Shown: piece by piece, positions 1-64,000 of the stretch
How the letters are laid out: each line of letters begins with the position of its first letter
Numbering within the stretch: position 1 is the first letter of the stretch
Assembly (NCBI GenBank): GCA_902768985.1
Contig: CACXNA010000005.1
Coordinates: 106,664-170,663 of the forward strand
Length of the DNA: 64,000 nucleotides
Reading direction: 5' to 3'
From: an uncultured Bacteroidia bacterium
GTDB taxonomy: Bacteria > Bacteroidota > Bacteroidia > Bacteroidales > UBA932
The notes under the pieces: model-generated
What the model was told of the DNA's origin: nothing
The model's database searches: none
Seen by the model: only the letters and a program-made list of their open reading frames with translations
Program-made: the position numbers and the translations under genes

Positions 1-2
1 AT

Positions 3-113
3 AAATGCGGCGACGGCCTGCCGGTCCCGCACTACCTGAGCTGGGCGCCCATCGGGACGCCGAAGCCCGACTTTCATCGACCTGAATACTTTGACAGACT
101 GATTTTTGTATGA
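3..113 (+). CDS. C-terminal end of a CBM9-like carbohydrate-binding protein (partial)
   Basis: An open frame enters from the left edge and ends at a TGA that overlaps the ATG of the next gene (ATGA). The visible tail of 36 residues contains W-A-P-I-G-T-P-K-P-D-F-H-R-P-E-Y-F. This resembles the end of the family 9-like carbohydrate-binding domain seen in many Bacteroidota secreted or lipid-anchored proteins, where a Trp, a PDFH segment and a PEYF/PEFF segment close the beta-sandwich. The rest of the gene lies outside the window, so its catalytic part, if any, is unknown. The family call rests on memory of this tail motif only. Confidence 0.5.
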   Translation, partial: KCGDGLPVPHYLSWAPIGTPKPDFHRPEYFDRLIFV

Positions 114-2017
114 TTTCCATTGAGGATGTGACTGTTGCGTATGGTGGTTTTGTCCTGCTGGACAAGATCAACTTCCATATATCTGAGACCGACAAGATCG
201 GCCTCGTGGGGAAGAACGGGGCGGGGAAGTCCACCATCCTGAAGCTGATCTGCGGCCTGCAGAATCCGACCTCCGGGCGCATCGACAAGCCCCGTGATGT
301 GACCATCGGTTATCTGCCCCAGATCATGGAGCACCACCGCGGCCGCACGGTGCTCGAGGAGGCGATGACCGCCTTCTCCGGCACGGCCGAGATAGAGAAG
401 GAGATCGCGTCCGTGACGCGGGAGCTGGAGACGCGTACCGATTATGAATCAGACGCTTACGCGGAATTGATCGAGCGCCTGACCAGCCTGAACGACCGCC
501 TGGAAATGAGCCACAGCGAGCCGCCCGAGGTCCAGGCGCGCCGGACCCTGCTGGGCCTGGGCTTCCTGGATGACGAGCTGGGCCGCCTGACCGAGACCTT
601 CTCGCAAGGCTGGAATATGCGCATCGAGCTGGCGAAGATCCTGCTCTCCCAGCCGGACGTGCTGCTGCTCGACGAGCCCACGAACCACCTCGACATCGAG
701 TCCATCGAGTGGCTCGAGGATTACCTCAAGGCCCGCCGCTGCGCGCTGCTGCTCGTCAGCCACGACCGGCGCTTCCTCGACACGGTCACGAACCGCACCG
801 TCGAGGTGATGCTGGGCCATATCCACGACTATAAAGTCCCGTATACCAAATATTTGGAACTCCGTGCAGAGCGCATCCAGCAGCAGGTGGCCGCCTACGA
901 AAACCAGCAGCGGATGATCCAGAAGACGGAAGAGTTCATCAATACGTTCCGCTACAAGCCGACCAAGTCCAACCAGGTCCAGTCCCGCATCAAAGCGCTG
1001 GAGAAGCTGGACCGCATCGAGATCGACGAGACGGACAACGCGCGCCTGACGGTGAAGTTCCCGCCGGCGCCGCGCTCCGGCGACGTCGTCTTCAAGGGCA
1101 GCGACCTGACCGTGGGCTATCCGCAGAAGGTCGTGTTCCGCCACGCGGAGGTGGAGATCAAGCGGGGCGAGAAGGTCGCCCTGATCGGGCGCAACGGCGA
1201 GGGCAAGACTACGCTGATGCGCGTGATCGCCGGTGAGCTGTCGCCCATCAGCGGCGAAGCCCGCCTGGGGCACAACGTGCAGCTGGGCTATTATGCCCAG
1301 AATCAGGAAGATATCCTGGACAAGAACGAGACCGTCTTCTCCACGCTCGACCGCATCGCAGTGGGGGACATCCGCAGCAAGCTGCGCGACCTGCTGGCCC
1401 AGTTCCTTTTCCGCGGCGAGGACATCGACAAGCGCGTGTCCGTGCTGTCCGGCGGCGAGCGGGCGCGCCTGGGCATGGCGAAGCTCATGCTCCAAAGCTA
1501 CAACCTGCTGGCGCTCGATGAGCCGACCAACCACATGGACATCAAGTCCAAGGACATCCTCAAGCAGGCCCTGAAGGCCTACGACGGCACGCTGATCGTG
1601 GTTTCCCACGACCGTGACTTCCTGGACGGCCTTGTGGACAAGATGTACGAGTTCCGCGACGGCCATGTCAAGGAGCACCTGGGCTCCGTGTCCGACTTCC
1701 TGGCGGCGCGCAAGCTCGAGACGCTCCAGGAGCTGGAGCGCAAAGCGGAGCAGACGGCGCCGAAGCAGGAGGACCAGCAGAAGAAGGCCGCCTTCGAGGA
1801 GCGGAAGCAGGTGAGCAAGATGGACCGGAAGAAGAAGAACCGCATCTCCTGGCTGGAGTGTGAGATCGGGAAGCTGGAGGCGCGGATGAAGGAGATCGAG
1901 ACCGTCCTGGCCGCTCCGACGGAGAAGGATGATATCATGGACCTGACCCGGGAGTACCTAGAGTGTAAACGGGACCTCGACGCCAAGACGGACGAGTGGG
2001 TGGAATTAAGCGAATAA
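110..2017 (+). CDS. ABC-F family ATP-binding protein (ribosome-associated type)
   Basis: 635-residue soluble protein with two ABC ATPase domains and no membrane segments, the layout of the ABC-F family, whose members act on ribosomes (translation factors or antibiotic protection). Walker A motifs are GKNGAGKST (residues 34-42) and GRNGEGKTT (about 360-368). Both Walker B regions read DEPTNH (about 185 and 468), and the second signature is LSGGE near 445. A charged helical linker of about 80 residues joins the domains, and a Lys/Glu-rich coiled coil closes the C-terminus (about 545-635). The start codon overlaps the upstream stop. It is probably a housekeeping Uup/YdiF-like member; nothing visible argues specifically for a resistance factor. 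Confidence 0.9.
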   Translation: MISIEDVTVAYGGFVLLDKINFHISETDKIGLVGKNGAGKSTILKLICGLQNPTSGRIDKPRDVTIGYLPQIMEHHRGRTVLEEAMTAFSGTAEIEKEIASVTRELETRTDYESDAYAELIERLTSLNDRLEMSHSEPPEVQARRTLLGLGFLDDELGRLTETFSQGWNMRIELAKILLSQPDVLLLDEPTNHLDIESIEWLEDYLKARRCALLLVSHDRRFLDTVTNRTVEVMLGHIHDYKVPYTKYLELRAERIQQQVAAYENQQRMIQKTEEFINTFRYKPTKSNQVQSRIKALEKLDRIEIDETDNARLTVKFPPAPRSGDVVFKGSDLTVGYPQKVVFRHAEVEIKRGEKVALIGRNGEGKTTLMRVIAGELSPISGEARLGHNVQLGYYAQNQEDILDKNETVFSTLDRIAVGDIRSKLRDLLAQFLFRGEDIDKRVSVLSGGERARLGMAKLMLQSYNLLALDEPTNHMDIKSKDILKQALKAYDGTLIVVSHDRDFLDGLVDKMYEFRDGHVKEHLGSVSDFLAARKLETLQELERKAEQTAPKQEDQQKKAAFEERKQVSKMDRKKKNRISWLECEIGKLEARMKEIETVLAAPTEKDDIMDLTREYLECKRDLDAKTDEWVELSE

Positions 2018-2023
2018 TTGAAT

Positions 2024-2950
2024 ATGAAATCATTGAATTATAATTTTTTAGCAATTTTAATCTCATTAATTGCTTTAGTTCAGGTTCCGCTCTTTGGGCA
2101 GTCTGCCCGGGAGATGGTGCGCGATGATATTCCGGCTTTCAGCTGCATCGAGCTGGGCGGGGATTTCGCGCTGGACATCCGTTACGGCAAGCAGTACAAG
2201 GTGCAACTCTCCGTGGAGGAGCTCTTTGCCGATTATGTGCTATCCTCTGTGATGGACAGCACGCTGACGGTCACGCTGGACGACCGCCGTGTCCCGGCGG
2301 AGGTGCGCCGGCAGTTCCGCGGCAAGGATGCGCCGGTTTTCCGGGTGAATGTCACGATGCCGGAGAGTTTGCGCTCCGTGAAGCTCGGCGGGCGCTCGAT
2401 CCTGCTTTCCGCCGACGACCTGGTGGTGGATCCGGACGCTTTCGAACTGCGCGTCACGGACAATGCCAAGGTGGCCTCGCTGGCGTTCGGCTCCGGACGG
2501 GTGGCGCTGACGCTGGACAAGAAGGCGGATGTGGATATGAGCGTGACTTGCGATTCGCTGTCGGTCAGCCTGGCCGGAACGGCCGATCTGGACCTGACCC
2601 ATCATACGAAGGTCACCGCCATCGAGGTGGCGGGCAGCAGCACGCTGGCGGTGAAAGGGGAGACCGGGTTGCTGAAGCTCGACTCGCGCGGCTTTTCCAA
2701 GTCGATCCTGAATGGCGAGGCGCCGGTCGTCCGCTACAAGCTGGCGAATTCGACCCAGGTCAATGCGACCTTGCTGGAGGCGGAGCGCGCCTTCGTGGAG
2801 ATGTCCGGTCTGGGGTCCTTGACGCAGGCGGCCACCGAGGATTTGTCCGTCGATCTGAGCGGCGGCGCCACCGTCTATTTCCTGAACGATCCCGCCATCC
2901 ACGTCATCTATCTGAAGAACGCTTCCCTCATCCCTTACGACCGGAAGTAG
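2024..2950 (+). CDS. DUF2807 (GIN-domain) secreted protein
   Basis: 308 residues from an ATG six bases after the ABC-F stop (a TTG at 2018 is also in frame but less likely). An N-terminal hydrophobic stretch ending near FGQS looks like a signal peptide. The body is a repetitive beta-rich series of short strands with patterns such as LGG, VAGSS and LSGGATVYF. This is the DUF2807 putative auto-transporter adhesin head domain found in many Bacteroidota envelope proteins. Function is not known. The GC content drops sharply over the signal peptide, which is common at gene starts here. Confidence 0.75.
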   Translation: MKSLNYNFLAILISLIALVQVPLFGQSAREMVRDDIPAFSCIELGGDFALDIRYGKQYKVQLSVEELFADYVLSSVMDSTLTVTLDDRRVPAEVRRQFRGKDAPVFRVNVTMPESLRSVKLGGRSILLSADDLVVDPDAFELRVTDNAKVASLAFGSGRVALTLDKKADVDMSVTCDSLSVSLAGTADLDLTHHTKVTAIEVAGSSTLAVKGETGLLKLDSRGFSKSILNGEAPVVRYKLANSTQVNATLLEAERAFVEMSGLGSLTQAATEDLSVDLSGGATVYFLNDPAIHVIYLKNASLIPYDRK

Positions 2951-2990
2951 AGACCAAAATTACAGATGTAATCAGGTGAAAATAGCGGTT

Positions 2991-3023
2991 AACAAAAATG
3001 TTATACTCTTTAACAAATTTGTT
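2991..3023. repeat. Paired inverted repeats AACAAAnnTGTT, 21 bp apart
   Basis: AACAAAAATGTT (2991-3002) and AACAAATTTGTT (3012-3023) are two near-palindromes whose starts are exactly 21 bp apart, about two helical turns. They lie in the convergent gap between the DUF2807 gene and pncC, where no promoter is expected. The same arrangement with the same spacing recurs at 17084-17116 before rarA. This looks like a binding site for a dimeric DNA-binding protein; the protein is unknown. Confidence 0.5.
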
Positions 3024-3041
3024 ATATCGAATGATTTTCAG

Positions 3042-3524
3042 CTATTTTAAGTCGGAGTCGATGTAGGTGGAGAGGAAGTGGAGGGCGACGTTGGCGAAAC
3101 GGCGGATGTTGCCTTTTCTACCCAGATTACAGTGGTATTTTTTCGTTTTTGTGCCCTTCGGACCGGCCACTCCGATCCAGACGGTGCCTTCCGGATTGCC
3201 CCATTCGTCGCCGCCTTCCGTCAGTCCGGTGGTGGTGACGGCGTAGTCCGTCTTCATCAGTTTTCGGACGCCTTCTGCCATGGCGCCGGCGACCTCGCTG
3301 CTGACCAGTCCGTGGTCGCGGATGGTTTTCGTCGGGATGCCGAGGACCGTTTCTTTGATCCGGGTGGCGTAGGAGGTGACGGATCCGACGTACCAGGTGG
3401 AGGAGCCGGAGACGGTGGTGAGCAGGTGGGAGATCTGTCCGCCGGTGCAGGACTCGGCGGCGCTGAGGGTGCGGCCGCTAGTCGTTAGCAGCCGGGCTAT
3501 CCGGTTTTGGATTGTTTCGTTCAT
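3042..3524 (-). CDS. pncC: CinA C-terminal domain protein, nicotinamide-nucleotide amidase
   Basis: 160-residue stand-alone CinA C-terminal domain, predicted to deamidate nicotinamide mononucleotide in pyridine nucleotide recycling. The hallmark AAESCTGG segment lies near residues 22-29, followed by G-S-V-T-S-Y and the late TTGLTEGG / PEGTVWIG region. An upstream ATG would add 23 residues with no family resemblance, so the ATG at 3524 (MNETIQNRI) is preferred. That start lies 47 bp inside the end of the dihydroorotate dehydrogenase-like gene, implying translational coupling. The glycine-rich segment reads TGLTEGG where the common family version is close to TGIAGPGG, a modest divergence. Confidence 0.8.
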   Translation of the reverse strand: MNETIQNRIARLLTTSGRTLSAAESCTGGQISHLLTTVSGSSTWYVGSVTSYATRIKETVLGIPTKTIRDHGLVSSEVAGAMAEGVRKLMKTDYAVTTTGLTEGGDEWGNPEGTVWIGVAGPKGTKTKKYHCNLGRKGNIRRFANVALHFLSTYIDSDLK

Positions 3525-4317
3525 TCTTGGCCTGGTTGAGCAGGTATTTTTGGATGTTGCTGACGAAGTTGGGGCCTTGTCGGACCAGGCCATCGCGGAC
3601 TTCGATCAGGGAGGCGCCGGCTTCGAGGGCTTCAGCTGCCTGTTCCGGGGTTTCGATGGCGTGGTTGGAGATGATCGGAAGCCGGCCCGAGGTATATTCG
3701 CCGATATGGCGGATCTGCTCGATGCTCCGGGTTTCGATGCCGTCGATGCCGTTCATCAGGCAGTAGTCCAGGAGGTCTTCGGTTTCCGACGGGGGCAGGA
3801 CCGCGGGAAGCTTGACGACGATGGGTTTGTAGACTTCTTCGGCCAGGCGGGCGTCCAGCAGGGGATCCAGGATGTCGGTGGAGGGGTTGGTCGACAGGTC
3901 GATGACGAAGAAGTCGCAGAAGTCGTATGCCAGCGTGAAGGCCGTGAGGTAGTCTTCGTTGATGCATGCCGCCAGGATGTCGTTCTGTGGGTCCTGCTGG
4001 ATGCGGCGGATGGCCCGCCGGATGCCGTCGGCGTTCATGGGGCCGATTTCTACGAAGCTGAAACCCAGGTTGTTCAGGTCGTTGTACAGCTCGCCGTAGA
4101 TGTCCAGGCCGGCGCCGAGGCCAATCGGATTGTAGAAATCAATGCCGAAGACTTCGCGCTGGAGTCCGGTGGGGCGGTTGTTGTGGATCCAGCGGCTGAT
4201 CAGGCGGCCGCCCGGTATCCTTTCGATCATTTCGAAATACCGGAGTGCCACCCTGGAGGCCTTTTCAATGTCCGCTCTGCGGACAAACGGCCGGATCAGT
4301 ATGCTGTACAGTCCCAT
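3478..4317 (-). CDS. Dihydroorotate dehydrogenase-like flavoprotein, divergent
   Basis: 279 residues with the TIM-barrel pattern of class 2 dihydroorotate dehydrogenase. It has an N-terminal segment with NPIGLGAGLD (family: NPVGLAAGFDK), a VEIG strand, PIVVKLPA (family: PVLVKIAP) and a late EAGASLIEVRDG (family: RAGASLVQLYTG). Several landmarks are changed: the lysine of AGFDK is absent, the substrate loop GNPKPR is replaced by NADGIRR, the catalytic-serine region reads LSTNPST, and GVGGI is replaced by SNHAI. It is also shorter than the usual 330-350 residues. It may therefore be a paralog with another substrate or role. No other pyr gene is adjacent. Confidence 0.65.
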   Translation of the reverse strand: MGLYSILIRPFVRRADIEKASRVALRYFEMIERIPGGRLISRWIHNNRPTGLQREVFGIDFYNPIGLGAGLDIYGELYNDLNNLGFSFVEIGPMNADGIRRAIRRIQQDPQNDILAACINEDYLTAFTLAYDFCDFFVIDLSTNPSTDILDPLLDARLAEEVYKPIVVKLPAVLPPSETEDLLDYCLMNGIDGIETRSIEQIRHIGEYTSGRLPIISNHAIETPEQAAEALEAGASLIEVRDGLVRQGPNFVSNIQKYLLNQAKNERNNPKPDSPAAND

Positions 4318-4323
4318 ACAATG

Positions 4324-4331
4324 CAAATATA
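4324..4331 (-). promoter_or_regulatory. -7 promoter box for the DHODH-like gene
   Basis: Read on the minus strand, TATATTTG fits the Bacteroidota TAnnTTTG box. Only six bases separate it from the ATG at 4317, so transcription would be expected to start at or next to the start codon. No clear -33 TTTG is visible. Confidence 0.5.
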
Positions 4332-4354
4332 CACATTTATATTATTATATCGCC

Positions 4355-4704
4355 AGCCGGTCAACAATACCCGTCTCGCTCCTCGCTCCCCGGGTATTGC
4401 CGACCGGCTATGGCTATCCACATTATTGCGTCTGCCGACCCCACGCACCCTCCCGCACGGCCCCCGACGGCGCTGGCAAACGTCCACAGGCTCGCGCACG
4501 CCCCCCGCACCGGCAGCCGCCGTATCAATTATCTGCAGCAGCCGCAAACTGAATCTTGAAGGCGTGGCTGGACCTTCGGCGAAGGCTCAGCCGCAGCAGG
4601 ATTCGTGGCGCCGAATCCGGTTCCCGCGATAGCGGGAAGCGAGGATGGAAGCCGAGACGAAGGTCTTGCCCGCCTGAAATGTTTGCGGCTGACGGTACAA
4701 GATT
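4355..4704. repeat. Hairpin-rich dispersed element, copy 1
   Basis: This 376-base gap between genes holds no credible gene but a chain of inverted repeats. A long hairpin pairs AGCCGGTC (4355-4362) plus CAATACCCG (4365-4373) with CGGGTATTG (4391-4399) plus GACCGGCT (4402-4409). A GC-rich core (4437-4530) matches the reverse complement of 10754-10840 at roughly four bases in five. Then come short hairpins GGATTCG/CGAATCC (4599-4618) and TTCCCGC/GCGGGAA (4621-4638), and longer pairs CAGCCGCAAA (4539-4548) with TTTGCGGCTG (4682-4691), and GACCTTCG (4571-4578) with CGAAGGTC (4658-4665). The last bases overlap the end of the XRE gene. Function unknown. Confidence 0.6.
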
Positions 4705-5161
4705 AGACGAGTTCCTGGAAGGAGCCGTCGGAGTAGAAGAGGATAACTTTGGAGATAACTCGTTGATTAGTAGAATTTCTCGAATGGTTATCTATATATC
4801 TTGTATATGTGGTTTGGCGGGGAGTAGGGGGTTCTGAGGGGGCTGCAGCGGGGGTGGACGCAGGGTAGTCCGGCTCGTCGAAGAGGTTGCCTTCTTCGCG
4901 GGCTGAAAGGGGAGAAATCGGCGCTGCAGGGGGCTCTGGGGCCGATTGGGCGTTCGTGTACATCTTGCCGCGCCCGGTCAGGAGCCACTCGAAATTCAGG
5001 TTAGGGTAGTGGCGGATCATGCTCTCGAGAAAATCGAAGCCCGGCTTGTTTCTTCCGGAGAGGATGTGCGAGATACTGGCACGGGCGACGCCGATCGTCT
5101 CGGCGAACTGGGCCTGGCTGATATTTTCAGCGACCAAAAACTGTTGCAGACGCGCGTTCAT
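4703..5161 (-). CDS. XRE-family helix-turn-helix regulator
   Basis: 152 residues. The N-terminal part is an XRE helix-turn-helix (ISQAQFAETIGVARASISHI, about residues 14-33) followed by the family-typical LSGRNKPG and WLLTGRGKMY. A proline/alanine-rich linker follows, and the tail KVILFYSDGSFQELV resembles that of a small XRE family common in Bacteroidales. The ATG at 5161 is chosen because upstream residues do not fit the domain. The AT-rich region just upstream carries palindromes of the form TTTACnnnnGTAAA, so autoregulation is plausible. Its targets are not known. Confidence 0.85.
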   Translation of the reverse strand: MNARLQQFLVAENISQAQFAETIGVARASISHILSGRNKPGFDFLESMIRHYPNLNFEWLLTGRGKMYTNAQSAPEPPAAPISPLSAREEGNLFDEPDYPASTPAAAPSEPPTPRQTTYTRYIDNHSRNSTNQRVISKVILFYSDGSFQELV

Positions 5162-5613
5162 AATTCTAAACGATTTGTTTACAAAAGTAAAAAGAAAAAT
5201 GGAAGAAAACAAGCGTTACAAATGTAAATTGTTGGTGAAATGTTGACAGGGTAGTGGACAGTTCAGATATAGCACGTAAAGCCTAATTTCATATTGCGTC
5301 ATTCAACTAATTGAGATTCTAACATATAATTAGTAAGTTTCCACTATAAATACAAGGTTCTGGGTGTTATTTTGCCTGTTTACACGAAATCAACATCGTT
5401 GTTTACTTCAACTTATATGACTTAAAACATTGATTATGAGTTAGGTTACGTCTAATAGAAATCAACAATAACAAGTTCTTATAACAGTTATTAACAATTG
5501 CTCATCATGGTGGATAAAACTTTTGTAAACTATACAAATGTTAACACGAGATTTACAAATGTTTACATTTGTGACGGTTTTTCTGCCTCCGAAAAAAACG
5601 TTAACTTTGCATC
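5162..5613. promoter_or_regulatory. AT-rich divergent control region with operator-like palindromes
   Basis: This 452-base gap separates the XRE gene from queA and is far more AT-rich than its surroundings; I see no gene in it. It contains TTTACAAAAGTAAA (5178-5191), TTACAAATGTAA (5216-5227), TTTGTA-N5-TACAAA (5522-5538) and ACAAATGT-TT-ACATTTGT (5555-5572). ACAAATGTT occurs at 5534 and again at 5555, a 21 bp step. A TAACTTTG box (5602-5609) stands four bases before the queA ATG. Confidence 0.6.
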
Positions 5614-6819
5614 ATGATTCCAGAACTTCACATAGAAGATTATTCTTATACACTCCCCGATGCGAGGATCGCAAAATATCCTCTGTCGGAGCGTGACGCC
5701 TCCAAATTATTGATTTATCGCGACGGTCAGGTCCGGGAGCGCGTCTTCCGTACGCTGGCCGAAGAGCTGCCTGCCGGCAGCCTGATGGTCTTCAATGATA
5801 CGAAAGTGGTCCCCGCCAGGCTCTTTTTCCGCCGTCCGACGGGCGCACACATCGAAATATTCTGCCTGGAACCCGATACGCCGGCCGAATACAACACCAT
5901 ATTTGCCGCTACGGCGTGCTGCCGGTGGAAATGTGTCATCGGCAACTCCAAGCGCCTGAAAACGGACGAAACGCTCAGTCTGGACGTCGATAGCGACGAA
6001 TGGGACGACCTGGCCCTGACGGCCCGCCTGATCGGGCGGGACGGCCAGACGGGCATCGTGGAGTTCGCCTGGCAGGGTGGCATTCCTTTCTCCGCAGTGC
6101 TGGAGCGCTGCGGACGCGTGCCCATTCCCCCTTATTTGAACCGCGACACCGAGGAAATCGACCTGGAGCGCTACCAGACGCTCTACGCGCACATCCGCGG
6201 CTCCGTGGCCGCGCCCACGGCGGGTCTCCATTTCACGCAACGCGTGCTGGACGACATTGCCGCGAAGGGAATCGACATCGAAAACGTCTGCCTGCACGTC
6301 GGAGCGGGCACTTTCCTGCCCGTCAAGAGCTCGCTGGTGTCGGAGCACCCGATGCATCGGGAGCCGTTCGTGGTGAGCCGCGAGCTGCTTTGCAGCCTGC
6401 GGGACGGCGGCCGCCCGGTGGTGGCGGTCGGCACGACCTCCGTGCGGACCCTGGAGTCGCTCTATTACGTGGGCATCAGCTGCCTGGAGCAGGGGCATCC
6501 GGTCGACGTGGACCAGTGGGCGCCTTACACGCGTGAATATGGCATGTCGCTGCAGGAGTCCCTGGACGCTATCATTAAGTATTTGGATAAGAATAATCTG
6601 CGTGAGCTGAAGGTGGGCACGCGCATCATCATCGTGCCGGGATTCCACTTCCGGATCGTAGATGCCATGGTGACCAACTTCCACCAGCCGCAGAGCACGC
6701 TCCTGCTGCTTATATCCGCCTTTGTGGCAGGGGATTGGCATACGATCTACGATTATGCGCTCGCGCATGACTTCCGTTTCCTCAGTTACGGCGATTCTTC
6801 TTTGCTTTTCCGCCGCTGA
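5614..6819 (+). CDS. queA: S-adenosylmethionine:tRNA ribosyltransferase-isomerase
   Basis: 401 residues. QueA transfers and isomerises the ribose of S-adenosylmethionine onto 7-aminomethyl-7-deazaguanine in tRNA, giving epoxyqueuosine; it is cytosolic. Family landmarks are visible: the start region YTLPDARIAKYPLSERDASKLL, VFNDTKVVPARL near residue 67, the APTAGLHFT segment near 195, HVGAGTFLPVK near 225, and TNFHQPQSTLLLLISAF near the end. It is longer than the E. coli enzyme (about 356), as usual in Bacteroidota. The queuosine partner tgt lies in the same window at about 33 kb but is not linked to it. Confidence 0.95.
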   Translation: MIPELHIEDYSYTLPDARIAKYPLSERDASKLLIYRDGQVRERVFRTLAEELPAGSLMVFNDTKVVPARLFFRRPTGAHIEIFCLEPDTPAEYNTIFAATACCRWKCVIGNSKRLKTDETLSLDVDSDEWDDLALTARLIGRDGQTGIVEFAWQGGIPFSAVLERCGRVPIPPYLNRDTEEIDLERYQTLYAHIRGSVAAPTAGLHFTQRVLDDIAAKGIDIENVCLHVGAGTFLPVKSSLVSEHPMHREPFVVSRELLCSLRDGGRPVVAVGTTSVRTLESLYYVGISCLEQGHPVDVDQWAPYTREYGMSLQESLDAIIKYLDKNNLRELKVGTRIIIVPGFHFRIVDAMVTNFHQPQSTLLLLISAFVAGDWHTIYDYALAHDFRFLSYGDSSLLFRR

Positions 6820-6839
6820 TTGTGTAACTTTGACCCGCC
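6801..6839 (+). promoter_or_regulatory. Promoter for the acyltransferase gene, predicted leaderless
   Basis: TTTG (6801-6804), 20 bases, then TAACTTTG (6825-6832), an exact match to the Bacteroidota -33/-7 consensus. Seven bases then lead to the ATG at 6840, so the transcript should begin at the start codon. The -33 element lies inside the last codons of queA. Confidence 0.65.
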
Positions 6840-7991
6840 ATGAGTACGAATACCGAAGAATTTGGCGACATTCGCCCCTATACCGATGAAGAAGCGGTAG
6901 AGGCCCTGGGCCGCGTGTCACGGCATCCGATGATGCCCGTGATCTCCAAGTATCTCTTCTCCGACCTGCCTGCATCCACGCTCAGCCACATGCTGCGCGG
7001 CATCGGCAGCATCGACCAGTTCCAGGACGAGGTGATGCTCGCCGTGATTGATGCGATCCTCGCCAAGACCTCCGAAGGTCTGACCTGCAGCGGGGTGGAG
7101 AACCTGCGGGGCATCAACGGCCGTTTTCTGGCAGTTTCCAACCACCGCGACATCGTGATGGATCCTGCATTCATACAATATGTAATGCGCCATAACGGCT
7201 TTCCTTTCACGGAGATATGTGTCGGCTCAAATTTGCTGACCAGCCAGCTGATCGTGGACCTGATGCGCTCGAACCGCATGATCAAAGTGATCCGCGGCAT
7301 CGGCGCGCGGGAGCTGTACCTGAGCTCCCAGCTGCTCTCGCAGTATATCCGCGAAACGATCACCTCCGGGCGCGCCTCCATCTGGATCGCGCAGCGCGAG
7401 GGACGCACGAAAAATGGCCTGGACACCACTGAGCAGGGTCTTTTGAAGATGTTCGACATGAGCGGAAAGGGGACTTTCGAGGAGAATTTCGCCGAGCTGA
7501 ACATCGTTCCGATGAGCATTTCCTACGAGTATGAGTCCTGCGATTCGCGCAAGGCGCGCGAGGTGCTCCTGCGCCGCAAGGGACCGTACGTGAAGAAGCC
7601 GAAGGAGGACCTGCACAGCATCATGACCGGTATCCGACAGTGGAAGGGACATGTCCACCTGGAGATCGGCAAGCCGCTGACGTCGGAGGAGATCCACGAG
7701 GCGTCGCTCTGCGAGAAGAACGACCGCTACCAGGCGATCCGCCACGCCGTCGACCGTCGCATCATCGAGGGCTACAAGCTCTGGAAGACGAATTACATGG
7801 CGCACGACCTGCTGTACGGCAAATCGGAATTCCTGGACAACGGCATGTACGGTGCGCAGGATCTGGCCGATTTCGTGAAGTACATGGCCCACAAGCTTGG
7901 GAAACTCGAGCGGCGGCTCGATCAGAAGGAGCTGCGCAAGATCTTCCTGGGGATTTACGCCGGTCCGGTCGATGCCAAGCGCTCACTCTAG
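6840..7991 (+). CDS. PlsC-type phospholipid/glycerol acyltransferase domain protein
   Basis: 383 residues without an obvious signal peptide. The acyltransferase H-x4-D box appears as NHRDIVMD (about residues 101-108). A glycerophosphate-binding-like EGRT follows near 186 (QREGRTKNGLD), and a third block I-V-P-M-S-I-S-Y-E near 222. This is the PlsC/LPLAT fold used to acylate lysophosphatidate or related lipids at the membrane. The protein is longer than typical PlsC (about 240), with extra N- and C-terminal helical regions, as in a family seen in Bacteroidota. The exact lipid substrate cannot be told. Confidence 0.75.
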   Translation: MSTNTEEFGDIRPYTDEEAVEALGRVSRHPMMPVISKYLFSDLPASTLSHMLRGIGSIDQFQDEVMLAVIDAILAKTSEGLTCSGVENLRGINGRFLAVSNHRDIVMDPAFIQYVMRHNGFPFTEICVGSNLLTSQLIVDLMRSNRMIKVIRGIGARELYLSSQLLSQYIRETITSGRASIWIAQREGRTKNGLDTTEQGLLKMFDMSGKGTFEENFAELNIVPMSISYEYESCDSRKAREVLLRRKGPYVKKPKEDLHSIMTGIRQWKGHVHLEIGKPLTSEEIHEASLCEKNDRYQAIRHAVDRRIIEGYKLWKTNYMAHDLLYGKSEFLDNGMYGAQDLADFVKYMAHKLGKLERRLDQKELRKIFLGIYAGPVDAKRSL

Positions 7992-8032
7992 CGCTTTTGC
8001 GCTTTTGTTACACAATTTATATTATGTTAAGT

Positions 8033-8059
8033 AGCGGGGAATCGTACAGATCCCCCGCT
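8033..8059 (+). terminator. Hairpin terminator after the acyltransferase gene
   Basis: AGCGGGG (8033-8039) pairs with CCCCGCT (8053-8059), followed by CTTCGTTT. It lies 41 bp after the stop codon and is the likely 3' end of the queA/acyltransferase transcripts. Confidence 0.55.
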
Positions 8060-8138
8060 CTTCGTTTACGTCATTCGCCAGTGCGCGTTGGCGTTGTGGA
8101 GGGCGGAGCAGAAATTGGTTTTTCGAGCAACTGCTCTT

Positions 8139-8819
8139 TTAAGCAAGCAATTTTATCAGCTGTGCGTCCGTGGCGTCCGGCGCCGTGCGGCGGATCCGGG
8201 CAGCCAGGCGCTCGTAAGAATCTTCCGGACTGCGCAGTGGCGCGTCGAGCTCATACTCGAAGAGATCCTCCGGCCGGCAAAGCGACGCCAGCTGCCAGCC
8301 GCTGTATTCCAGGAATTGCCCTTTATAGACGCGCTCGAAGTCGCCGATGACCAGGCGCGTCTGCTGCTCCAGGCGCGTCACAATCGCGTCCATGGCGCCC
8401 TTTTTCAGGCCGCAGATGCGCCGCAGCTCCCGCGTGGTGAGGCTGCCGGCGTTGCAGATGGCCTCGTAGGCCTGCCGGTCGCTCTCGCGCAGGGCGTATT
8501 TGGCCTGCGCGCGGCGCCAGTTCAGCAGGTCGCGGTAGCATTCCGCGGTAGCGAAGGCGACCTTGCCGCCACAGAGGAATTTGCCGTAGGCGATCTCCCC
8601 CGTCTGCACGGCGTCGATCTTCCAGTCCCACGGGCCGAGGGTCCCCTCTTCCCCGTCGAACCAGTACTCCCGGGGCGTCATTTCCTCAATGGAATAGCCT
8701 GGAAGGGCGTTTTCGAAGAAAGGAATGATGCCGCAGGCCTTGATCGTGGCGATCAGGGCCTCGGGGCTGTCCACCCGCTGCGGGGCGTCCGGGTCGGTCT
8801 GTTTCAGGAAGATGGACAT
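8139..8819 (-). CDS. AlkZ/YcaQ-like winged-helix protein
   Basis: 226 residues, soluble. The central segment YEAICNAGSLTTRELRRICG followed by a helix with AIVTRLEQQTRLVIGDF looks like a winged-helix pair of the type in AlkZ/YcaQ DNA glycosylases. The N-terminal PWDWKIDA and FLCGGKVAFAT segments match a smaller AlkZ-related family in Bacteroidota. The catalytic QΦ(D/Q) motif of true AlkZ enzymes is not evident, so DNA glycosylase activity is not claimed. It ends an apparent two-gene minus-strand unit, 10 bp downstream of the DUF3089/phosphatase gene. Confidence 0.5.
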   Translation of the reverse strand: MSIFLKQTDPDAPQRVDSPEALIATIKACGIIPFFENALPGYSIEEMTPREYWFDGEEGTLGPWDWKIDAVQTGEIAYGKFLCGGKVAFATAECYRDLLNWRRAQAKYALRESDRQAYEAICNAGSLTTRELRRICGLKKGAMDAIVTRLEQQTRLVIGDFERVYKGQFLEYSGWQLASLCRPEDLFEYELDAPLRSPEDSYERLAARIRRTAPDATDAQLIKLLA

Positions 8820-8829
8820 ACGCGAAAGG

Positions 8830-10431
8830 CTATTTGGCGAGCAGCCGGCGGCATTCCTCCTGCGCGCGGGCCATCTGCGCCAGGAATTCCGGGCTGGTGT
8901 GCAGCGCCGTGACGCCGATGCTCGCGGCTACGCGGCTCGCATCCACGTCACTCTGCCAGTGCGCGCCGGCGATGACGCGGCTTTCGCCGTACATCCAGCC
9001 GCGCGCATAGAGGGCGTTGGCGGCCGCCGGGTTGATTTCTGCGAGCAGCATGGCGGCCGACCAGCCGCGCATCGTGTGGCCCGAAGGGTAACTCCCCTCC
9101 CCGCGCAACTCGTCGTCCTCGCCGGTCAGCGTGGGCTCGTTGAAGCGCTCGAAGGGGCGCTTGCGGTGGTAGAAGGCCTTGGGCTGCACGCGCATCTGGT
9201 CGGTGGTCGAGAGCGCGGTCTCCATCAGGCGCCAGATCTCCGGCGTGGCCTCGGGCGTGACCTGGAGGCCGAAGGCTTCGGCGAACTGGTCCAGCAGCGG
9301 CTGGTAGCCCCAGATGGCGTCGCCCTTGGCGATTTCGGCCCGCACGGGGTCGAGGCGCTGGGTCAGTCCCCACATGTAGCGCTGCATGTCGTAGCCGAAC
9401 TGTGCGCTGACGGTGTCGGGCGGCGCGGGCAGGCACTGGATGAGGTCAGGCAGCTGATCCACCGTGAAATACGGCTTCACGGGGCCCTTCAGGCGGCGCC
9501 ATTCGGAGGTGCGCAGGGCCATGTTCTCCCGGATGCAGTCGCTGTAGAGCCAGGGCTCGGCGCTGTGGAGGTCGCCCACGTTGATCAGCCCCTTGTAAGG
9601 CTTGTATTCCGTGCCGGGATAGCCCGTGACCACGAGGGCGTGGTAAGCCGGGGCCAGGGTCACGGTGACAGTATCGTGCAGGACGGCCGGGGTGGCGTCT
9701 GTGCGCCAGTTGACCGGGTTGATGGCGAACTCCGTGTCTGCGATGACGGACTGGACGTATTTCACGTCCTTAACGGTGTTGTAGCAGATGGTCACGCCCG
9801 TGTCGGCGGCCCCTTCCGCGGCCTTAATGTGCTTGCACTCAGCGAGATCCTCGGCCGTGACCTTGTAGCCCATCACGTACGCGGCTGCGAGCTTCTTATA
9901 GGTCTCGTCGTCCATGTGCTTGAGCAGCTCCACGACGGCCATGCCGCCCTGGCTGAAGCCTGCGATGATAATCGGGCGGCTGCCGTCGCGCTCCGCCAGG
10001 AACTGGTCGAACGCCGCGCAGACGTCGCCCATGGCGAGGCGCGTCCGCTCGTAGATCGCCGCGTCGTCGCGCGTCAGGAAAGCGTCGATGGTCGCGTGCC
10101 GGTAGAACGGCGCCCAGAAACGGTTCCCGGGGGCCATATAGGCCGCTACCCCGTTGATCTCCCGTCCCATCCGCTCACGGTGCGTGGGGTTCCAGACGTC
10201 GGCGTAATGGCCGACTCTCCCCCGCGCATCCTTCCAGTCCTCCTCCCAGGTGGAGACGACATAGAAAACATCCGCGCCGGTCCCGTCGGGGTCTTCGTCG
10301 GCGGTGATCCACATCGTGGCGTCCTTGTAGTCCGGCGCCTTGGGCGTGACGGTCCGCTCCCGCTGGCCGTATGCCGCGGGGCTGAGCAGGATCAACAGCG
10401 TGAAGAATGCGATGAATCGGTTATGTGTCAT
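8830..10431 (-). CDS. DUF3089 hydrolase-like domain fused to class A acid phosphatase (PAP2)
   Basis: 533 residues with a signal peptide ending near AAYGQ, so exported. Residues about 30-300 form a DUF3089 alpha/beta-hydrolase-like domain with the nucleophile elbow GFSQGG (158-163). Residues about 310-533 carry all three motifs of a class A non-specific acid phosphatase of the PAP2 superfamily: K-x6-RP (K418 to P426), YPSGH (448-452) and SR-V-I-A-G-A-H-W-Q-S-D (484-495). Both domains thus look active. A -7 box (TATCTTTG on the minus strand) lies just upstream. Physiological substrates are unknown; periplasmic ester and phosphate release is the natural guess. Confidence 0.8.
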   Translation of the reverse strand: MTHNRFIAFFTLLILLSPAAYGQRERTVTPKAPDYKDATMWITADEDPDGTGADVFYVVSTWEEDWKDARGRVGHYADVWNPTHRERMGREINGVAAYMAPGNRFWAPFYRHATIDAFLTRDDAAIYERTRLAMGDVCAAFDQFLAERDGSRPIIIAGFSQGGMAVVELLKHMDDETYKKLAAAYVMGYKVTAEDLAECKHIKAAEGAADTGVTICYNTVKDVKYVQSVIADTEFAINPVNWRTDATPAVLHDTVTVTLAPAYHALVVTGYPGTEYKPYKGLINVGDLHSAEPWLYSDCIRENMALRTSEWRRLKGPVKPYFTVDQLPDLIQCLPAPPDTVSAQFGYDMQRYMWGLTQRLDPVRAEIAKGDAIWGYQPLLDQFAEAFGLQVTPEATPEIWRLMETALSTTDQMRVQPKAFYHRKRPFERFNEPTLTGEDDELRGEGSYPSGHTMRGWSAAMLLAEINPAAANALYARGWMYGESRVIAGAHWQSDVDASRVAASIGVTALHTSPEFLAQMARAQEECRRLLAK

Positions 10432-11003
10432 GGTGGTGTTCTTTTCTCACAAAGATAATGGAAAGAAGTGAATAGTGTTCGAAATCGTCTGGCAAAAACT
10501 CGCACAACTTGTGGGAGAAATAAAAACACCTAATAATCAATTAATTGTAAAACTGCAACAACTTGCTGTATAAACACAATTATCACTGAATCAAACTATT
10601 ATATAATTTCTCCAGATAGGTGCAGAAATAGCTTGAATGGGGAAGGTCTGATTATAGGTGGCAGACCTTCCCCGCTGATCTTGCATTAGGCCGCTTCCGG
10701 AGGCACTCTCCATGGGGAAGGTATCGGGCCTGAAATCAGACCTTCCCCAGAAAGTGATGCGGCGGCCGGTGGGCGGGATGCGCGGGAGCCTGCGCACGTT
10801 GGCCTGTGCTGTCGGGGGCCGTGCGTGGGGTGCGTGGGAACGGCCGCCGCGGGCCTTCGGAGCCGGATAGAGCGGCAGGGTGGCGGCGGGCAAGCATTTT
10901 TTGCTTGCACGGCGGCAGCCCTGCCGATCCCGGCGGAGAAGGATGCTATCGTGTGTCGGAAAATTGCTATATTTGTAAGATTGTATTTGAACCGACCTGC
11001 AGT
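10432..11003. other. Gene-free intergenic region
   Basis: This 572-base gap separates divergent genes. The left part (about 10440-10620) is AT-rich and holds a minus-strand TATCTTTG box for the gene at 10431. The right part contains the second copy of the hairpin-rich element (annotated separately) and a TATATTTG box at 10968-10975 that probably serves rlmD. A 139-codon reading frame runs across the element on the minus strand, but its composition follows the repeat and it is not credible as a gene. Confidence 0.55.
10639..10925. repeat. Hairpin-rich dispersed element, copy 2 (inverted relative to copy 1)
   Basis: Read on the minus strand the order matches copy 1. First comes a large hairpin (GGCAGGG 10874-10880 with CCCTGCC 10919-10925, and inner GCAAGCA 10890-10896 with TGCTTGC 10902-10908). 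The shared GC-rich core follows (10754-10840), then the GACCTTCCCC hairpins. The latter are a perfect 12-bp stem (10639-10650 with 10662-10673) and a 9-bp stem (10714-10722 with 10740-10748). The first 15 bases, 10639-10653, are also perfectly complementary to 10734-10748, so two structures compete. Function unknown. Confidence 0.6.
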
Positions 11004-12425
11004 ATGGCACGACACAGCAAGCTGGATATTATTTTGGAGAACCTCACGATCGAGAGCGTGGCGGCGGAGGGCAAGGCGATTGCGCACACGCCGGAGGGGC
11101 AGGTGGTTTTCGTGGGATTCGCCGTACCCGGCGACGTGGTGAACGTGCGGCTGGTCCGCAAGAAGAAGGCCTGGCTCGAGGGCACGATCATCAAGCTCGT
11201 GAAGCCCTCCGAGCAGCGCCTGGAGCCGTTTTGCGAGCATTTCGCCGTTTGCGGCGGATGCCGCTGGCAGCCGCTCCCCTACGAGATCCAACTCGCAGCC
11301 AAGCATCGTCAGGTCTATGATCAGCTGACCCGCATCGGCCACCTCCAAGTGCCGGAATTCCGCCCCATCCTGGGCTCCGACAAGACCCGCTACTACCGCA
11401 ACAAACTCGAATTCTCCGCCTCCAGCAAGCGCTGGATGACGAGCGAGGAGATCGCCTCCGGCGTGCCCGCCGGCCCCGGCCTGGGCTTCCACGTCGGGAA
11501 ATATTTCGACAAGGTCCTGGACATCGAGCGCTGCCACCTGCAGCCCGAGCCGACCAACGAGATCCGCCTCTTTATCAAGAAGTTCTGCCTGGAGCACGGC
11601 ATTTCCTTCTACGACATCCGCGAGAACCACGGCCAGCTGCGCAACATGTTCGTGCGCACGACGGACGCCGGCGCGGTGATGGTCATCGTCTGTTTCGGCG
11701 AGGACTTCCCCCTGCGCGCTCCCCTGCTGGACGCCGTTGCGAAGCAGTTCCCGCAGATCAGCTCGCTCTACTACGTCATCAACGACAAGAAGAACGACAC
11801 CATCGGCGACCAGACCTGCATCCTGCACAGCGGCGAGCCGGCCATCTACGAGGAGATGGAGGGCCTGCGCTTCAAGATCGGCCCGAAATCCTTCTACCAG
11901 ACCAACACCGGACAGGCCTACAAATTATATAAGGTCGCGCGCGAATTCGCGGACCTGACGGGCTCGGAGCTGGTCTACGACCTCTACACGGGCACGGGCA
12001 CCATCGCCCAGTTCGTCGCCCGCCAGGCCAAGCATGTGATCGGCATCGAATACGTGCCGGAGGCCATCGAGGACGCGAAAATCAACGCCGCCGGCAACGG
12101 CATCGACAACTGCGAGTTCTACGCCGGCGACATGAAGGACATCCTCACGGCGGACTTCATCCGGAAGCACGGCCGGCCGGATGTGATCATCGTCGATCCG
12201 CCGCGCGCCGGCATGCACCCGGACGTGGTGAAGACGATCCTGCAGGCTGCGCCGAAGCGGATCGTCTACGTGAGCTGCAACCCGGCCACGCAGGCGCGCG
12301 ACATGGAAATGATGAGCGCCGACTACCAGATTACCGACGTCCAGCCGGTGGACATGTTCCCCCATACCTACCATGTGGAGAACGTCTGCCGCCTGGAAAG
12401 AATAGAAAAGGAAGAAGAAGCATGA
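11004..12425 (+). CDS. rlmD: 23S rRNA (uracil-5-)-methyltransferase RlmD-like
   Basis: 473 residues of the TrmA/RlmD family, which puts a methyl on C5 of a uracil in 23S rRNA using S-adenosylmethionine. An N-terminal TRAM domain (about 10-65) precedes the iron-sulfur cysteine set FEHFAVCGGCRWQ; the fourth cysteine may be the one in RCHLQPE. The SAM-binding DLYTGTGTIAQF follows, then VDPPRAGMHPDVV and the catalytic-cysteine motif YVSCNPATQARD. The ATG at 11004 is chosen because the TRAM domain begins there and upstream codons lie in the repeat element. It overlaps the antiporter gene by four bases. Exact target uridine (1939 or 747) is not certain. Confidence 0.88.
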   Translation: MARHSKLDIILENLTIESVAAEGKAIAHTPEGQVVFVGFAVPGDVVNVRLVRKKKAWLEGTIIKLVKPSEQRLEPFCEHFAVCGGCRWQPLPYEIQLAAKHRQVYDQLTRIGHLQVPEFRPILGSDKTRYYRNKLEFSASSKRWMTSEEIASGVPAGPGLGFHVGKYFDKVLDIERCHLQPEPTNEIRLFIKKFCLEHGISFYDIRENHGQLRNMFVRTTDAGAVMVIVCFGEDFPLRAPLLDAVAKQFPQISSLYYVINDKKNDTIGDQTCILHSGEPAIYEEMEGLRFKIGPKSFYQTNTGQAYKLYKVAREFADLTGSELVYDLYTGTGTIAQFVARQAKHVIGIEYVPEAIEDAKINAAGNGIDNCEFYAGDMKDILTADFIRKHGRPDVIIVDPPRAGMHPDVVKTILQAAPKRIVYVSCNPATQARDMEMMSADYQITDVQPVDMFPHTYHVENVCRLERIEKEEEA

Positions 12426-13354
12426 TCGTGCAAGTTTTGCTGCTGCTGTTGGGCCTCGCGCTGATCGTTTTCGGCGCGGACTGGCTGGTGGACGGCTCGT
12501 CCGCCATCGCCCGCAAGGCCGGCATCAGCGAATTCGTCATCGGCCTGACCATCGTGGGCTTCGGCACCAGCTGCCCGGAGCTCGTCGTCAGCCTGACCGG
12601 CGCCCTGCAGGGCAACGCCGACATTTCGGTGGGCAACGTGGTGGGCTCCAACGTGTTCAACACCCTGCTCATCCTGGGCCTGACGGCTGTCATTGCCCCC
12701 GTGGCCGTGACGCGCTCCAACCGCCGCCGCGACATCCCTATCGCCCTGCTGGTGACCTTCCTGTTCGTCGCTTTCGTTACGACGGGCACGCAGATCACAC
12801 GCGTTGAAGGTATCGTGTTCCTGCTGGTCTTCGCGGCCTACATGTTCTATTGCTTTAAATCCGACCAGGGTGCCGACGAGGCGGCAGAAGAAAAGGTCCG
12901 CAGCCTCTTCATGGCCATCCTGCTGGTGCTCGCGGGCCTCGCCGGCCTGATCTTCGGCGGCCAGCTCTTCGTGAATAATGCGACCGCCATCGCGCGCGCC
13001 GTGGGCGTCTCCGACAAATTCATCGCCATCACCCTGCTGGCGGGCGGCACCTCCTTCCCGGAGCTGGCCACCTGCATTGTGGCGGCGGCCAAGAAGAAAG
13101 ACCAGTTGGCCCTGGGCAATGTCCTGGGGTCCAATGTGTTCAATATCCTGCTGATCCTGGGCACTTCCGCTGTGGTGACTCCCCTCTCGACCCTCGCGCT
13201 GATCTGGGTGGACCTGGGCGTGCTGCTCGCCAGCGCCGCGCTGATCTGGCTGTGGACCTACACGGGCCATCGCGACCGGATCGACCGCTGGGAGGCCATC
13301 CTGATGCTGCTGCTCTTCTTCGGCTACTACACCTGGCTGTTCGTGAAACTCTAA
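12422..13354 (+). CDS. Calcium/sodium antiporter, YrbG type
   Basis: 310-residue inner-membrane protein with about ten hydrophobic helices in two repeats. Each repeat holds an alpha-repeat of the CaCA exchanger superfamily: GFGTSCPELVVSL and GNVVGSNVFNTLLI in the first half, and GGTSFPELATC and GNVLGSNVFNILLI in the second. This identifies a K+-independent Na+/Ca2+ exchanger of the bacterial YrbG type. Its ATG overlaps the rlmD stop (ATGA), and the cysteate synthase gene follows after 10 bp, so the three are probably co-transcribed. Confidence 0.9.
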   Translation: MIVQVLLLLLGLALIVFGADWLVDGSSAIARKAGISEFVIGLTIVGFGTSCPELVVSLTGALQGNADISVGNVVGSNVFNTLLILGLTAVIAPVAVTRSNRRRDIPIALLVTFLFVAFVTTGTQITRVEGIVFLLVFAAYMFYCFKSDQGADEAAEEKVRSLFMAILLVLAGLAGLIFGGQLFVNNATAIARAVGVSDKFIAITLLAGGTSFPELATCIVAAAKKKDQLALGNVLGSNVFNILLILGTSAVVTPLSTLALIWVDLGVLLASAALIWLWTYTGHRDRIDRWEAILMLLLFFGYYTWLFVKL

Positions 13355-13364
13355 TAACCTGAAT

Positions 13365-14648
13365 ATGAAATTTCAACCCACCGAGTATCAATTGATGAAC
13401 GTGGCCACGGGCCGGGTCTTCGACGACCGCGGCTGGGACCTCAATGACCCGCAGGGCGGAGCCCCCTCGCTGGTACGCGCCGTCTATGCCCAGAAGCAGT
13501 TCACGCCCCGTGCCGACCTCAAGGGCCTGTACCGCTACGCGGACTGGATGCCCATCAAGCGGACGCTCAAGCATTCCTGCGCGCCGGTGACGTACAAGTC
13601 CAAGGGACTTGCCAAGCACCTGGGACTGAGTAATTTATATATCACCTTCTCCGGTTGGAATCCCAAGATCGGCGCCAAGATGGAGACCTGCTCCTTCAAG
13701 GAGACGGAGGCCTTCAGCGTGTGCGCGCGCATGGACAAGAAGGAGGAGCGCGTGCTGGTCGTCCAGTCGGCCGGCAACACCGCCCGCGCATTCGCGCAGG
13801 TGTGCTCGGACAATGAGATTCCCGTGGTCATCTGCGTCCCGCAGGACAACCTGCACGACCTGTGGTTCCACAAGAAGCTGCACCGCTGCGTCAAGCTGGT
13901 GGCCGTCCCGCACGGCTGCGACTACTACGACGCCATCGCGCTGGGTGAGAAACTGGCCAAGAATCCCCGCTACTTCCTCGAAGGCGGCGCCAAGAACGTG
14001 GCGCGTCGCGACGGCATGGGCACGACCCTGCTGAGTTTCGTGGAGAAGGTCGGCCGCATCCCCGACGCCTACTTCCAGGCGGTCGGCTCCGGTACCGGAG
14101 CCATCGCGGCTTGGGAGAATGCGGAGCGCCTCGCGGCCGACGGCCATTACGGCGAGAACAAGATGCGCGTGTACATGGCGCAGAACCGCCCGTTCACGCT
14201 GATCCATGATTCCTGGAAGGCGCAGTCGCGCGAGCTGCTCGCCCTCGATCCCGCGGAGGGCCGCCGCAGCGCGGAAATGATCCTCGCCAAAGTGCTCGCG
14301 AACCGTAAACCGCCCTACAGCCTCGCCGGTGGCGTATTTGACGTCCTGCGCGCGAGCGGCGGCGACACCTTTGCCTGTTCGAACGACGACATCATGTACT
14401 GGCTGCTCCAGTTCCGCAACCTCGAGGGGTACGACCTCCTGCCGGCCCCCTGCGCGGCGGTGGCCGCCCTGGCGAAGGCCGTCGAGGACGGCGTCGTCAA
14501 GAAGGACGAGTGCATCATGCTGAACTGTACGGGTGGCGGTATGCTGGGCTCCATGGCCAAGGGCTTCATCTTCAAGGAGCCGGACCTGGTGCTGGACCCT
14601 TCCCTGCCGGAAGAAGAAATCATTGCCGCTGTCGACAAGCTGTTCTAG
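13365..14648 (+). CDS. Cysteate synthase (PLP-dependent, threonine synthase-like)
   Basis: 427 residues. Cysteate synthase makes L-cysteate from phosphoserine and sulfite. The sequence follows the Methanosarcina enzyme closely where I can recall it: VTYKSKGLAKHLGLSNLY, then CSFKETEA with the PLP lysine K112, SAGNTARAFA (135-144), EGGAKNVARRDGMGT (206-220), YFQAVGSGTGAIAAWE (236-251) and NRKPPYSLAGGVFDVL. These blocks set it apart from true threonine synthase. In Bacteroidota cysteate feeds sulfonolipid (capnine/sulfobacin) synthesis; methanogens use it for coenzyme M. It is third in a run after rlmD and the antiporter, and shares a CTAG double stop (14645-14648) with the convergent gene. No cysteate acyltransferase is visible nearby. 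Confidence 0.88.
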   Translation: MKFQPTEYQLMNVATGRVFDDRGWDLNDPQGGAPSLVRAVYAQKQFTPRADLKGLYRYADWMPIKRTLKHSCAPVTYKSKGLAKHLGLSNLYITFSGWNPKIGAKMETCSFKETEAFSVCARMDKKEERVLVVQSAGNTARAFAQVCSDNEIPVVICVPQDNLHDLWFHKKLHRCVKLVAVPHGCDYYDAIALGEKLAKNPRYFLEGGAKNVARRDGMGTTLLSFVEKVGRIPDAYFQAVGSGTGAIAAWENAERLAADGHYGENKMRVYMAQNRPFTLIHDSWKAQSRELLALDPAEGRRSAEMILAKVLANRKPPYSLAGGVFDVLRASGGDTFACSNDDIMYWLLQFRNLEGYDLLPAPCAAVAALAKAVEDGVVKKDECIMLNCTGGGMLGSMAKGFIFKEPDLVLDPSLPEEEIIAAVDKLF

Positions 14649-15277
14649 AAGCTGACGGCGATCGAGATATCCAGGGCACAATATCCTGCATTGTTCATGC
14701 GGATGTTGTGCTCTGGTACGTTTCCGGGGCCTTCGGGATTGGGAATCGAGGGATGATCATGCAGATATTTGATGCCGAAGAGCACGTCGAGGTGCGTGTC
14801 GTAGCTGAGGCGGATGCGGTAGCCGCCGCCGAGAGTGGCCAGCCAGGCCATGCGGCCCTCGGTGCTGTGCACGTGCCAGGCCACGCCGCCCTGCGCATAG
14901 GCGAAAAGGCCGTCTTCGCTGTCGGTGGACGGGAAATAGCTGGCGCGCAGGCAGGCGGGGATCAGGCGGTTCTTCTCCCCGACGCCGATGTAGCCGCTGT
15001 AAAGCCCCAGCGTCAGCTGCTCGCTCAGGCGGAAGCCGATGGTGCCGAGCACCTGGGCGTTGGCATGGCCGTAGAAGGAGCTGTTTTGCTCGAAAACGCG
15101 GTAGCCTTCCTCGGTGATGAAGTTGTAGTTGCGGTTCTGGTAGAAACACTGGGTGTACCCCCACTCCGCCCCCAGGACGAAGCGGTCAAAGAAGCAGCCG
15201 GCCGGGATCGTCCGCCCTGTTGCACCCGATGAAAGCGCAAGAAGTAAGATCATTGATATGAACAACTTGCGTTTCAT
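14645..15277 (-). CDS. Small outer-membrane beta-barrel protein, unknown
   Basis: 210 residues with a signal peptide (MKRKLFISMILLLALSSG). The rest alternates short strands rich in Gly, Tyr and aromatic residues (LGAEWGYTQCFY, LGTIGFRLSEQLTLGLYSGY, LDVLFGIKYL) and ends in ISIAVSF, a C-terminal phenylalanine typical of outer-membrane barrels. No family is recognised with certainty. It lies three bases after a second small barrel gene and convergent with the cysteate synthase gene, sharing four bases at their stops. Confidence 0.6.
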   Translation of the reverse strand: MKRKLFISMILLLALSSGATGRTIPAGCFFDRFVLGAEWGYTQCFYQNRNYNFITEEGYRVFEQNSSFYGHANAQVLGTIGFRLSEQLTLGLYSGYIGVGEKNRLIPACLRASYFPSTDSEDGLFAYAQGGVAWHVHSTEGRMAWLATLGGGYRIRLSYDTHLDVLFGIKYLHDHPSIPNPEGPGNVPEHNIRMNNAGYCALDISIAVSF

Positions 15278-15279
15278 TA

Positions 15280-15855
15280 CTAAAAGCGATACAATAGGTT
15301 AAGGTGCGGGTAATATCCCCGGTAAATACCGTTCTTGTAGAAGGAGAGGATCACCGCGCCGGTGTCCGGTGCCGTGCGCACGTGAATGCCCGGCTCGACG
15401 GAGAAACCGAAGTCCAGCGTCAGGTGCCGGCGGAAGTCCACGCGCACGCCGATCTGGCCTGCGAGTGCGGCCACGCCGCCGGGATTCCGCTCCAGTTCCC
15501 TGTCGTTGGCGCTGTAAAAGCCTTTCTCGTAGTCGTGAGAGTAGCCGAGCGATACGCCGGCCCCGGCGTGTACGATCAGGGCGTAATCCTCCCCTTCCGT
15601 CCAGAAGATCCGGTAGTCATGGGTGTAGGTGAGAAAGGCGCCGATTTGCCGTGTGCGGGCGCTCAGGAAGCCGTAGAAATCGGTGCGGAGGGTGATGGTG
15701 TTCATTTCCTCGCCGGAGGCGGTGTCGAACGTGGCCGTGACGCCGAAACCCTTGGGCGACTGGAACAGGCCGACCCGCTGTCCCTGGGCGTGTGCCGCCG
15801 TTCCGAAAGGCAGCAGCAGCGCAAGCAGACAAAGGATATGGATGGGTTTCAGCAC
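15280..15855 (-). CDS. Small outer-membrane beta-barrel protein, unknown
   Basis: 191 residues with a signal peptide ending near AAHAQ. The body has amphipathic strand patterns (FGVTATFDT, MNTITLRTDFYGFL, LIVHAGAGVSLGYS, LTLDFGFSVEPGIHV) and ends HLNLLYRF, again the terminal Phe signature of an outer-membrane barrel. It is the first gene of a pair with the barrel at 14645-15277, and a TATATTCG box lies upstream on the minus strand. Size suggests an eight- to ten-stranded barrel; function is unknown. Confidence 0.6.
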   Translation of the reverse strand: MLKPIHILCLLALLLPFGTAAHAQGQRVGLFQSPKGFGVTATFDTASGEEMNTITLRTDFYGFLSARTRQIGAFLTYTHDYRIFWTEGEDYALIVHAGAGVSLGYSHDYEKGFYSANDRELERNPGGVAALAGQIGVRVDFRRHLTLDFGFSVEPGIHVRTAPDTGAVILSFYKNGIYRGYYPHLNLLYRF

Positions 15856-15939
15856 GGTTACGAATATAGGAAATTCTTTGATTTTTTCCTACGAAAATAG
15901 TATCTTCGCAAGAATAAAACATACTAAAACCGATCCGTC

Positions 15940-17076
15940 ATGTCAGTAGAAATCAGACCCGTTCTGACGCGTAGAGAACTCAGGAAGTTTGTCCTTTTCC
16001 CGGAGAAACTGTATCGTCATAATCCTTATTATGTTCCGCCCCTCGTGTTCGACCAGATGGACACGCTCGACCAGGAGAAGGGTGCGGCGCAGGAGTTCTG
16101 CGACTCCGCGCTTTATATGGCGTACAAGGACGGCGAGCCGGTCGGCCGCGTGGCCGCCATCGTCAACCACCTGGCCAACAAGCAGTGGAACCACAAGGAA
16201 GTCCGCTTCGGCTGGTACGACTTCGTCGAGGATCCCGAAGTGGCCAAGGCGCTGATGGACAAGGTCTACGAGTTCGGCCGGAAGCATGGCATGGAGTCCG
16301 TCGTGGGCCCGCTGGGCTTCACGGACTTCGACCCGGAGGGCATGCTCGTCGAGGGTTTTGACCGGATGGGCACGATGCCGCTGATTTACAATTATCCTTA
16401 CTACAACGACTACCTGGCCGAGATGGGCTTCGAGAAGGACGCCGACTGGGTGGAACTCCACATTCAGGTCCCGACCGTGATGCCGGAGCGCTGGCCCCGT
16501 CTTTCGGAAATCATCCAGAAGCGCACCAATGTGCATATGCGTGAACTCACGCGCAGCTATGTCCGGAAGGAGAAATACGGCGAAAAGATCTTCGCCCTCA
16601 TCAATACCTGCTACAAGAATCTGTACAACTTCACGGTCCTGCCGGACCACATGGCCAAGAAATACCTCGACTTCTACCTGAGCGTGCTCGACCTGAAGTT
16701 CGTCTCCATGGTCGAGAACGAGAATAATGAGCTGATCGCCTTCGGCATCACGATGCCTTCGCTGATCAAGGCCCTGCAGAAGTCGCGCGGCAAGCTCTTC
16801 CCCATCGGCTGGTGGTACCTGGCCAAGTCGATGTTCATCAAGCGCGAGGGCGGAGCCGAGCTCCTGCTGATCGGCGTGCACCCGGATTACCAGAATACCG
16901 GTGTGAACTCCCTGCTCTTCATGGATATGTTCCGGAAGTACAACGAAGCGGGCATCAAATGGTGCGAAACGAACGCCATTCTGGAGACGAATACCAAGAA
17001 TGCGAACCAATTCCGCGAGTTCGAGCACGAACAGAAGAAGCGCCGCCGCTCCTATATCAAGAAGCTTGAATATTAA
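15940..17076 (+). CDS. Large GNAT-fold N-acyltransferase-like protein
   Basis: 378 residues of a double-length GNAT family widespread in Bacteroidota. The start region has FPEKLYRHNPYYVPPL. A mid block reads GPLGFTDFDPEGMLVEGFD. The C-terminal acyl-CoA-binding pattern is LLIGVHPDYQNTGVNSLLF, a variant of the usual Q-x2-G-x-G/A with N-T-G-V. The tail is Lys/Arg-rich. The substrate is unknown. Bacterial ceramide synthase of Caulobacter is also a GNAT-type N-acyltransferase, so a role in N-acylating a long-chain amino lipid is conceivable, given cysteate synthase 1.3 kb away. That link is inference only. Confidence 0.65.
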   Translation: MSVEIRPVLTRRELRKFVLFPEKLYRHNPYYVPPLVFDQMDTLDQEKGAAQEFCDSALYMAYKDGEPVGRVAAIVNHLANKQWNHKEVRFGWYDFVEDPEVAKALMDKVYEFGRKHGMESVVGPLGFTDFDPEGMLVEGFDRMGTMPLIYNYPYYNDYLAEMGFEKDADWVELHIQVPTVMPERWPRLSEIIQKRTNVHMRELTRSYVRKEKYGEKIFALINTCYKNLYNFTVLPDHMAKKYLDFYLSVLDLKFVSMVENENNELIAFGITMPSLIKALQKSRGKLFPIGWWYLAKSMFIKREGGAELLLIGVHPDYQNTGVNSLLFMDMFRKYNEAGIKWCETNAILETNTKNANQFREFEHEQKKRRRSYIKKLEY

Positions 17077-17083
17077 TTCGTAA

Positions 17084-17116
17084 AACAAAAGTGTTAGAGT
17101 CTATAACAAAAATGTT
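17084..17116. repeat. Paired inverted repeats AACAAAnnTGTT, 21 bp apart (second locus)
   Basis: AACAAAAGTGTT (17084-17095) and AACAAAAATGTT (17105-17116) start 21 bp apart, the same spacing as at 2991-3023. Here they sit between the GNAT gene stop and the preferred rarA ATG (17112), where a bound protein could control rarA. Confidence 0.5.
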
Positions 17117-18395
17117 ACCGCCTCTTCCGGAGCGAATGCGGCCCAAATCCCTGTCCGATTACGTCGGTCAGCAGCATTTGGTCGGCCCCGGATGCATCCT
17201 GCGGAACATGATGGACTCCGGCGCTTTGTCTTCCTTCATTCTGTGGGGTCCTCCGGGCGTGGGAAAGACCACGCTGGCCCGGATTATCGCCAATAGTCTG
17301 GAGCGCGAATTCTATACTCTCTCTGCGGTCAGCTCCGGTGTGAAGGAAGTCCGCGAAGTCATCGACTCTGCCAAGTCCAAGTCGCTCTTCTCCCAGGCGG
17401 GCGCGCCGATCCTCTTCATCGATGAGATCCACCGCTTCAACAAGGCGCAGCAGGATGCCCTGCTGGGCGCCGTGGAAGCGGGCACCATCGTGCTGATCGG
17501 CGCCACGACGGAGAATCCCTCCTTTGAGGTGATCACTCCCCTCCTGTCCCGCTGCCAGGTCTTCGTGCTGAAGTCCCTCGAGGTCGCCGACCTGCAGCAG
17601 CTCCTTGACCGCGCGCTGCGCGAGGATGAGGTGCTGAAGGAGCGCAAGATCGAGGTCCGGGAGACGGAGGCGCTCTTCCGCCACAGCGGCGGAGATGCCC
17701 GCAAATTGCTGAATATCCTGGAGATCGTGGTCGATGCCCAGCTGGGCAAGGGCGATACCATCGTCATTGACAACCGCACGGTCACGGAGTGCCTGCAGGA
17801 GAATGTGGCCATCTATGACAAGGGCGGCGAGATGCATTACGACATCATTTCCGCCTTTATCAAGAGCGTGCGCGGGTCCGATCCCAACGCGGCGGTCTAT
17901 TGGATGGCGCGCATGCTGGACGGCGGCGAGGATCCCCTCTTCATCGCCCGGCGGCTCTGCATCCTCGCCGCCGAGGACATCGGCCTGGCGAATCCCAACG
18001 CCCTGCTGCTGGCGGACGCGACCTTCCGCATCGTCCACTCCATCGGCATGCCGGAGGCGCGCATTCCGCTGAGCGAGTGCGCCGTCTACCTCGCCAGCTC
18101 CCCCAAGAGCAATTCCGCCTATCTGGCGATCGATAAGGCCCTTGCGGCCGCCAAGGAGGACCAGACGGCCGCCGTGCCGCTCTACCTGCGCAACGCGCCC
18201 ACGAAGCTGATGGAGGACCTCGGCTACGCCGACGGCTACAAATACGCCCACGACTTCCCCGGCCACTTCACGGACCTCGAATTCCTCCCCGACAAACTCT
18301 CCGGCACGGTCTTCTACGACCCCCAGCCCAACCCCCAGGAAGACCGCCTCAAGACCTACCTCTCCTCCTGCTGGCCGAAGTACTACAAAAAATAA
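17112..18395 (+). CDS. rarA: Replication-associated recombination protein RarA (MgsA)
   Basis: 427 residues. RarA is an AAA+ ATPase of the clamp-loader clade that acts at stalled replication forks and binds single-stranded DNA ends. The N-terminus PPLPERMRPKSLSDYVGQQHL is typical. Walker A is GPPGVGKTT (about 46-54), Walker B is LFIDEIHRF (about 100), and the C-terminal half has YDIISAFIKSVRGSDPNAA and the late AEDIGLANP block. A GTG at 17091 in frame would add seven residues; the ATG at 17112 better fits the family start. A perfect hairpin lies downstream at 18424. Confidence 0.93.
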   Translation: MLPPLPERMRPKSLSDYVGQQHLVGPGCILRNMMDSGALSSFILWGPPGVGKTTLARIIANSLEREFYTLSAVSSGVKEVREVIDSAKSKSLFSQAGAPILFIDEIHRFNKAQQDALLGAVEAGTIVLIGATTENPSFEVITPLLSRCQVFVLKSLEVADLQQLLDRALREDEVLKERKIEVRETEALFRHSGGDARKLLNILEIVVDAQLGKGDTIVIDNRTVTECLQENVAIYDKGGEMHYDIISAFIKSVRGSDPNAAVYWMARMLDGGEDPLFIARRLCILAAEDIGLANPNALLLADATFRIVHSIGMPEARIPLSECAVYLASSPKSNSAYLAIDKALAAAKEDQTAAVPLYLRNAPTKLMEDLGYADGYKYAHDFPGHFTDLEFLPDKLSGTVFYDPQPNPQEDRLKTYLSSCWPKYYKK

Positions 18396-18423
18396 CCTGA
18401 CCTCCCCTTTCCCCCGCCCCGTA

Positions 18424-18449
18424 TCCTCAAAAATGCCCGGTTTTGAGGA
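18424..18449. terminator. Bidirectional hairpin between rarA and mltD
   Basis: TCCTCAAAA (18424-18432) pairs perfectly with TTTTGAGGA (18441-18449) around an 8-base loop. It separates two converging genes, and its A/T edges could provide a U-run on either strand. Confidence 0.55.
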
Positions 18450-18474
18450 CAAGTGGCGCGAAACAGTGCTTGCG

Positions 18475-20196
18475 CTAGCGAGCGGGAATCGTCAGTTTCT
18501 GGCCTGGCTTGATGGAGTCGGAGCTGAGGCCGTTGGCCTTCTTGATGTCGTCGGCGCTGATGCCCGGGTAGTTCTTGGCGATCTTGTAGAGGGAGTCGCC
18601 GTTCTTGACGGTATAAATCTTGGCCTTGCTGCCGCTGGAGCTGGAGGAGCTGCTCTTCGAGGAGGAGCTGCTGCCACCGGTGCTGCCCTGCGAGATGGTC
18701 GGGCCGCCGTTCTTGTAGATGTAGAGCGTCTGGCCGATCTGGATGCTGTTGGATTTCAGTTTGTTCCAGCTCTTGAGCTGGGCGACGGACACGCCGTATT
18801 TCGAGGCGATCTTGCCCAGGTAATCCCCGCTCTTGACCTTGTAGGCGATGCGCTGCTGCTGGTTGGTGCTGCTGCCGGATTTACTGGTCGATTTGCCGCC
18901 GGATTTGCCGCCCTGGTCCGTCAGGATGCGGTTCTGGACGAGCGAATCCGCCTTGTAGGCGTAGAGCGAGTCGCGGTTGGCGTCCAGGAAGCGGGACGTC
19001 CAGGTGTACGGGAGCTTCAGGACGTAAGGATGGTTGTTGCCCGGGATGATGTCGTTGACATACTGCGGGTTCAGATTCTGCAGGTCCTCCTTCGGCACAC
19101 CCACCACGGCCTCGATCTGGTCGAAGTGCAGGTTGCGGCGGATCATGAAGGTGTCCGTCTGGGCGGGCACGCCCGTGCTCTGCGGCACGATGCCGTACTC
19201 GCGGTAGTAGGTCATCGCATACATGGCGGCGACGAACGCCGGCACGTAATTGCGCGTCTCGCGCGGGAGATAAGGATAGATGCTCCAGTAGTCCCGCTTG
19301 CCGTCCGCGCGGCGGATGGCCTTCGAGACATTGCCGGCGCCGCAGTTGTAGGAGCTGATCGCGAGCGCCCAGTCGCCGAAGGTGCGGTAGGCGTCGCGCA
19401 GGTAGCGCGCGGCGGCGTCCACGGCCTTCTCCACGTCCAGTCGCTCATCCACGAAAGAATTGATCTCCAGGCCGTAACTGGTGCCGGTCTGGTACATGAA
19501 CTGCCAGATGCCGCGCGCCCCGGCGCGGGAAGTCGCCACAGGGTTGAGCATGGACTCGATGATGGCCATGTACTTGAGCTCCTGCGGCAGGCCGTAGCGG
19601 AGCAGGATGTCCTCGAAAATCGGGAAATAATAGGTACTCAGGCCCATGACGCGCCCCATGCGGGTCGTCATGCGCTCGGAGTACTGGATGATATAGTTCT
19701 TGACGACGTCGTTGTACGGCAGCGTGATGAAGGAATTCATCGCCGCCAGGCGGCGCATCATCTCGGCGTCGGAGACGTTGGAGGTGAAGCGCACGGAGTC
19801 CATGTCGTATTCGTTGACCGGATCGAAATCGTCGATCATCGTATTCTTGTACCACAGGTGCAGGAGGCTGTCGGTGGCCTCCGGCGTATACTCAAAGCCG
19901 CCTTCCTGCATTTCGCGCTCGAGCGCGGCGATCTCGCGCTCGTCCATGGTGGCCTGGCTGCGGAAGTGGTCCAGCAGCAGCTGGAGCGAATCCAGCTCGC
20001 TGCGCAGGACTTCGTTTTCCTGCTGGATCTCTTTCTTCTTGGGGCCGTTGAAGGTCTCGTTCATCCATTCGCGGAAGGTCTGCTTCCGCTGCGGTTGCAC
20101 GCTTTCGGCTTCCGTTCCAAATTTAAAGGTGTTCTGCGCGCCCGACGGAAGGCAGAGCGCGCTGCAGAGGAGGAATATGCTAAGTAACTTCTTCAT
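18475..20196 (-). CDS. mltD: Membrane-bound lytic transglycosylase MltD-like with two LysM domains
   Basis: 573 residues from the ATG at 20196 (an upstream TTG adds two). A signal peptide ends near PSGAQ. A charged coiled-coil stretch follows, then an SLT transglycosylase domain with the catalytic glutamate in AIIESMLNP (E214) and RAGARGIWQFM and SSYNCGAGNV blocks. Two LysM repeats close the protein (about 447-492 and 527-572), separated by a serine-rich linker. It cuts the glycan strands of peptidoglycan. It is the last gene of the parA-parB-DUF5683-mltD unit, two bases after the DUF5683 stop. Confidence 0.92.
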   Translation of the reverse strand: MKKLLSIFLLCSALCLPSGAQNTFKFGTEAESVQPQRKQTFREWMNETFNGPKKKEIQQENEVLRSELDSLQLLLDHFRSQATMDEREIAALEREMQEGGFEYTPEATDSLLHLWYKNTMIDDFDPVNEYDMDSVRFTSNVSDAEMMRRLAAMNSFITLPYNDVVKNYIIQYSERMTTRMGRVMGLSTYYFPIFEDILLRYGLPQELKYMAIIESMLNPVATSRAGARGIWQFMYQTGTSYGLEINSFVDERLDVEKAVDAAARYLRDAYRTFGDWALAISSYNCGAGNVSKAIRRADGKRDYWSIYPYLPRETRNYVPAFVAAMYAMTYYREYGIVPQSTGVPAQTDTFMIRRNLHFDQIEAVVGVPKEDLQNLNPQYVNDIIPGNNHPYVLKLPYTWTSRFLDANRDSLYAYKADSLVQNRILTDQGGKSGGKSTSKSGSSTNQQQRIAYKVKSGDYLGKIASKYGVSVAQLKSWNKLKSNSIQIGQTLYIYKNGGPTISQGSTGGSSSSSKSSSSSSSGSKAKIYTVKNGDSLYKIAKNYPGISADDIKKANGLSSDSIKPGQKLTIPAR

Positions 20197-20198
20197 TG

Positions 20199-21095
20199 TC
20201 AAAAACTAATGCCCAGGCGCAAGCCGAAGGCTGTCTGCTGGTTCACGGGGCTGATGGAGGCGAACTGCCGCTCAGGCATGATGACGGCGGGCGCCACGCG
20301 CAGGGCCAGGTCGTCGTCTACCTCGAAATTGTGCATGTAGGAGAAGACGTTGGCGTCAATGACCTGCAGGAGGTAGAGGACGGCGATGGCGAGGACGGAA
20401 TAATCCCGGTAGCGCCGGTAGACGTTGCGGTAATAGAGCGCCTGGTCGGCCGAGATGGGCCCGTCGTAGCCGGACGTCGGATCCGAGGCCTCCTGGTAGA
20501 TGGTCTTGAAGCGCAGGTAGTTGGTCTGGCAGTCGGCGTAATAATGGACGGCGAAGCCGATGGCGCCCAGGTAAATGGGCAGCTTCCAGTACTCGCGGTT
20601 GTAGATCTGGCCGAGGCCGGGGACGAGGATGGAGAAGAGCGTCGCCTTGCCGGGATGGGGATAAACGCTGGGCTTGAAATTGATCACACCGTCCATCAGC
20701 GTGCCCCAGTAGGCCACGCCGGCGCCGATGAAGCAGTATTTGGCCGCTTCCTTGTTGCCGGTGGCGTTGAGATAGATACCGGCGCCGAGGCTGCCGCCGA
20801 TGGCGCCGTACACGATCGGGAGCTTCCAGGTCTGGCGGTTGTAGATCTGCGAACCGCCGATGATGAGGGCGGAACCGGCCGTCATCGTGCCGATCTTGAT
20901 CTCGTTCTTATGGGCCAGGCCGCCGAAGTAATCCTTGAAAGAAAAGAGCACGTCGGTGGAATCCTTGTCCGAGGCTTTGTCGTCGTTGTATTGCTGCGAG
21001 AAGGCCTGCTCCTTGAACTGAGCCGAGGCGTTCAAGCACGAGAAGGCGGCGAGCAGCGCCGTCAGCACAGTGCAGAATAGCCTCGGGAACCTCAT
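20199..21095 (-). CDS. DUF5683 membrane protein
   Basis: 298 residues with a signal peptide ending near ASAQF and several later hydrophobic segments. The DUF5683 landmark KIGTMTAGSALIIGGSQIYNRQTWKLP is present and is partly repeated as SILVPGLGQIYNREYWKLPIYLG, an internal duplication. The C-terminus ends with a barrel-like RLGISF. The ATG at 21095 overlaps the parB stop as TGATG; a longer frame exists upstream but only as an out-of-frame reading of parB. Function is unknown, but its position between parB and a murein hydrolase is conserved in Bacteroidota. Confidence 0.8.
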   Translation of the reverse strand: MRFPRLFCTVLTALLAAFSCLNASAQFKEQAFSQQYNDDKASDKDSTDVLFSFKDYFGGLAHKNEIKIGTMTAGSALIIGGSQIYNRQTWKLPIVYGAIGGSLGAGIYLNATGNKEAAKYCFIGAGVAYWGTLMDGVINFKPSVYPHPGKATLFSILVPGLGQIYNREYWKLPIYLGAIGFAVHYYADCQTNYLRFKTIYQEASDPTSGYDGPISADQALYYRNVYRRYRDYSVLAIAVLYLLQVIDANVFSYMHNFEVDDDLALRVAPAVIMPERQFASISPVNQQTAFGLRLGISF

Positions 21096-22038
21096 CAGAA
21101 CTGCTTGTCTTCGAGGGCCTTGACGAATCTTTGGACTTCTTCGTCCGAGTCGAAGCGGATGGTCATCACGCCCTTGCCGGAAGCATTGCGCTTGAGGGAG
21201 ATATCGTTGGAGAAATACTTGCCGACATGCTCCAGGATGCGGTAGTACTCCTGCGGAAGCGTCTGGGGCGTCTGCGATTCGCGGACCTTGGCCTTGGCGG
21301 CGTCGGGATTGGTCTGCAGCTTGCGCACGATGTTCTCGAGCTCGCGGACGGACAGGCCGTCGCGAATCACGAGGTCGCAGAGCTGCTCCTGCACCTCCGG
21401 CTCCTCGACGCCGAGGATGGCCTTGGCGTGGCCTGCGCTCAGCAGGCCCACCTTGATGTCGTGCTGCACCTTGGCGGGCAGCTTGAGCAGGCGGAGGGTA
21501 TTGGCGACGGTGGCGCGCTTCTTCCCTACCCGGTCGGCGAGGCTGTCCTGGGTCAGCTGGCACTCGTCGATGAGGCGGCGGTAGCTGAGGGCGAGCTCGA
21601 TCGGGTCGAGGTCCTCGCGCTGCACGTTCTCTACGATGGCCATTTCGAGCATGCCCTGGTCGTTCGTGTCGCGGATGTAGGCCGGGATGGTGGTCATGCC
21701 CGCCAGGCGGCAGGCTTTGTAGCGGCGCTCGCCGCTGATGATCTGGTAGCGGCGGTCCGTGATGCGGCGGACCGTGATGGGCTGGATGAGCCCGAGCGTG
21801 CGGATGGAGGCAGCCAGCTCTTCCAGCGCGGCCTGGTCGAAGGACAGACGGGGCTGGAAGGGGTTGGGCTCGATCATGTCCACGGGGATGCGGAGGATGT
21901 CCGCCGTATTCTCCTGGCGGCCGCGCGTGCCCACGATTTCCTTGTTGACATAGCCGACCGGCTTGCGCAGCTGATTGGCGTCAGGCACTTCGCTGAGCAG
22001 GGCGCTCAGGCCCTTGCCGAGACCTCTGGGTTCTTTGC

Positions 22039-22042
<4 letters not shown>
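21095..22042 (-). CDS. parB: Chromosome-partitioning protein ParB
   Basis: 315 residues. ParB binds parS sites, uses CTP to clamp onto DNA and organises the origin region. The N-terminus reads PRGLGKGLSALL. The ParB/sulfiredoxin domain has IEPNPFQPRLSF, ITVRRITDRRYQIISGERRYKA (the GERR motif binds CTP) and ENVQREDLDPIE. The helix-turn-helix TQDSLADRVGKKRATVANTLRLL follows near 165. Four bases overlap parA. No obvious parS palindrome is visible in the window. Confidence 0.95.
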
Positions 22043-22815
<773 letters not shown>

Positions 22816-22870
22816 ATTTCTCTATTATCCTAAGAATGCAAATTTAACAAATTATTCGTATTTTTGTGGT

Positions 22871-23815
22871 ATGTCTGAAACAAAAACCGCGTGGTACTTC
22901 ATCGTCAATCCCCGGGCAGGTTCCGGAAAGGCGATGTCTGAATGGGTTCCGGCCGAACAGATGCTTGCGCAGGAAGGAATTCCTTTCGTTACCGCAACGA
23001 CGGATCATAAAAATCATGCCGTGGCGCTGGCCCATGATGCCGCCGCCGAAGGCTACCGGAAGATAGCCGCCGTGGGCGGCGACGGGTCCCTGCACGAAGT
23101 GCTGGGCGGTATTTGCAGCTGGTGCGCCGAGACCGGGACGTCCCCGGAGGAGTTCTACCTGGCGGTGGTGCCCATTGGTTCCGGCAACGACTGGATCAAG
23201 TCCTGCCACGTACCCAACGACGCGACGAGCGTGGTCAAGCTGATTATCGGCAATTCGTTCGGCTGGATGGACATTGTCCGGGCTGTCAGCCGGGACGGGA
23301 AGACGAACTATGTCGCGAACTGCGCGGGCGTGGGCTTTGACTCGCATGTCTGCGAGCGGGTGAACCGGCAGAAGGAGCAAGGCAAGCGCGCCAGGCTGAT
23401 TTATCTGAAAGCGTTACGCTATACCCTCTTCCACCTGAAACCTATCAAAATCGTCGTCTGGGCGGACGGCTCCGCCGTGTTTGCCGGCGAGGCCTACTCC
23501 CTGGCCATCGGCAACGGCCCGTGGTCCGGCGGCGGCATGCGGCAGGTGCCGCTGGCCACCAACGACGACGGACAGGTGGACTATATGGTCGTTCCGAAGG
23601 CCAGGCTTCTACGCCTTTCCCGGGAGATTCCGCGCCTGTTCGCCGGTACGACGCACGAGTCGTCGCTGGTCGTCACCGGGCGCTGCAAATCGCTGAAAAT
23701 CACCCTGCTGGACGAAGCGTCCGCAGATATCATCGAGTACGACGGCGAGGTCGAAGGACAGCTCCCGCTGGACCTGGAGGTCACCGGGTCCCGGATTCAC
23801 GTTCTGAAAGGTTGA
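22871..23815 (+). CDS. Diacylglycerol kinase-family lipid kinase (YegS-like)
   Basis: 314 residues of the DAGK catalytic family. WYFIVNPRAGSGK opens the protein, AVGGDGSLHEVLGG (about residues 64-77) is the nucleotide-binding GGDG motif, and PIGSGNDW (near 104) follows. The second domain is a beta-sandwich with FAGEAYSLAIGNGPWSGGG and a late YDGEVEG. Such proteins phosphorylate diacylglycerol, sphingoid bases or related lipids; the substrate is not evident. A TATTTTTG box ends four bases before the ATG, so the mRNA may be leaderless. The reading frame extends upstream across the parA control region, but no start there fits the family. Confidence 0.85.
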   Translation: MSETKTAWYFIVNPRAGSGKAMSEWVPAEQMLAQEGIPFVTATTDHKNHAVALAHDAAAEGYRKIAAVGGDGSLHEVLGGICSWCAETGTSPEEFYLAVVPIGSGNDWIKSCHVPNDATSVVKLIIGNSFGWMDIVRAVSRDGKTNYVANCAGVGFDSHVCERVNRQKEQGKRARLIYLKALRYTLFHLKPIKIVVWADGSAVFAGEAYSLAIGNGPWSGGGMRQVPLATNDDGQVDYMVVPKARLLRLSREIPRLFAGTTHESSLVVTGRCKSLKITLLDEASADIIEYDGEVEGQLPLDLEVTGSRIHVLKG

Positions 23816-23843
23816 GATTCGCCGGTCGGAGCCGGCGAATGAC
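23814..23843 (-). repeat. GTCAT-stem-ATCT palindromic element, copy A
   Basis: Read on the minus strand: GTCATTCGCCGG, six bases, then CCGGCGAATCTC. The stem is ATTCGCCGG/CCGGCGAAT. It is identical to the copy at 31773-31802. It lies between the convergent lipid kinase and obg genes, overlapping the kinase stop by two bases, and could double as a terminator. Confidence 0.7.
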
Positions 23844-23845
23844 GA

Positions 23846-24835
23846 CTACTGCAGGGCCTTCCAGAGGAGGTCCTTGAGTTCCTGCAGCCCCTGGCCGGTG
23901 CTGGAGGAAATAAAGACGCACGGGACCTTGCGCGGCAGGTGTGGGCGTATCATCTTCTCCAGTTCCTCATCGATGAGGTCGCACTTGGTGATGGCCAGCA
24001 CGCGCTGCTTGGTCAGCAGCTCCGGATTATACTGCTTGAGCTCCGACAGGAGCGTCTTGTAGGCCCCGGCGATGTCTTCCTCCTCCACGCTCACCATGAA
24101 CAGCAGCACGGAGTTGCGCTCGATGTGGCGCAGGAAGCGGATGCCGATGCCCTTGCCCTCGTGCGCGCCCTCGATGATGCCGGGAATGTCCGCCATCACG
24201 AACGACTTGTCGTCGTAGTAGCGCACAATGCCCAGGTTCGGTTCCAGGGTCGTGAAGGCGTAGGAAGCGATCTTCGGTTTGGCGGCCGTAATCGTGGCCA
24301 GGAGCGTGGATTTGCCCGCATTGGGGAATCCCACCAGGCCGACGTCCGCCAGGAGCTTCAGCTCCAGGATATAGACGCCTTCCTCCCCTTCTTCGCCCGG
24401 CTGGGCGAAACGGGGGGTCTGCAGGGTCGGGGTCTTGAAATTGTTGTTGCCCAGGCCGCCTTTGCCGCCGCGGCAGAGAATGCGCTCCTCCCCCGCCTCC
24501 ATCATCTCGAAGAGCACCTCGTCGGTGTCGGCGTTCTTGGCTACGGTGCCGATGGGGACATCGAGATAGATGTCCTCGCCGTTCTTGCCGGTGCGCAGGT
24601 CGCTGCCGCCTTTCTCGCCGTCCTCGGCGTGGATGTGCTTGCGGTATTTGAGGTGGATCAAGGTCCAGAACTGCGGGTTGGCCCGCAGGATGATATGTCC
24701 GCCACGCCCGCCGTCGCCGCCGTCAGGACCCCCTTTGGGGATGTATTTGGCGCGGTGCAGGTGGGCAGATCCTGCGCCCCCGTGTCCGGAGGCGCAGTAG
24801 ATCTTGACGTAGTCTATGAAGTTGCTCTCTGCCAT
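23846..24835 (-). CDS. obg: GTPase Obg
   Basis: 329 residues. Obg is an essential GTPase for 50S ribosome assembly and stress control. The glycine-rich OBG fold covers about residues 1-160 ([22 protein letters not shown]). The G domain follows with G1 GFPNAGKST (169-177), the [13 protein letters not shown]3 region and TKCD as G4. The optional C-terminal TGS-like domain of some Obg proteins is absent, as is common in Bacteroidota. A minus-strand TATCTTTG box (24844-24851) ends eight bases before the ATG. Confidence 0.95.
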
Positions 24836-24865
24836 TTCGGGCGCAAAGATACAAAAATTCAGTCG

Positions 24866-26548
24866 TTATTTGGGGTTGGAGCGCTTGTCCATGTCGCGGC
24901 CGGTCTTGGCTTCCACGACATTCACGATGTAGTCGCCGCACTGCTCGCACTCCTCCACGAGATCCATGTAGATGGTGCTGCAGGCGTAGCTGTAGTCGCG
25001 CTCGTCCACGGCGTTCTCGTTCTCCTGGCGAAGCCGGTCGCGGCAGGCATTGAGGGCGATCTCCAGGCGCGTGGACTCCTGTTCGTCGGCCTCTCCCTCG
25101 AGCACGAGGACCATCTGGTCCATGCACTGGCCCATCAGGGAGTACATTTCGGTCAGGCCGGCTTCCTGCGACGCCGTGAAGCTGACCTTCTGATTCTTCT
25201 TGCGCATCAGGGCGCGGGCGAGGTTGAAGAAGCTGTCGCCGATGCTCTCCAGCTCGCCGATCTCGCGCAGCATGGCGCGGATGGTCTGCTTGGTGTCGTC
25301 GGACAGGTGCGCGTTGGCCACCTGGCCCAGGTACTTGCCGATCTCGTTCTCCATGTTGTCGCTGATCTGCTCGTACTTGGCGATGCGGTCGTAGAGGGCC
25401 TGGAAGGCTTCGTCGTCGGTGACGTGGGTCAGTTCCTTCACCATGTTGACCACGCGGCACATACGCACGGCGAAGTGCTCGATCTCCTTCTGCGCCTGGA
25501 AGACGGAGATTTCCGGCGTCTTCATGATGCCGGCGCCAATGTACTTGAGGCGGAAGTCGTCCTCGGAGACCTTGTGCGGGATGAGCTTGCTGACCAGCTT
25601 CTCGATCTGCGGGATGAACCAGATGAGAATGAGCGTGTTGGTCACGTTGAACATGGTGTGGAACGTGGCCAGCACGAAGGTCAGACGCTCGGGGTTCTCC
25701 ACCCCGGCGTCGGCGTCCACGCCCACCAGGCGGCAGGCGGTCCGGACGAAGGGATAGAAGATGCAGAGCACCCACAGCACGCCGAACACGTTGAACACCA
25801 GGTGCGCCAGGGCGGCCCGGCGGGCCTGCGTGTTGGCGGACAGAGCGGCCAGGTTGGCCGTAAGGGTGGTGCCGATGTTCTCGCCCATCACGAGGGCGAT
25901 GCCCTGGTAGATGGTCAGCACGCCCGTGGTGCAGAGCACCATGGTGATGGCCATCAGGGCGGCGGACGACTGCGCGATGCAGGTCAGGATGGCGCCGATG
26001 ACCAGGAAGACGAGGATGGTCAGGTAACTCCCTGAGTCAAAGGAAGAAAAGAAATTGACTACCTGCGCGTTGCTGGCCAGGTCCATCTCGCGGCCGGTGG
26101 CGTTGAGCGTGCCGAGCGCGAAGAACATGAAGGACAGGCCGAAGAGGAAGTCGCCCAGGTAGCGGTGCTTCTTGAACTGGATCAGGATCACGGCCACGAG
26201 GAAGACCGGCCAGACCAGGTTGGCGATATTGAACGAGAAGCCGGCCGACATGATCCAGGCGGAGAGCGTGGTGCCGATGTTGGCGCCCATGATCACCGAA
26301 ATGGCCTGGGAAAGGGTCAGGAGGGCGGCATTGACGAACGATACCGTCATCACCGTGGTGGCGGCGGACGACTGGACGGCCACGCAGACCGCCATGCCGG
26401 TCAGCACGCCGGTGAAGCGGTTGGTGGTCATGGCGCCCAGGACGTGGCGGAGCTGCGGTCCCGCCATCTTCTGGAGGGCCTCGCTCATCACCTTCATGCC
26501 GTACATCAGCAGGGCGATCGAGCCCAGGAGCTTAAAGATGATTAACAT
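24866..26548 (-). CDS. Na+/phosphate cotransporter family protein with PhoU-like tail
   Basis: 560 residues. The first about 310 contain eight or nine hydrophobic helices with two QSSA repeats (AVQSSAATTVM and AQSSAALMAIT), the hallmark of NptA/PNaS-family Na+/Pi cotransporters. The C-terminal about 230 residues are helical and acidic like PhoU domains, which often regulate phosphate transport. The nitroreductase gene ends four bases upstream, so the two are likely cotranscribed. Confidence 0.88.
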   Translation of the reverse strand: MLIIFKLLGSIALLMYGMKVMSEALQKMAGPQLRHVLGAMTTNRFTGVLTGMAVCVAVQSSAATTVMTVSFVNAALLTLSQAISVIMGANIGTTLSAWIMSAGFSFNIANLVWPVFLVAVILIQFKKHRYLGDFLFGLSFMFFALGTLNATGREMDLASNAQVVNFFSSFDSGSYLTILVFLVIGAILTCIAQSSAALMAITMVLCTTGVLTIYQGIALVMGENIGTTLTANLAALSANTQARRAALAHLVFNVFGVLWVLCIFYPFVRTACRLVGVDADAGVENPERLTFVLATFHTMFNVTNTLILIWFIPQIEKLVSKLIPHKVSEDDFRLKYIGAGIMKTPEISVFQAQKEIEHFAVRMCRVVNMVKELTHVTDDEAFQALYDRIAKYEQISDNMENEIGKYLGQVANAHLSDDTKQTIRAMLREIGELESIGDSFFNLARALMRKKNQKVSFTASQEAGLTEMYSLMGQCMDQMVLVLEGEADEQESTRLEIALNACRDRLRQENENAVDERDYSYACSTIYMDLVEECEQCGDYIVNVVEAKTGRDMDKRSNPK

Positions 26549-26551
26549 ACT

Positions 26552-27190
26552 CTACAGGGTGAGGTCTTCTGCGGTGAGTTTGGGAACGTAATGGACGCCG
26601 TCCCGGCGATAATACTGCAGCTGCTCCCCTTCATGCACGGGGACCAGCTCGATCTGCTCGGCCGGCTTGCCGACGGCAATTACGCAAATGGGTTCGTACG
26701 GCAGGGCCAGCGCCTCGCGGATGGGCTCTCTGTCGAAATTGCGGATAATCAGGCCGCCCAGGCCCATCTCGACGGCTTTCAGCAGCATGCTCTGCACGGA
26801 GATGCCCAGGTCGATGTCGATGCCGGGATTCTCCGCGGCGATGGAGCACACGACGATGAACGCCTCCGGCTCCCGGCCCGGGAAGGGCAGCTGCAGGTGG
26901 GGCAGTCCCCTGCCCATGCGGATATACTTATTGACAGCGTCCGCTTCCGGCCCTTTGACGACGGGCCGGAAGCGCAGCCGCTGCATGTTCACGCTGGAGG
27001 CGACCTTGGTGTTGACGGCGATCATCGCGTCCAGCTGGCGCCGGTGCACGACGTAATCGCGGTCGAAGCCGCGGTAGCTGCGGTTGTGCAGCAGGAGTGT
27101 GTCGAGCGAGGGGCGCTGCGGGGCATGCCTGCGCCCGGCGTCCTTGCCGAACACCTCCTCATAGCGTTTCTCCAGGTAGTTGTCTGCCAT
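26552..27190 (-). CDS. Nitroreductase-family flavoprotein
   Basis: 212 residues of the nitroreductase fold (FMN-dependent NAD(P)H oxidoreductase). RSYRGFD near residues 37-43 is the typical FMN-binding start (R-S-x-R-x-F). IDLGISVQSMLLKAVEMGLGG, then IRNF and the late PICVIAVGKPAE, follow the family pattern. The substrate cannot be inferred. Its ATG shares a base with the adk stop (TAATG), indicating one transcript with adk. Confidence 0.85.
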   Translation of the reverse strand: MADNYLEKRYEEVFGKDAGRRHAPQRPSLDTLLLHNRSYRGFDRDYVVHRRQLDAMIAVNTKVASSVNMQRLRFRPVVKGPEADAVNKYIRMGRGLPHLQLPFPGREPEAFIVVCSIAAENPGIDIDLGISVQSMLLKAVEMGLGGLIIRNFDREPIREALALPYEPICVIAVGKPAEQIELVPVHEGEQLQYYRRDGVHYVPKLTAEDLTL

Positions 27191-27768
27191 TAGGCGATGC
27201 TATCCATCTTGGCCAGCACGCGGGCGCGGTTCTCCTCGATGGTGCCGCCGTTCACGACCACCTCGTGGTACTTGTCCGCCTTCTTGTAGTAGTCGATCAG
27301 CGGCTCGGTCTGGCTGTGGTAGGTCTTGATGCGGTTGGCGATGATCTCGTCGGAGGCGTCGTCGGCGCGGCCCTCGATGACGGCGCGGCCGCGGATGCGC
27401 TCGAAGATCATGGCGTCATCGATCATCAGGCCGACGACGGCCGTCACGCCCTCGCCGCGCTTGGCGAGGATCTTGTCAAGATCTTCCGCCTGGGAAAGGT
27501 TGCGCGGGAAGCCGTCCAGCAGGAAGCCGTCCACGCCCTTGATGGTGTCGAAGGCGTTTTCGATCATGCCCTCGACGACGGAGTCAGGGACGAGGGAACC
27601 GGCGTCGATGAGCGTCTTGGCCTGCTTGCCGAGCTCGGTGCCGGCCGCGATTTCGGCGCGGAGCAGCTCTCCGGTGGAGATGTGCTTGAGGTTGTACTTC
27701 TGGGCGATGACACCCGCGTGGGTGCCCTTGCCGGCACCCGGAGGGCCGAAGAGGATGTAATACTTCAT
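27190..27768 (-). CDS. adk: Adenylate kinase
   Basis: 192 residues, short-lid form. It interconverts ATP plus AMP and 2 ADP. The P-loop GPPGAGKGT is at residues 7-15, with HISTGELLRAEI, DGFPRNLSQAEDL and a short lid segment around RIRGRAVIEGRADD. The hpt gene ends seven bases upstream, so purine salvage and nucleotide balance genes are coupled here. Confidence 0.96.
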   Translation of the reverse strand: MKYYILFGPPGAGKGTHAGVIAQKYNLKHISTGELLRAEIAAGTELGKQAKTLIDAGSLVPDSVVEGMIENAFDTIKGVDGFLLDGFPRNLSQAEDLDKILAKRGEGVTAVVGLMIDDAMIFERIRGRAVIEGRADDASDEIIANRIKTYHSQTEPLIDYYKKADKYHEVVVNGGTIEENRARVLAKMDSIA

Positions 27769-27774
27769 GATGGA

Positions 27775-28326
27775 TTATTCTTCTATAACGTAAATGTCTT
27801 TGATGTTGCGGCCCTGCTCGTTGTAGTCGAGGCCGAAGCCGACGATGAAGGCGTTGGGGATCTCCATGCCCACGTAGTCCAACTGGACGGGCTTGTTGTA
27901 GACCTCCGGCTTGAGGAGCATGGTGCAGATGCGCACCTCGGAGGCGCCTTCCTTGTCGAGGAGCATCTCCTGCAGGGCGACGATGGTGTTGCCCGTGTCC
28001 ACGATGTCCTCGCAGATGATCACGCGGCGGCCGCGCACGCTGGAGGTCAGGCCCATCACGTTCAGGACCGTGCCCGTGGACTTCGTCCCCTGGTAGGAGG
28101 AGAGCTTGATGGAGATGAGCTGGCAGGGGAAGTCGAGGCGCTGCAGGAGCTCGCCCGTGAACGGAATGGAGCCGTTCAGCACGCAGAGGATCACGGGCAC
28201 GTCGGTGCAGCCGCGGAAGTCGGCGTTGATCCGTTCTGCCACGCCGTCAATGGCTTCCATGATGCGCTCGTGGCGGATATAGGGTTTGAATGTTTTGTCG
28301 AGAATCTGGATTTTTTCGTCCTTCAT
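27775..28326 (-). CDS. hpt: Hypoxanthine phosphoribosyltransferase
   Basis: 183 residues. It salvages hypoxanthine/guanine with PRPP. The PRPP-binding motif is VIICEDIVDTGNTI (about residues 99-112), preceded by SSYQGTKSTGTV and followed by the aromatic base-binding end VGFGLDYNEQGRN. Leads a minus-strand run hpt-adk-nitroreductase-NptA. Divergent from the HHH gene with a 71-bp gap; TAATTTTC on the minus strand may be its -7 box. Confidence 0.93.
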   Translation of the reverse strand: MKDEKIQILDKTFKPYIRHERIMEAIDGVAERINADFRGCTDVPVILCVLNGSIPFTGELLQRLDFPCQLISIKLSSYQGTKSTGTVLNVMGLTSSVRGRRVIICEDIVDTGNTIVALQEMLLDKEGASEVRICTMLLKPEVYNKPVQLDYVGMEIPNAFIVGFGLDYNEQGRNIKDIYVIEE

Positions 28327-28397
28327 GGCTTGATGTATCTTTGATCGTCCGAATTTACGAAAATTATTTCTAATTTTGGGAAGAAACTTAACGAACT

Positions 28398-29984
28398 ATG
28401 AAAACTCTGCTTCTCTTGGTGGCCCTTATAGGGCCCCTGGGCTTCCAGCAAGCCGTTCTGACCCTCACCGGCGCGTCCTGCGTCGAGGAACTCTCCGAAG
28501 ATGAAATGCAGCGCTACCAGTCCCTGGCGGCGCATCCCGTCGACCTGAATCACGCCGGGCGCGGCCGGCTCCTCGCCACGGGCCTGTTGACCCCCTTCCA
28601 GGTCGCGTCCCTGCTGGATTACCGGCTGCAGACGGGGGCCATCCTGTCGTGGAACGAGCTGGCCCTCGTGGACGGCTTCCCCGCCCCGTTCGTGGCGGCG
28701 CTGCAGGAGTTCGCCGTCCTGGGCGTGCAGGATGCCGTCCCGGGGCGGCGGGAGGACCGGCGCTTCGGCCTGGAGCTGCAGCTGCGCGGGGCTGTCCGGG
28801 CGGATGGACAGGCGGCCGGCGGCCTGAAGGCCGAAGCGAACCTCGGGGAGCGCGCGCAAGCATTTGTTTCCATACGCAATACATTGTCCGAACCATCGTT
28901 AGGTGCTCCTACCTTGAGCGCCGCTTACTATGGAAAGCGGGCGCTCGGACAGCTGATCGTGGGCCATTTCAATGCCCGTTTCGGGCAGGGGCTGCTGCAG
29001 TGGAGCGGCTTCCAGCTGAGCGGGTTCGGCACCCTGGGCGCGTTCCGCAAGAACGGGACGGGCTTCTCGCCCACCGGCTCCCACGGCGCCACCCTGCTGG
29101 GGGTGGCGACGGACTGGCATTTCGGCACCTGGGAGGTCTCTGCGGCGTATTCCCTTGCGGGGAACCAGCCGATCGTGAACGTGACGAAGACCTGGCGCAC
29201 GGCGACGGCCGGGCTGACGGCCACGCGCGAAGGCGCTTCGCTGGAGGCGCGCTTCGCCCGGCCGGACTGGAGCTTCTTCGCCGAGACGGCGGTCCGCTAC
29301 GACGGGAATGTCTCCGCCCTGGCGGGCGCCTTCTATTTGCCGGCCTACGGCCACCGCATCGGGGTCATGGGCCGCTGGTACGGCCGTCAGGACAAGCGTT
29401 ACAGCGGCGCCGCGGCGGGCTATGAGGGCCCCGCCTTCGGGGTGACGGCGGATGCCGGCTGGCGGACGGACACGGGCGAAAGCCAGTTCAAGGCGCTGCT
29501 GCGCTGGCATCCGGAATACACCTGGCGGCGCATCCGTTTCCTGCCGGAAATGCGCCTGCAGGGGCGCCTGCGCCCGAAAGATGAGCTCCCCCTACGGGTG
29601 GAGACACGCGCCGTACTCGGCGCGGAATGGGGACCGTGGCTCCTCGCGGGCCGCTTCGACGCCGTCTGGTGCCGCGGCTTCGCCTGGAACTGGTACGCCG
29701 AGGGCGGTTGGAAACGAGAGAAAGTGGCCCTGTACGTGCGCGGAGGCCTGTTTCGCGTGGACGCGTGGGACGACCGGATCTATGTCTACGAGCGCGACGC
29801 GCCCGGCGCCTTCACCGTCCCCGCGCGCTACGGGCGCGGCTGGAACGGCTCCCTCTACGGCGCCTGGCAACTCAGCCGCCACCACAGCCTCTGGCTGCGC
29901 CTGGAGACGGTCCAGTACCCCTGGAACAAGAAAGAAAAAGAAGGCCGGACGGAGGTCCGGCTCTCTTATCGCTATCGATTATAA
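28398..29984 (+). CDS. Helix-hairpin-helix domain protein with predicted outer-membrane barrel
   Basis: 528 residues with a weak signal peptide. Residues about 45-105 are a helix-hairpin-helix-like domain (HPVDLNHAGRGRLLATGLLTPFQVASLLDYR). The remaining about 400 residues alternate aromatic and glycine-rich strands (GHFNARFGQGLLQWSGFQLSGFG, FGTWEVSAAYSLAG) and end LSYRYRL, like an outer-membrane barrel. Proteins with this pairing occur across Bacteroidota without known function. A TAATTTTG box lies upstream. A short stretch near 28855-28915 has lower GC than its flanks. Confidence 0.65.
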   Translation: MKTLLLLVALIGPLGFQQAVLTLTGASCVEELSEDEMQRYQSLAAHPVDLNHAGRGRLLATGLLTPFQVASLLDYRLQTGAILSWNELALVDGFPAPFVAALQEFAVLGVQDAVPGRREDRRFGLELQLRGAVRADGQAAGGLKAEANLGERAQAFVSIRNTLSEPSLGAPTLSAAYYGKRALGQLIVGHFNARFGQGLLQWSGFQLSGFGTLGAFRKNGTGFSPTGSHGATLLGVATDWHFGTWEVSAAYSLAGNQPIVNVTKTWRTATAGLTATREGASLEARFARPDWSFFAETAVRYDGNVSALAGAFYLPAYGHRIGVMGRWYGRQDKRYSGAAAGYEGPAFGVTADAGWRTDTGESQFKALLRWHPEYTWRRIRFLPEMRLQGRLRPKDELPLRVETRAVLGAEWGPWLLAGRFDAVWCRGFAWNWYAEGGWKREKVALYVRGGLFRVDAWDDRIYVYERDAPGAFTVPARYGRGWNGSLYGAWQLSRHHSLWLRLETVQYPWNKKEKEGRTEVRLSYRYRL

Positions 29985-29987
29985 TCC

Positions 29988-30014
29988 GTCATGCCCGACC
30001 TGATCGGGCATCTC
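29988..30014 (+). repeat. GTCAT-stem-ATCT palindromic element, copy B
   Basis: GTC, then stem ATGCCCGA (29991-29998), loop CCTGA, stem TCGGGCAT (30004-30011) and CTC. Flanks match the other copies but the stem sequence is different and still fully paired. It sits at the convergent junction of the HHH gene and murF and overlaps the murF stop. Confidence 0.65.
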
Positions 30015-31320
30015 ATAGCGCAGGGATGACCTTCTCCATAGAGATACTATGGGATCCCTTGATGAGGACGACGGCGTCCCGGACGGGATGCGCCGCGAGA
30101 TGCTCCTTCAGCGCATCGGCGCTCGGGAACCAGGCCTCGTCGCCGGGCAGCGCCGCCAGGGCCTTCTGGAATTCCTCCCCCACCAGGCAGGCCGGAATCC
30201 CGGCCTCGCGCAGCTGCAGCACGATTTTCTTGTGCTCCTCGAGCGACTCCGCACCCAGCTCGCGCATGTCGCCGAGCAGGGCCAGCTTGCGGGCGGCCTC
30301 GACGTGGCTGAAGTTCTCCAGCGCGGCGCGCATCGACGAAGGATTGGCGTTGTAGGCGTCCACGATAAGGGTATTCGCGGCCGTGCGCACCATCTGCGAG
30401 CGGTTGTTGTCGGGGACGAATTCCGCGATGGCGGCGATGGCGTCGGCACGCGGCACGCCGAAATACTCGCCTACCGCCAGGGCGGCCAGGATGTTGGTGG
30501 CGTTGTAGGCGCCGACGAGGTGCGAGACCACGAGCGTATCGCCCAGGCGGATGCGCAGGAAGGGCTCCTCCGGCGTGGCCGGCAGGATCTGGGCGCGCTG
30601 ATAGTCAATGCCGTAGCCGAAGGTATGGCAGGGCTGCTTGGCCGCCATTTCCCGCAGGTCGGGATCGTCCTCGTTCAGGAAGATGAGCGAGCCGCGGTGC
30701 GCGCCGAGCCAGTTGTAGAGCTCCCCTTTCGCGGCCTTGACGCCCTCGAAGGAGCCGAAGCCCAGCAGGTGCGCCCGGCCGACGTTGGTGATCAGGCCGT
30801 AGTCCGGCTGGCTGACTTTCACAAGCTTGGCGATATCGTCGGGGTGGTTGGCGCCCATCTCGATCACGGCGATCTCCGTGTCGGGGGTGATGGACAGCAG
30901 CGAAAGCGGCACGCCGATGTCGTTGTTGAGATTGCCCTGCGTGGCCGTGACGCGGTATTTCTTCGCCAGCACGGCGGCGATGAGGTTCTTGGTGGTGGTC
31001 TTGCCGTTCGTGCCCGTCAGGCCGAGCACGGGCAGTTTGCCGTCCCGCACGTGCGTGCGGTGCCAGATGGCCAGCTCCTGCAGGGTCTTGAACGGGTCCG
31101 CGACCTTGATCAACTTGTCATGATCGGGCATCTCCTCCCACTTGGCATCCTCATTGACGACCGCCCAGGCGGCGCCGGCTTCCAGCGCCTTGAGCGCGTA
31201 GTTATTCCCGTCGAAATTCTCTCCCCGGAGGGCGAAGAAGATCTCCCCGCCGCGGATTGCCCGGCTGTCGGTCGTGACCTTGCAGCCGCAGGCTAAGTAT
31301 TTGGCATACAATTCTTCCAT
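30013..31320 (-). CDS. murF: UDP-MurNAc-tripeptide-D-Ala-D-Ala ligase MurF
   Basis: 435 residues. MurF adds D-Ala-D-Ala to the cytoplasmic peptidoglycan precursor. The N-terminal domain has TDSRAIRGGEIFFALRGENFDG. The ATP-binding loop is GTNGKTT (103-109), followed by GNLNNDIGVPL, IEMGANHPDDIA, and the C-terminal DAYNANPSSMRAAL and LGDMRELG. The first two names on the list for MurE (DNPR motif) are absent, supporting MurF. dut ends six bases upstream. Confidence 0.95.
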   Translation of the reverse strand: MEELYAKYLACGCKVTTDSRAIRGGEIFFALRGENFDGNNYALKALEAGAAWAVVNEDAKWEEMPDHDKLIKVADPFKTLQELAIWHRTHVRDGKLPVLGLTGTNGKTTTKNLIAAVLAKKYRVTATQGNLNNDIGVPLSLLSITPDTEIAVIEMGANHPDDIAKLVKVSQPDYGLITNVGRAHLLGFGSFEGVKAAKGELYNWLGAHRGSLIFLNEDDPDLREMAAKQPCHTFGYGIDYQRAQILPATPEEPFLRIRLGDTLVVSHLVGAYNATNILAALAVGEYFGVPRADAIAAIAEFVPDNNRSQMVRTAANTLIVDAYNANPSSMRAALENFSHVEAARKLALLGDMRELGAESLEEHKKIVLQLREAGIPACLVGEEFQKALAALPGDEAWFPSADALKEHLAAHPVRDAVVLIKGSHSISMEKVIPAL

Positions 31321-31326
31321 GGTTCC

Positions 31327-31761
31327 CTATTTGACGCCCGTGCTGCCGAATCCGCCCGCTCCGCGTTCCGATTCCGCCAGCTCGGCGGCCTCTTCCCACT
31401 CGATGACCTCGTGCTTGGCCAGCACCAGCTGCGCGATGCGCTCGCCGCACTCGATGACGTACGGCTCCCCGCTCAGGTTGACCAGAATCACACAGACCTC
31501 GCCGCGGTAGTCCGCGTCGATGGTGCCCGGTGCGTTGAGCACCGTGATGCCCTTCTTGGCGGCCAGGCCGCTGCGCGGGCGTACCTGCACCTCGTAGCCG
31601 GCCGGGATCTCCAGGTACAGGCCCGTGGGGACGATGGCGCGGCCGAGGGGTTTCAGTTCGATGGGTTCGGCGATGTCGGCCCGGACGTCCAGTCCGGCGG
31701 CGAATTCCGTCGCGTAGGCGGGCAGCGCGTTGCTGCTCTTGTTGATAACCTTGACTTTCAT
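31327..31761 (-). CDS. dut: Deoxyuridine triphosphatase (dUTPase)
   Basis: 144 residues, trimeric dUTPase. All five motifs are visible: AGLDVRADI near 23, [10 protein letters not shown] near 65, [11 protein letters not shown] near 84, GERIAQLVL near 107, and the glycine-rich tail [11 protein letters not shown]. It hydrolyses dUTP to dUMP, keeping uracil out of DNA. It shares an operon with murF; the upstream lptG gene is separated by a palindromic element. Confidence 0.96.
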
Positions 31762-31772
31762 TTCTTTATTAC

Positions 31773-31802
31773 GTCATTCGCCGGCTCCGACCGGCGAATC
31801 TC
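31773..31802 (+). repeat. GTCAT-stem-ATCT palindromic element, copy C
   Basis: GTC, stem ATTCGCCGG (31776-31784), loop CTCCGA, stem CCGGCGAAT (31791-31799), CTC. Identical to the copy at 23814-23843 in the opposite orientation. It fills nearly the whole gap between lptG and dut, so it probably lies within the transcript. Confidence 0.7.
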
Positions 31803-32890
31803 TATTTACAGGCTTGTTTATACAGGAAATAGGCGATGACCGCGTACAGCAGGTTCGGCAGCCACATGGCGACCCCTGGCGGCAGCGTGTCCGTGTAGAC
31901 GAACATCTCGCTCATGCGCAGGAAGAAGATGTAGGAGAAGGCCAGGGCGATGCCGATGGCGATGTTCCAGCCGATGCCGCCGCGCCGCTTCCGGGCGGAG
32001 AGCGACACGCCGATGATGGTCAGGATCAGCACGGAGAACGGCATCGTCACGCGGCGCTGGCGCTCGATGGCGGCGTACATGACATTCGCGTCGCCACGCA
32101 TCTTCTGGGTGGCGATGAGATCGTTCAACTCCCTGATATTCAGTGTTTCTACGGTTTTCTCATTATTGAACAGGTCCTTGATCTGCAGGGCGATGACGGT
32201 GTCCTGCTGCTCCTTGAAGGACACGTTGTCCTTGAGGCCGGAGGTGTAGTCCCGGATGAAGACCTTGTTCAGGTGCCAGCCGGCCATCGTGCTGTCCCAG
32301 ACGGCCGTTTCGGCGCTGACCTTGCGGGTCAGCCGGTGGCCGTCCATGTCCTCGATGGTGAACTTGTAGGCGGTGTTGTTCCAGCGGCTGAACGACTCGA
32401 TGTACACGAACTGCCCGGGCGAGATCTGGTAGTGCAGGTCGCGGAGGTTGTAGGTGTTGTGCCGCTTGATGTATTTCGCTTCAAACTCCACGCGGGTGGC
32501 GTTCGCGTGCGGAATGACGAAGAAGGTCAGGCCCAGCGAGAGCAGCGCGATCAGGGCCGCGGAGGCCAGGAACGGGACGATCATCCGGTGGAAACTGACC
32601 CCGCAGGACAGGATCGCGATGATCTCGGAGTTCGCCGCCATGCGCGAGGTGAAGAAGATCACCGTGATGAAGACGAACAGCGACGCGAACATGTTGACCA
32701 GGTATGGGATGTAGTTGCAGTAGTAGTCGAAGATGATGGCCTTCAGCGGAGCGTCGTTCTTGACGAAATAGTCGATCTTCTCCGACAGGTCGAAGATGAT
32801 GACGATGATGATGATGAGCAGCAGCGACAGGAAGAAGGTCATGATAAACTTCTTCGAGATGTACCAGTCGATTTTCCGCAAGCCTTCCAT
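31802..32890 (-). CDS. lptG: LptF/LptG-family permease (YjgP/YjgQ)
   Basis: 362 residues with six predicted membrane helices: about three at the N-terminus (WYISKKFIMTFFLSLLLIIIIVI onward), a periplasmic beta-rich middle (about 125-265), and three at the C-terminus. The cytoplasmic segment SCGVSFHRMIVPFL is the coupling-helix region of LptF/G. These permeases extract lipopolysaccharide for transport to the outer membrane. It lies five bases after tgt, an order common in Bacteroidota. Whether it equals LptF or LptG cannot be decided from one copy. Confidence 0.85.
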   Translation of the reverse strand: MEGLRKIDWYISKKFIMTFFLSLLLIIIIVIIFDLSEKIDYFVKNDAPLKAIIFDYYCNYIPYLVNMFASLFVFITVIFFTSRMAANSEIIAILSCGVSFHRMIVPFLASAALIALLSLGLTFFVIPHANATRVEFEAKYIKRHNTYNLRDLHYQISPGQFVYIESFSRWNNTAYKFTIEDMDGHRLTRKVSAETAVWDSTMAGWHLNKVFIRDYTSGLKDNVSFKEQQDTVIALQIKDLFNNEKTVETLNIRELNDLIATQKMRGDANVMYAAIERQRRVTMPFSVLILTIIGVSLSARKRRGGIGWNIAIGIALAFSYIFFLRMSEMFVYTDTLPPGVAMWLPNLLYAVIAYFLYKQACK

Positions 32891-32895
32891 CTATC

Positions 32896-34026
32896 TTACA
32901 ATCTGCGGGTTATGCGTTCGATGGCGCCTTCCTTCCAGGCGGCGAAGTCGCCGGCCTCGATGTGCTGCCGCGCCGTGCGGACGAGGTCCAGGTAGAAGGC
33001 GAGGTTGTGCTCGCTGGCGAGCATTGCCGCGAACATTTCCCCGGCCACGAACAGGTGGTGCAGGTAGGCCTTCGTGTACGTGTGGTCCACGAAGGAGGCG
33101 CCGGAGGGGTCGAGTTCGGAGAAATCCTCCGCCCACTTGGCGTTGCGCATGTTCATGATGCCCTCCCAGGTGAAGAGCATACCGTTGCGGCCGTTGCGCG
33201 TGGGCATGACGCAGTCGAACATGTCCACGCCGCGCGCGATGCCTTCCAGGATGTTCGCCGGCGTGCCGACGCCCATCAGGTAGCGCGGGCGGTCGTCCGG
33301 CAGCAGCGGGCAGACGAGCTCCAGCATCTCGTACATCTTCTCCGTCGGCTCCCCCACCGCCAGGCCGCCGATCGCGTAGCCTTCGGCGTCGAACTGCGTG
33401 GCGTGGTCGACCGCCTCGCGGCGCAGGTCGGGATAGACGCAGCCCTGCAGGATGGGGAAAAAGGTCTGCGAGTAGCCGTAGAGCGGCTCCGTCTCGCGGA
33501 AGCGTTTCGCGTAGCGCTCCAGCCAGGACTTCGTGAGATCGAGACTCTTGCGCGCGTAGGCGTGGTCGGCGTCGCCGGGGCAGCACTCGTCCAGCGCCAT
33601 CATGATGTCGGCGCCGATGATGCGCTGCGTGTCCACGTTATTCTCCGGGGTGAAGATGTGGCGGGAGCCGTCGATGTGGCTCCGGAAGGTGCAGCCCTCG
33701 GGGGTCAGCTTGCGGATCGGGCTCAGGGAGAATACCTGGAAGCCGCCGCTATCCGTGAGGATGGGACGGTCCCACGCCTCGAAGGCGTGCAGGCCGCCTG
33801 CGGCGCGCAGGGTGTCGAGCCCCGGGCGCAGGTAGAGATGGTAGGTGTTGCCGAGGATGATCTCGGCGCGGACGTCCTCCCGCAGGTCGCGGTGATAGAC
33901 GCCCTTGACGGAACCTACCGTCCCGACGGGCATGAAAATGGGGGTATGGATTTGGCCGTGGTCCGTCTCGATGACGCCCGCGCGGGCGGCGGAATGCGGA
34001 TCGGCCGCAGTCTTCGTAAATTTCAT
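32896..34026 (-). CDS. tgt: tRNA-guanine transglycosylase
   Basis: 376 residues. Tgt exchanges guanine 34 in Asp, Asn, His and Tyr tRNAs for a queuosine precursor. TDSGGFQVFSL near residue 91 holds a catalytic aspartate. GGLAVGEPTEKMYEML and DRPRYLMGVGTPANIL follow, then DCVMPTRNGRNG with the nucleophile aspartate. The C-terminal zinc site (C-x-C-x2-C) of the family is not found intact: the expected cysteines are missing around DPSGASFVDHTYTKAYL. A minus-strand TATCTTTG box ends four bases before the ATG. Confidence 0.92.
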   Translation of the reverse strand: MKFTKTAADPHSAARAGVIETDHGQIHTPIFMPVGTVGSVKGVYHRDLREDVRAEIILGNTYHLYLRPGLDTLRAAGGLHAFEAWDRPILTDSGGFQVFSLSPIRKLTPEGCTFRSHIDGSRHIFTPENNVDTQRIIGADIMMALDECCPGDADHAYARKSLDLTKSWLERYAKRFRETEPLYGYSQTFFPILQGCVYPDLRREAVDHATQFDAEGYAIGGLAVGEPTEKMYEMLELVCPLLPDDRPRYLMGVGTPANILEGIARGVDMFDCVMPTRNGRNGMLFTWEGIMNMRNAKWAEDFSELDPSGASFVDHTYTKAYLHHLFVAGEMFAAMLASEHNLAFYLDLVRTARQHIEAGDFAAWKEGAIERITRRL

Positions 34027-34094
34027 CCCTCAAAGATAGTGAAAATAGAAGAAAAAAGGCTAATTTTGTTAGCTGAACACTCAACCGAAACAGT

Positions 34095-35372
34095 ATGAAC
34101 AATAAACAGCTTAAGATCAGGCTTGTCCTGATGCTTATCCTCCAGTATGGCGCCTGGGGCGCTTATCTGACTTCCCTGGGCCGTTATCTCGGCAACGCCG
34201 GACTCGGTCCGCAGATCAAGTGGTTCTTTGCGATGCAGGGCATCGTGTCGATCTTCATGCCTACTCTGATGGGCATCGTCGCGGACCGTCACATCCCGGC
34301 GCAGAAGACCCTCTCGATGTGCCACGGCCTGGCAGGTCTGTTTATGATCGGCGCCGGCTGGTATTGCATGAGTGCAGGCAGCCAGGTTGAGTTCGCCCCC
34401 CTGTTCATCCTGTATGGCCTGAGCCTGGCCTTCTATATGCCGACGATCGCCGTCTCGAATTCCGTCGCCTACAATGCCCTGAGCAAGAGCGGCCTGGATC
34501 CGGTCAAGGCCTTCCCGCCGCTGCGCGTCTTCGGTACGATCGGCTTCATCTGCAGCATGCTGGCGACCAATTTCGTCAAGTTTGGCGGCGTGGCGATGCA
34601 GGACAGCTACACGCAGCTCTTCTCCTCCGGTCTCATCTCCCTGGTACTCTGCGGCTATGCGCTGACGATGCCCGCCTGCGAGACGAACCGCGGCGGCGAG
34701 TCCAAGAGTTTTGCGGAGGCGTTCGGTCTCAAGGCCTTCAACCTGTTCAAGGATCCTCAGTTCGCGGTGTTCTTCATCTTCTCGATGCTGCTGGGTGCTT
34801 CCCTGCAGATCACCAACGGTTATGCGAATACCTTCCTCGGCTCCTTCGCCGAGAATCCCGCCCTGGCGAACACGTTCGCGGTAAAGAATTCCAACGCACT
34901 GATCGCGATCAGCCAAGCTTCCGAGACGCTCTGTATCCTGCTGATTCCCTTCGCGATGAAGAAGTTCGGCATCAAGAAAGTGATGCTCATGGCGATGTTC
35001 GCCTGGGTGTTCCGCTTCGGCCTGTTCGGCGCCGGAAATCCCGCCTGGCCGGGCGTGCTGCTCTTTGTGCTGAGCTGCATCGTATACGGTGTTGCGTTTG
35101 ATTTCTTCAATATCTCCGGTTCCCTGTACGTCAATGAGAACACCACGCCGGACATCCGCTCGAGCGCGCAGGGCGTGTTCATGCTGATGACCAACGGTCT
35201 GGGCGCCTCCATCGGTACGTTGGCCGCCGGCAAGGTCGTCGAGGCCTGTGACGTCTTCAACACGCCGGCCAACTGGTCCATGGCCTGGTACATCTTCGCC
35301 GCCTACGCCTGCGTCGTCGCCGTCCTCTTCGCCATCCTCTTCAAAGACCCCTCGAAGAAGGCGAAAGCTTAA
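34095..35372 (+). CDS. Nucleoside:H+ symporter-family MFS transporter
   Basis: 425 residues with about twelve hydrophobic segments. The start LRLVLMLILQYGAWGAYL-like region (here IRLVLMLILQYGAWGAYLTS) and RYLGNAGLGPQIKWFFAMQG match the NupG/XapB nucleoside permease family of the major facilitator superfamily. Late helices include SSAQGVFMLMTNGLGASIG. It probably imports nucleosides by proton symport. A TAATTTTG box lies upstream, divergent from tgt. A palindromic element and a strong terminator follow. Confidence 0.85.
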   Translation: MNNKQLKIRLVLMLILQYGAWGAYLTSLGRYLGNAGLGPQIKWFFAMQGIVSIFMPTLMGIVADRHIPAQKTLSMCHGLAGLFMIGAGWYCMSAGSQVEFAPLFILYGLSLAFYMPTIAVSNSVAYNALSKSGLDPVKAFPPLRVFGTIGFICSMLATNFVKFGGVAMQDSYTQLFSSGLISLVLCGYALTMPACETNRGGESKSFAEAFGLKAFNLFKDPQFAVFFIFSMLLGASLQITNGYANTFLGSFAENPALANTFAVKNSNALIAISQASETLCILLIPFAMKKFGIKKVMLMAMFAWVFRFGLFGAGNPAWPGVLLFVLSCIVYGVAFDFFNISGSLYVNENTTPDIRSSAQGVFMLMTNGLGASIGTLAAGKVVEACDVFNTPANWSMAWYIFAAYACVVAVLFAILFKDPSKKAKA

Positions 35373-35378
35373 CAAATA

Positions 35379-35404
35379 GTCATTCCGGGCTTGACCCGGA
35401 ATCT
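35379..35404 (+). repeat. GTCAT-stem-ATCT palindromic element, copy D
   Basis: GTC, stem ATTCCGGG (35382-35389), loop CTTGA, stem CCCGGAAT (35395-35402), CT. All 26 bases match the copy inside the transporter gene at 61061. It lies six bases after the nucleoside permease stop and just before a canonical terminator. Confidence 0.7.
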
Positions 35405-35408
35405 AAAT

Positions 35409-35440
35409 AAAACCGGGCTGCCAGCGCAGTCCGGTTTTTT
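35409..35440 (+). terminator. Intrinsic terminator after the nucleoside permease gene
   Basis: AAAACCGG (35409-35416) pairs with CCGGTTTT (35431-35438), with an inner CTGC/GCAG pair, followed by a T-run. It can work in both directions, since the Dcu transporter gene ends at 35458 on the other strand. Confidence 0.85.
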
Positions 35441-35457
35441 ATTGCTATGTATCAGTC

Positions 35458-36834
35458 CTACTGGATGAATCCGGCGAAGTAGCCTGGGAAGATCACGTTG
35501 GTGATCAGGTAACCGACGATGGTCGAGACGGTTACGCAGATCAAGCCCGGCATCATGAAGCTGTGGTTCAGGAGGTATTTTCCGATCACGGTGGTGCCGC
35601 TGCGGTCGAAGTTGACCGTAGCGATATCCGACGGGTAGTTCGGGATGAAGAAGTAGCCGTACACGCTGGGCAGCACGCCCAGGAGCACGGGCCCGGCGAT
35701 GCCGAGTTCGTAGGCCAGCGGCAGCATGGCCACGACCACGGCGCCCTGGGAGTTGATCAGCACGGACACCAGGAAGAACACGAACGCGATGCTCCAGGGA
35801 TAGTTTGTGACCAGATCAGTCAGCATCAGCTTCATCTCGTCGAGGTAGTTGCCGAAGTAGGTGTCGGCCAGCCAGGCGATGCCGTAGATGGCCACGACGG
35901 CCACCATGCCGGACTGCCACACGGCGCCGGCCACGGCTTTCTTGGGCTGGGACTTGCAGAAGATGATGTTCGCGGCCGCGGCGGCCAGCATGATGATCTG
36001 GATGCAGATGTTCATCTTGGGCAGGTTGATGGCCGTGGCGAGGGTCTCCCCGCCCTCGACGTGGATCATCTGGCAGAAGGCGAAGCCCACGATGATGAGC
36101 AGCGCGCCCAGGAAGATGAACACGGAGGCCTTGGCTTCCTTGGAGATCTCCTTGTCCAGGGTCGTCGCCGTGTTGCCGTACATGTATTTGTACATCTCGG
36201 GATCAGCCTTGCGGCGCTGGAATTCAGGATCCTTGTCGAGGTCCTTGCCGCGCTTGTAGGAAGCCGCGGCGGCGCACATCAGGCCGAGGATGCAGGCCGG
36301 AATGGTGACCATCAGCACCTGCGGGATGCTCACCATGTAGCCGTTGGCGTTGGAGATGGTCACGAAGGCCACCACGGCCGCCGCGATCGGCGAGCAGGTG
36401 ATGCCCACCTGCGAGGCGATGGACGCCACGCCGCAGGGGCGCTCCGGGCGGATATTCTTCTTCAGGGCAATGTCGCAGATGATGGGCATGATGGTGTAGA
36501 CCACGTGGCCGGTACCCACGAGCACGGTCAGGAAGAAGGTGACCAGCGGGCCCAGGAAGGTAATATGGTCCGGATGCTTTCGGAGCATCTTTTCGGCGAT
36601 CTGGATCATCCAGTCCATACCGCCTGACGCCTGCAGGGTGCCGGCGCAGGTGACGGCCGCGATAATGATGTAGATGACGTCCGTGGGGGGCGTGCCGGGC
36701 TTGAGGCCGAAGCCGAACACCAGGATGGCGAGGCCGATGCCGGAGATGGCGCCCAACGCCAGGGATCCGTAGCGGGAACCCACGTACAGTGCTGCCAGTA
36801 CGATGAGCAGCTCGATGATCATGGTCAGGGTCAT
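35458..36834 (-). CDS. Anaerobic C4-dicarboxylate transporter, DcuA/DcuB family
   Basis: 458 residues with about eleven hydrophobic segments. VLVGTGHVVYTIMPIICDIA, RPERPCGVASIASQVGITCSPIAAAVV and NYPSDIATVNFDRSGTT are hallmarks of the Dcu family, which exchanges fumarate, malate or aspartate for succinate in anaerobes. This fits a fermenting gut bacterium that makes succinate. It follows the cytidylate-kinase-like gene by twelve bases. Confidence 0.92.
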   Translation of the reverse strand: MTLTMIIELLIVLAALYVGSRYGSLALGAISGIGLAILVFGFGLKPGTPPTDVIYIIIAAVTCAGTLQASGGMDWMIQIAEKMLRKHPDHITFLGPLVTFFLTVLVGTGHVVYTIMPIICDIALKKNIRPERPCGVASIASQVGITCSPIAAAVVAFVTISNANGYMVSIPQVLMVTIPACILGLMCAAAASYKRGKDLDKDPEFQRRKADPEMYKYMYGNTATTLDKEISKEAKASVFIFLGALLIIVGFAFCQMIHVEGGETLATAINLPKMNICIQIIMLAAAAANIIFCKSQPKKAVAGAVWQSGMVAVVAIYGIAWLADTYFGNYLDEMKLMLTDLVTNYPWSIAFVFFLVSVLINSQGAVVVAMLPLAYELGIAGPVLLGVLPSVYGYFFIPNYPSDIATVNFDRSGTTVIGKYLLNHSFMMPGLICVTVSTIVGYLITNVIFPGYFAGFIQ

Positions 36835-36846
36835 GGCAGGCAGGAT

Positions 36847-37506
36847 TTATTTGACGCCCAGATACTTAACGATCAGCTCGACGGCTGCGTTCTCGTCCGG
36901 GACGTTGTCCATGTTGATGACCAGGTCGTAGTTGCGGACGTCGTAACGGCTCGTGCCGGCGTAGCGCTTGATATAGTTCTCACGGCCTTTGTCCACGCGG
37001 TCGATGGCCGCGGCCGCCTCCTGCTCGGAGAGGTGCTGCTTGGCCATCACGCGCTCGATTCTCTTTTCGCGCGGAGCGGTGATGAAGATGTCCACCTTGT
37101 TGGGGAAATCCTTCAGCACGAAGAAGCCCGAGCGGCCTGCGATGACGCAGGAGCCCTCCTCGGCAATGCCCCGGAGGATCTGCTTTTCAGCTTCGAAGAT
37201 CTCGTCGGAGCTGAGGTCCGGGCGGTATTCTTTCACGAAATCATCGTCCCATTCGACGACGTTCTCCGCCTTGGGCATCGCGACGATTTTCCGCAGGAGC
37301 GAGGTGAGCCAGTCTTTCTTTTCTCCCTTGAGCTTTTCGATGGCGTCGGTCGTGAGGTGAAACTCTTCCCGGAGTGCCTTGATCAACTCTTTGTCGCTGA
37401 AACGGACGCCCAGGCGTTCGGCCAGGAGCTGCCCGACGGTGTGCCCGCCGGAGCCCAGCTCGCGGCTGATGGTGATGATGAACGGTTGCTGCGTATTCAT
37501 GATCAT
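36847..37506 (-). CDS. Cytidylate kinase-like family protein
   Basis: 219 residues (217 if the second ATG at 37500 is used). The N-terminus FIITISRELGSGGHTVGQLLAERLG has the P-loop variant S-R-E-x-G-S-G-G of cytidylate kinase-like proteins, distinct from true Cmk (G-P-A-G-S-G-K). Later ITAPREKRIERVMA and the lid-like KGRENYIKRYAG match this family. The substrate is unknown; it is common in Bacteroidota and Clostridia, often near transporters or nucleotide genes. Confidence 0.82.
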   Translation of the reverse strand: MIMNTQQPFIITISRELGSGGHTVGQLLAERLGVRFSDKELIKALREEFHLTTDAIEKLKGEKKDWLTSLLRKIVAMPKAENVVEWDDDFVKEYRPDLSSDEIFEAEKQILRGIAEEGSCVIAGRSGFFVLKDFPNKVDIFITAPREKRIERVMAKQHLSEQEAAAAIDRVDKGRENYIKRYAGTSRYDVRNYDLVINMDNVPDENAAVELIVKYLGVK

Positions 37507-37527
37507 TTGTTTTAGTGTTATGCGAAT

Positions 37528-38181
37528 TTACGAAAAATTTAACAATTCCGCCGCATCGAGATGGGGCTGGAGGACGGCCGGATCGACCGGGAAGATCTTG
37601 GGGCTGCGGCAGTGCGGATAGCGGTTGAACCAGGGATCGCGGCTGTGGTACCAGGTCTGGCTACGGATGCTCGGCGACCAGCGGAAAGCCCGCCGGATGT
37701 GGGCGATGCAGGGCTGGGCGGCGACGGTGAGCGCGGTGCGCCCGTCGGCGAGCTGAGAGACGCAGAAATAATGGTCGCGGACGCGCGTGTCGCGGTCCTG
37801 CTCCTCGGGCGTCGACTTGTGCGAGATGGTCAGGTGCCGGCCGTGCAAGGCGTTGATTTCCTTCATGATGCGGCGGAACTCCTTACCATGCGACGACGTG
37901 TCCTTGATCCCCTTCCACGCGATCCAGTAATGGATCATCTCATGGATGAGCGTGTCCTCGATCTCCGCCTCCGGCAAATCGAAATACGTGCTGATGCGGA
38001 GGACGAAATCCTCGCGTCGCACCACCCTGCCCCGCCAGTCGCGCACGGGGCGGTAGATGAGCCGCCCGACGAAAGTGCGGGCGCGGCTCAGCTTGATCGG
38101 AATACGCGGAAGAGCGCCGTCGAAACACATCCGGTTGAATGTGTCGAAGCGCTCCTCCAGGTATTCGACCGTCGGCGTCAC
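37528..38181 (-). CDS. SprT-like zinc metalloprotease-domain protein
   Basis: 217 residues. The zinc motif HEMIHYW (H80, E81, H84) and a later SSHGKEF (third ligand region near 97) define a SprT-like domain, related to the DNA-protein crosslink protease SPRTN. The N-terminal half has VEYLEERFDTFNRMCFDGALP, which is typical. The last about 90 residues are a basic extension with Trp-rich segments not assigned to a domain. The four-base overlap with kbl (ATGA) shows co-transcription with threonine breakdown, a pairing without obvious functional link. Confidence 0.8.
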   Translation of the reverse strand: MTPTVEYLEERFDTFNRMCFDGALPRIPIKLSRARTFVGRLIYRPVRDWRGRVVRREDFVLRISTYFDLPEAEIEDTLIHEMIHYWIAWKGIKDTSSHGKEFRRIMKEINALHGRHLTISHKSTPEEQDRDTRVRDHYFCVSQLADGRTALTVAAQPCIAHIRRAFRWSPSIRSQTWYHSRDPWFNRYPHCRSPKIFPVDPAVLQPHLDAAELLNFS

Positions 38182-39368
38182 TTGATCACGCCGAGTTCCT
38201 TGCCGACCTTGATGAAGGCGGCGATGGCCTTGTCCAACTGCGGACGTGTGTGGGCGGCGGAGAGCTGCACGCGGATCCGCGCCTGGCCCTTCGGGACCAC
38301 GGGATAATAGAAACCGGTCACGAAAATCCCCTCTTTCGCCATGGCGGCGGCGAACTTCTGCGACAGCGGTGCGTCATAGAGCATCACGGCGCAGATGGCG
38401 CTCTGCGTGGGTTTGATATCGAATCCGGCCGCGATCATCTTGTCGCGGAAATAGGCCACGTTCTCCTGCTGGCGGTCATGCAGTTCGTCGCTCTCGCCGA
38501 GCATCTTGAACAGCTCGATGCCGGCGGCGCAGATCATCGGCGGCAGCGAGTTGGAGAAGAGATACGGGCGGCTGCGCTGGCGCAGCATGTCGATGATCTC
38601 CTGCCGGCCGGTGGTGAAGCCGCCCACGGCGCCGCCGAAGCTCTTGCCGAGCGTGCCGGTGTGGATGTCGATGCGGCCGTAGAGGTTGAACTGCTCGGCG
38701 ACGCCCCGGCCGTGCTTGCCCACGACGCCGGCGCTGTGGCTTTCGTCCACCATGACGAGGGCGTCGTATTTCTCGGCGAGCTCGCAGATCTTATCCATCG
38801 GGGCGACGTTGCCGTCCATCGAGAACACGCCGTCGGTCACGATGATGCGGAAACGCTGCGCCTGTGCCTCCTGGAGGCACTTTTCGAGCTCGGCCATGTC
38901 CGCGTTCGCATAGCGGTAGCGGACGGCCTTGCAGAGGCGCACGCCGTCGATGATGGAGGCGTGGTTGAGCGCGTCGGAGATGATGGCGTCCTCGGCGGTG
39001 AGGAGCGGCTCGAAGACGCCGCCGTTGGCGTCGAAACAGGCCGCGTAGAGAATGGTATCGTCCGTATGGAAATAGGCGGAAATCGCCTTCTCCAGCTCGC
39101 GGTGCAGGTCCTGGCAGCCGCAGATGAAGCGGACGGAGGACATGCCGAAGCCGCGCTCGTCGAGCGCCTTCTTGGCGGCGGCGATCAGGCGCGGGTTGTC
39201 CGAGAGCCCGAGGTAGTTGTTGGCGCAGAAATTCAGGGCCTTGCTGCCGTCGGCGAGAGTGATCTCCGCCCCCTGCGGGGAACAGATGGTCCGCTCGCGT
39301 TTGTAGAGGCCGGCTTCGTCGATGGCCTTAAGTTCCTGCTGAAGATGAGATTGAAACTTTCCGTACAT
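38178..39368 (-). CDS. kbl: Glycine C-acetyltransferase (2-amino-3-ketobutyrate CoA ligase)
   Basis: 396 residues, close to E. coli Kbl throughout. It splits 2-amino-3-oxobutyrate with CoA into glycine and acetyl-CoA. Clear blocks are NFCANNYLGLSDNP, GFGMSSVRFICG, DALNHASIIDGVRLCKA, VMVDESHSAG, the PLP-lysine motif TGTLGKSFGG (about residue 243), and FYYPVVPKGQARIRVQLSAAHT. The partner dehydrogenase gene tdh starts 80 bp away on the opposite strand, so the pair forms a divergent unit with facing promoters. Confidence 0.95.
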   Translation of the reverse strand: MYGKFQSHLQQELKAIDEAGLYKRERTICSPQGAEITLADGSKALNFCANNYLGLSDNPRLIAAAKKALDERGFGMSSVRFICGCQDLHRELEKAISAYFHTDDTILYAACFDANGGVFEPLLTAEDAIISDALNHASIIDGVRLCKAVRYRYANADMAELEKCLQEAQAQRFRIIVTDGVFSMDGNVAPMDKICELAEKYDALVMVDESHSAGVVGKHGRGVAEQFNLYGRIDIHTGTLGKSFGGAVGGFTTGRQEIIDMLRQRSRPYLFSNSLPPMICAAGIELFKMLGESDELHDRQQENVAYFRDKMIAAGFDIKPTQSAICAVMLYDAPLSQKFAAAMAKEGIFVTGFYYPVVPKGQARIRVQLSAAHTRPQLDKAIAAFIKVGKELGVIK

Positions 39369-39400
39369 AAATTATGTGGATTTATTAGTGTTTTCTCCTA

Positions 39401-39417
39401 CAAAATTAATAAATTTG
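39401..39417. promoter_or_regulatory. Back-to-back -7 boxes for kbl and tdh
   Basis: CAAAATTA (39401-39408) reads TAATTTTG on the minus strand toward kbl, and TAAATTTG (39410-39417) reads toward tdh. The boxes are separated by a single base, so RNA polymerase binding at one should exclude the other. Confidence 0.5.
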
Positions 39418-39448
39418 CGTAACAATTAATAGCACGAAAGCCACTCTT

Positions 39449-40402
39449 ATGAAAAATGTTCTCGTCATCGGTTCCACCGGCCAGATTGGTTCGGAACTCA
39501 CGATGAAACTCCGCAAGATCTATCACCAGGGCCGCATTGTGGCCGGTTATATCCCCGGATCCGCCCCGACGGGCGACTTGTTGGAAAGCGGCCCCGCCGA
39601 GCAGGCAAACGTCTGCAACGCCCAGCAGATCGCGGATATCGTGGACAAATACGACATCGACACCATCTACAACCTCGCCGCCCTGCTCTCCGCCACGGCC
39701 GAGCGCCTGCCGCTCAAGGCCTGGGACATCCAGATGAACGGCCTGCTGAACATCCTGGAAGTGGCGCGCGAGAAGCACTGCGCCGTGTTCACCCCCTCCT
39801 CCATCGGCTCCTTCGGCCCGGACACGCCGCGCGACAACACCCCGCAGGACACCATCCAGCGGCCGACGTCGATGTACGGCGTGACCAAGGTCGCGACCGA
39901 GCTGCTGAGCGATTATTATTTCCATAAATATGGCGTAGACACGCGTTCCGTGCGCTTCCCGGGCCTGATCTCCTACAAGACCCTGCCCGGCGGCGGCACC
40001 ACGGACTACGCCGTGGAGATCTACTACGCCGCGGTCAAAGGCGAAGAATTCGTCTGCCCGCTCGCGCACGGCACCTACATGGACATGATGTACATGCCGG
40101 ACGCCATCAAGGCGGCCGTCAACCTGATGGAGGCCGACCCGCGCTACCTCGTGCACCGCAACGCCTTCAACATCGCCTCGATGAGCTTCGACCCGGAAGA
40201 GGTCTACGATGCCATTCGGAAGCACTATCCGGACTTCAAGATGCGCTACGAGGTGGATCCGATCCGCCAGGCCATCGCGGACTCCTGGCCCAACAAGATG
40301 GACGACGTATGCGCCCGCAAAGAATGGGGATGGTCACCGTCCTATAACTTAGAGACGATGACCAAAGACATGATCAAACACCTGAAAGAGAAGCTGCTCT
40401 AG
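39449..40402 (+). CDS. tdh: L-threonine 3-dehydrogenase, NAD-dependent epimerase/SDR type
   Basis: 317 residues. It oxidises threonine to 2-amino-3-oxobutyrate for Kbl. The Rossmann motif VIGSTGQIGSEL (about 5-16) and IYNLAALLSATAE precede FTPSSIGSFGPDTPRDNTPQ and the catalytic YGVTKVATELL (Y-x3-K). RFPGLISYKTLPGGGTTDYAVEI is specific for the short-chain type of threonine dehydrogenase, as opposed to the zinc type of E. coli. The end overlaps the convergent potD gene by four bases. Confidence 0.93.
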   Translation: MKNVLVIGSTGQIGSELTMKLRKIYHQGRIVAGYIPGSAPTGDLLESGPAEQANVCNAQQIADIVDKYDIDTIYNLAALLSATAERLPLKAWDIQMNGLLNILEVAREKHCAVFTPSSIGSFGPDTPRDNTPQDTIQRPTSMYGVTKVATELLSDYYFHKYGVDTRSVRFPGLISYKTLPGGGTTDYAVEIYYAAVKGEEFVCPLAHGTYMDMMYMPDAIKAAVNLMEADPRYLVHRNAFNIASMSFDPEEVYDAIRKHYPDFKMRYEVDPIRQAIADSWPNKMDDVCARKEWGWSPSYNLETMTKDMIKHLKEKLL

Positions 40403-41703
40403 GCGTTTTCTTCCTCTTTTTCCTTTCCGTGGAACCGGCGGTAGTAGGCCACCCCCAGCAGGATGGTCAGCAGCGCGGCGATGACGATCGCCGTGATCGT
40501 GTTGGTGCCCTCCCCTTTCACGCGGCTCCACATGGCGACCAGCACCTGCGTGCGCTCGCCCCAGTCGTGTTCCATCCCGGCGTTCCGGATGGAAGCGGCA
40601 TCGGGATACAGCACGGGGTTGGTGCACACGGCCGTGGCCTCGGGACCGAAGAAATAGCTCAGGTCGACGGGCGCAAATTGCCCGTCGACAAAGGCTTCCA
40701 GCACCTCCGGCGCCGCGATGGCGGACGTATAGCCCGTCTCGCGGGCATTCCGGATGGCGACATCCGGCCGGCACATGAAGTCGATCCAGTAGCGGGCGGC
40801 CTTGACATTCTTGGCGAATTTGGGGATCACCCAGCCGTCGAACCAGACCGTGAAGCCCTCCTTCGGGAGGGAGAATCTCAGGTCGATGCCCTGCGGCGCC
40901 GCCTGCTGGGCCGTCCAGACGCCTTCCCCGCTCCAGTTCAGGCTGATCCAGCCGCGTTCCTCCACCATCTGGTCCTTGCCGAAGTCTGACTCCCAGCCGG
41001 CCACGAGCGGCTTGACCTGGCGCATGAACGCCTCCACTTCGGCGATGGCTTCGTCGGAGGAATCATGCATCAGCTCGTCCACGGTGACCTTGCCGCTGAG
41101 GAGGTCTTCCTGGTGCAGGTAAAGGATGATCTGGGAGAAGACGTCGCGGGCGGAGTCCTTGATGAAGATCCGGTCGGCGAACTTGGGGTTGCGAAGAATG
41201 CCCCAACTGGAGGCCTCCTCGTCGGTGACGTACTTGGCATTGTAGATGAGGCCGGTCGTGCCCCAGGAGCTGCCGACGGCGTAATCGTTGCCGTTCTTTC
41301 CCCCACCCTCGATGCGGTCGAAGCGGTCGCGGATGTAGGGTGAGACGGCGGCGGTGTAGTCGGGCGTGTCGCCGAAATCCCGGCTGATCGGCTGCAGCAG
41401 GTCGGCCTTGAGCATCTGCTCGATCGCATAGTCGGACGGGCAGACGACGTCGTAGTCGTCATGGTTCCGCTCGATCCGGGAGAACATGAGCTCGTTGACG
41501 TCGAAAGTCTGGTAGACGACCCTGACGGGCTCGCCGGTCTGCTCCTCGTACCACTGCTCGAACTCCTTGATGACGCTGAGGTCCATGTAGTCAGACCAGT
41601 TGTACACCTTCAGGGTGTGCTCGCGCTGCCCGGCGCAACTGCAGACCAGGCACGCGACCAACGGTAAGAGAACGCTGGAGATGAATCGTCGGGAAGCTGT
41701 CAT
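40399..41703 (-). CDS. potD: Polyamine-binding lipoprotein PotD paralog 2, membrane-tethered
   Basis: 434 residues. The signal peptide ends in a lipobox-like LVCSC, so lipidation is expected. LKVYNWSDYMD and VICPSDYAIEQM-like segments (here VVCPSDYAIEQML) and TVWFDGWVIPKFAKN fit the spermidine/putrescine periplasmic binding family. Unusually, a C-terminal hydrophobic helix (ITAIVIAALLTILLGVAYY) followed by charged residues gives a second membrane anchor. It is highly similar along its length to the next upstream gene, so it is a tandem duplicate. Last gene of the pot operon, with 29 bp before it. Confidence 0.85.
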   Translation of the reverse strand: MTASRRFISSVLLPLVACLVCSCAGQREHTLKVYNWSDYMDLSVIKEFEQWYEEQTGEPVRVVYQTFDVNELMFSRIERNHDDYDVVCPSDYAIEQMLKADLLQPISRDFGDTPDYTAAVSPYIRDRFDRIEGGGKNGNDYAVGSSWGTTGLIYNAKYVTDEEASSWGILRNPKFADRIFIKDSARDVFSQIILYLHQEDLLSGKVTVDELMHDSSDEAIAEVEAFMRQVKPLVAGWESDFGKDQMVEERGWISLNWSGEGVWTAQQAAPQGIDLRFSLPKEGFTVWFDGWVIPKFAKNVKAARYWIDFMCRPDVAIRNARETGYTSAIAAPEVLEAFVDGQFAPVDLSYFFGPEATAVCTNPVLYPDAASIRNAGMEHDWGERTQVLVAMWSRVKGEGTNTITAIVIAALLTILLGVAYYRRFHGKEKEEENA

Positions 41704-41732
41704 GTGGTCGAAAATTTCCGCTAAGATAGCAA

Positions 41733-43034
41733 TTATTTCCTACGACGGCTATGCTTGCTCTTTTTCTTGCTCTTCCGGGCCACGGCGGCAGCGATGAGGG
41801 CCACGAGGACGACACTGATGATGATGTAGGTCTGCGTGTTGGCGTTCTCGCCCTTCACGCGGCTCCACATGGCGATGAGCTCCGGCGTGCGCTCGCCCCA
41901 GTCGTGCTCCATCGTGGAGTTCTCGATGTCCGAACGGTCGGGATAGAGCACCGGGTTGGTGCGGATGGAATCGGCCTGCGGGCCGAAGAAATAGGTCAGG
42001 TCGAGGGGTTCATATTCCTCGTCGATGAAGGCTTCCATGACCTCGGCGGCGCCGCTCGCGGAGACGTAGCCCGTCTCCTCGACGTTGCGGATCACGTTGT
42101 CCGGACGGGACATGAAGTTGATCCAGTAGCTGGCGGCCTTGGTGTTCTGGGCGTATTTCGGGATCACCCAGCCGTCGAACCAGACGGTGAAGCCCTCCTT
42201 GGGAAGCGCGTAGCGCAGCTCGACGCCCGCCTCGGCGGCTTCTTCCATGGCCCAGACGCCGTCGCCGCTCCAGTTCAGGCTGATCCAGCCGCGCTCCTGG
42301 ACCATCTGGTCCTTGCCGAAGTCGGCCTCCCAGCCGGCCACGAGGGGCTTGACCTGCTTCATGAAGCCTTCCACCTCGGAGAGGGCCGCGTCGCTGGAGT
42401 CGAGCATCAGCTCGTCCATGGTGACCTTGCCGCTGACGATGTCGTCGCGGTGCAGGAAGAGGATGATCTGCGAGAAGACGTCACGGGCGGAGTCCTTGAT
42501 GAAGATCTTGTCGGCGTATTTGGGGTTGCGCAGGATGTCCCAGGTGGACGCATCCTCGTCGGAGACGTATTTGGCGTTGTACAGGATGCCCGTCGTGCCC
42601 CACATGTAGCCCACGGCGTACTCGTTGGCGTCCTTGCCGTCCGTACGGAACTTGCCGAAGCAGTCGCGGATGTACGGGGACAGGTTGTCGTCGATGTAGT
42701 TGGGCGTGTCGCCGAAGTCCTTGGCGATCGGCAGGAGCATATCTCCCTGGAGCATGCGCTCGATGATGTAGTCGGACGGGCAGACGACGTCGAAGTCCTC
42801 GTGGCCCTTCTCGATCTTGGAGAGCATGGTCTCGTTGACGTCGAAGGTCTGGTAGATGACCTTGACGGGCTCGCCGGTCTGCTCCTCGTACCACTGCTCG
42901 AACTCTTCGATCAGGGTGAGGTCCAGATAGTCGGACCAGTTGTAGACTTTCAGGAGATGCTCCCGATCCGCGCTGCAGCCGAACAGCAGCATGACGGCGG
43001 CAAGCGCCAGGAATACTTTTTTGATATTATTCAT
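41733..43034 (-). CDS. potD: Polyamine-binding lipoprotein PotD paralog 1, membrane-tethered
   Basis: 433 residues from the ATG at 43034, chosen because a lipoprotein signal (MNNIKKVFLALAAVMLLFGC) begins there; ten more upstream codons are in frame but do not fit. The mature part starts LLKVYNWSDYLD and has the same core blocks as the neighbouring paralog, with many conservative differences. A C-terminal helix (YIIISVVLVALIAAAVA) and a strongly basic tail are present here too. It overlaps the potC end by eight bases. Confidence 0.87.
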   Translation of the reverse strand: MNNIKKVFLALAAVMLLFGCSADREHLLKVYNWSDYLDLTLIEEFEQWYEEQTGEPVKVIYQTFDVNETMLSKIEKGHEDFDVVCPSDYIIERMLQGDMLLPIAKDFGDTPNYIDDNLSPYIRDCFGKFRTDGKDANEYAVGYMWGTTGILYNAKYVSDEDASTWDILRNPKYADKIFIKDSARDVFSQIILFLHRDDIVSGKVTMDELMLDSSDAALSEVEGFMKQVKPLVAGWEADFGKDQMVQERGWISLNWSGDGVWAMEEAAEAGVELRYALPKEGFTVWFDGWVIPKYAQNTKAASYWINFMSRPDNVIRNVEETGYVSASGAAEVMEAFIDEEYEPLDLTYFFGPQADSIRTNPVLYPDRSDIENSTMEHDWGERTPELIAMWSRVKGENANTQTYIIISVVLVALIAAAVARKSKKKSKHSRRRK

Positions 43035-43827
43035 TTGCTTTTTGCATTTTGGCCTGCCGGACATTGATGATCACCAGCAGGATGAGGATAATCAGGAAAA
43101 TCAGCGTCATCAGCGCGCGCAGCTCGGGGGTCAGGCCGCCCTTGCGCGCATCCGCGTAAATGTAGGTGGAGAGCGTCTCCAGGCCGATTGTACCGCGGGT
43201 GAAGAAGGTCACCGCGAAGTCGTCCAGCGACATGGTGAACGCCAGGATGAAACCGGACACCATGCCGGGGCGCAGCTGCGGCACGAGCACCTTCCAGAGG
43301 GCCTGTGCGGGCGTGGCGCCGAGGTCGAGGGCGGCCTCGTAGACGTTCGGGTTCATCTGCCGGAGCTTCGGCATCACGCTCAGCACGACGTAAGGCGTTC
43401 CGAAGGAGATGTGCGCCAGGATCACGGTCAGGTAGCCCTGGCTGAAGTGCAGGAAGACGAAGAGCAGGAAGAGCGAGACACCCGTGATGACATCCGGATT
43501 GATCATCGGGATGTTGTTCAGGAAGGAAACCGCCTGTTTCTTGCGTCCCTGCAGATTGTGGATGCCGACGGCGGCGATGGTCCCGAGGATCATCGACACG
43601 GTGGCGGAGACGAATGCGATCAGCAGGGTGTTCTCCACGGCGGCGAGCAGCGAACCGCTCTCCTGCATCTCGCCGGAGAAGAGGTTGGCGTACAGCTGGG
43701 TGGAGAATCCGGTCCAGCTGCCCAGCACGCGGCTCTCCGTGAAGGAGAAGATGGCGATGAGGATCAGCGGCGCATACAGCAGCGCCAGCAGGAACCAGAT
43801 GTAGGCTTGTGCAAAGAACTTCTTCAT
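43027..43827 (-). CDS. potC: Spermidine/putrescine ABC transporter permease PotC
   Basis: 266 residues with six hydrophobic segments. The inner-membrane coupling motif of the binding-protein-dependent permeases appears as EAALDLGATPAQALWKVLVPQLRPGMVSG (EAA-x3-G). The start AYIWFLLALLYAPLILIAIFSF is typical of PotC. It follows potB by three bases. Confidence 0.92.
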   Translation of the reverse strand: MKKFFAQAYIWFLLALLYAPLILIAIFSFTESRVLGSWTGFSTQLYANLFSGEMQESGSLLAAVENTLLIAFVSATVSMILGTIAAVGIHNLQGRKKQAVSFLNNIPMINPDVITGVSLFLLFVFLHFSQGYLTVILAHISFGTPYVVLSVMPKLRQMNPNVYEAALDLGATPAQALWKVLVPQLRPGMVSGFILAFTMSLDDFAVTFFTRGTIGLETLSTYIYADARKGGLTPELRALMTLIFLIILILLVIINVRQAKMQKANE

Positions 43828-43830
43828 GGC

Positions 43831-44595
43831 CTAGATGAGCGCCTCCTCCGCGTTTTCGTTGTCATCGGAGAACACCGTCGTGATGCCGATGATGATGAGC
43901 ATAATGAAGGCCAGGGCCGCACCATAGTTCCACATGGAGGAGTTGATGTTCTCCTGGATGATGGTACCGAAGAGCTTGATCTTGTTGTTGGTCAGGAACT
44001 CCGAGATGGCGAAGGTGCTCACCGTCGGCATGAAGACCATCAGCACGCCGCTGGTCACGCCGGGCATGGAGAGCGGGACGGTGACCTTCCAGAAGACCTT
44101 CCACGGGGTGGCACCCAGGTCCTGGGCGGCTTCCAGATAGGATCTGTCGAGCTTCGCGAGCACGTTGTAGATCGGATAGATCATGAACGGCAGGTAGTCG
44201 TAGACCATACCGAAGAGCAGGGTCCCCTTGCCCAGCGGAATGCCGAGCATGTTGAAGATCTCGGCCGTGGCGAGGGTACGCATCAGGGCGTTGATCCACA
44301 TCGGCATGATGAAGAGGATGATGGTCACCGCGCTGCGGTTCAGGTCCTTGTTGGCCAGGATCCAGGCGGCCGGGTAACCGATCAGGATGCAGATCAGCGT
44401 GTTCTCGATCGCGACTTCGAGCGACACGGCGAAGGTGCCGAGCGCGTCGGAGTCGGTGAAGAAGCGCGTGATGTTGGCGAGCGTGAAGTGCCCGGTCCCG
44501 TCCTGGAAGGCGTACACCATCACCAGGAGGAGCGGCAACACCACGAAGATGGCCATGAAGACCACGTAGGGTATGCTCCAGTGGCTACGCTTCAT
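43831..44595 (-). CDS. potB: Spermidine/putrescine ABC transporter permease PotB
   Basis: 254 residues with six hydrophobic segments. The EAA loop is [25 protein letters not shown]. The N-terminal [24 protein letters not shown] matches PotB. Its start overlaps potA by eleven bases, showing translational coupling. Forms the membrane channel with PotC. Confidence 0.92.
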
Positions 44596-45979
44596 CTCGC
44601 TTGCTGATCTTGAGGTCCTTCGGGGCGAAGTTGATGCCTACGAGATCGCCCTTGTCCCAGATATCGTTCGTGTCGACCCAGATGTGGTCGCCGTCGTCGG
44701 TCAGGATGGTCAGGTGGTAGTGGTCACCCTTGTAGAGCAGGAAATGCACCTCGCCGGCGATCACGCCGTCCTCTTGGTGGTCCAGCAGGTCCACGTGCTC
44801 GAACTTGGTCTCCACGCGGACCTTGTCGCCCGCGGCGATGCCTTCCTGCGGGAGGCACTCGAACACGCCGCCGAGCATCTCGACGTGCGTCTCGTCCACC
44901 ATCTCGCCTTCGAAGACGTTGCGCGTGCGCTCCTTGTGCATGACCTGGATGTCATCCGGGTCGATGTAGAGCATGACTTCGCTCCCCACGGGATAGGGAT
45001 CGTAGTCCTGGATCATGAGTTCGTATCCGGTGTCGGTGTCCACCCACATTTCGTAGTGGACGCCCTTGAAGATGCAGGAATTGACCGTGGCCTTGAACTG
45101 GCACCTGGCGGGATCCGTGGTGAAGTAGATGTCCTCCGGACGCACCACCACATCGACGGGAACGTCCTCGCCGAAGCCTTCGTCCACGCAGTCGAACTCG
45201 TGCTTGATGAAGGCCACGCGGCGGTCGTGCATCATCCTGCCTTTCAGGATGTTGCTCTCGCCGATGAAGTCCGCGACGAAGCAGTTGACGGGCTCGTTGT
45301 AGATGTCGATCGGGGTGCCGATCTGCTGGATCTTGCCCTCGTTCATCACGACGATGGTGTCGGAGAGCGTCAGCGCCTCCTCCTGGTCGTGCGTGACATA
45401 GATAAAGGTGATGCCGAGCTTCTTGTGCATCTCCTTCAGCTCGATCTGCATGTCCTTGCGCATCTTGAGGTCGAGCGCGGCGAGGGGCTCGTCGAGCAGC
45501 AGGATCTTCGGCTGGTTGACGAGGGCGCGGGCGATGGCCACACGCTGCTGCTGGCCGCCGGACAGGGACTCGACGTCGCGGTCCTCGTAGTCCGACATGC
45601 TCACGAGCTTGAGCACGCGCTTGACGCGCTTCTCAATCTCGTCCTCGGGCACCTTCTGGAGCTTGAGGCCGAAGGCGATGTTCTCGTAGACGTCCAGGTG
45701 CGGGAAGAGCGCATAGCGCTGGAACACCGTGTTGAACGGACGCTTATAAGGAGGTATGCCGGAGATGTCCTGGCCGTCGAGGAGAATCTCCCCCTCGTCC
45801 GGCGCCAGGAAGCCGGAGATCAGGCGCAGGGTCGTGGTCTTGCCGCAGCCCGAAGGGCCCAGCAGGGTCACGAATTCGCCCTTGCGGATGTACAGGCTGA
45901 TGTCGTCGAGGACGACTTTATCCCCAAACCTCTTGCTGACGTGCTTGAGGTCGATGATGTGTTCTTCGGTGGCTGCCAT
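44585..45979 (-). CDS. potA: Spermidine/putrescine ABC transporter ATPase PotA
   Basis: 464 residues. The ABC domain has Walker [11 protein letters not shown] (41-50), signature [10 protein letters not shown] (139-148) and Walker [13 protein letters not shown] (159-170). The C-terminal regulatory part is longer than the E. coli protein (378 in total), with about 220 residues after residue 240 that contain TOBE-like strands ([29 protein letters not shown]) and an extra acidic segment. It powers the PotBC permease. Starts five bases after the porin-like gene. Confidence 0.93.
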
Positions 45980-45983
45980 TCCC

Positions 45984-47030
45984 CTACCAGAGCTTGAAGG
46001 TCAGGTTGTAGCGGGCGCCCACCAGGAGCTCAAAAGCGCCGTAACAGCTATCATATACCGCGCAGGCGTGTAAGCGGAGCGCGTCGGAATCCTTCAGCGG
46101 GAAGAACTCGGCGATGGCGCCGGCGTTCCACCAGGGGTTGACATCGAAGTACTCATCGAGGGTGCTTTTGCAGAAATTGCCCTGGAGGGCGACATTCCAG
46201 CGCTCGGAGGGCGCGAAGTTGACTTTCCCGTGGATGGAATGACCGGCCATGGTATGATCTTTCATAAAGCCGGCGCAATTGCTCCAGTCCAGTTCGATGG
46301 TCCACTGGTCCAGCAGGAACTGGTTGCCCAGGGAGACGAGCCAGTCGCAGGCGCGCGGGGCGCCGGTGGTGGCGCCGTTACGCGTGAGGGCGGTGACGCT
46401 CCAGGTCGGCGCGAACCAGCCGTATTCGCCGGTCCACTGCGCGGACCAGGTCCACAGGCCGCTGCTGAAGGGGCGCTCGCCGAAGGGCGAAGTCGTCATC
46501 TGCAGGGCGAAGGTGGACAGCTCGGACGGCGTGGTCCAGGCCACCTTGCCGCCCCACTGATAGCAGGACAGGCTTTCCCAAAGCGACGAGTTGAGATTGG
46601 GATAGTAAACGTCCCAGTCCCAGTCGTCGTACTCGTGGCCGCCGGTGGCCATGCACTGCTTGCCGAGCGTAAAGGTCCAGCCGCCGAACATCAGGTCGAC
46701 ATAGGCCATGTCAATGAAGTTGGTGGCGGCGGTACTGCCGATTCCGCGGAACATCTCCCACGGATCAGCATCCTGACCCAGGAAAGAATATCCGTTGAAC
46801 CAATGGTTCACGAGCGTCCAGGAAAAATGCTCCGAAGCGGAGCCGGTAAAATGGGTGTAAATCGAAGAATTGCCGAGGGTGAATTCCGTCGCGTCCTTGT
46901 AGAAAAAGGGGTTCAGGTCCAGTCGGGCAATAACAGAGACCTCGGCGTAATTACCGAGATCGTCAGCCTCTTGCGAGTGCGCAAGCAAGCCGAGCAGCAG
47001 CGCTGCGATCGATAAAAGGTATTTCTTCAT
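45984..47030 (-). CDS. Porin-like outer-membrane protein leading the pot operon
   Basis: 348 residues with a signal peptide ending near LLAHSQ. The rest is rich in Trp, Tyr and Phe with alternating strands ([53 protein letters not shown]) and closes [10 protein letters not shown]. This suggests an outer-membrane barrel with an aromatic lining. No named family is recognised. It is the first gene of the minus-strand unit that continues into potA, so a role in passage of polyamines through the outer membrane is an attractive but unproven guess. Confidence 0.6.
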
Positions 47031-47067
47031 TTCCTACCATAAAATTGGGGTTGGTGAAACTTCGGCG

Positions 47068-47096
47068 CAAAGGTATAAAAATTTTCAGTATTTTTG
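47068..47096. promoter_or_regulatory. Divergent -7 boxes for the pot operon and the aminotransferase gene
   Basis: CAAAGGTA (47068-47075) reads TACCTTTG toward the porin-like gene on the minus strand. TATTTTTG (47089-47096) points toward the aminotransferase gene at 47124. Confidence 0.5.
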
Positions 47097-47123
47097 TGTT
47101 TTGGCTATTGAATTCATCATTTC

Positions 47124-48305
47124 ATGTACAATTTCGACGAAGTTATCAACCGGCGCGGCACGCGCTGCATCAAATACGACACGCTTCAGGAGCACTACGG
47201 ACGCACTGATCTTCTCTCTATGTGGGTGGCGGACATGGACTTCCGCACCCCGGATTTCATTCTCGACGCGCTGCGGCGCCGCCTGGACCATCCGGTCCTG
47301 GGCTACCCCTCCACGGGCGAAGATTATTTCGAGATCGTCTCGAAATGGGTCGAGGACCTGCATGGCTGGAAGGTGCCCGCGAAGGACTTCCGCTACGTGC
47401 CGGGCATCGTCAAGGGCTTCGGCTTTGCCGAGCGCTGCTTCCTGCAGCCCGGCGACAAGGTGATCATCCAGAAGCCGGTCTACCATCCTTTCCGCATCGT
47501 GGCGGAGGAGAGCGGCTTCGAGGTGGTGAACAATCCCCTGCGGCCCGTTTATGATGAAGATGGCTTCCTGCTGACCTACGAAATGGATCTGGAGGACCTC
47601 GAGCGCAAGATCGACGAGCGGACGAAGATGCTCATCCTGTGCAACCCCCACAACCCCGGCGGGGTGTGCTTCCCGGCCGAGGTGCTGCGCCGCCTCGCGG
47701 ACCTCTGCGACCGGCATGGCATCATCGTCGTCTCCGACGAGATCCACTGCGAGATGGTGCTCGGCGGCCGCCGGCATGTCCCCTTCGCCTCCGTGAGCGA
47801 GGCGGCCGCGCGCTGCGCCATCACCTTCATGGCCCCGTCCAAGACCTTCAATATCGCGGGCGTGGTGAGCTCGTACGTGATCATCCAGAACCCGGCGCTC
47901 GCCGGGAAATTCTTCAAGTATATCGAGTCCAACGAGACGGACTACCCGCCCATTTTCTCGGCTGAAGCCACCCGCGCCGCCTACACGGAAGCGGGAAAGG
48001 AGTGGCGCGCGGAAATGCTTGACTACGTGCAGGGTAACATCGATTATGTAGACCAATGGTTGCGCACGAATCTCCCGCAGATTCGCGCCGTGCGGCCACA
48101 GGCGTCGTTCCTGGTCTGGCTGGACTGCCGCAAGCTGGGACTTTCCCAGCACGAGCTGGTGGATTTCTTCATCAACAAGGCGCATCTGGCGCTCAACGAC
48201 GGCTCGGTCTTCGGCCCGGAAGGCGTGGGCTTCATGCGCCTGAACGTCGGCTGCCCCCGCTCCCTGCTCCGCGAGGCGCTCGAATCCCTCGCCGCCGCTT
48301 TCTAA
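47124..48305 (+). CDS. MalY/PatB-type aminotransferase (probable C-S lyase)
   Basis: 393 residues, fold-type I PLP enzyme. The start YNFDEVINRRGTRCIKYD and SMWVADMDFRTPDFI are characteristic of the MalY/PatB group, which cleaves cystathionine or cysteine conjugates to a thiol, pyruvate and ammonia. CNPHNPGGVCF, VSDEIHCEMVLGG and the PLP-lysine region MAPSKTFNIAG follow. It could act as cystathionine beta-lyase in methionine synthesis; no partner methionine genes are near. A 12-bp perfect hairpin follows the stop. Confidence 0.88.
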   Translation: MYNFDEVINRRGTRCIKYDTLQEHYGRTDLLSMWVADMDFRTPDFILDALRRRLDHPVLGYPSTGEDYFEIVSKWVEDLHGWKVPAKDFRYVPGIVKGFGFAERCFLQPGDKVIIQKPVYHPFRIVAEESGFEVVNNPLRPVYDEDGFLLTYEMDLEDLERKIDERTKMLILCNPHNPGGVCFPAEVLRRLADLCDRHGIIVVSDEIHCEMVLGGRRHVPFASVSEAAARCAITFMAPSKTFNIAGVVSSYVIIQNPALAGKFFKYIESNETDYPPIFSAEATRAAYTEAGKEWRAEMLDYVQGNIDYVDQWLRTNLPQIRAVRPQASFLVWLDCRKLGLSQHELVDFFINKAHLALNDGSVFGPEGVGFMRLNVGCPRSLLREALESLAAAF

Positions 48306-48326
48306 TTCGTCTCCCGCTTTCTATTT

Positions 48327-48365
48327 GTTACCGGACGCAGGATCCCCTTCCCAGCGTCCGGTAAC
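48327..48365 (+). terminator. Hairpin after the aminotransferase gene
   Basis: A perfect 12-bp stem, GTTACCGGACGC (48327-48338) with GCGTCCGGTAAC (48354-48365), follows 22 bp after the stop codon. No strong T-run follows, so termination is likely but not certain. Confidence 0.6.
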
Positions 48366-48395
48366 TGATTTATGGGCTTTGCGTGTGGACAATCA

Positions 48396-48426
48396 TTTGA
48401 TATTTAAAAAATTTTATTTATCTTTG
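48396..48426 (+). promoter_or_regulatory. Promoter of the arginine operon
   Basis: TTTG (48396-48399), 19 bases, then TATCTTTG (48419-48426): a perfect match to the Bacteroidota -33/-7 consensus. Transcription should start near 48433, one base before the leader-peptide ATG. Confidence 0.7.
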
Positions 48427-48433
48427 CTGCGTT

Positions 48434-48478
48434 ATGTGTTTTGTGTATTACCAAAGCTCCAGACGAGACCGACGATAG
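48434..48478 (+). CDS. Arginine leader peptide (attenuator), 14 codons
   Basis: A short frame encodes MCFVYYQSSRRDRR and then TAG. Four of the last five sense codons are arginine (AGA CGA GAC CGA CGA). AGA and CGA are otherwise rare beside the CGC used in the genes here, which would sharpen stalling. It lies directly after a consensus promoter and 124 bases before the first gene of an arginine operon, the position of classic amino-acid leader peptides. A GGAGG/CCTCC hairpin begins at its stop codon. No Shine-Dalgarno is visible; translation would begin at the mRNA 5' end. Confidence 0.65.
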   Translation: MCFVYYQSSRRDRR

Positions 48479-48602
48479 GAGGCGTAGAACCCTCCCACAT
48501 CCTCGGAAATTCAACATGCAAACCCCCAATATGAATTTTCGCCCAATAATTGCAATTGACAATCTCGGTTTGTCTTGCCATTAGGGGCCCTATTGTATAG
48601 AA
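48479..48602 (+). promoter_or_regulatory. Arginine operon leader RNA with possible alternative hairpins
   Basis: Between the leader peptide and the first gene lie a small hairpin overlapping the leader stop (GGAGG 48478-48482 with CCTCC 48491-48495), a second pair (GAAATTCA 48506-48513 with TGAATTTTC 48532-48540, one bulge), and GACAA (48558-48562) with TTGTC (48570-48574). A classical terminator with a long U-run is not obvious, so attenuation could be Rho-dependent or act on translation. Confidence 0.45.
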
Positions 48603-49163
48603 ATGAACATCAATGTCATGGTGGCTGACGAAAGCCACACTCGATTTGCGGAAGAAATCTGTCAGGAGATCTACATCTCCTCCCTGGAGCGCAAGACCGG
48701 TATCGCCAAGCGTACGCCGGAGTACATCAATGAGAAAATCCGGGCTGGAAAAGCCGTGATCGCCGTCTCCGACGAGGGCGAGTTCGCCGGCTTCTCCTAC
48801 ATTGAGTCCTGGGGCGGCAAGAGCTTTGTCGCCAACTCCGGTCTGATCGTTGCCCACAAGTTCCGTGGCATGGGCATCGCCAAGCGGATCAAGGAGCAGA
48901 CCTTCATCCTGTCCCGGAAGCTCTTCCCCAACGCCAAGATCTTCTCCATCACCACCGGCGCGGCCGTGATGAAGATGAACTACGAGTTCGGCTTCCGCCC
49001 GGTCCCCTACACCGAACTCACGGACGATCCGGAGTTCTGGAAGGGCTGCGAGGGCTGCCGCCATTTCGACATCCTGGAGAGCCATGACTACAAGATGTGC
49101 ATCTGTACGGGCCTGCTCTACGACCCGCAGGAGCACCTGGAAATCCACCATCCGGGCGAATAA
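48603..49163 (+). CDS. GNAT acyltransferase, candidate N-acyl-glutamate synthase
   Basis: 186 residues, single GNAT domain. FAGFSYIESWGGKSFVANSGLIV leads to the acyl-CoA loop HKFRGMGIAKRI (R-x2-G-x-G/A) and later SITTGAAVMKMNYEFGFRPV. The C-terminal part has a cluster of cysteines (GCEGC, MCICT). It is first in an operon that contains the other arginine genes but no ArgA or ArgJ. It is therefore the natural candidate for the first step, acylation of glutamate with acetyl- or succinyl-CoA. The assignment comes from context, not from the domain. Confidence 0.65.
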   Translation: MNINVMVADESHTRFAEEICQEIYISSLERKTGIAKRTPEYINEKIRAGKAVIAVSDEGEFAGFSYIESWGGKSFVANSGLIVAHKFRGMGIAKRIKEQTFILSRKLFPNAKIFSITTGAAVMKMNYEFGFRPVPYTELTDDPEFWKGCEGCRHFDILESHDYKMCICTGLLYDPQEHLEIHHPGE

Positions 49164-49192
49164 TTCCAAACAGAACAAAAAAAGAAACAGAT

Positions 49193-50407
49193 ATGGAAAA
49201 GAAAAAGAAAGTCGTCGTCGCCTTCAGCGGAGGTCTGGACACCTCCTACACGGTGATGTACCTGGCCAAAGAGAAAGGCTACGAGGTGCACGCCGCCTGC
49301 GCCAACACCGGCGGATTCAGCGCCGAGCAGCTGAAGACCAACGAGGAGAACGCCTACAAGCTGGGCGCCACCAAGTACGTGACCCTCGACGTCACACAGG
49401 AATACTACGCCAAGAGCCTCAAATACATGGTCTACGGTAACGTGCTCCGCAACGGCACCTACCCCATCTCCGTGTCCTCCGAGCGTATCTTCCAGGGCAT
49501 GGCCATCGCCCGCTACGCCAATGAGATCGGCGCGGACGCCATCGCCCACGGCTCCACCGGCGCCGGCAACGACCAGGTCCGCTTCGACATGACCTTCCTG
49601 GTGATGTGCCCGAACATGGAGATCATCACCCTCACCCGCGACGGCAACCTCTCCCGCAAGGAGGAGGTCGATTACCTGAACGCACACGGCTTCAACGCCG
49701 ATTTCACCAAGCTCAAATACTCCTACAACGTGGGTATCTGGGGCACGTCCATCTGCGGCGGCGAGATCCTCGATTCGAAGCAGGGCCTGCCCGAGAGCGC
49801 CTACCTCAAGCAGGTCAGCAAGAGCGGCTCCGAGATCCTGAGCCTCGGCTTCGAGAAAGGTGAGCTGAAGAGTGTGAACGGCAAGGAATACAGCGACAAG
49901 ATCGCCGCCATCCAGGCGGTCGAAGCCATCGGCGCCCCGTACGGCATCGGCCGCGACATGCACGTCGGCGACACCATTATCGGCATCAAGGGCCGCGTGG
50001 GCTTCGAAGCCGCCGCCCCGATGCTGATCATCGGCGCACACAAGTTCCTGGAGAAATTCACCCTCTCCAAGTGGCAGCAGTATTGGAAGGACCAGGTGGC
50101 CAACTGGTACGGCATGTTCCTGCACGAGAGCCAGTACCTCGAGCCCGTGATGCGTGACATCGAGGCCATGCTCGAGAGCAGCCAGCGCAACGTCAACGGC
50201 ACCGTGACCCTCGAGCTGCGCCCCTACGGCTTCTCCACGGTGGGCGTGGATTCCCCCGACGACCTCGTCAAGAGCAAGCTCGGCGAGTACGGCGAGACCC
50301 AGAAGGGTTGGACGGCCGAAGAGGCCAAGGGCTTCATCAAGGTCACGTCCACGCCGCTGCGCGTCTACTACGGCAACCACAAGGACGAATTCAAGGGCGA
50401 TGATTAA
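49193..50407 (+). CDS. argG: Argininosuccinate synthase
   Basis: 404 residues from the ATG at 49193; an in-frame upstream start lies inside the GNAT gene and does not fit. It joins citrulline and aspartate with ATP. The PP-loop is VVAFSGGLDTSYT (residues 8-20). AHGSTGAGNDQVRFD follows near 120, and the tail KVTSTPLRVYYGNHKDEFKGDD is of the variant ArgG seen in Bacteroidota. It overlaps argC by eight bases. Confidence 0.92.
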   Translation: MEKKKKVVVAFSGGLDTSYTVMYLAKEKGYEVHAACANTGGFSAEQLKTNEENAYKLGATKYVTLDVTQEYYAKSLKYMVYGNVLRNGTYPISVSSERIFQGMAIARYANEIGADAIAHGSTGAGNDQVRFDMTFLVMCPNMEIITLTRDGNLSRKEEVDYLNAHGFNADFTKLKYSYNVGIWGTSICGGEILDSKQGLPESAYLKQVSKSGSEILSLGFEKGELKSVNGKEYSDKIAAIQAVEAIGAPYGIGRDMHVGDTIIGIKGRVGFEAAAPMLIIGAHKFLEKFTLSKWQQYWKDQVANWYGMFLHESQYLEPVMRDIEAMLESSQRNVNGTVTLELRPYGFSTVGVDSPDDLVKSKLGEYGETQKGWTAEEAKGFIKVTSTPLRVYYGNHKDEFKGDD

Positions 50408-51344
50408 GGTCGGCATTATCGGCGGCGCCGGCTACACGGCGGGCGAACTCCTCCGCATCCTGGTGAACCACCCGGAGGTGGAGATTGTCTTCGTGCACTC
50501 GACCAGCAACGCCGGCAATCACCTCTACGACGTGCACGGCGGCCTGTTCGGCGACACGGAGCTGACGTTCAGCGACAGCTACGACCTGGAGGCCGTGGAT
50601 GTGCTCTTCCTCTGCTCCGCCCACGGCAAGAGCCGCGAGTTCTGGGAGCAGAACGCCTGCCCGGAGGGCCTCAAAGTCGTGGACCTGGCGCAGGACTACC
50701 GCGACGAGTCCGAGGGCTACGTCTATGGCCTGCCGGAGTGGCAGCGCGACAAGATCCGCACTGCGCGCAAGATCGCCAACCCGGGTTGCTTCGCCACCGC
50801 CATCCAGCTGGCCCTGTTGCCGCTGGCGCATGCCGGCCTGCTGCAGAGCACCGTCCACGTGACGGCCATCACCGGCTCCACGGGCGCGGGCGTCAAGCCC
50901 GCCGCCACCACGCATTTCAGCTGGCGGACGGACAACCTCTCGACCTACAAGGTCTTCGAGCACCAGCACCTCAAGGAGATCTGCCGCAACCTCGGCTTCA
51001 ACGACATCCAGTTCGTCCCCATGCGGGGCGACTTCGCCCGCGGCATCTTCGCCTCCGTCACGGTGGACACGCCGCTGAGCGGCGAAGAAGCGCTCGCGCT
51101 CTATCAGAAATACTACGCCGACGCGGCGTTTACCTTCGTCTCCGACCGTCCGGTGGACCTCAAGCAGGTGGTTAACACCAACAAGGCCATCGTGGCCCCG
51201 GAGGTGCACGACGGCACGCTGGTCGTCTCGTCCGTGATCGACAACCTGCTCAAGGGTGCGTCCGGCCAGGCGGTCCAGAACATGAATTTGATTTTTGGCA
51301 TTCCCGAGACCACGGGCCTCAAGCTGAAGGCATCAGCATTTTAG
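50400..51344 (+). CDS. argC: N-acetyl(succinyl)-gamma-glutamyl-phosphate reductase
   Basis: 314 residues. It reduces the acylglutamyl phosphate to the semialdehyde using NADPH. The Rossmann start IGGAGYTAGELLRIL is at residues 7-21. KIANPGCFATAIQLALLPL near 123 holds the catalytic cysteine in N-P-G-C-F. ITGSTGAGVKPAATTHFSWR follows, and VPMRGDFARGIFASVTV completes the family pattern. Confidence 0.95.
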   Translation: MIKVGIIGGAGYTAGELLRILVNHPEVEIVFVHSTSNAGNHLYDVHGGLFGDTELTFSDSYDLEAVDVLFLCSAHGKSREFWEQNACPEGLKVVDLAQDYRDESEGYVYGLPEWQRDKIRTARKIANPGCFATAIQLALLPLAHAGLLQSTVHVTAITGSTGAGVKPAATTHFSWRTDNLSTYKVFEHQHLKEICRNLGFNDIQFVPMRGDFARGIFASVTVDTPLSGEEALALYQKYYADAAFTFVSDRPVDLKQVVNTNKAIVAPEVHDGTLVVSSVIDNLLKGASGQAVQNMNLIFGIPETTGLKLKASAF

Positions 51345-51350
51345 GATGAT

Positions 51351-52475
51351 ATGGAACTCTTCGACGTATATTCCCTCTTCGACGTCACGCCGGTGAAGGC
51401 GAAAGGCTGCACCGTCTGGGACGACAAGGGGCAGGAGTATCTTGACCTCTACGGCGGCCACGCCGTGATTTCCGTCGGCCACTCCCACCCTCAGTACGTG
51501 GCGGCGCTGACGGAGCAGCTGAACAAGATTGGCTTCTACTCCAACAGCGTGCGCAACCCCCTGCAGGAGGAGCTGGCGCGCCGCATCGGCGAGGTCAGCG
51601 GCTATGAGGACTACACCCTCTTCTTGGACAACAGCGGCGCCGAGTCGAACGAGAACGCCGCCAAGCTGGCGTCCTTCGCTACCGGCAAGGACCGCATCAT
51701 CGCCTTCCGCAAGAGCTTCCACGGCCGCACTTCCGGCGCCGTGGCGCTGACGGACAACCCCGCCATCGTCTCCCCCTTCAACGCGCATCACCGCGTGACC
51801 TTCGTCGACCTGAACGACGGCGACGCCGTGCTGGACGAGCTGAGCAAGGGCGGCGTGGCCGCGGTCATCATCGAGGGCATCCAGGGCTGCGGCGGCATCA
51901 ACCTGCCGACCAACGGTTTCATGCAGGCCCTGCGCCGCATGTGCGACCAGTATGGCGCTGCGCTCATCCTCGACGAGGTGCAGAGCGGCTACGGGCGCAC
52001 GGGCAAGTTCTTCGCCCACCAGTGGGCGGGCATCAAGCCCGACATCATCACCATGGGCAAGGGCATCGCCAACGGCTTCCCCTGCGGCGGCATCCTCATC
52101 TCCCCGCGCTTCCAGGCGCGCAAGGGCATGCTCGGTACCACCTTCGGCGGCAACTACCTCGCCTGCGCGGGCGCGCTTGCCGTGCTCGACATCATCGAGC
52201 AGGAAGGCCTGATGGCGAACGCCCTCGCCGTCGGCGAATATATTAAGGAAGCGCTTCCGAAGAGCGATCGCATCAAGGAAGTGCGCGGCAAGGGCCTGAT
52301 GCTCGGTATCGAGTTCAACGAGCCCGTCGCTCCCCTGCGCCAGAAGCTCCTCTACGACAAGCACATCTTCACCGGCGTGGCCGGTCAGAATATGATCCGG
52401 CTCCTCGCCCCGCTGTGCCTGACCAAGGCCGAGGCGGACCGGTTCCTCACCGCATTCTCAGAAGTCCTCGCATAA
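51351..52475 (+). CDS. argD: N-acetyl(succinyl)ornithine aminotransferase
   Basis: 374 residues, class III PLP aminotransferase. GCTVWDDKGQEYLDLYGGHAV opens the protein. FLDNSGAESNENAAKLA, RSFHGRT-like KSFHGRTSGAVALT, ILDEVQSGYGRTGKFFAHQ and the PLP-lysine block ITMGKGIANGFP (K237) follow. It converts the acylated semialdehyde to acylornithine with glutamate. Its stop shares a base with the next ATG (TAATG). Confidence 0.93.
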   Translation: MELFDVYSLFDVTPVKAKGCTVWDDKGQEYLDLYGGHAVISVGHSHPQYVAALTEQLNKIGFYSNSVRNPLQEELARRIGEVSGYEDYTLFLDNSGAESNENAAKLASFATGKDRIIAFRKSFHGRTSGAVALTDNPAIVSPFNAHHRVTFVDLNDGDAVLDELSKGGVAAVIIEGIQGCGGINLPTNGFMQALRRMCDQYGAALILDEVQSGYGRTGKFFAHQWAGIKPDIITMGKGIANGFPCGGILISPRFQARKGMLGTTFGGNYLACAGALAVLDIIEQEGLMANALAVGEYIKEALPKSDRIKEVRGKGLMLGIEFNEPVAPLRQKLLYDKHIFTGVAGQNMIRLLAPLCLTKAEADRFLTAFSEVLA

Positions 52476-53437
52476 TGAAATCATTCTTTCACGTCAGCGA
52501 TATCGGCGACCTCGGCGCAGCGCTCGAGGAAGCGAAGCAGGTCAAGGCCAATCCCTTCGCCTGGAAGCACCTGGGCGAGAACAAGACCATCATGCTGGTC
52601 TTCTTCAATAGCAGCCTCCGGACGCGCCTGAGCAGCCAGAAGGCGGCGCTCAACCTCGGCATGAGCCCCATCGTGCTCAACATCGGCCAGGACAGCTGGA
52701 AGCTGGAGACCGAGATGGGCGTGGTGATGGACGGCGACAAGTCCGAGCACCTGCGCGAGGCCATCCCCGTGATGACCAGCTACTGCGACATCATCGGCAT
52801 CCGCTCCTTCGCGGGCCTGCAGGACCGGGAATTCGACTACAGCGAGACCGTCCTGAAGCAGTTCGTGGAGTATGGCGGCAAGCCCGTCATCAGCCTCGAA
52901 TCCGCCACGGTGCACCCCTGCCAGGCCTTTGCGGACCTGATCACCATTGAGGAATACCGCAAGAAGAAGCGCCCCAAGGTGGTGCTGACCTGGGCTCCGC
53001 ACCCGCGCGCCCTGCCCCAGGCTGTCCCGAATTCCTTCGCGGAATGGATGAATGCGGCGGACGTGGACTTCGTGATCACGCACCCGCACGGCTACGAGCT
53101 GGATCCCGCTTTCGCGGGTAATGCGCCCGTGGAATACGACCAGATGAAGGCCCTGGAGGGCGCCGACTTCGTCTATGCCAAGAACTGGAGCTGCCCGGGC
53201 GTGACCGATCCCGCCCAGTACGGACAGATCCTGAGCAAGGACATGGGCTGGACGGTGGATGCCCGCCACATGGCCGTGACCAATAACGCTTACTTCATGC
53301 ACTGCCTGCCCGTGCGGCGCAACATGATCGTCTCCGACGAGGTGATCGACGCCCCCACGAGCCTGGTCATCCCGGAAGCGGCCAACCGCGCCGTCTCCGC
53401 GCAGGTGGTGATGAAACGGATGCTGGAAAGCCTATGA
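52475..53437 (+). CDS. argF': N-succinyl/N-acetyl-ornithine transcarbamylase (ArgF' type)
   Basis: 320 residues, strongly like the Bacteroides fragilis succinylornithine transcarbamylase along its length. The carbamoyl-phosphate motif FFNSSLRTR is at 43-51. MDGDKSEHLREAIPVM lies near 85-100, LTWAPHPRALPQAVPNSF near 170, and the C-terminal HCLPVRRNMIVSDEVI near 275. It carbamylates acylornithine, so deacylation happens after this step. Residue 90, a proline in the B. fragilis enzyme and the reported acyl-specificity switch, is serine here. The longer upstream frame lies within argD and is not used. Confidence 0.92.
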   Translation: MKSFFHVSDIGDLGAALEEAKQVKANPFAWKHLGENKTIMLVFFNSSLRTRLSSQKAALNLGMSPIVLNIGQDSWKLETEMGVVMDGDKSEHLREAIPVMTSYCDIIGIRSFAGLQDREFDYSETVLKQFVEYGGKPVISLESATVHPCQAFADLITIEEYRKKKRPKVVLTWAPHPRALPQAVPNSFAEWMNAADVDFVITHPHGYELDPAFAGNAPVEYDQMKALEGADFVYAKNWSCPGVTDPAQYGQILSKDMGWTVDARHMAVTNNAYFMHCLPVRRNMIVSDEVIDAPTSLVIPEAANRAVSAQVVMKRMLESL

Positions 53438-54213
53438 TCAGTCTCTACAAGATCGGTGGCAACGTGGTGGACGACCCGCAGGCGCTTGAGCGCTTCTGCG
53501 CGGAATTCGCGGCCCTGCCGGGCCCGAAGGTCATCGTCCACGGCGGCGGCGTGCGCGCCAGCCAGGTACAGAAAGCCCTCGGGCAGGAGCCCGTCAAGAT
53601 CGAGGGCCGTCGTGTCACGGACGCGGCCACGCTCGAGGTCGTGACGATGGTCTATGCCGGCTGGTGCAACAAGGACATCGTCGCCCGCCTGCAGGCGCAT
53701 GGCTGCAACGCCATCGGCTTGTCCGGCTGCGACGGCAGCGTGGTCACCGCGCGCAAGCGCGCCCCGAAAACCCTCTCCGACGGCGTCACCGTCGTGGATT
53801 TCGGTTTCGTGGGCGACGTCACGGCGGCCTCCGTCAACGTCCCCTTCATCCAGCTGCTCCTGGACGCCGGCCTGGTGCCGGTGTTCAGCGCCATCAACCA
53901 CGACGGCGCCGGCCAGCTGCTCAACACGAACGCCGACACCATGGCGGCGGCAATTTCTGTCGCTTTGGGCGCAAAATTATTTTATTGTTTCGAGAAAAAT
54001 GGCGTACTTTGTGACCGGAATGACGACGACAGCGTCATCCCCTCCCTCGATCCGGCCGGATTCGAGCGCCTCAAGGCGGAAGGACGCGTCGCGGAGGGGA
54101 TGATTCCCAAGCTGGAAAACTCCTTTGCAGCCCTGCGGGAAGGCGCCTGCGGGGTCGTCATCCGGAACGCCGCCAACCTGCTGGTACCGGGCGGCACAGA
54201 ATTGAAGATATGA
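53434..54213 (+). CDS. argB: N-acetyl(succinyl)glutamate kinase
   Basis: 259 residues, amino-acid kinase family. The start ISLYKIGGNVVDDP, the HGGG loop (IVHGGGVRASQVQKALG, about residues 32-48) and GRRVTDAATLEVVTMVYAG are typical. GLSGCDGSVVTARKR, LNTNADTMAAAIS and the late IPKLENSFAALREGACGVVI follow. It phosphorylates the acylglutamate. Four-base overlaps at both ends join it to argF' and argE. An AT-rich patch occurs near 53975-54010. Confidence 0.92.
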   Translation: MISLYKIGGNVVDDPQALERFCAEFAALPGPKVIVHGGGVRASQVQKALGQEPVKIEGRRVTDAATLEVVTMVYAGWCNKDIVARLQAHGCNAIGLSGCDGSVVTARKRAPKTLSDGVTVVDFGFVGDVTAASVNVPFIQLLLDAGLVPVFSAINHDGAGQLLNTNADTMAAAISVALGAKLFYCFEKNGVLCDRNDDDSVIPSLDPAGFERLKAEGRVAEGMIPKLENSFAALREGACGVVIRNAANLLVPGGTELKI

Positions 54214-55301
54214 ATTTGTACGAAGATTCCATCAACCTGCTGCGGCAAATGGTCCGCATCCCTTCCCTCTCCGGGCAGGAGGCGGCGGTGGCCGCCTGCG
54301 TCCGGGAAGCGCTGGCCGGTTTCGGAATCCCGTGCGAAGAAGTCCGAGGCAATCTGCTGGCGCTGAACCGACGTTTCGATCCGTCCAAGCCCACGATTGC
54401 CCTGGATGCCCATCTTGATACGGTTCCTGTCAATCATGGCTACACCCGCGACCCGTACGATTCGGGGAACGATCCCGATATTGTTTATGGACTTGGTTCC
54501 AACGATGATGGCGGAAGTGTAGTGTCTATGATTGCTGCTTTCCGCCATTTTTATGAGCAGGAGCTTCCCATCAACCTGATGCTGATCCTCTCCCGCGAGG
54601 AGGAGGTCAGCGGCCCCGACGGCACGCGCTGGATCTTCGCGCCCGACGGCCTGTTCGCGACGGACAGCCGCTGGCCCCGGCCGCAGTGGGTCATTGTGGG
54701 CGAGCCCACGCAGATGCGCGCCGCGACCAGCGAGCGCGGCCTGCTGGTGCTGGACGGCGAGGCGCAGGGCGTCAGCGGCCACGCGGCGCGCGGCGAGGGT
54801 GTGAACGCCCTCTACATCGCGCTGGACGATATCCAGGCCGTGCGGGAACACCGTTTCACGAAGCATTCCCCGCGCATGGGCGACGTCCGCCTGAGCGTCA
54901 CGCAGATCGAGGCCGGCCAGGCGCACAACGTCATCCCCGACCGCTGCCACTTCGTGGTGGACATCCGCCCCACGGAGCAGTATACCAACGAAGAGATCGT
55001 GGACGAGCTGCAGGCATTCTGCAAGAGCACGCTCAAGGCGCGCAACCTCGCGAACCGCTCCTCGGCCACGCGCGAAGGCTCCCCGCTGCTCCGTACCGCG
55101 GAAGCGCTGGGCATCGAGACCTTCTCCTCGCCGACCACCTCCGACTGGATGCGCATCCCCGTGGACGCCATCAAGATGGGGCCCGGCGACTCCTCCCGCT
55201 CCCACAAGGCGGACGAATTCATCCGCACGTCGGAGATCCGGGAAGGCATTGACAAGTATATAGCATTTATTGAGATGTTCTATGGCAACACTTTGGAATA
55301 A
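54210..55301 (+). CDS. argE: N-acyl-citrulline/ornithine deacylase, M20 peptidase family
   Basis: 363 residues, zinc-dependent M20 family. ALDAHLDTVPVN near residue 60 supplies the first metal ligand, GSNDDGGSVVSMIAAF near 96 the bridging aspartate, and LSREEEVSG near 131 the catalytic glutamate. HAARGEGVNALYIALDDI marks the dimerisation domain. With an ArgF'-type carbamylase upstream, the physiological substrate is probably acylcitrulline. It overlaps argH by twenty bases. Confidence 0.88.
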   Translation: MNLYEDSINLLRQMVRIPSLSGQEAAVAACVREALAGFGIPCEEVRGNLLALNRRFDPSKPTIALDAHLDTVPVNHGYTRDPYDSGNDPDIVYGLGSNDDGGSVVSMIAAFRHFYEQELPINLMLILSREEEVSGPDGTRWIFAPDGLFATDSRWPRPQWVIVGEPTQMRAATSERGLLVLDGEAQGVSGHAARGEGVNALYIALDDIQAVREHRFTKHSPRMGDVRLSVTQIEAGQAHNVIPDRCHFVVDIRPTEQYTNEEIVDELQAFCKSTLKARNLANRSSATREGSPLLRTAEALGIETFSSPTTSDWMRIPVDAIKMGPGDSSRSHKADEFIRTSEIREGIDKYIAFIEMFYGNTLE

Positions 55302-56601
55302 AGGTACTTCTGCGACGGAAGCAGTGGATCGTTTCACGGTCGGCAACGACCGCGTGCTCGACCTGCGCCTGGCGCGCTACGACGTGCAGGGCTCCCGCGC
55401 GCACATCAAGATGCTGGAGAAGATCGGCCTGCTCACCGCGGACGAGCTGCAGGCGCTTGACGCCGCCCTCGCCCGCATCGCGGAGCGCATCGAGGCCGGC
55501 GACTTCGTGCTGGAGCCGGACGTCGAGGACATCCATTCGCAGGTGGAGCTGCTGCTCACCCGCGAACTCGGCGAGATGGGCAAGAAAATCCACTCCGGCC
55601 GCTCCCGCAACGATCAGGTGCTCGTGGACCTGAAGCTCTTCCTGCGCGACGAGCTGAAGGGTGTGCGCGAGGAAGTGCTCGTGCTCTTCCGCACCCTCCA
55701 GGGTCTCAGCGAGCAGTATAAAGAGGTCCTCCTGCCGGGCTATACGCATGCGCAGGTGGCCATGCCCTCCTCCTTCGGCCTCTGGTTCGGCGCCTACGCC
55801 GAAGCGCTCGTGGACGACATGTACGGCCTGGGCGGCACCTACCGGATGGTGAACCGCAACCCGCTCGGCTCCGCCGCCGGGTACGGCAATTCCTTCCCCC
55901 TTGACCGCCAGATGACGACAGACCTGCTGGGCTTCGCCTCGCCGGTCTACAACAGCGTCGCCGCGCAGATGCAGCGCGGCCGCACCGAGCGCGCCGTGGC
56001 CTCCGCCCTGGGCGGCATCGCCCTGACGCTCAACAAATTCGCTGCCGACTGCTGCATGTACATGTGCCCGAATTTCGGCTTCATCCACTTCCCGGACGAG
56101 CTGACCACGGGCTCCAGCATCATGCCGCACAAGAAGAACCCCGACGTGTGGGAGATCCTCCGCGGCAAGTGCAACCGCATCCTCGCCTGCGAGAACGAAA
56201 TCGCCCTGCTCTGCAGCAACATGCCGCACGGCTACCACCGCGACTACCAGCTCCTCAAGGACATCCTCTTCCCCGCCCTGGAGCTGATGCACGAGTGCCT
56301 GCAGATGACGGACTATATGCTGCAGCACATCGAGGTCAACGAGAAGATCCTCGACAACAAGCTCTACGACTACCTCTTCACGGTCGAGGAAGTGAACCGC
56401 CGCACGCTCGCGGGCACGCCCTTCCGCGAGGCCTACAAGCAGGTGGGCATCGAGGTGAACGAGGGCCGCTTCCGCTACAGCGGCGGCGACAAGGCCACGC
56501 TCAAGGCCTCCGACCTGGGGCACACACACCTGGGCAGCCTGGGAAACCTTTGTAATGATAAGATCGCCGCGCTGATGGATGCGGCGTCCAATTGGAAATA
56601 A
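55282..56601 (+). CDS. argH: Argininosuccinate lyase
   Basis: 439 residues from the ATG at 55282. It releases arginine and fumarate. DVEDIHSQVELLLTRELG, KIHSGRSRNDQVLVDLKLF and GYTHAQVAMPSSFGLW are typical, with the signature GSSIMPHKKNPDVWE near 275. The fumarase/aspartase superfamily fold and length fit ArgH. Six bases separate it from carA; both genes begin with the same bases ATGGCAACAC. Confidence 0.95.
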   Translation: MATLWNKGTSATEAVDRFTVGNDRVLDLRLARYDVQGSRAHIKMLEKIGLLTADELQALDAALARIAERIEAGDFVLEPDVEDIHSQVELLLTRELGEMGKKIHSGRSRNDQVLVDLKLFLRDELKGVREEVLVLFRTLQGLSEQYKEVLLPGYTHAQVAMPSSFGLWFGAYAEALVDDMYGLGGTYRMVNRNPLGSAAGYGNSFPLDRQMTTDLLGFASPVYNSVAAQMQRGRTERAVASALGGIALTLNKFAADCCMYMCPNFGFIHFPDELTTGSSIMPHKKNPDVWEILRGKCNRILACENEIALLCSNMPHGYHRDYQLLKDILFPALELMHECLQMTDYMLQHIEVNEKILDNKLYDYLFTVEEVNRRTLAGTPFREAYKQVGIEVNEGRFRYSGGDKATLKASDLGHTHLGSLGNLCNDKIAALMDAASNWK

Positions 56602-56607
56602 AGAACT

Positions 56608-57684
56608 ATGGCAACACGCAAAAAAGCGACACTCGTCCTGCAGAACGGACGGAAAATGGAAGGCTGGAGCTTCGGCTACGACGGCCCCTGCAATGGAGAA
56701 GTGGTCTTCTCCACGGCGATGGTGGGCTATCCCGAGAGCCTCACGGACCCCTCCTATTCCGGCCAGATCCTCTGCGTCACCTACCCCCTCATCGGAAACT
56801 ACGGCATCCCGCCCATGGAAGTGGACGCCGACGGCATTTGCAAGACCTTCGAGTCTGAGAAGATCCATGTCCGCGGCCTGATCATCTCCAACTACAGCGA
56901 GGAATACAGCCACTGGGACGCCGTCAAGAGCCTCGGCGAATGGCTGCAGGAGCAGAAGATTCCCGGCATCTGCGGCATTGACACGCGTGCCCTTACGCAG
57001 ATGATCCGCGAAGAGGGTGCCATGCTCGGCCAGATCGTGCCGGAAGGCGCGGAGACGATTGGGAAGATCCCCGACCCCAACCTGGAGAACCAGGTGGCCA
57101 TCGTCAGCTGCAAGGACGTGATCCGCTACGGTAAGGGAGATAAGAAGGTGGTCCTGGTGGACTGCGGTGTCAAGCACCAGATCCTGCGCTGCCTGGTGCA
57201 GCGCGGCGTCGAGCTGATCCGCGTGCCCTGGGATTACGACTTCAACCAGCTGGAGTGGGACGGCCTGTTCATCTCGAACGGCCCGGGCAACCCGGCGCTC
57301 TGCGGCGTCACGGTGGAGCACATCCGCAAGGCCCTGGAGGGCGACAAGCCCGTCTGCGGCATCTGCATGGGCAACCAACTGCTCAGTATCGCCGCCGGCG
57401 CTTCCACCTATAAATTGAAATACGGTCACCGCTCCCACAACCAGCCGGTGCGCCAGGCGGGCACGAACAAGTGCTTCATCACCTCGCAGAACCACGGTTT
57501 CGCGGTGGACGACAGCCGCCTGCCGGAAGGCTGGGAGCCGTACTTCATCAACATGAACGACGGCACCAACGAGGGCATCCGCCACACCTCCAAGCCCTTC
57601 TTCTCCGCCCAGTTCCACCCGGAGGCCTCCAGCGGCCCGGTGGACACGGAATTCTTCTTTGACGACTTTATCTCCAGATTATGA
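56608..57684 (+). CDS. carA: Carbamoyl-phosphate synthase small subunit
   Basis: 358 residues. The N-terminal domain has VVFSTAMVGYPESLTDPSYSGQIL and GICGIDTRALTQMIREEG. The class I glutaminase domain has FISNGPGNPALC, the nucleophile in GICMGNQLLS (cysteine about 254), NHGFAVD and the His/Glu pair in AQFHPEASSGP. It supplies ammonia to CarB. Carbamoyl phosphate made here feeds ArgF' in the same operon and also pyrimidine synthesis. Confidence 0.96.
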   Translation: MATRKKATLVLQNGRKMEGWSFGYDGPCNGEVVFSTAMVGYPESLTDPSYSGQILCVTYPLIGNYGIPPMEVDADGICKTFESEKIHVRGLIISNYSEEYSHWDAVKSLGEWLQEQKIPGICGIDTRALTQMIREEGAMLGQIVPEGAETIGKIPDPNLENQVAIVSCKDVIRYGKGDKKVVLVDCGVKHQILRCLVQRGVELIRVPWDYDFNQLEWDGLFISNGPGNPALCGVTVEHIRKALEGDKPVCGICMGNQLLSIAAGASTYKLKYGHRSHNQPVRQAGTNKCFITSQNHGFAVDDSRLPEGWEPYFINMNDGTNEGIRHTSKPFFSAQFHPEASSGPVDTEFFFDDFISRL

Positions 57685-60600
57685 TCGACTCCAACATAAA
57701 GAAAGTTCTGGTGCTCGGCTCGGGCGCCCTCAAGATCGGCGAGGCCGGCGAATTCGACTACAGCGGCTCGCAGGCCCTCAAGGCCCTCCGCGAGGAGGGC
57801 ATCAAGACGGTCCTCATCAACCCCAACATCGCCACGGTGCAGACCTCCGAAGGCGTCGCCGACAAGGTGTACTTCCTGCCCGTGACCCCCTTCTTCGTGG
57901 AGAAGGTCATCAAGAAAGAGAAGCCGCAGGGCATCCTGCTTTCGTTCGGCGGCCAGACCGCACTCAACTGCGGTGTGGAGCTCTACAAGAGCGGCATCCT
58001 CGAGGCGAATAACGTGCAGGTGCTCGGCACCCCGGTCCAGTCCATCATCGACACCGAGGACCGCGAGCTCTTCGTGGAGCGCCTGGACGAGATCGGCGTG
58101 AAGACGATCAAGTCCCACGCCGCGGCCAATTTGGAAGAGGCCCGCGCCGCCGCGCGCGAGGTCGGCTATCCGGTCATCATCCGCGCCGCCTACGCGCTGG
58201 GCGGCCTGGGCTCCGGCTTCTGCGAGAACGAGGCGGAGCTGGACACGGTGGCCCGCAAGGCCTTCTCCTTCTCCCCGCAGGTGCTCGTCGAGAAGTCCCT
58301 GCGCGGCTGGAAAGAGATTGAGTACGAGGTCGTCCGCGACCGCTACGACAACTGCATCACGGTCTGTAACATGGAGAACTTCGACCCGCTCGGCATCCAC
58401 ACCGGCGAGAGCATCGTGGTGGCTCCTTCGCAGACCCTGACCAACGACGAATACCATTACCTGCGCAAGATCGCCATCGACATCGTCCGCCACGTCGGCA
58501 TCGTCGGCGAGTGCAACGTGCAGTATGCCTTCAGCCCGGACGGCGAGGACTACCGCGTCATCGAGGTGAACGCCCGTCTGAGCCGCTCCTCCGCCCTGGC
58601 CTCCAAGGCCACGGGCTATCCCCTCGCCTTCATCGCCGCCAAGCTCGGCCTCGGCTACGGCCTCTATGAGCTGAAGAACTCCGTGACCAAGACCACCCCG
58701 GCCTTTTTCGAGCCGGCGCTGGACTACGTGGTCTGTAAGATCCCCCGTTGGGACCTCGCCAAGTTCAAGGGCGTGTCCCGCGAGATCGGCTCCAGCATGA
58801 AGAGCGTCGGCGAAGTGATGGCCATCGGCCGCAGCTTCGAAGAGGCCATCCAGAAGGGCCTGCGCATGATCGGACAGGGCGCCAACGGCTTTGTCTGCAA
58901 CAAGCCGTTCAACGGTGACAACCTGGACGAGGCGCTCAAGACGCCGACCGACACGCGCATCTTCGCCATCGCCGCCGCCTTCGAGGCCGGCTACAGCGTG
59001 GACCGCATCCACGAGCTGACCAAGATTGACCGCTGGTTCCTCTGCAAGCTGGCCGGCATCGCGAAGACCTACCACGAGCTCGGCGCCTGCACGAAGCTGA
59101 CCGACATCAGCTTTGACCTCCTGAAGAAGGCCAAGTGCCAGGGCTTCTCGGATGTCCAGATTTCCCGCCTGACGGGTGCTCCCGAGGCCAAGGTGCGCGA
59201 GCTGCGCGCCTTCCTGGGCCTGCGCCCGCACGTCAAGCAGATCGACACCCTGGCCGCGGAATTCCCTTCTTCTACCAATTACCTTTATCTGACTTATAAC
59301 GGTGAGACGGACGACGTCGACTTTGAAGACGGCTCCAACACCGTCATCGTCCTCGGTTCCGGCGCCTACCGCATCGGCAGCTCCGTGGAGTTCGACTGGT
59401 GCGGCGTGAATGCCCTGAATACCCTGCGCAGCAGCGGCTACAAGGCCATCATGATCAACTACAACCCCGAGACCGTCTCCACCGACTACGACGTCTGCGA
59501 CCGGCTCTATTTCGACGAGCTGAGCTTCGAGACGGTGATGGAGATCTGCGCGATGGAGAAGCCTTACGGCGTGATCGTGAGCGTGGGCGGCCAGATTCCG
59601 AACAACCTGGCCGTGCCTCTGATGCGCGCCGGCGTCCACATCCTCGGCACGACTGCCCACGACATCGACCGCGCGGAGGACCGCAACAAGTTCTCCCAGA
59701 TCGTGGACAAACTGGGCATCGACCAGCCGCGCTGGAGCGAGCTGACCACGATGGCCGACGTGGACAAATTTGTCGACGAAGTCGGCTTCCCAGTGCTCGT
59801 GCGTCCTTCGTACGTGCTCTCCGGCGCCGCCATGAACGTCTGCTACAGCAAGGAGGACCTCCGCATCTTCCTCGACATGGCCGTCGAGGTCTCCGAGGAG
59901 CATCCGGTGGTCATCAGTTCCTTCATGCAGCGCTGCAAGGAGCTGGAATGCGACGCCGTGGCCGATGGCGGCAAGGTGATCGCCTACGCGATCTCCGAGC
60001 ACATCGAGTTCGCGGGCGTGCACTCCGGCGACGCCACCATCCAGTTCCCGCCGCAGAAGATCTACGGCATCACGGCCGCCAAGATCCGCAAGACCGCGGC
60101 CGCCATCGCCGCCGAGCTGCATATCACCGGCCCGTTCAACATCCAGTTCCTCGCCACCGACAACTACATCAAGGTGATCGAGTGCAACCTGCGCGCCTCC
60201 CGCAGCTTCCCCTTCGTATCCAAGGTCTTGAAGGTCAACTTCATCGACCTGGCCACGCGCTGTATGCTCGGCCAGCGGCCGGAGAAGATCGACATCGATC
60301 CCTTCGAGCTCGACTACGTGGGCATCAAGTGCTCCCAGTTCTCCTTCGCCCGCCTGGGCAAGGCGGACCCGGTGCTGGGCGTGGACATGGCCTCCACCGG
60401 CGAGGTGGGCTGCATCGGCGACAACCTCAATGAGGCGCTGCTCAAGTCCATGCTTTCCGTGGGCCACCGCATCCCGCAGAAGTCCATCCTCATCTCTTCG
60501 GGCAACCCGATCCAGAAGGCGGACCTGCTGCGCGCCTGCCAGCTCCTCGCGGAGAAGAACTATACGATCTACGCCACGGGCGGTACGGCCAAGTACCTGA

Positions 60601-60884
60601 ATGAGAACGGCGTACCGGCCATCCAGGCCCTCTGGCCGAACGAAGAGAAGTTCGGCGCTCCGGCTGCCCTGGACCTGATCCGCAAACATGAAGTTGAACT
60701 TGTGATCAACATCCCTAAGAACTTCACGCACAGCGAGCTCAGCAACGGATACCAGATGCGTCGCGCGGCCATCGACTTCAACGTGCCGCTCATCACCAAC
60801 AGCCGCCTCGCCACGGCCTACATCCGCGCCTTCTGCGCGGTTCCGCTGGACGAGATCAGCATCAAGAGCTGGGATGAGTACTAG
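57681..60884 (+). CDS. carB: Carbamoyl-phosphate synthase large subunit
   Basis: 1067 residues with the duplicated ATP-grasp layout: carboxyphosphate half (about 1-400), oligomerisation part (400-545), carbamoyl-phosphate half (545-930) and a C-terminal MGS-like allosteric domain (ATGGTAKYLNENGVPA near 972). Halves start VLGSGALKIGEAGEFDYSGSQ and VLGSGAYRIGSSVEFDWCGVN. The allosteric domain is present, so UMP/ornithine-type control is possible. Overlaps carA by four bases and the EamA gene by eleven. Confidence 0.97.
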   Translation: MIDSNIKKVLVLGSGALKIGEAGEFDYSGSQALKALREEGIKTVLINPNIATVQTSEGVADKVYFLPVTPFFVEKVIKKEKPQGILLSFGGQTALNCGVELYKSGILEANNVQVLGTPVQSIIDTEDRELFVERLDEIGVKTIKSHAAANLEEARAAAREVGYPVIIRAAYALGGLGSGFCENEAELDTVARKAFSFSPQVLVEKSLRGWKEIEYEVVRDRYDNCITVCNMENFDPLGIHTGESIVVAPSQTLTNDEYHYLRKIAIDIVRHVGIVGECNVQYAFSPDGEDYRVIEVNARLSRSSALASKATGYPLAFIAAKLGLGYGLYELKNSVTKTTPAFFEPALDYVVCKIPRWDLAKFKGVSREIGSSMKSVGEVMAIGRSFEEAIQKGLRMIGQGANGFVCNKPFNGDNLDEALKTPTDTRIFAIAAAFEAGYSVDRIHELTKIDRWFLCKLAGIAKTYHELGACTKLTDISFDLLKKAKCQGFSDVQISRLTGAPEAKVRELRAFLGLRPHVKQIDTLAAEFPSSTNYLYLTYNGETDDVDFEDGSNTVIVLGSGAYRIGSSVEFDWCGVNALNTLRSSGYKAIMINYNPETVSTDYDVCDRLYFDELSFETVMEICAMEKPYGVIVSVGGQIPNNLAVPLMRAGVHILGTTAHDIDRAEDRNKFSQIVDKLGIDQPRWSELTTMADVDKFVDEVGFPVLVRPSYVLSGAAMNVCYSKEDLRIFLDMAVEVSEEHPVVISSFMQRCKELECDAVADGGKVIAYAISEHIEFAGVHSGDATIQFPPQKIYGITAAKIRKTAAAIAAELHITGPFNIQFLATDNYIKVIECNLRASRSFPFVSKVLKVNFIDLATRCMLGQRPEKIDIDPFELDYVGIKCSQFSFARLGKADPVLGVDMASTGEVGCIGDNLNEALLKSMLSVGHRIPQKSILISSGNPIQKADLLRACQLLAEKNYTIYATGGTAKYLNENGVPAIQALWPNEEKFGAPAALDLIRKHEVELVINIPKNFTHSELSNGYQMRRAAIDFNVPLITNSRLATAYIRAFCAVPLDEISIKSWDEY

Positions 60885-61824
60885 CAGGCTGCCCTGGCAT
60901 CTGCTGGCGCTCGTCGTCGTGGCCATCTGGGGCCTGACCTTCGTGAGCACCAAGACTTTGATTTCCGCAGGACTGGATCCTGCGGAAATCTTTGTTGTCC
61001 GCTTCTCGGTCGCCTACCTCGGCATCTGGATCTACTCCGCCATTCGTCGGTTACATCTTAGTCATTCCGGGCTTGACCCGGAATCTCCTTCCCTCTGGGC
61101 CCGCTCCTGGCGGGACGAGCTGCTCTTCGTCTTCCTGGGCGTGACGGGCGGCTCCTTCTATTTCCTCGCGGAAAATACGGCCCTGGCGCACACCCAGGCC
61201 AGCAATGTCTCCTTCCTGGTGTGCAGTGCGCCGCTCTTCACGGCGCTCATTTCGCTGCTCTACCGGCGCGTCCGGCACGACCGCTTCGCCGATGCGATGG
61301 AGCGCATCGGCTCCGGGTGGATGCTCGCCCTGGGCACGCTCCTGGCGCTTGGCGGCATGGCCCTGATGATGTTCGACGGGCAGCGCGTCCAGGTGTCGCT
61401 GCGCGGCGACCTGCTCGCCCTCGGCGCATCGCTCTGCTGGGCGCTGTACAGCCTGTTCATCGGGCGGCTGACGGACGAGTACGGCCCGGTCTTTGCCACG
61501 CGCAAGGTGTTCTTCTACGGCCTGCTGACGATTCTCCCCTTCCTGCTCGGGCGCGAATTCGCTCCGCTGGAGCTGTTTGCGCAGCCGGTGGTCTGGGGCA
61601 ACCTGCTGTTCCTCGGCCTCTGCGCCTCCCTCGCCTGTTTCGTGGCCTGGAACCTGGTGACGGCCCGGCTCGGCAACATCACCGCCGTGAACTACGTCTA
61701 CCTGAACCCGGTCTTCACGCTGATTACCGCCATGATCCTGCTCGGCGAGCGCCTCACGCCCGCCGGCGCCGTCGGCTCCGCCCTGATCCTCGCGGGCGTC
61801 ATCCTCGCCGGGAGACGCGTTTAA
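60874..61824 (+). CDS. EamA-family (DMT) transporter
   Basis: 316 residues with about ten hydrophobic helices in two EamA repeats (AIWGLTFVSTKTLI in the first, ALGASLCWALYSLFIGRL in the second) and the tail NYVYLNPVFTLITAMILLGERLTP. Members export amino acids or metabolites. The start overlaps carB by eleven bases, so it is read from the arginine operon and could export a product of it. A palindromic repeat (61061-61087) is embedded in frame between helices two and three and encodes SHSGLDPESP. Confidence 0.85.
   Translation: MSTSRLPWHLLALVVVAIWGLTFVSTKTLISAGLDPAEIFVVRFSVAYLGIWIYSAIRRLHLSHSGLDPESPSLWARSWRDELLFVFLGVTGGSFYFLAENTALAHTQASNVSFLVCSAPLFTALISLLYRRVRHDRFADAMERIGSGWMLALGTLLALGGMALMMFDGQRVQVSLRGDLLALGASLCWALYSLFIGRLTDEYGPVFATRKVFFYGLLTILPFLLGREFAPLELFAQPVVWGNLLFLGLCASLACFVAWNLVTARLGNITAVNYVYLNPVFTLITAMILLGERLTPAGAVGSALILAGVILAGRRV
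61061..61087 (+). repeat. GTCAT-stem-ATCT palindromic element, copy E, inside a gene
   Basis: GTC, stem ATTCCGGG (61064-61071), loop CTTGA, stem CCCGGAAT (61077-61084), CTC. It matches all 26 bases of the copy at 35379-35404. Here it lies within the EamA transporter gene and keeps the frame, adding about ten residues to a loop between membrane helices. Confidence 0.75.
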
Positions 61825-61856
61825 TCGCATATTTCTGCTTGAAATCGCAAATTAAA

Positions 61857-61888
61857 TTTGGTGGTTTCCCAAACAGTTCCTATATTTG
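61857..61888 (+). promoter_or_regulatory. Promoter of the tRNA-Phe gene
   Basis: TTTG (61857-61860), 20 bases, then TATATTTG (61881-61888), an exact -33/-7 consensus, 18 bases before the tRNA. Confidence 0.7.
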
Positions 61889-61906
61889 CAATCCCAAAAC
61901 GCAACT

Positions 61907-61979
61907 GGTGCTGTAGCTCAGATGGTAGAGCAAAGGACTGAAAATCCTTGTGTCGGCAGTTCGATTCTTCCCAGCACCA
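61907..61979 (+). tRNA. tRNA-Phe (anticodon GAA)
   Basis: A 73-base cloverleaf. The acceptor stem is GGTGCTG (61907-61913) with CAGCACC (61972-61978), the D stem GCTC/GAGC, the anticodon stem AAGGA/TCCTT around loop CTGAAAA with GAA anticodon, and the T arm GGCAG-TTCGATT-CTTCC. The T stem has one C-U mismatch at its middle pair. CCA is not encoded (A then CGG). A terminator follows directly. Confidence 0.92.
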
Positions 61980-61982
61980 CGG

Positions 61983-62015
61983 AAACCCCTTTCAGAGCAA
62001 TCTGTGAGGGGTTTT
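61983..62015 (+). terminator. Terminator after tRNA-Phe
   Basis: AAACCCCT (61983-61990) pairs with AGGGGTTT (62007-62014), followed by T and a nearby A-run. Downstream, CCTTCCTAAAA is repeated in tandem (about 62027-62050); the remaining bases up to 62227 show no gene. Confidence 0.75.
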
Positions 62016-62227
62016 GCTATAAAAAAAACCTTCCTAAAACCTTCCTAAAATCCGGAAATCATACGAAAAAGGTCTGGTAAAGCCCATCACGAGTTTCACC
62101 AGACCGTAGCGAAAATAAAGTCAGCAACTAAGGTGCTGCTTCAGGGGCAAAGGTAAGACTTTTTTGTGGAAATGCGGAATTCTTAGTATCTTTATTCTGC
62201 CGACCCGCAAACCTAAAACCTTTTCCT

Positions 62228-62824
62228 ATGAAAATCTTAATCGACAACGGACACGGCCAGGAAACAGCGGGTAAAAGAAGTCCCGACGGCCGTCTCCTCG
62301 AATGGTCGTACAACCGCGAAATCGCCCGCCGGGTTGTGACCTCCCTCCTCTCCCTCGGTCTTGATGCCGAACTCCTGGTTCCGGAAGACGAAGACATTTC
62401 CCTCGCAGAGCGCTGCCGCAGGGTCAACCTCCTTTGCTCGCAACTTGGAACTCGCAACGTCGCTCTGGTCTCCATCCACGTGAATGCCGCCGGCCGTGGC
62501 GACAAATGGTACAATGCCGAAGGCTGGTGCTGCTACACTTCACCAGGTCAAACCGCCGGAGATCTGCTGGCCAACCATCTTTGTCAAGCCGCCCTGCAGA
62601 ACCTGCCCGGCCATCGGATGCGCTTCGATTACACGGACGGCGACGCGGATCAGGAAGCTGCTTTCTACATCCTCCGCCACACTGCCTGTGCCGCAGCGCT
62701 CACCGAGAACGGATTTATGGACTGCCACCATTCCTGCGACTTCCTCCTGAGCGACGAAGGAAAGGCGGCCATCACCCAGCTTCACGTTGACGGAATCCTT
62801 TCTTACGTGCGGTCGTGCGCCTGA
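62228..62824 (+). CDS. N-acetylmuramoyl-L-alanine amidase, Amidase_3 family, phage-like
   Basis: 198 residues, a bare Amidase_3 domain without signal peptide. Zinc ligands are expected at H9 (IDNGHG), a glutamate near 25 (LLEWSYNREIA) and H83 or so (LVSIHVNA). The catalytic glutamate lies in ALTENGFM near 160. It cuts the amide bond between peptidoglycan glycan and stem peptide. Such short leaderless amidases are common in Bacteroidales phage and mobile-element remnants. It lies just beyond a tRNA gene, a frequent integration site. Confidence 0.85.
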   Translation: MKILIDNGHGQETAGKRSPDGRLLEWSYNREIARRVVTSLLSLGLDAELLVPEDEDISLAERCRRVNLLCSQLGTRNVALVSIHVNAAGRGDKWYNAEGWCCYTSPGQTAGDLLANHLCQAALQNLPGHRMRFDYTDGDADQEAAFYILRHTACAAALTENGFMDCHHSCDFLLSDEGKAAITQLHVDGILSYVRSCA

Positions 62825-62898
62825 GTCAAAGAGGAAGTCAAGAAAACCTCAACGTTTGTCCAACGGTATGGCGTGGAGCGTTCCGGGCAGGTTCTTGC

Positions 62899-62950
62899 CA
62901 CACACCTCAAATAGACTCCCTTAAAAGGCTATTGGGGTGTGTGCTTTATA
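62899..62950 (+). terminator. Hairpin terminator after the amidase gene
   Basis: CACACACC (62899-62906) pairs with GGTGTGTG (62936-62943), with inner AATAG (62910-62914) and CTATT (62929-62933), followed by CTTTATA. Confidence 0.6.
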
Positions 62951-62984
62951 TGGCATATAATCAAGATGTTAAGCACAAAACTAT

Positions 62985-63037
62985 ACACAAATTCCGACGA
63001 ATACTATTACAAAATCAACACAAATTCCGACGAATAC
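62985..63037. repeat. Two 20-bp direct repeats, 33 bp period
   Basis: ACACAAATTCCGACGAATAC occurs at 62985-63004 and again, identical, at 63018-63037. Thirteen AT-rich bases separate them. Two units are too few and the spacer too short for a CRISPR array; they may be recombinase or replication-protein sites. Confidence 0.6.
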
Positions 63038-63044
63038 CCTACCA

Positions 63045-63815
63045 TCAATGGTTATTGTCTAAGACGGACACACAGTAGTCTATAGCTTTCATCTGAGCCC
63101 TCAACTCCCTGCGTTTTGAGGGCTTGTCGTCTAGTTCAAGGAGACGGGACCTGATTTCTTCTTTCCGTTGCAGCATCAGGTTCCGGGCCTTCTGATAGTA
63201 CGACTCCTGATTGATGACCTCCTCCATAACGGGATTCTCCGGATCTATCATACCCTTCACGGCCTCTATGAGTTTGTCCTGCAGTACCGGCATTGCCGAG
63301 CCATCGTAGAGGAACTCCAACACCATCTTGAAGACCTGCAGGAAGACATCTTCTGATACGTGGCGGGACTTTTTCTTAACGCTTGGACGTTGAGATATGG
63401 TATGCTGGCAGAAGAGAGAGACATCTGACCCTTCAATTGATTTCCTGCATTCTACGGAACAATGAAGCCTGGGTTTCTCAAAGAAGGCATCAAAGGAAAA
63501 GCTGTTATTCTCATGACTGCCGCACACATAGTATTCCCCTCCGCGTAAACGAAGGTTCTGGAAGGCGGCGTAGTTCTTATTGAAATACTCTGTGAATTCA
63601 GCCTCTGATATCCGCTTGTATTTCATGCAATCGAAGCTAGTCGGAATCTTGTCATCCGTAGGTGTAAACCTGGCCACAGAAGCGTATATATATGGCTTAT
63701 AGTCAAAGTTTGGACTGACCTCTATGTTGTATTTCTTGTTGATGCGCCAGTATTCCTTAATCTCCGGCCCTTTCCCGAAGTCGGTGTAATGCATGTAGTG
63801 TTTGGAGTCGCTCAT
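63045..63815 (-). CDS. Hypothetical protein, accessory region
   Basis: 256 residues from the ATG at 63815; an upstream in-frame extension of 24 codons is not supported. No family is recognised. The N-terminal half has many aromatic residues (YMHYTDFGKGPEIKEYWRI, FTEYFNKNYAAFQNLRLRGGEYY). The C-terminal half is helical and basic with RNLMLQRKEEIRSRLLELDD and could be a coiled coil. GC content is visibly lower than in the core genes, suggesting transfer. A TATCTTTG box lies upstream on the minus strand (63840-63847). Confidence 0.6.
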   Translation of the reverse strand: MSDSKHYMHYTDFGKGPEIKEYWRINKKYNIEVSPNFDYKPYIYASVARFTPTDDKIPTSFDCMKYKRISEAEFTEYFNKNYAAFQNLRLRGGEYYVCGSHENNSFSFDAFFEKPRLHCSVECRKSIEGSDVSLFCQHTISQRPSVKKKSRHVSEDVFLQVFKMVLEFLYDGSAMPVLQDKLIEAVKGMIDPENPVMEEVINQESYYQKARNLMLQRKEEIRSRLLELDDKPSKRRELRAQMKAIDYCVSVLDNNH

Positions 63816-63877
63816 GATGGTATGTGGTTGATTATGATGCAAAGATACTTGGTTCCAGTGATATAGAGAAACGACAA

Positions 63878-63907
63878 GCCCCGGCAATCCTCATGGACTG
63901 TCGGGGC
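63878..63907 (-). terminator. Hairpin at the right edge
   Basis: GCCCCGGCA (63878-63886) pairs with TGTCGGGGC (63899-63907) with one G-U pair. On the minus strand a T-rich stretch follows, so it probably ends a gene entering from the right. Of that gene only a few codons could be in the window and none can be assigned with confidence. Confidence 0.5.
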
Positions 63908-64000
63908 CTATTCATTTCGATAAACAGGGAATTTATTTGATGTTATTCGCGGCGGCCATGCGGAGCCAGAGCATCTCTGTTTGTCAAAGCCCAATCAATA

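Follow-up and report, generated by a model that had tools for sequence, protein, structure and literature searches.

Some uncultured gut bacteria appear to run their arginine genes by a tiny translated frame and RNA hairpins instead of ArgR

A group of uncultured gut bacteria appears, from comparison of related genomes, to control arginine genes by means of a tiny translated frame and RNA hairpins instead of ArgR. The conserved element that contains this leader spans 48396–48602 of the window, the whole 64,000-nucleotide stretch of DNA analysed here, and precedes an arginine and carAB operon (Table 1). Compared across relatives, the leader bears the marks of translation, its CGA codon and arginine content those of selection, and the RNA structures are conserved; by the same comparison, the element and ArgR seldom coexist. 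We lean, with moderate confidence, towards a cis-acting attenuator, translation-dependent and responsive to arginine, that would take the place of ArgR.

Table 1. Features of the element and of the operon behind it, in window positions.
Feature	Position	Strand	Details	Evidence
Promoter	48396..48426	+	TTTG 48396–48399, 19 nt, TATCTTTG 48419–48426	equivalent -7-like box in relatives
Leader ORF	48434..48478	+	MCFVYYQSSRRDRR; ATG 48434–48436 to TAG 48476–48478	conservation among relatives
Conserved CGA codon	48470..48472	+	codon 13, the penultimate sense codon; candidate sensor	43 of 45 distinct peptides
P1	48469..48506	+	CCGACGAT 48469–48476 with ATCCTCGG 48499–48506; encloses hairpin A and uses the last leader codons	swap test
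Hairpin A	48478..48495	+	GGAGG 48478–48482 with CCTCC 48491–48495, over the stop	conserved in relatives
P3	48541..48588	+	extended hairpin; lower stem GCCC 48541–48544 with GGGC 48585–48588	alignment, permutation test
GNAT-like gene	48603..49163	+	first structural gene	weak domain match
argG, argC, argD, carbamoyltransferase, argB, argE-like, argH, carA, carB	49193..60884	+		NCBIfam

The leader ORF has 14 codons, and its 3' end reads AGA CGA GAC CGA CGA TAG. It was re-found in the window sequence, with the position, reading and terminal codons given in an earlier note on this DNA. Among the 630 ATG-started frames of 8–35 codons in the window, both strands counted, only two have at least four arginines in their last six codons, one of them the leader ORF. 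The setting described by that note, a promoter followed by an arginine operon, is also present, with TTTG, 19 nt and TAnnTTTG upstream and arg and carAB genes downstream. The TAnnTTTG box is the single plus-strand occurrence in 48300–48700, and the leader ATG begins 7 nt past it. To judge by the spacing between box and ATG, the 5' UTR of the leader would be very short; the transcript may begin, as the earlier note proposed, one base ahead of the ATG. Between the promoter and the preceding aminotransferase gene lies a perfect 12-bp inverted repeat, GTTACCGGACGC (48323–48369), perhaps the terminator of that gene.

In summary naming, the gene order behind the element is a GNAT-like gene, argG-C-D-F-B-E-H and carAB. 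The name of the first gene is weak, as its Pfam match, at 20.5 bits, falls short of the cut-off of 27. Curated NCBIfam cut-offs are passed by argC, the carbamoyltransferase, argB, argH, carA and carB, and the argG, argD and argE-like proteins score under theirs. A tRNA-Phe (GAA) gene is located directly past the operon region, at 61907–61979.

With the GNAT-like protein as a query, we collected 80 loci in named genomes and 58 carriers in a 101-genome sample of the genus, two sets that overlap. The upstream regions of the GNAT-like loci were read and the conserved element recognised, and a pattern search for its P3 hairpin yielded 60 distinct copies, the window included. The leader frame together with the GGAGG stop hairpin is found in 53 of the 60, so relatives do carry the Arg-rich short frame that the earlier note had predicted at this position. 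The seven exceptions are five copies with P3 and no leader (L032, L046, L041, L064 and L076), one at a contig end (L103) and one with the leader and no stop hairpin (L139). In the genus sample, the P3 motif was found in 23 of 101 genomes, once per genome and always directly upstream of the GNAT-like gene; a second copy is absent from the window's genome. All 56 copies that have an argG match have it downstream on the same strand. The argG adjoining the element in L102–L141 exists in two versions, with 86–100% versus 52–57% identity to that of the window, and P3 is nearly unchanged. In L002, a long unrelated frame (1516–3000), by eye a 5'-nucleotidase-type phosphoesterase, separates the element from the GNAT-like gene.

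P3 was not accepted beyond the family. A P3 model matched seven of 393 genomes of the order, three of them from the genus and four others at 23–31 bits; the core hairpin pattern is absent from all four non-genus matches (L149–L151 by pattern only), and the best of them, L148, sits among unrelated frames. Two matches with three mismatches in genus g20 were also rejected: L142 falls within a long coding stretch, and L143, a similar match, was set aside with it.

The spacing of the leader argues for its translation. The 53 copies were scanned in all frames for an ATG 5–10 nt past the -7-like box, and in 51 of them a box-proximal ATG (6–10 nt) is in frame with the conserved CGA; this gap is consistent with a leaderless start. 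The ATG-to-CGA distances are 27, 33, 36, 39, 42, 69, 78 and 84 nt, eight lengths that are all multiples of three; by contrast, the leader stop and P3 are separated by any number of bases. L122 and L128 have an additional out-of-frame alternative ATG, and L104 and L138 are without a box-proximal ATG.

The 45 distinct leader peptides contain 155 arginines among 735 residues after the start (21%), 90 of them encoded by CGA; three of the 45 peptides have a single arginine. The penultimate sense codon is CGA in 43 of the 45, the exceptions being L033 and L050. Since the relatives are not independent, these peptide counts carry no probability. Codon -5 of the 20 window-type peptides is AGA in ten, CGA in four, AGG in three and CGT, AAA and AAG in one each, that is, arginine in 18 through four codons and lysine in two, and never CGC or CGG. 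In the last codon of the 25 distinct non-window-type peptides, the second base is T in 22 and the third base is C in seven, T in seven, A in six and G in five. Both patterns speak for selection on the peptide. Codon 7 is ATA (Ile) in 23 of these 25 peptides at any leader length (L107–L111, L102, L108, L133 and others). Of the frame as first described, the translated Arg-rich leader is thus retained in relatives; the RR.RR run is limited to the close group, and the genus-wide constant is the CGA by the stop. A Pfam search, in which the orf34/SpeFL domain DUF2618 was sought, gave no matches for five of the 45 distinct peptides, and the peptide of the window is too short for such a search.

The arginine codons of the leader are, as had been noticed, avoided in a host that prefers CGC. 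The 50 predicted genes of the window contain 1,018 arginine codons, including 712 CGC, 18 CGA (1.8%) and 14 AGA (1.4%), AGA being slightly rarer than CGA. In the operons of five groups, the CGA share of arginine codons is 0.7% (in the window type, where AGA is equally rare), 0% (92 codons), 0.7%, 0.7% and 7.1%; one of the 0.7% groups favours AGG, and in the 7.1% group CGG is rarer than CGA. CGC and CGG together make up 84% of arginine codons in window-type operons. The 43 tRNA matches in the window's genome include the arginine anticodons ACG, CCG, UCU and CCU and none with UCG. A tRNA with inosine in its anticodon (ACG) reads CGA, slowly, and by analogy the host probably decodes CGA solely through this tRNA.

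The earlier reading of the element, supported as to the leader, was incomplete, for the structures reach ~48588 and comprise three further RNA pairings. In hairpin A, the first G of GGAGG is the last base of the leader stop codon. P1, the second pairing, joins CCGA of the leader and the bases that follow it to a segment past hairpin A. In an arm-swap test on 15 chosen copies, which omitted the short, L104 and L133 groups, the true P1 pairing was better in 1000 of 1000 shuffles, and with nine less redundant copies in 997 of 1000 (three shuffles reached the true energy). The gain comes mostly from the window type and its nearest relatives, and seven of the 15 copies are no better than most swaps.

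P3 has a near-invariant bulged core (48552–48578), GCAA-UU-GACAA-(UCUCGGU)-UUGUC-UUGC, with the loop UCNMGGU across copies and one compensatory change (GUAA/UUAC in L050). The distance from P3 to the ATG of the first gene is 24 nt in the window and up to ~110 nt in others. The lower stem is weakly supported because its observed energy was reached by 51 of 500 permutations when all 18 groups were included, and by 16 of 500 without the two P3-only groups. At gathering score, Rfam 15 matched only tRNA in the window and nothing in 14 element loci. No terminator-like site was found in 48300–48700, by a scan that is blind to hairpins which, like P3, contain a bulge and have a U-rich stretch behind them. 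Two other explanations of P3 were rejected. With its 7 nt, the loop looks like that of tRNA-Arg(CCG), yet as an anticodon mimic it varies between C and A where arginine needs C; and a second ORF containing P3 has, by eye, no frame with a start that is open in all groups.

We infer the mechanism of the favoured attenuator, from ribosome stalling in response to arginine to the sense of the control and its output, as follows. Transcription would start at the TAnnTTTG promoter, a few bases ahead of the leader ATG, and a ribosome reading the short leader would have to cross the CGA by the stop. When charged tRNA-Arg is scarce, the ribosome would halt at this CGA, with its footprint over P1 and hairpin A. 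With charged tRNA-Arg in good supply, it would finish at UAG and leave, so that P1 and hairpin A, and in the group of the window also a pairing of leader with P3, could form. Whether P3 and the first gene's start take the ON form would then depend on where the ribosome stands, with translation start, Rho and RNA decay as candidate output steps.

Computed folding of 52 copies gave a mean P3 probability of 0.63 in the free versus 0.69 in the stalled state, and an accessibility of the first-gene start of 0.52 versus 0.55. In 21 of 21 window-type copies, masking of the stalled-ribosome footprint lifts the P3 probability from 0.01–0.98 to 0.83–0.98, and in other copies it falls. Were P3 the ON form, this rise would go in the direction that the model calls for; masking of any 5' segment may free P3, i.e. 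the effect may be non-specific. Folding revealed no consistent switch across the copies, and leader-to-P3 pairing across groups is not significant (p 0.18). Anti-P3 pairing, downstream or upstream, was dismissed as a general switch, being confined to some lineages.

No match to ArgR (PF01316) was found in the window's genome (G000, 95% complete), which extends to the whole assembly the earlier remark that no argR-like gene is visible. Incomplete genomes can hide ArgR, and all absence counts given here are subject to this. Among the 101 genomes of the genus sample, 23 have P3, 38 have ArgR and none has both; for the 48 genomes at least 90% complete, the numbers are 12 with P3 and 21 with ArgR. 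The 58 GNAT carriers divide into 23 with P3, 32 with ArgR, none with both and three with neither (G002, G027 and G098). Among the 40 genomes behind the named loci, 30 have P3, two of which (L021 and L023) also have ArgR; in L020, L021 and L023, argC directly follows the GNAT-like gene and no argG is found within the stretch examined. ArgR is present in two of ten control GNAT carriers without P3 and absent from the other eight, so ArgR can be lost where there is no element. Family-wide, 11 of 199 genomes have the element and 13 have ArgR, with no overlap, a result that adds little because less than one overlap is expected by chance. The leader type is clustered, yet not one clade: 14 changes are needed on a tree built from 105 GNAT-like proteins, versus a shuffled mean of 35.3. 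In L016, the promoter is kept and the element is entirely gone, and this genome is also without ArgR. The arg genes of the ArgR-type loci L044 and L060 are split into two runs of opposite direction, argG, argE and argH in one and argC, argD and argF with the GNAT-like gene in the other; argR is nearby.

Several observations bear on other readings of the element. In one of them, a main rival though we think it unlikely, P3 itself does the regulating: a metabolite or an RNA-binding protein would bind this small RNA motif and so set translation or termination of the first gene, the leader being a later refinement. P3 is the most constant part of the element: 22 of 49 columns are invariant in 24 of 43 distinct aligned windows, with the neighbouring argG at 52–57% identity, although this invariance is partly by construction, the copies having been found by the P3 pattern (with up to three mismatches allowed in one search). 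L032 and L046 have P3 and no leader, and in L041, L064 and L076 P3 sits at what would be the 5' end of the mRNA. Downstream complements of its 3' half stand out in L032, L041, L046, L064, L076, L024, L058 and the L102 group (p 0.003–0.073 each; Fisher 0.04 over nine groups), but are missing in most groups, including that of the window. A regulator made of P3 also leaves the kept frame and its arginine and CGA content unexplained.

That content could instead belong to a nascent-chain arrest peptide, on which a ribosome sensing free arginine or Arg-tRNA would halt before the stop; we hold this to be improbable. It would account for the hydrophobic-V-R-hydrophobic-stop C end and the ATA at codon 7 in 23 of the 25 distinct non-window-type peptides, ATA not being rare in most of these operons, and short forms such as MIKIGNIFVRL resemble IFVI, the arrest motif of ErmCL; TnaC and the fungal arginine attenuator peptide would be further parallels. 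However, neither motif occurs in the window's type, and the steady choice of the least used arginine codon points to decoding speed over peptide chemistry. Very improbable, in our judgement, is a frame that is not translated and stays open by chance within an RNA structural element. CCGA and UAGGAGG are conserved as nucleotides, and L050 retains UAG behind an earlier UAA stop; such a reading would nevertheless have to explain eight distinct lengths all in frame, synonymous exchange of arginine codons and degenerate third bases.

The leaders of the trp and his attenuators code for the amino acid of their operon and lie within overlapping alternative RNA pairings. The attenuator proposed here is like them in both respects, and unlike them in that its constant is a single CGA next to the stop instead of a run, its start is near-leaderless and its host belongs to a different phylum; as the scan for a terminator found none, we do not claim it as a member of this class. 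The Bacteroid-trp motif is a cis-regulatory RNA candidate ahead of trp genes in Bacteroidetes. The motif (RF01692) is listed in PMC2864571. The element resembles it in its place ahead of an amino-acid operon, but serves arg and not trp genes, and its sequences match neither RF01692 nor any other Rfam family at gathering score. ArgR with ARG boxes regulates the same genes in sister lineages, and argR adjoins the split arg cluster in L044-type loci; ArgR is a DNA-binding protein, unlike the element, and is absent from 23 of 23 element genomes of the genus sample.

The earlier note had left arginine out of the known leader attenuators. A precedent exists in Salmonella orf34-speF, where consecutive arginine codons in a leader control a polyamine gene (PMC6386406). 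It is the closest functional precedent, with a short Arg-codon leader near the 5' end, a hairpin past the stop, no intrinsic terminator found, and expression that rises at low arginine, the direction proposed for the window element. There are differences: orf34 has 34 codons and an ordinary 31-nt 5' UTR, serves ornithine decarboxylase and not arginine synthesis, and has no P3 (PMC6386406). In orf34, it made no difference whether the arginine codons were rare or frequent, and the one beside the stop was dispensable (PMC6386406), which by analogy weakens the reading of the CGA by the stop. Leaderless starts are unusual in the order, as ~3.7% of the 5' UTRs of Bacteroides thetaiotaomicron are shorter than 10 nt (PMC7366714); the same paper calls short ORFs in long 5' UTRs of Bacteroidota reminiscent of leader peptides, validation pending. 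A literature search, mostly of papers outside subscription journals, turned up no arginine leader peptide described for Bacteroidota; PMC8040213 contains none of five terms sought in it, and PMC9026213 has no mention of ArgR or attenuation.

If our favoured reading is true, an arginine-synthesis operon would be under a leader peptide instead of ArgR. More speculatively, and rather doubtfully, P3 could be a compact RNA motif of a new kind that responds to arginine (or is bound by a protein) and works with or without the near-leaderless peptide, and a combined peptide–RNA sensor could have replaced ArgR for the whole arginine-carAB operon. P3 is a small, testable RNA motif without an Rfam match, and the ArgR-bearing and element-bearing species within one genus would offer a natural comparison of an exchange from repressor to RNA control.
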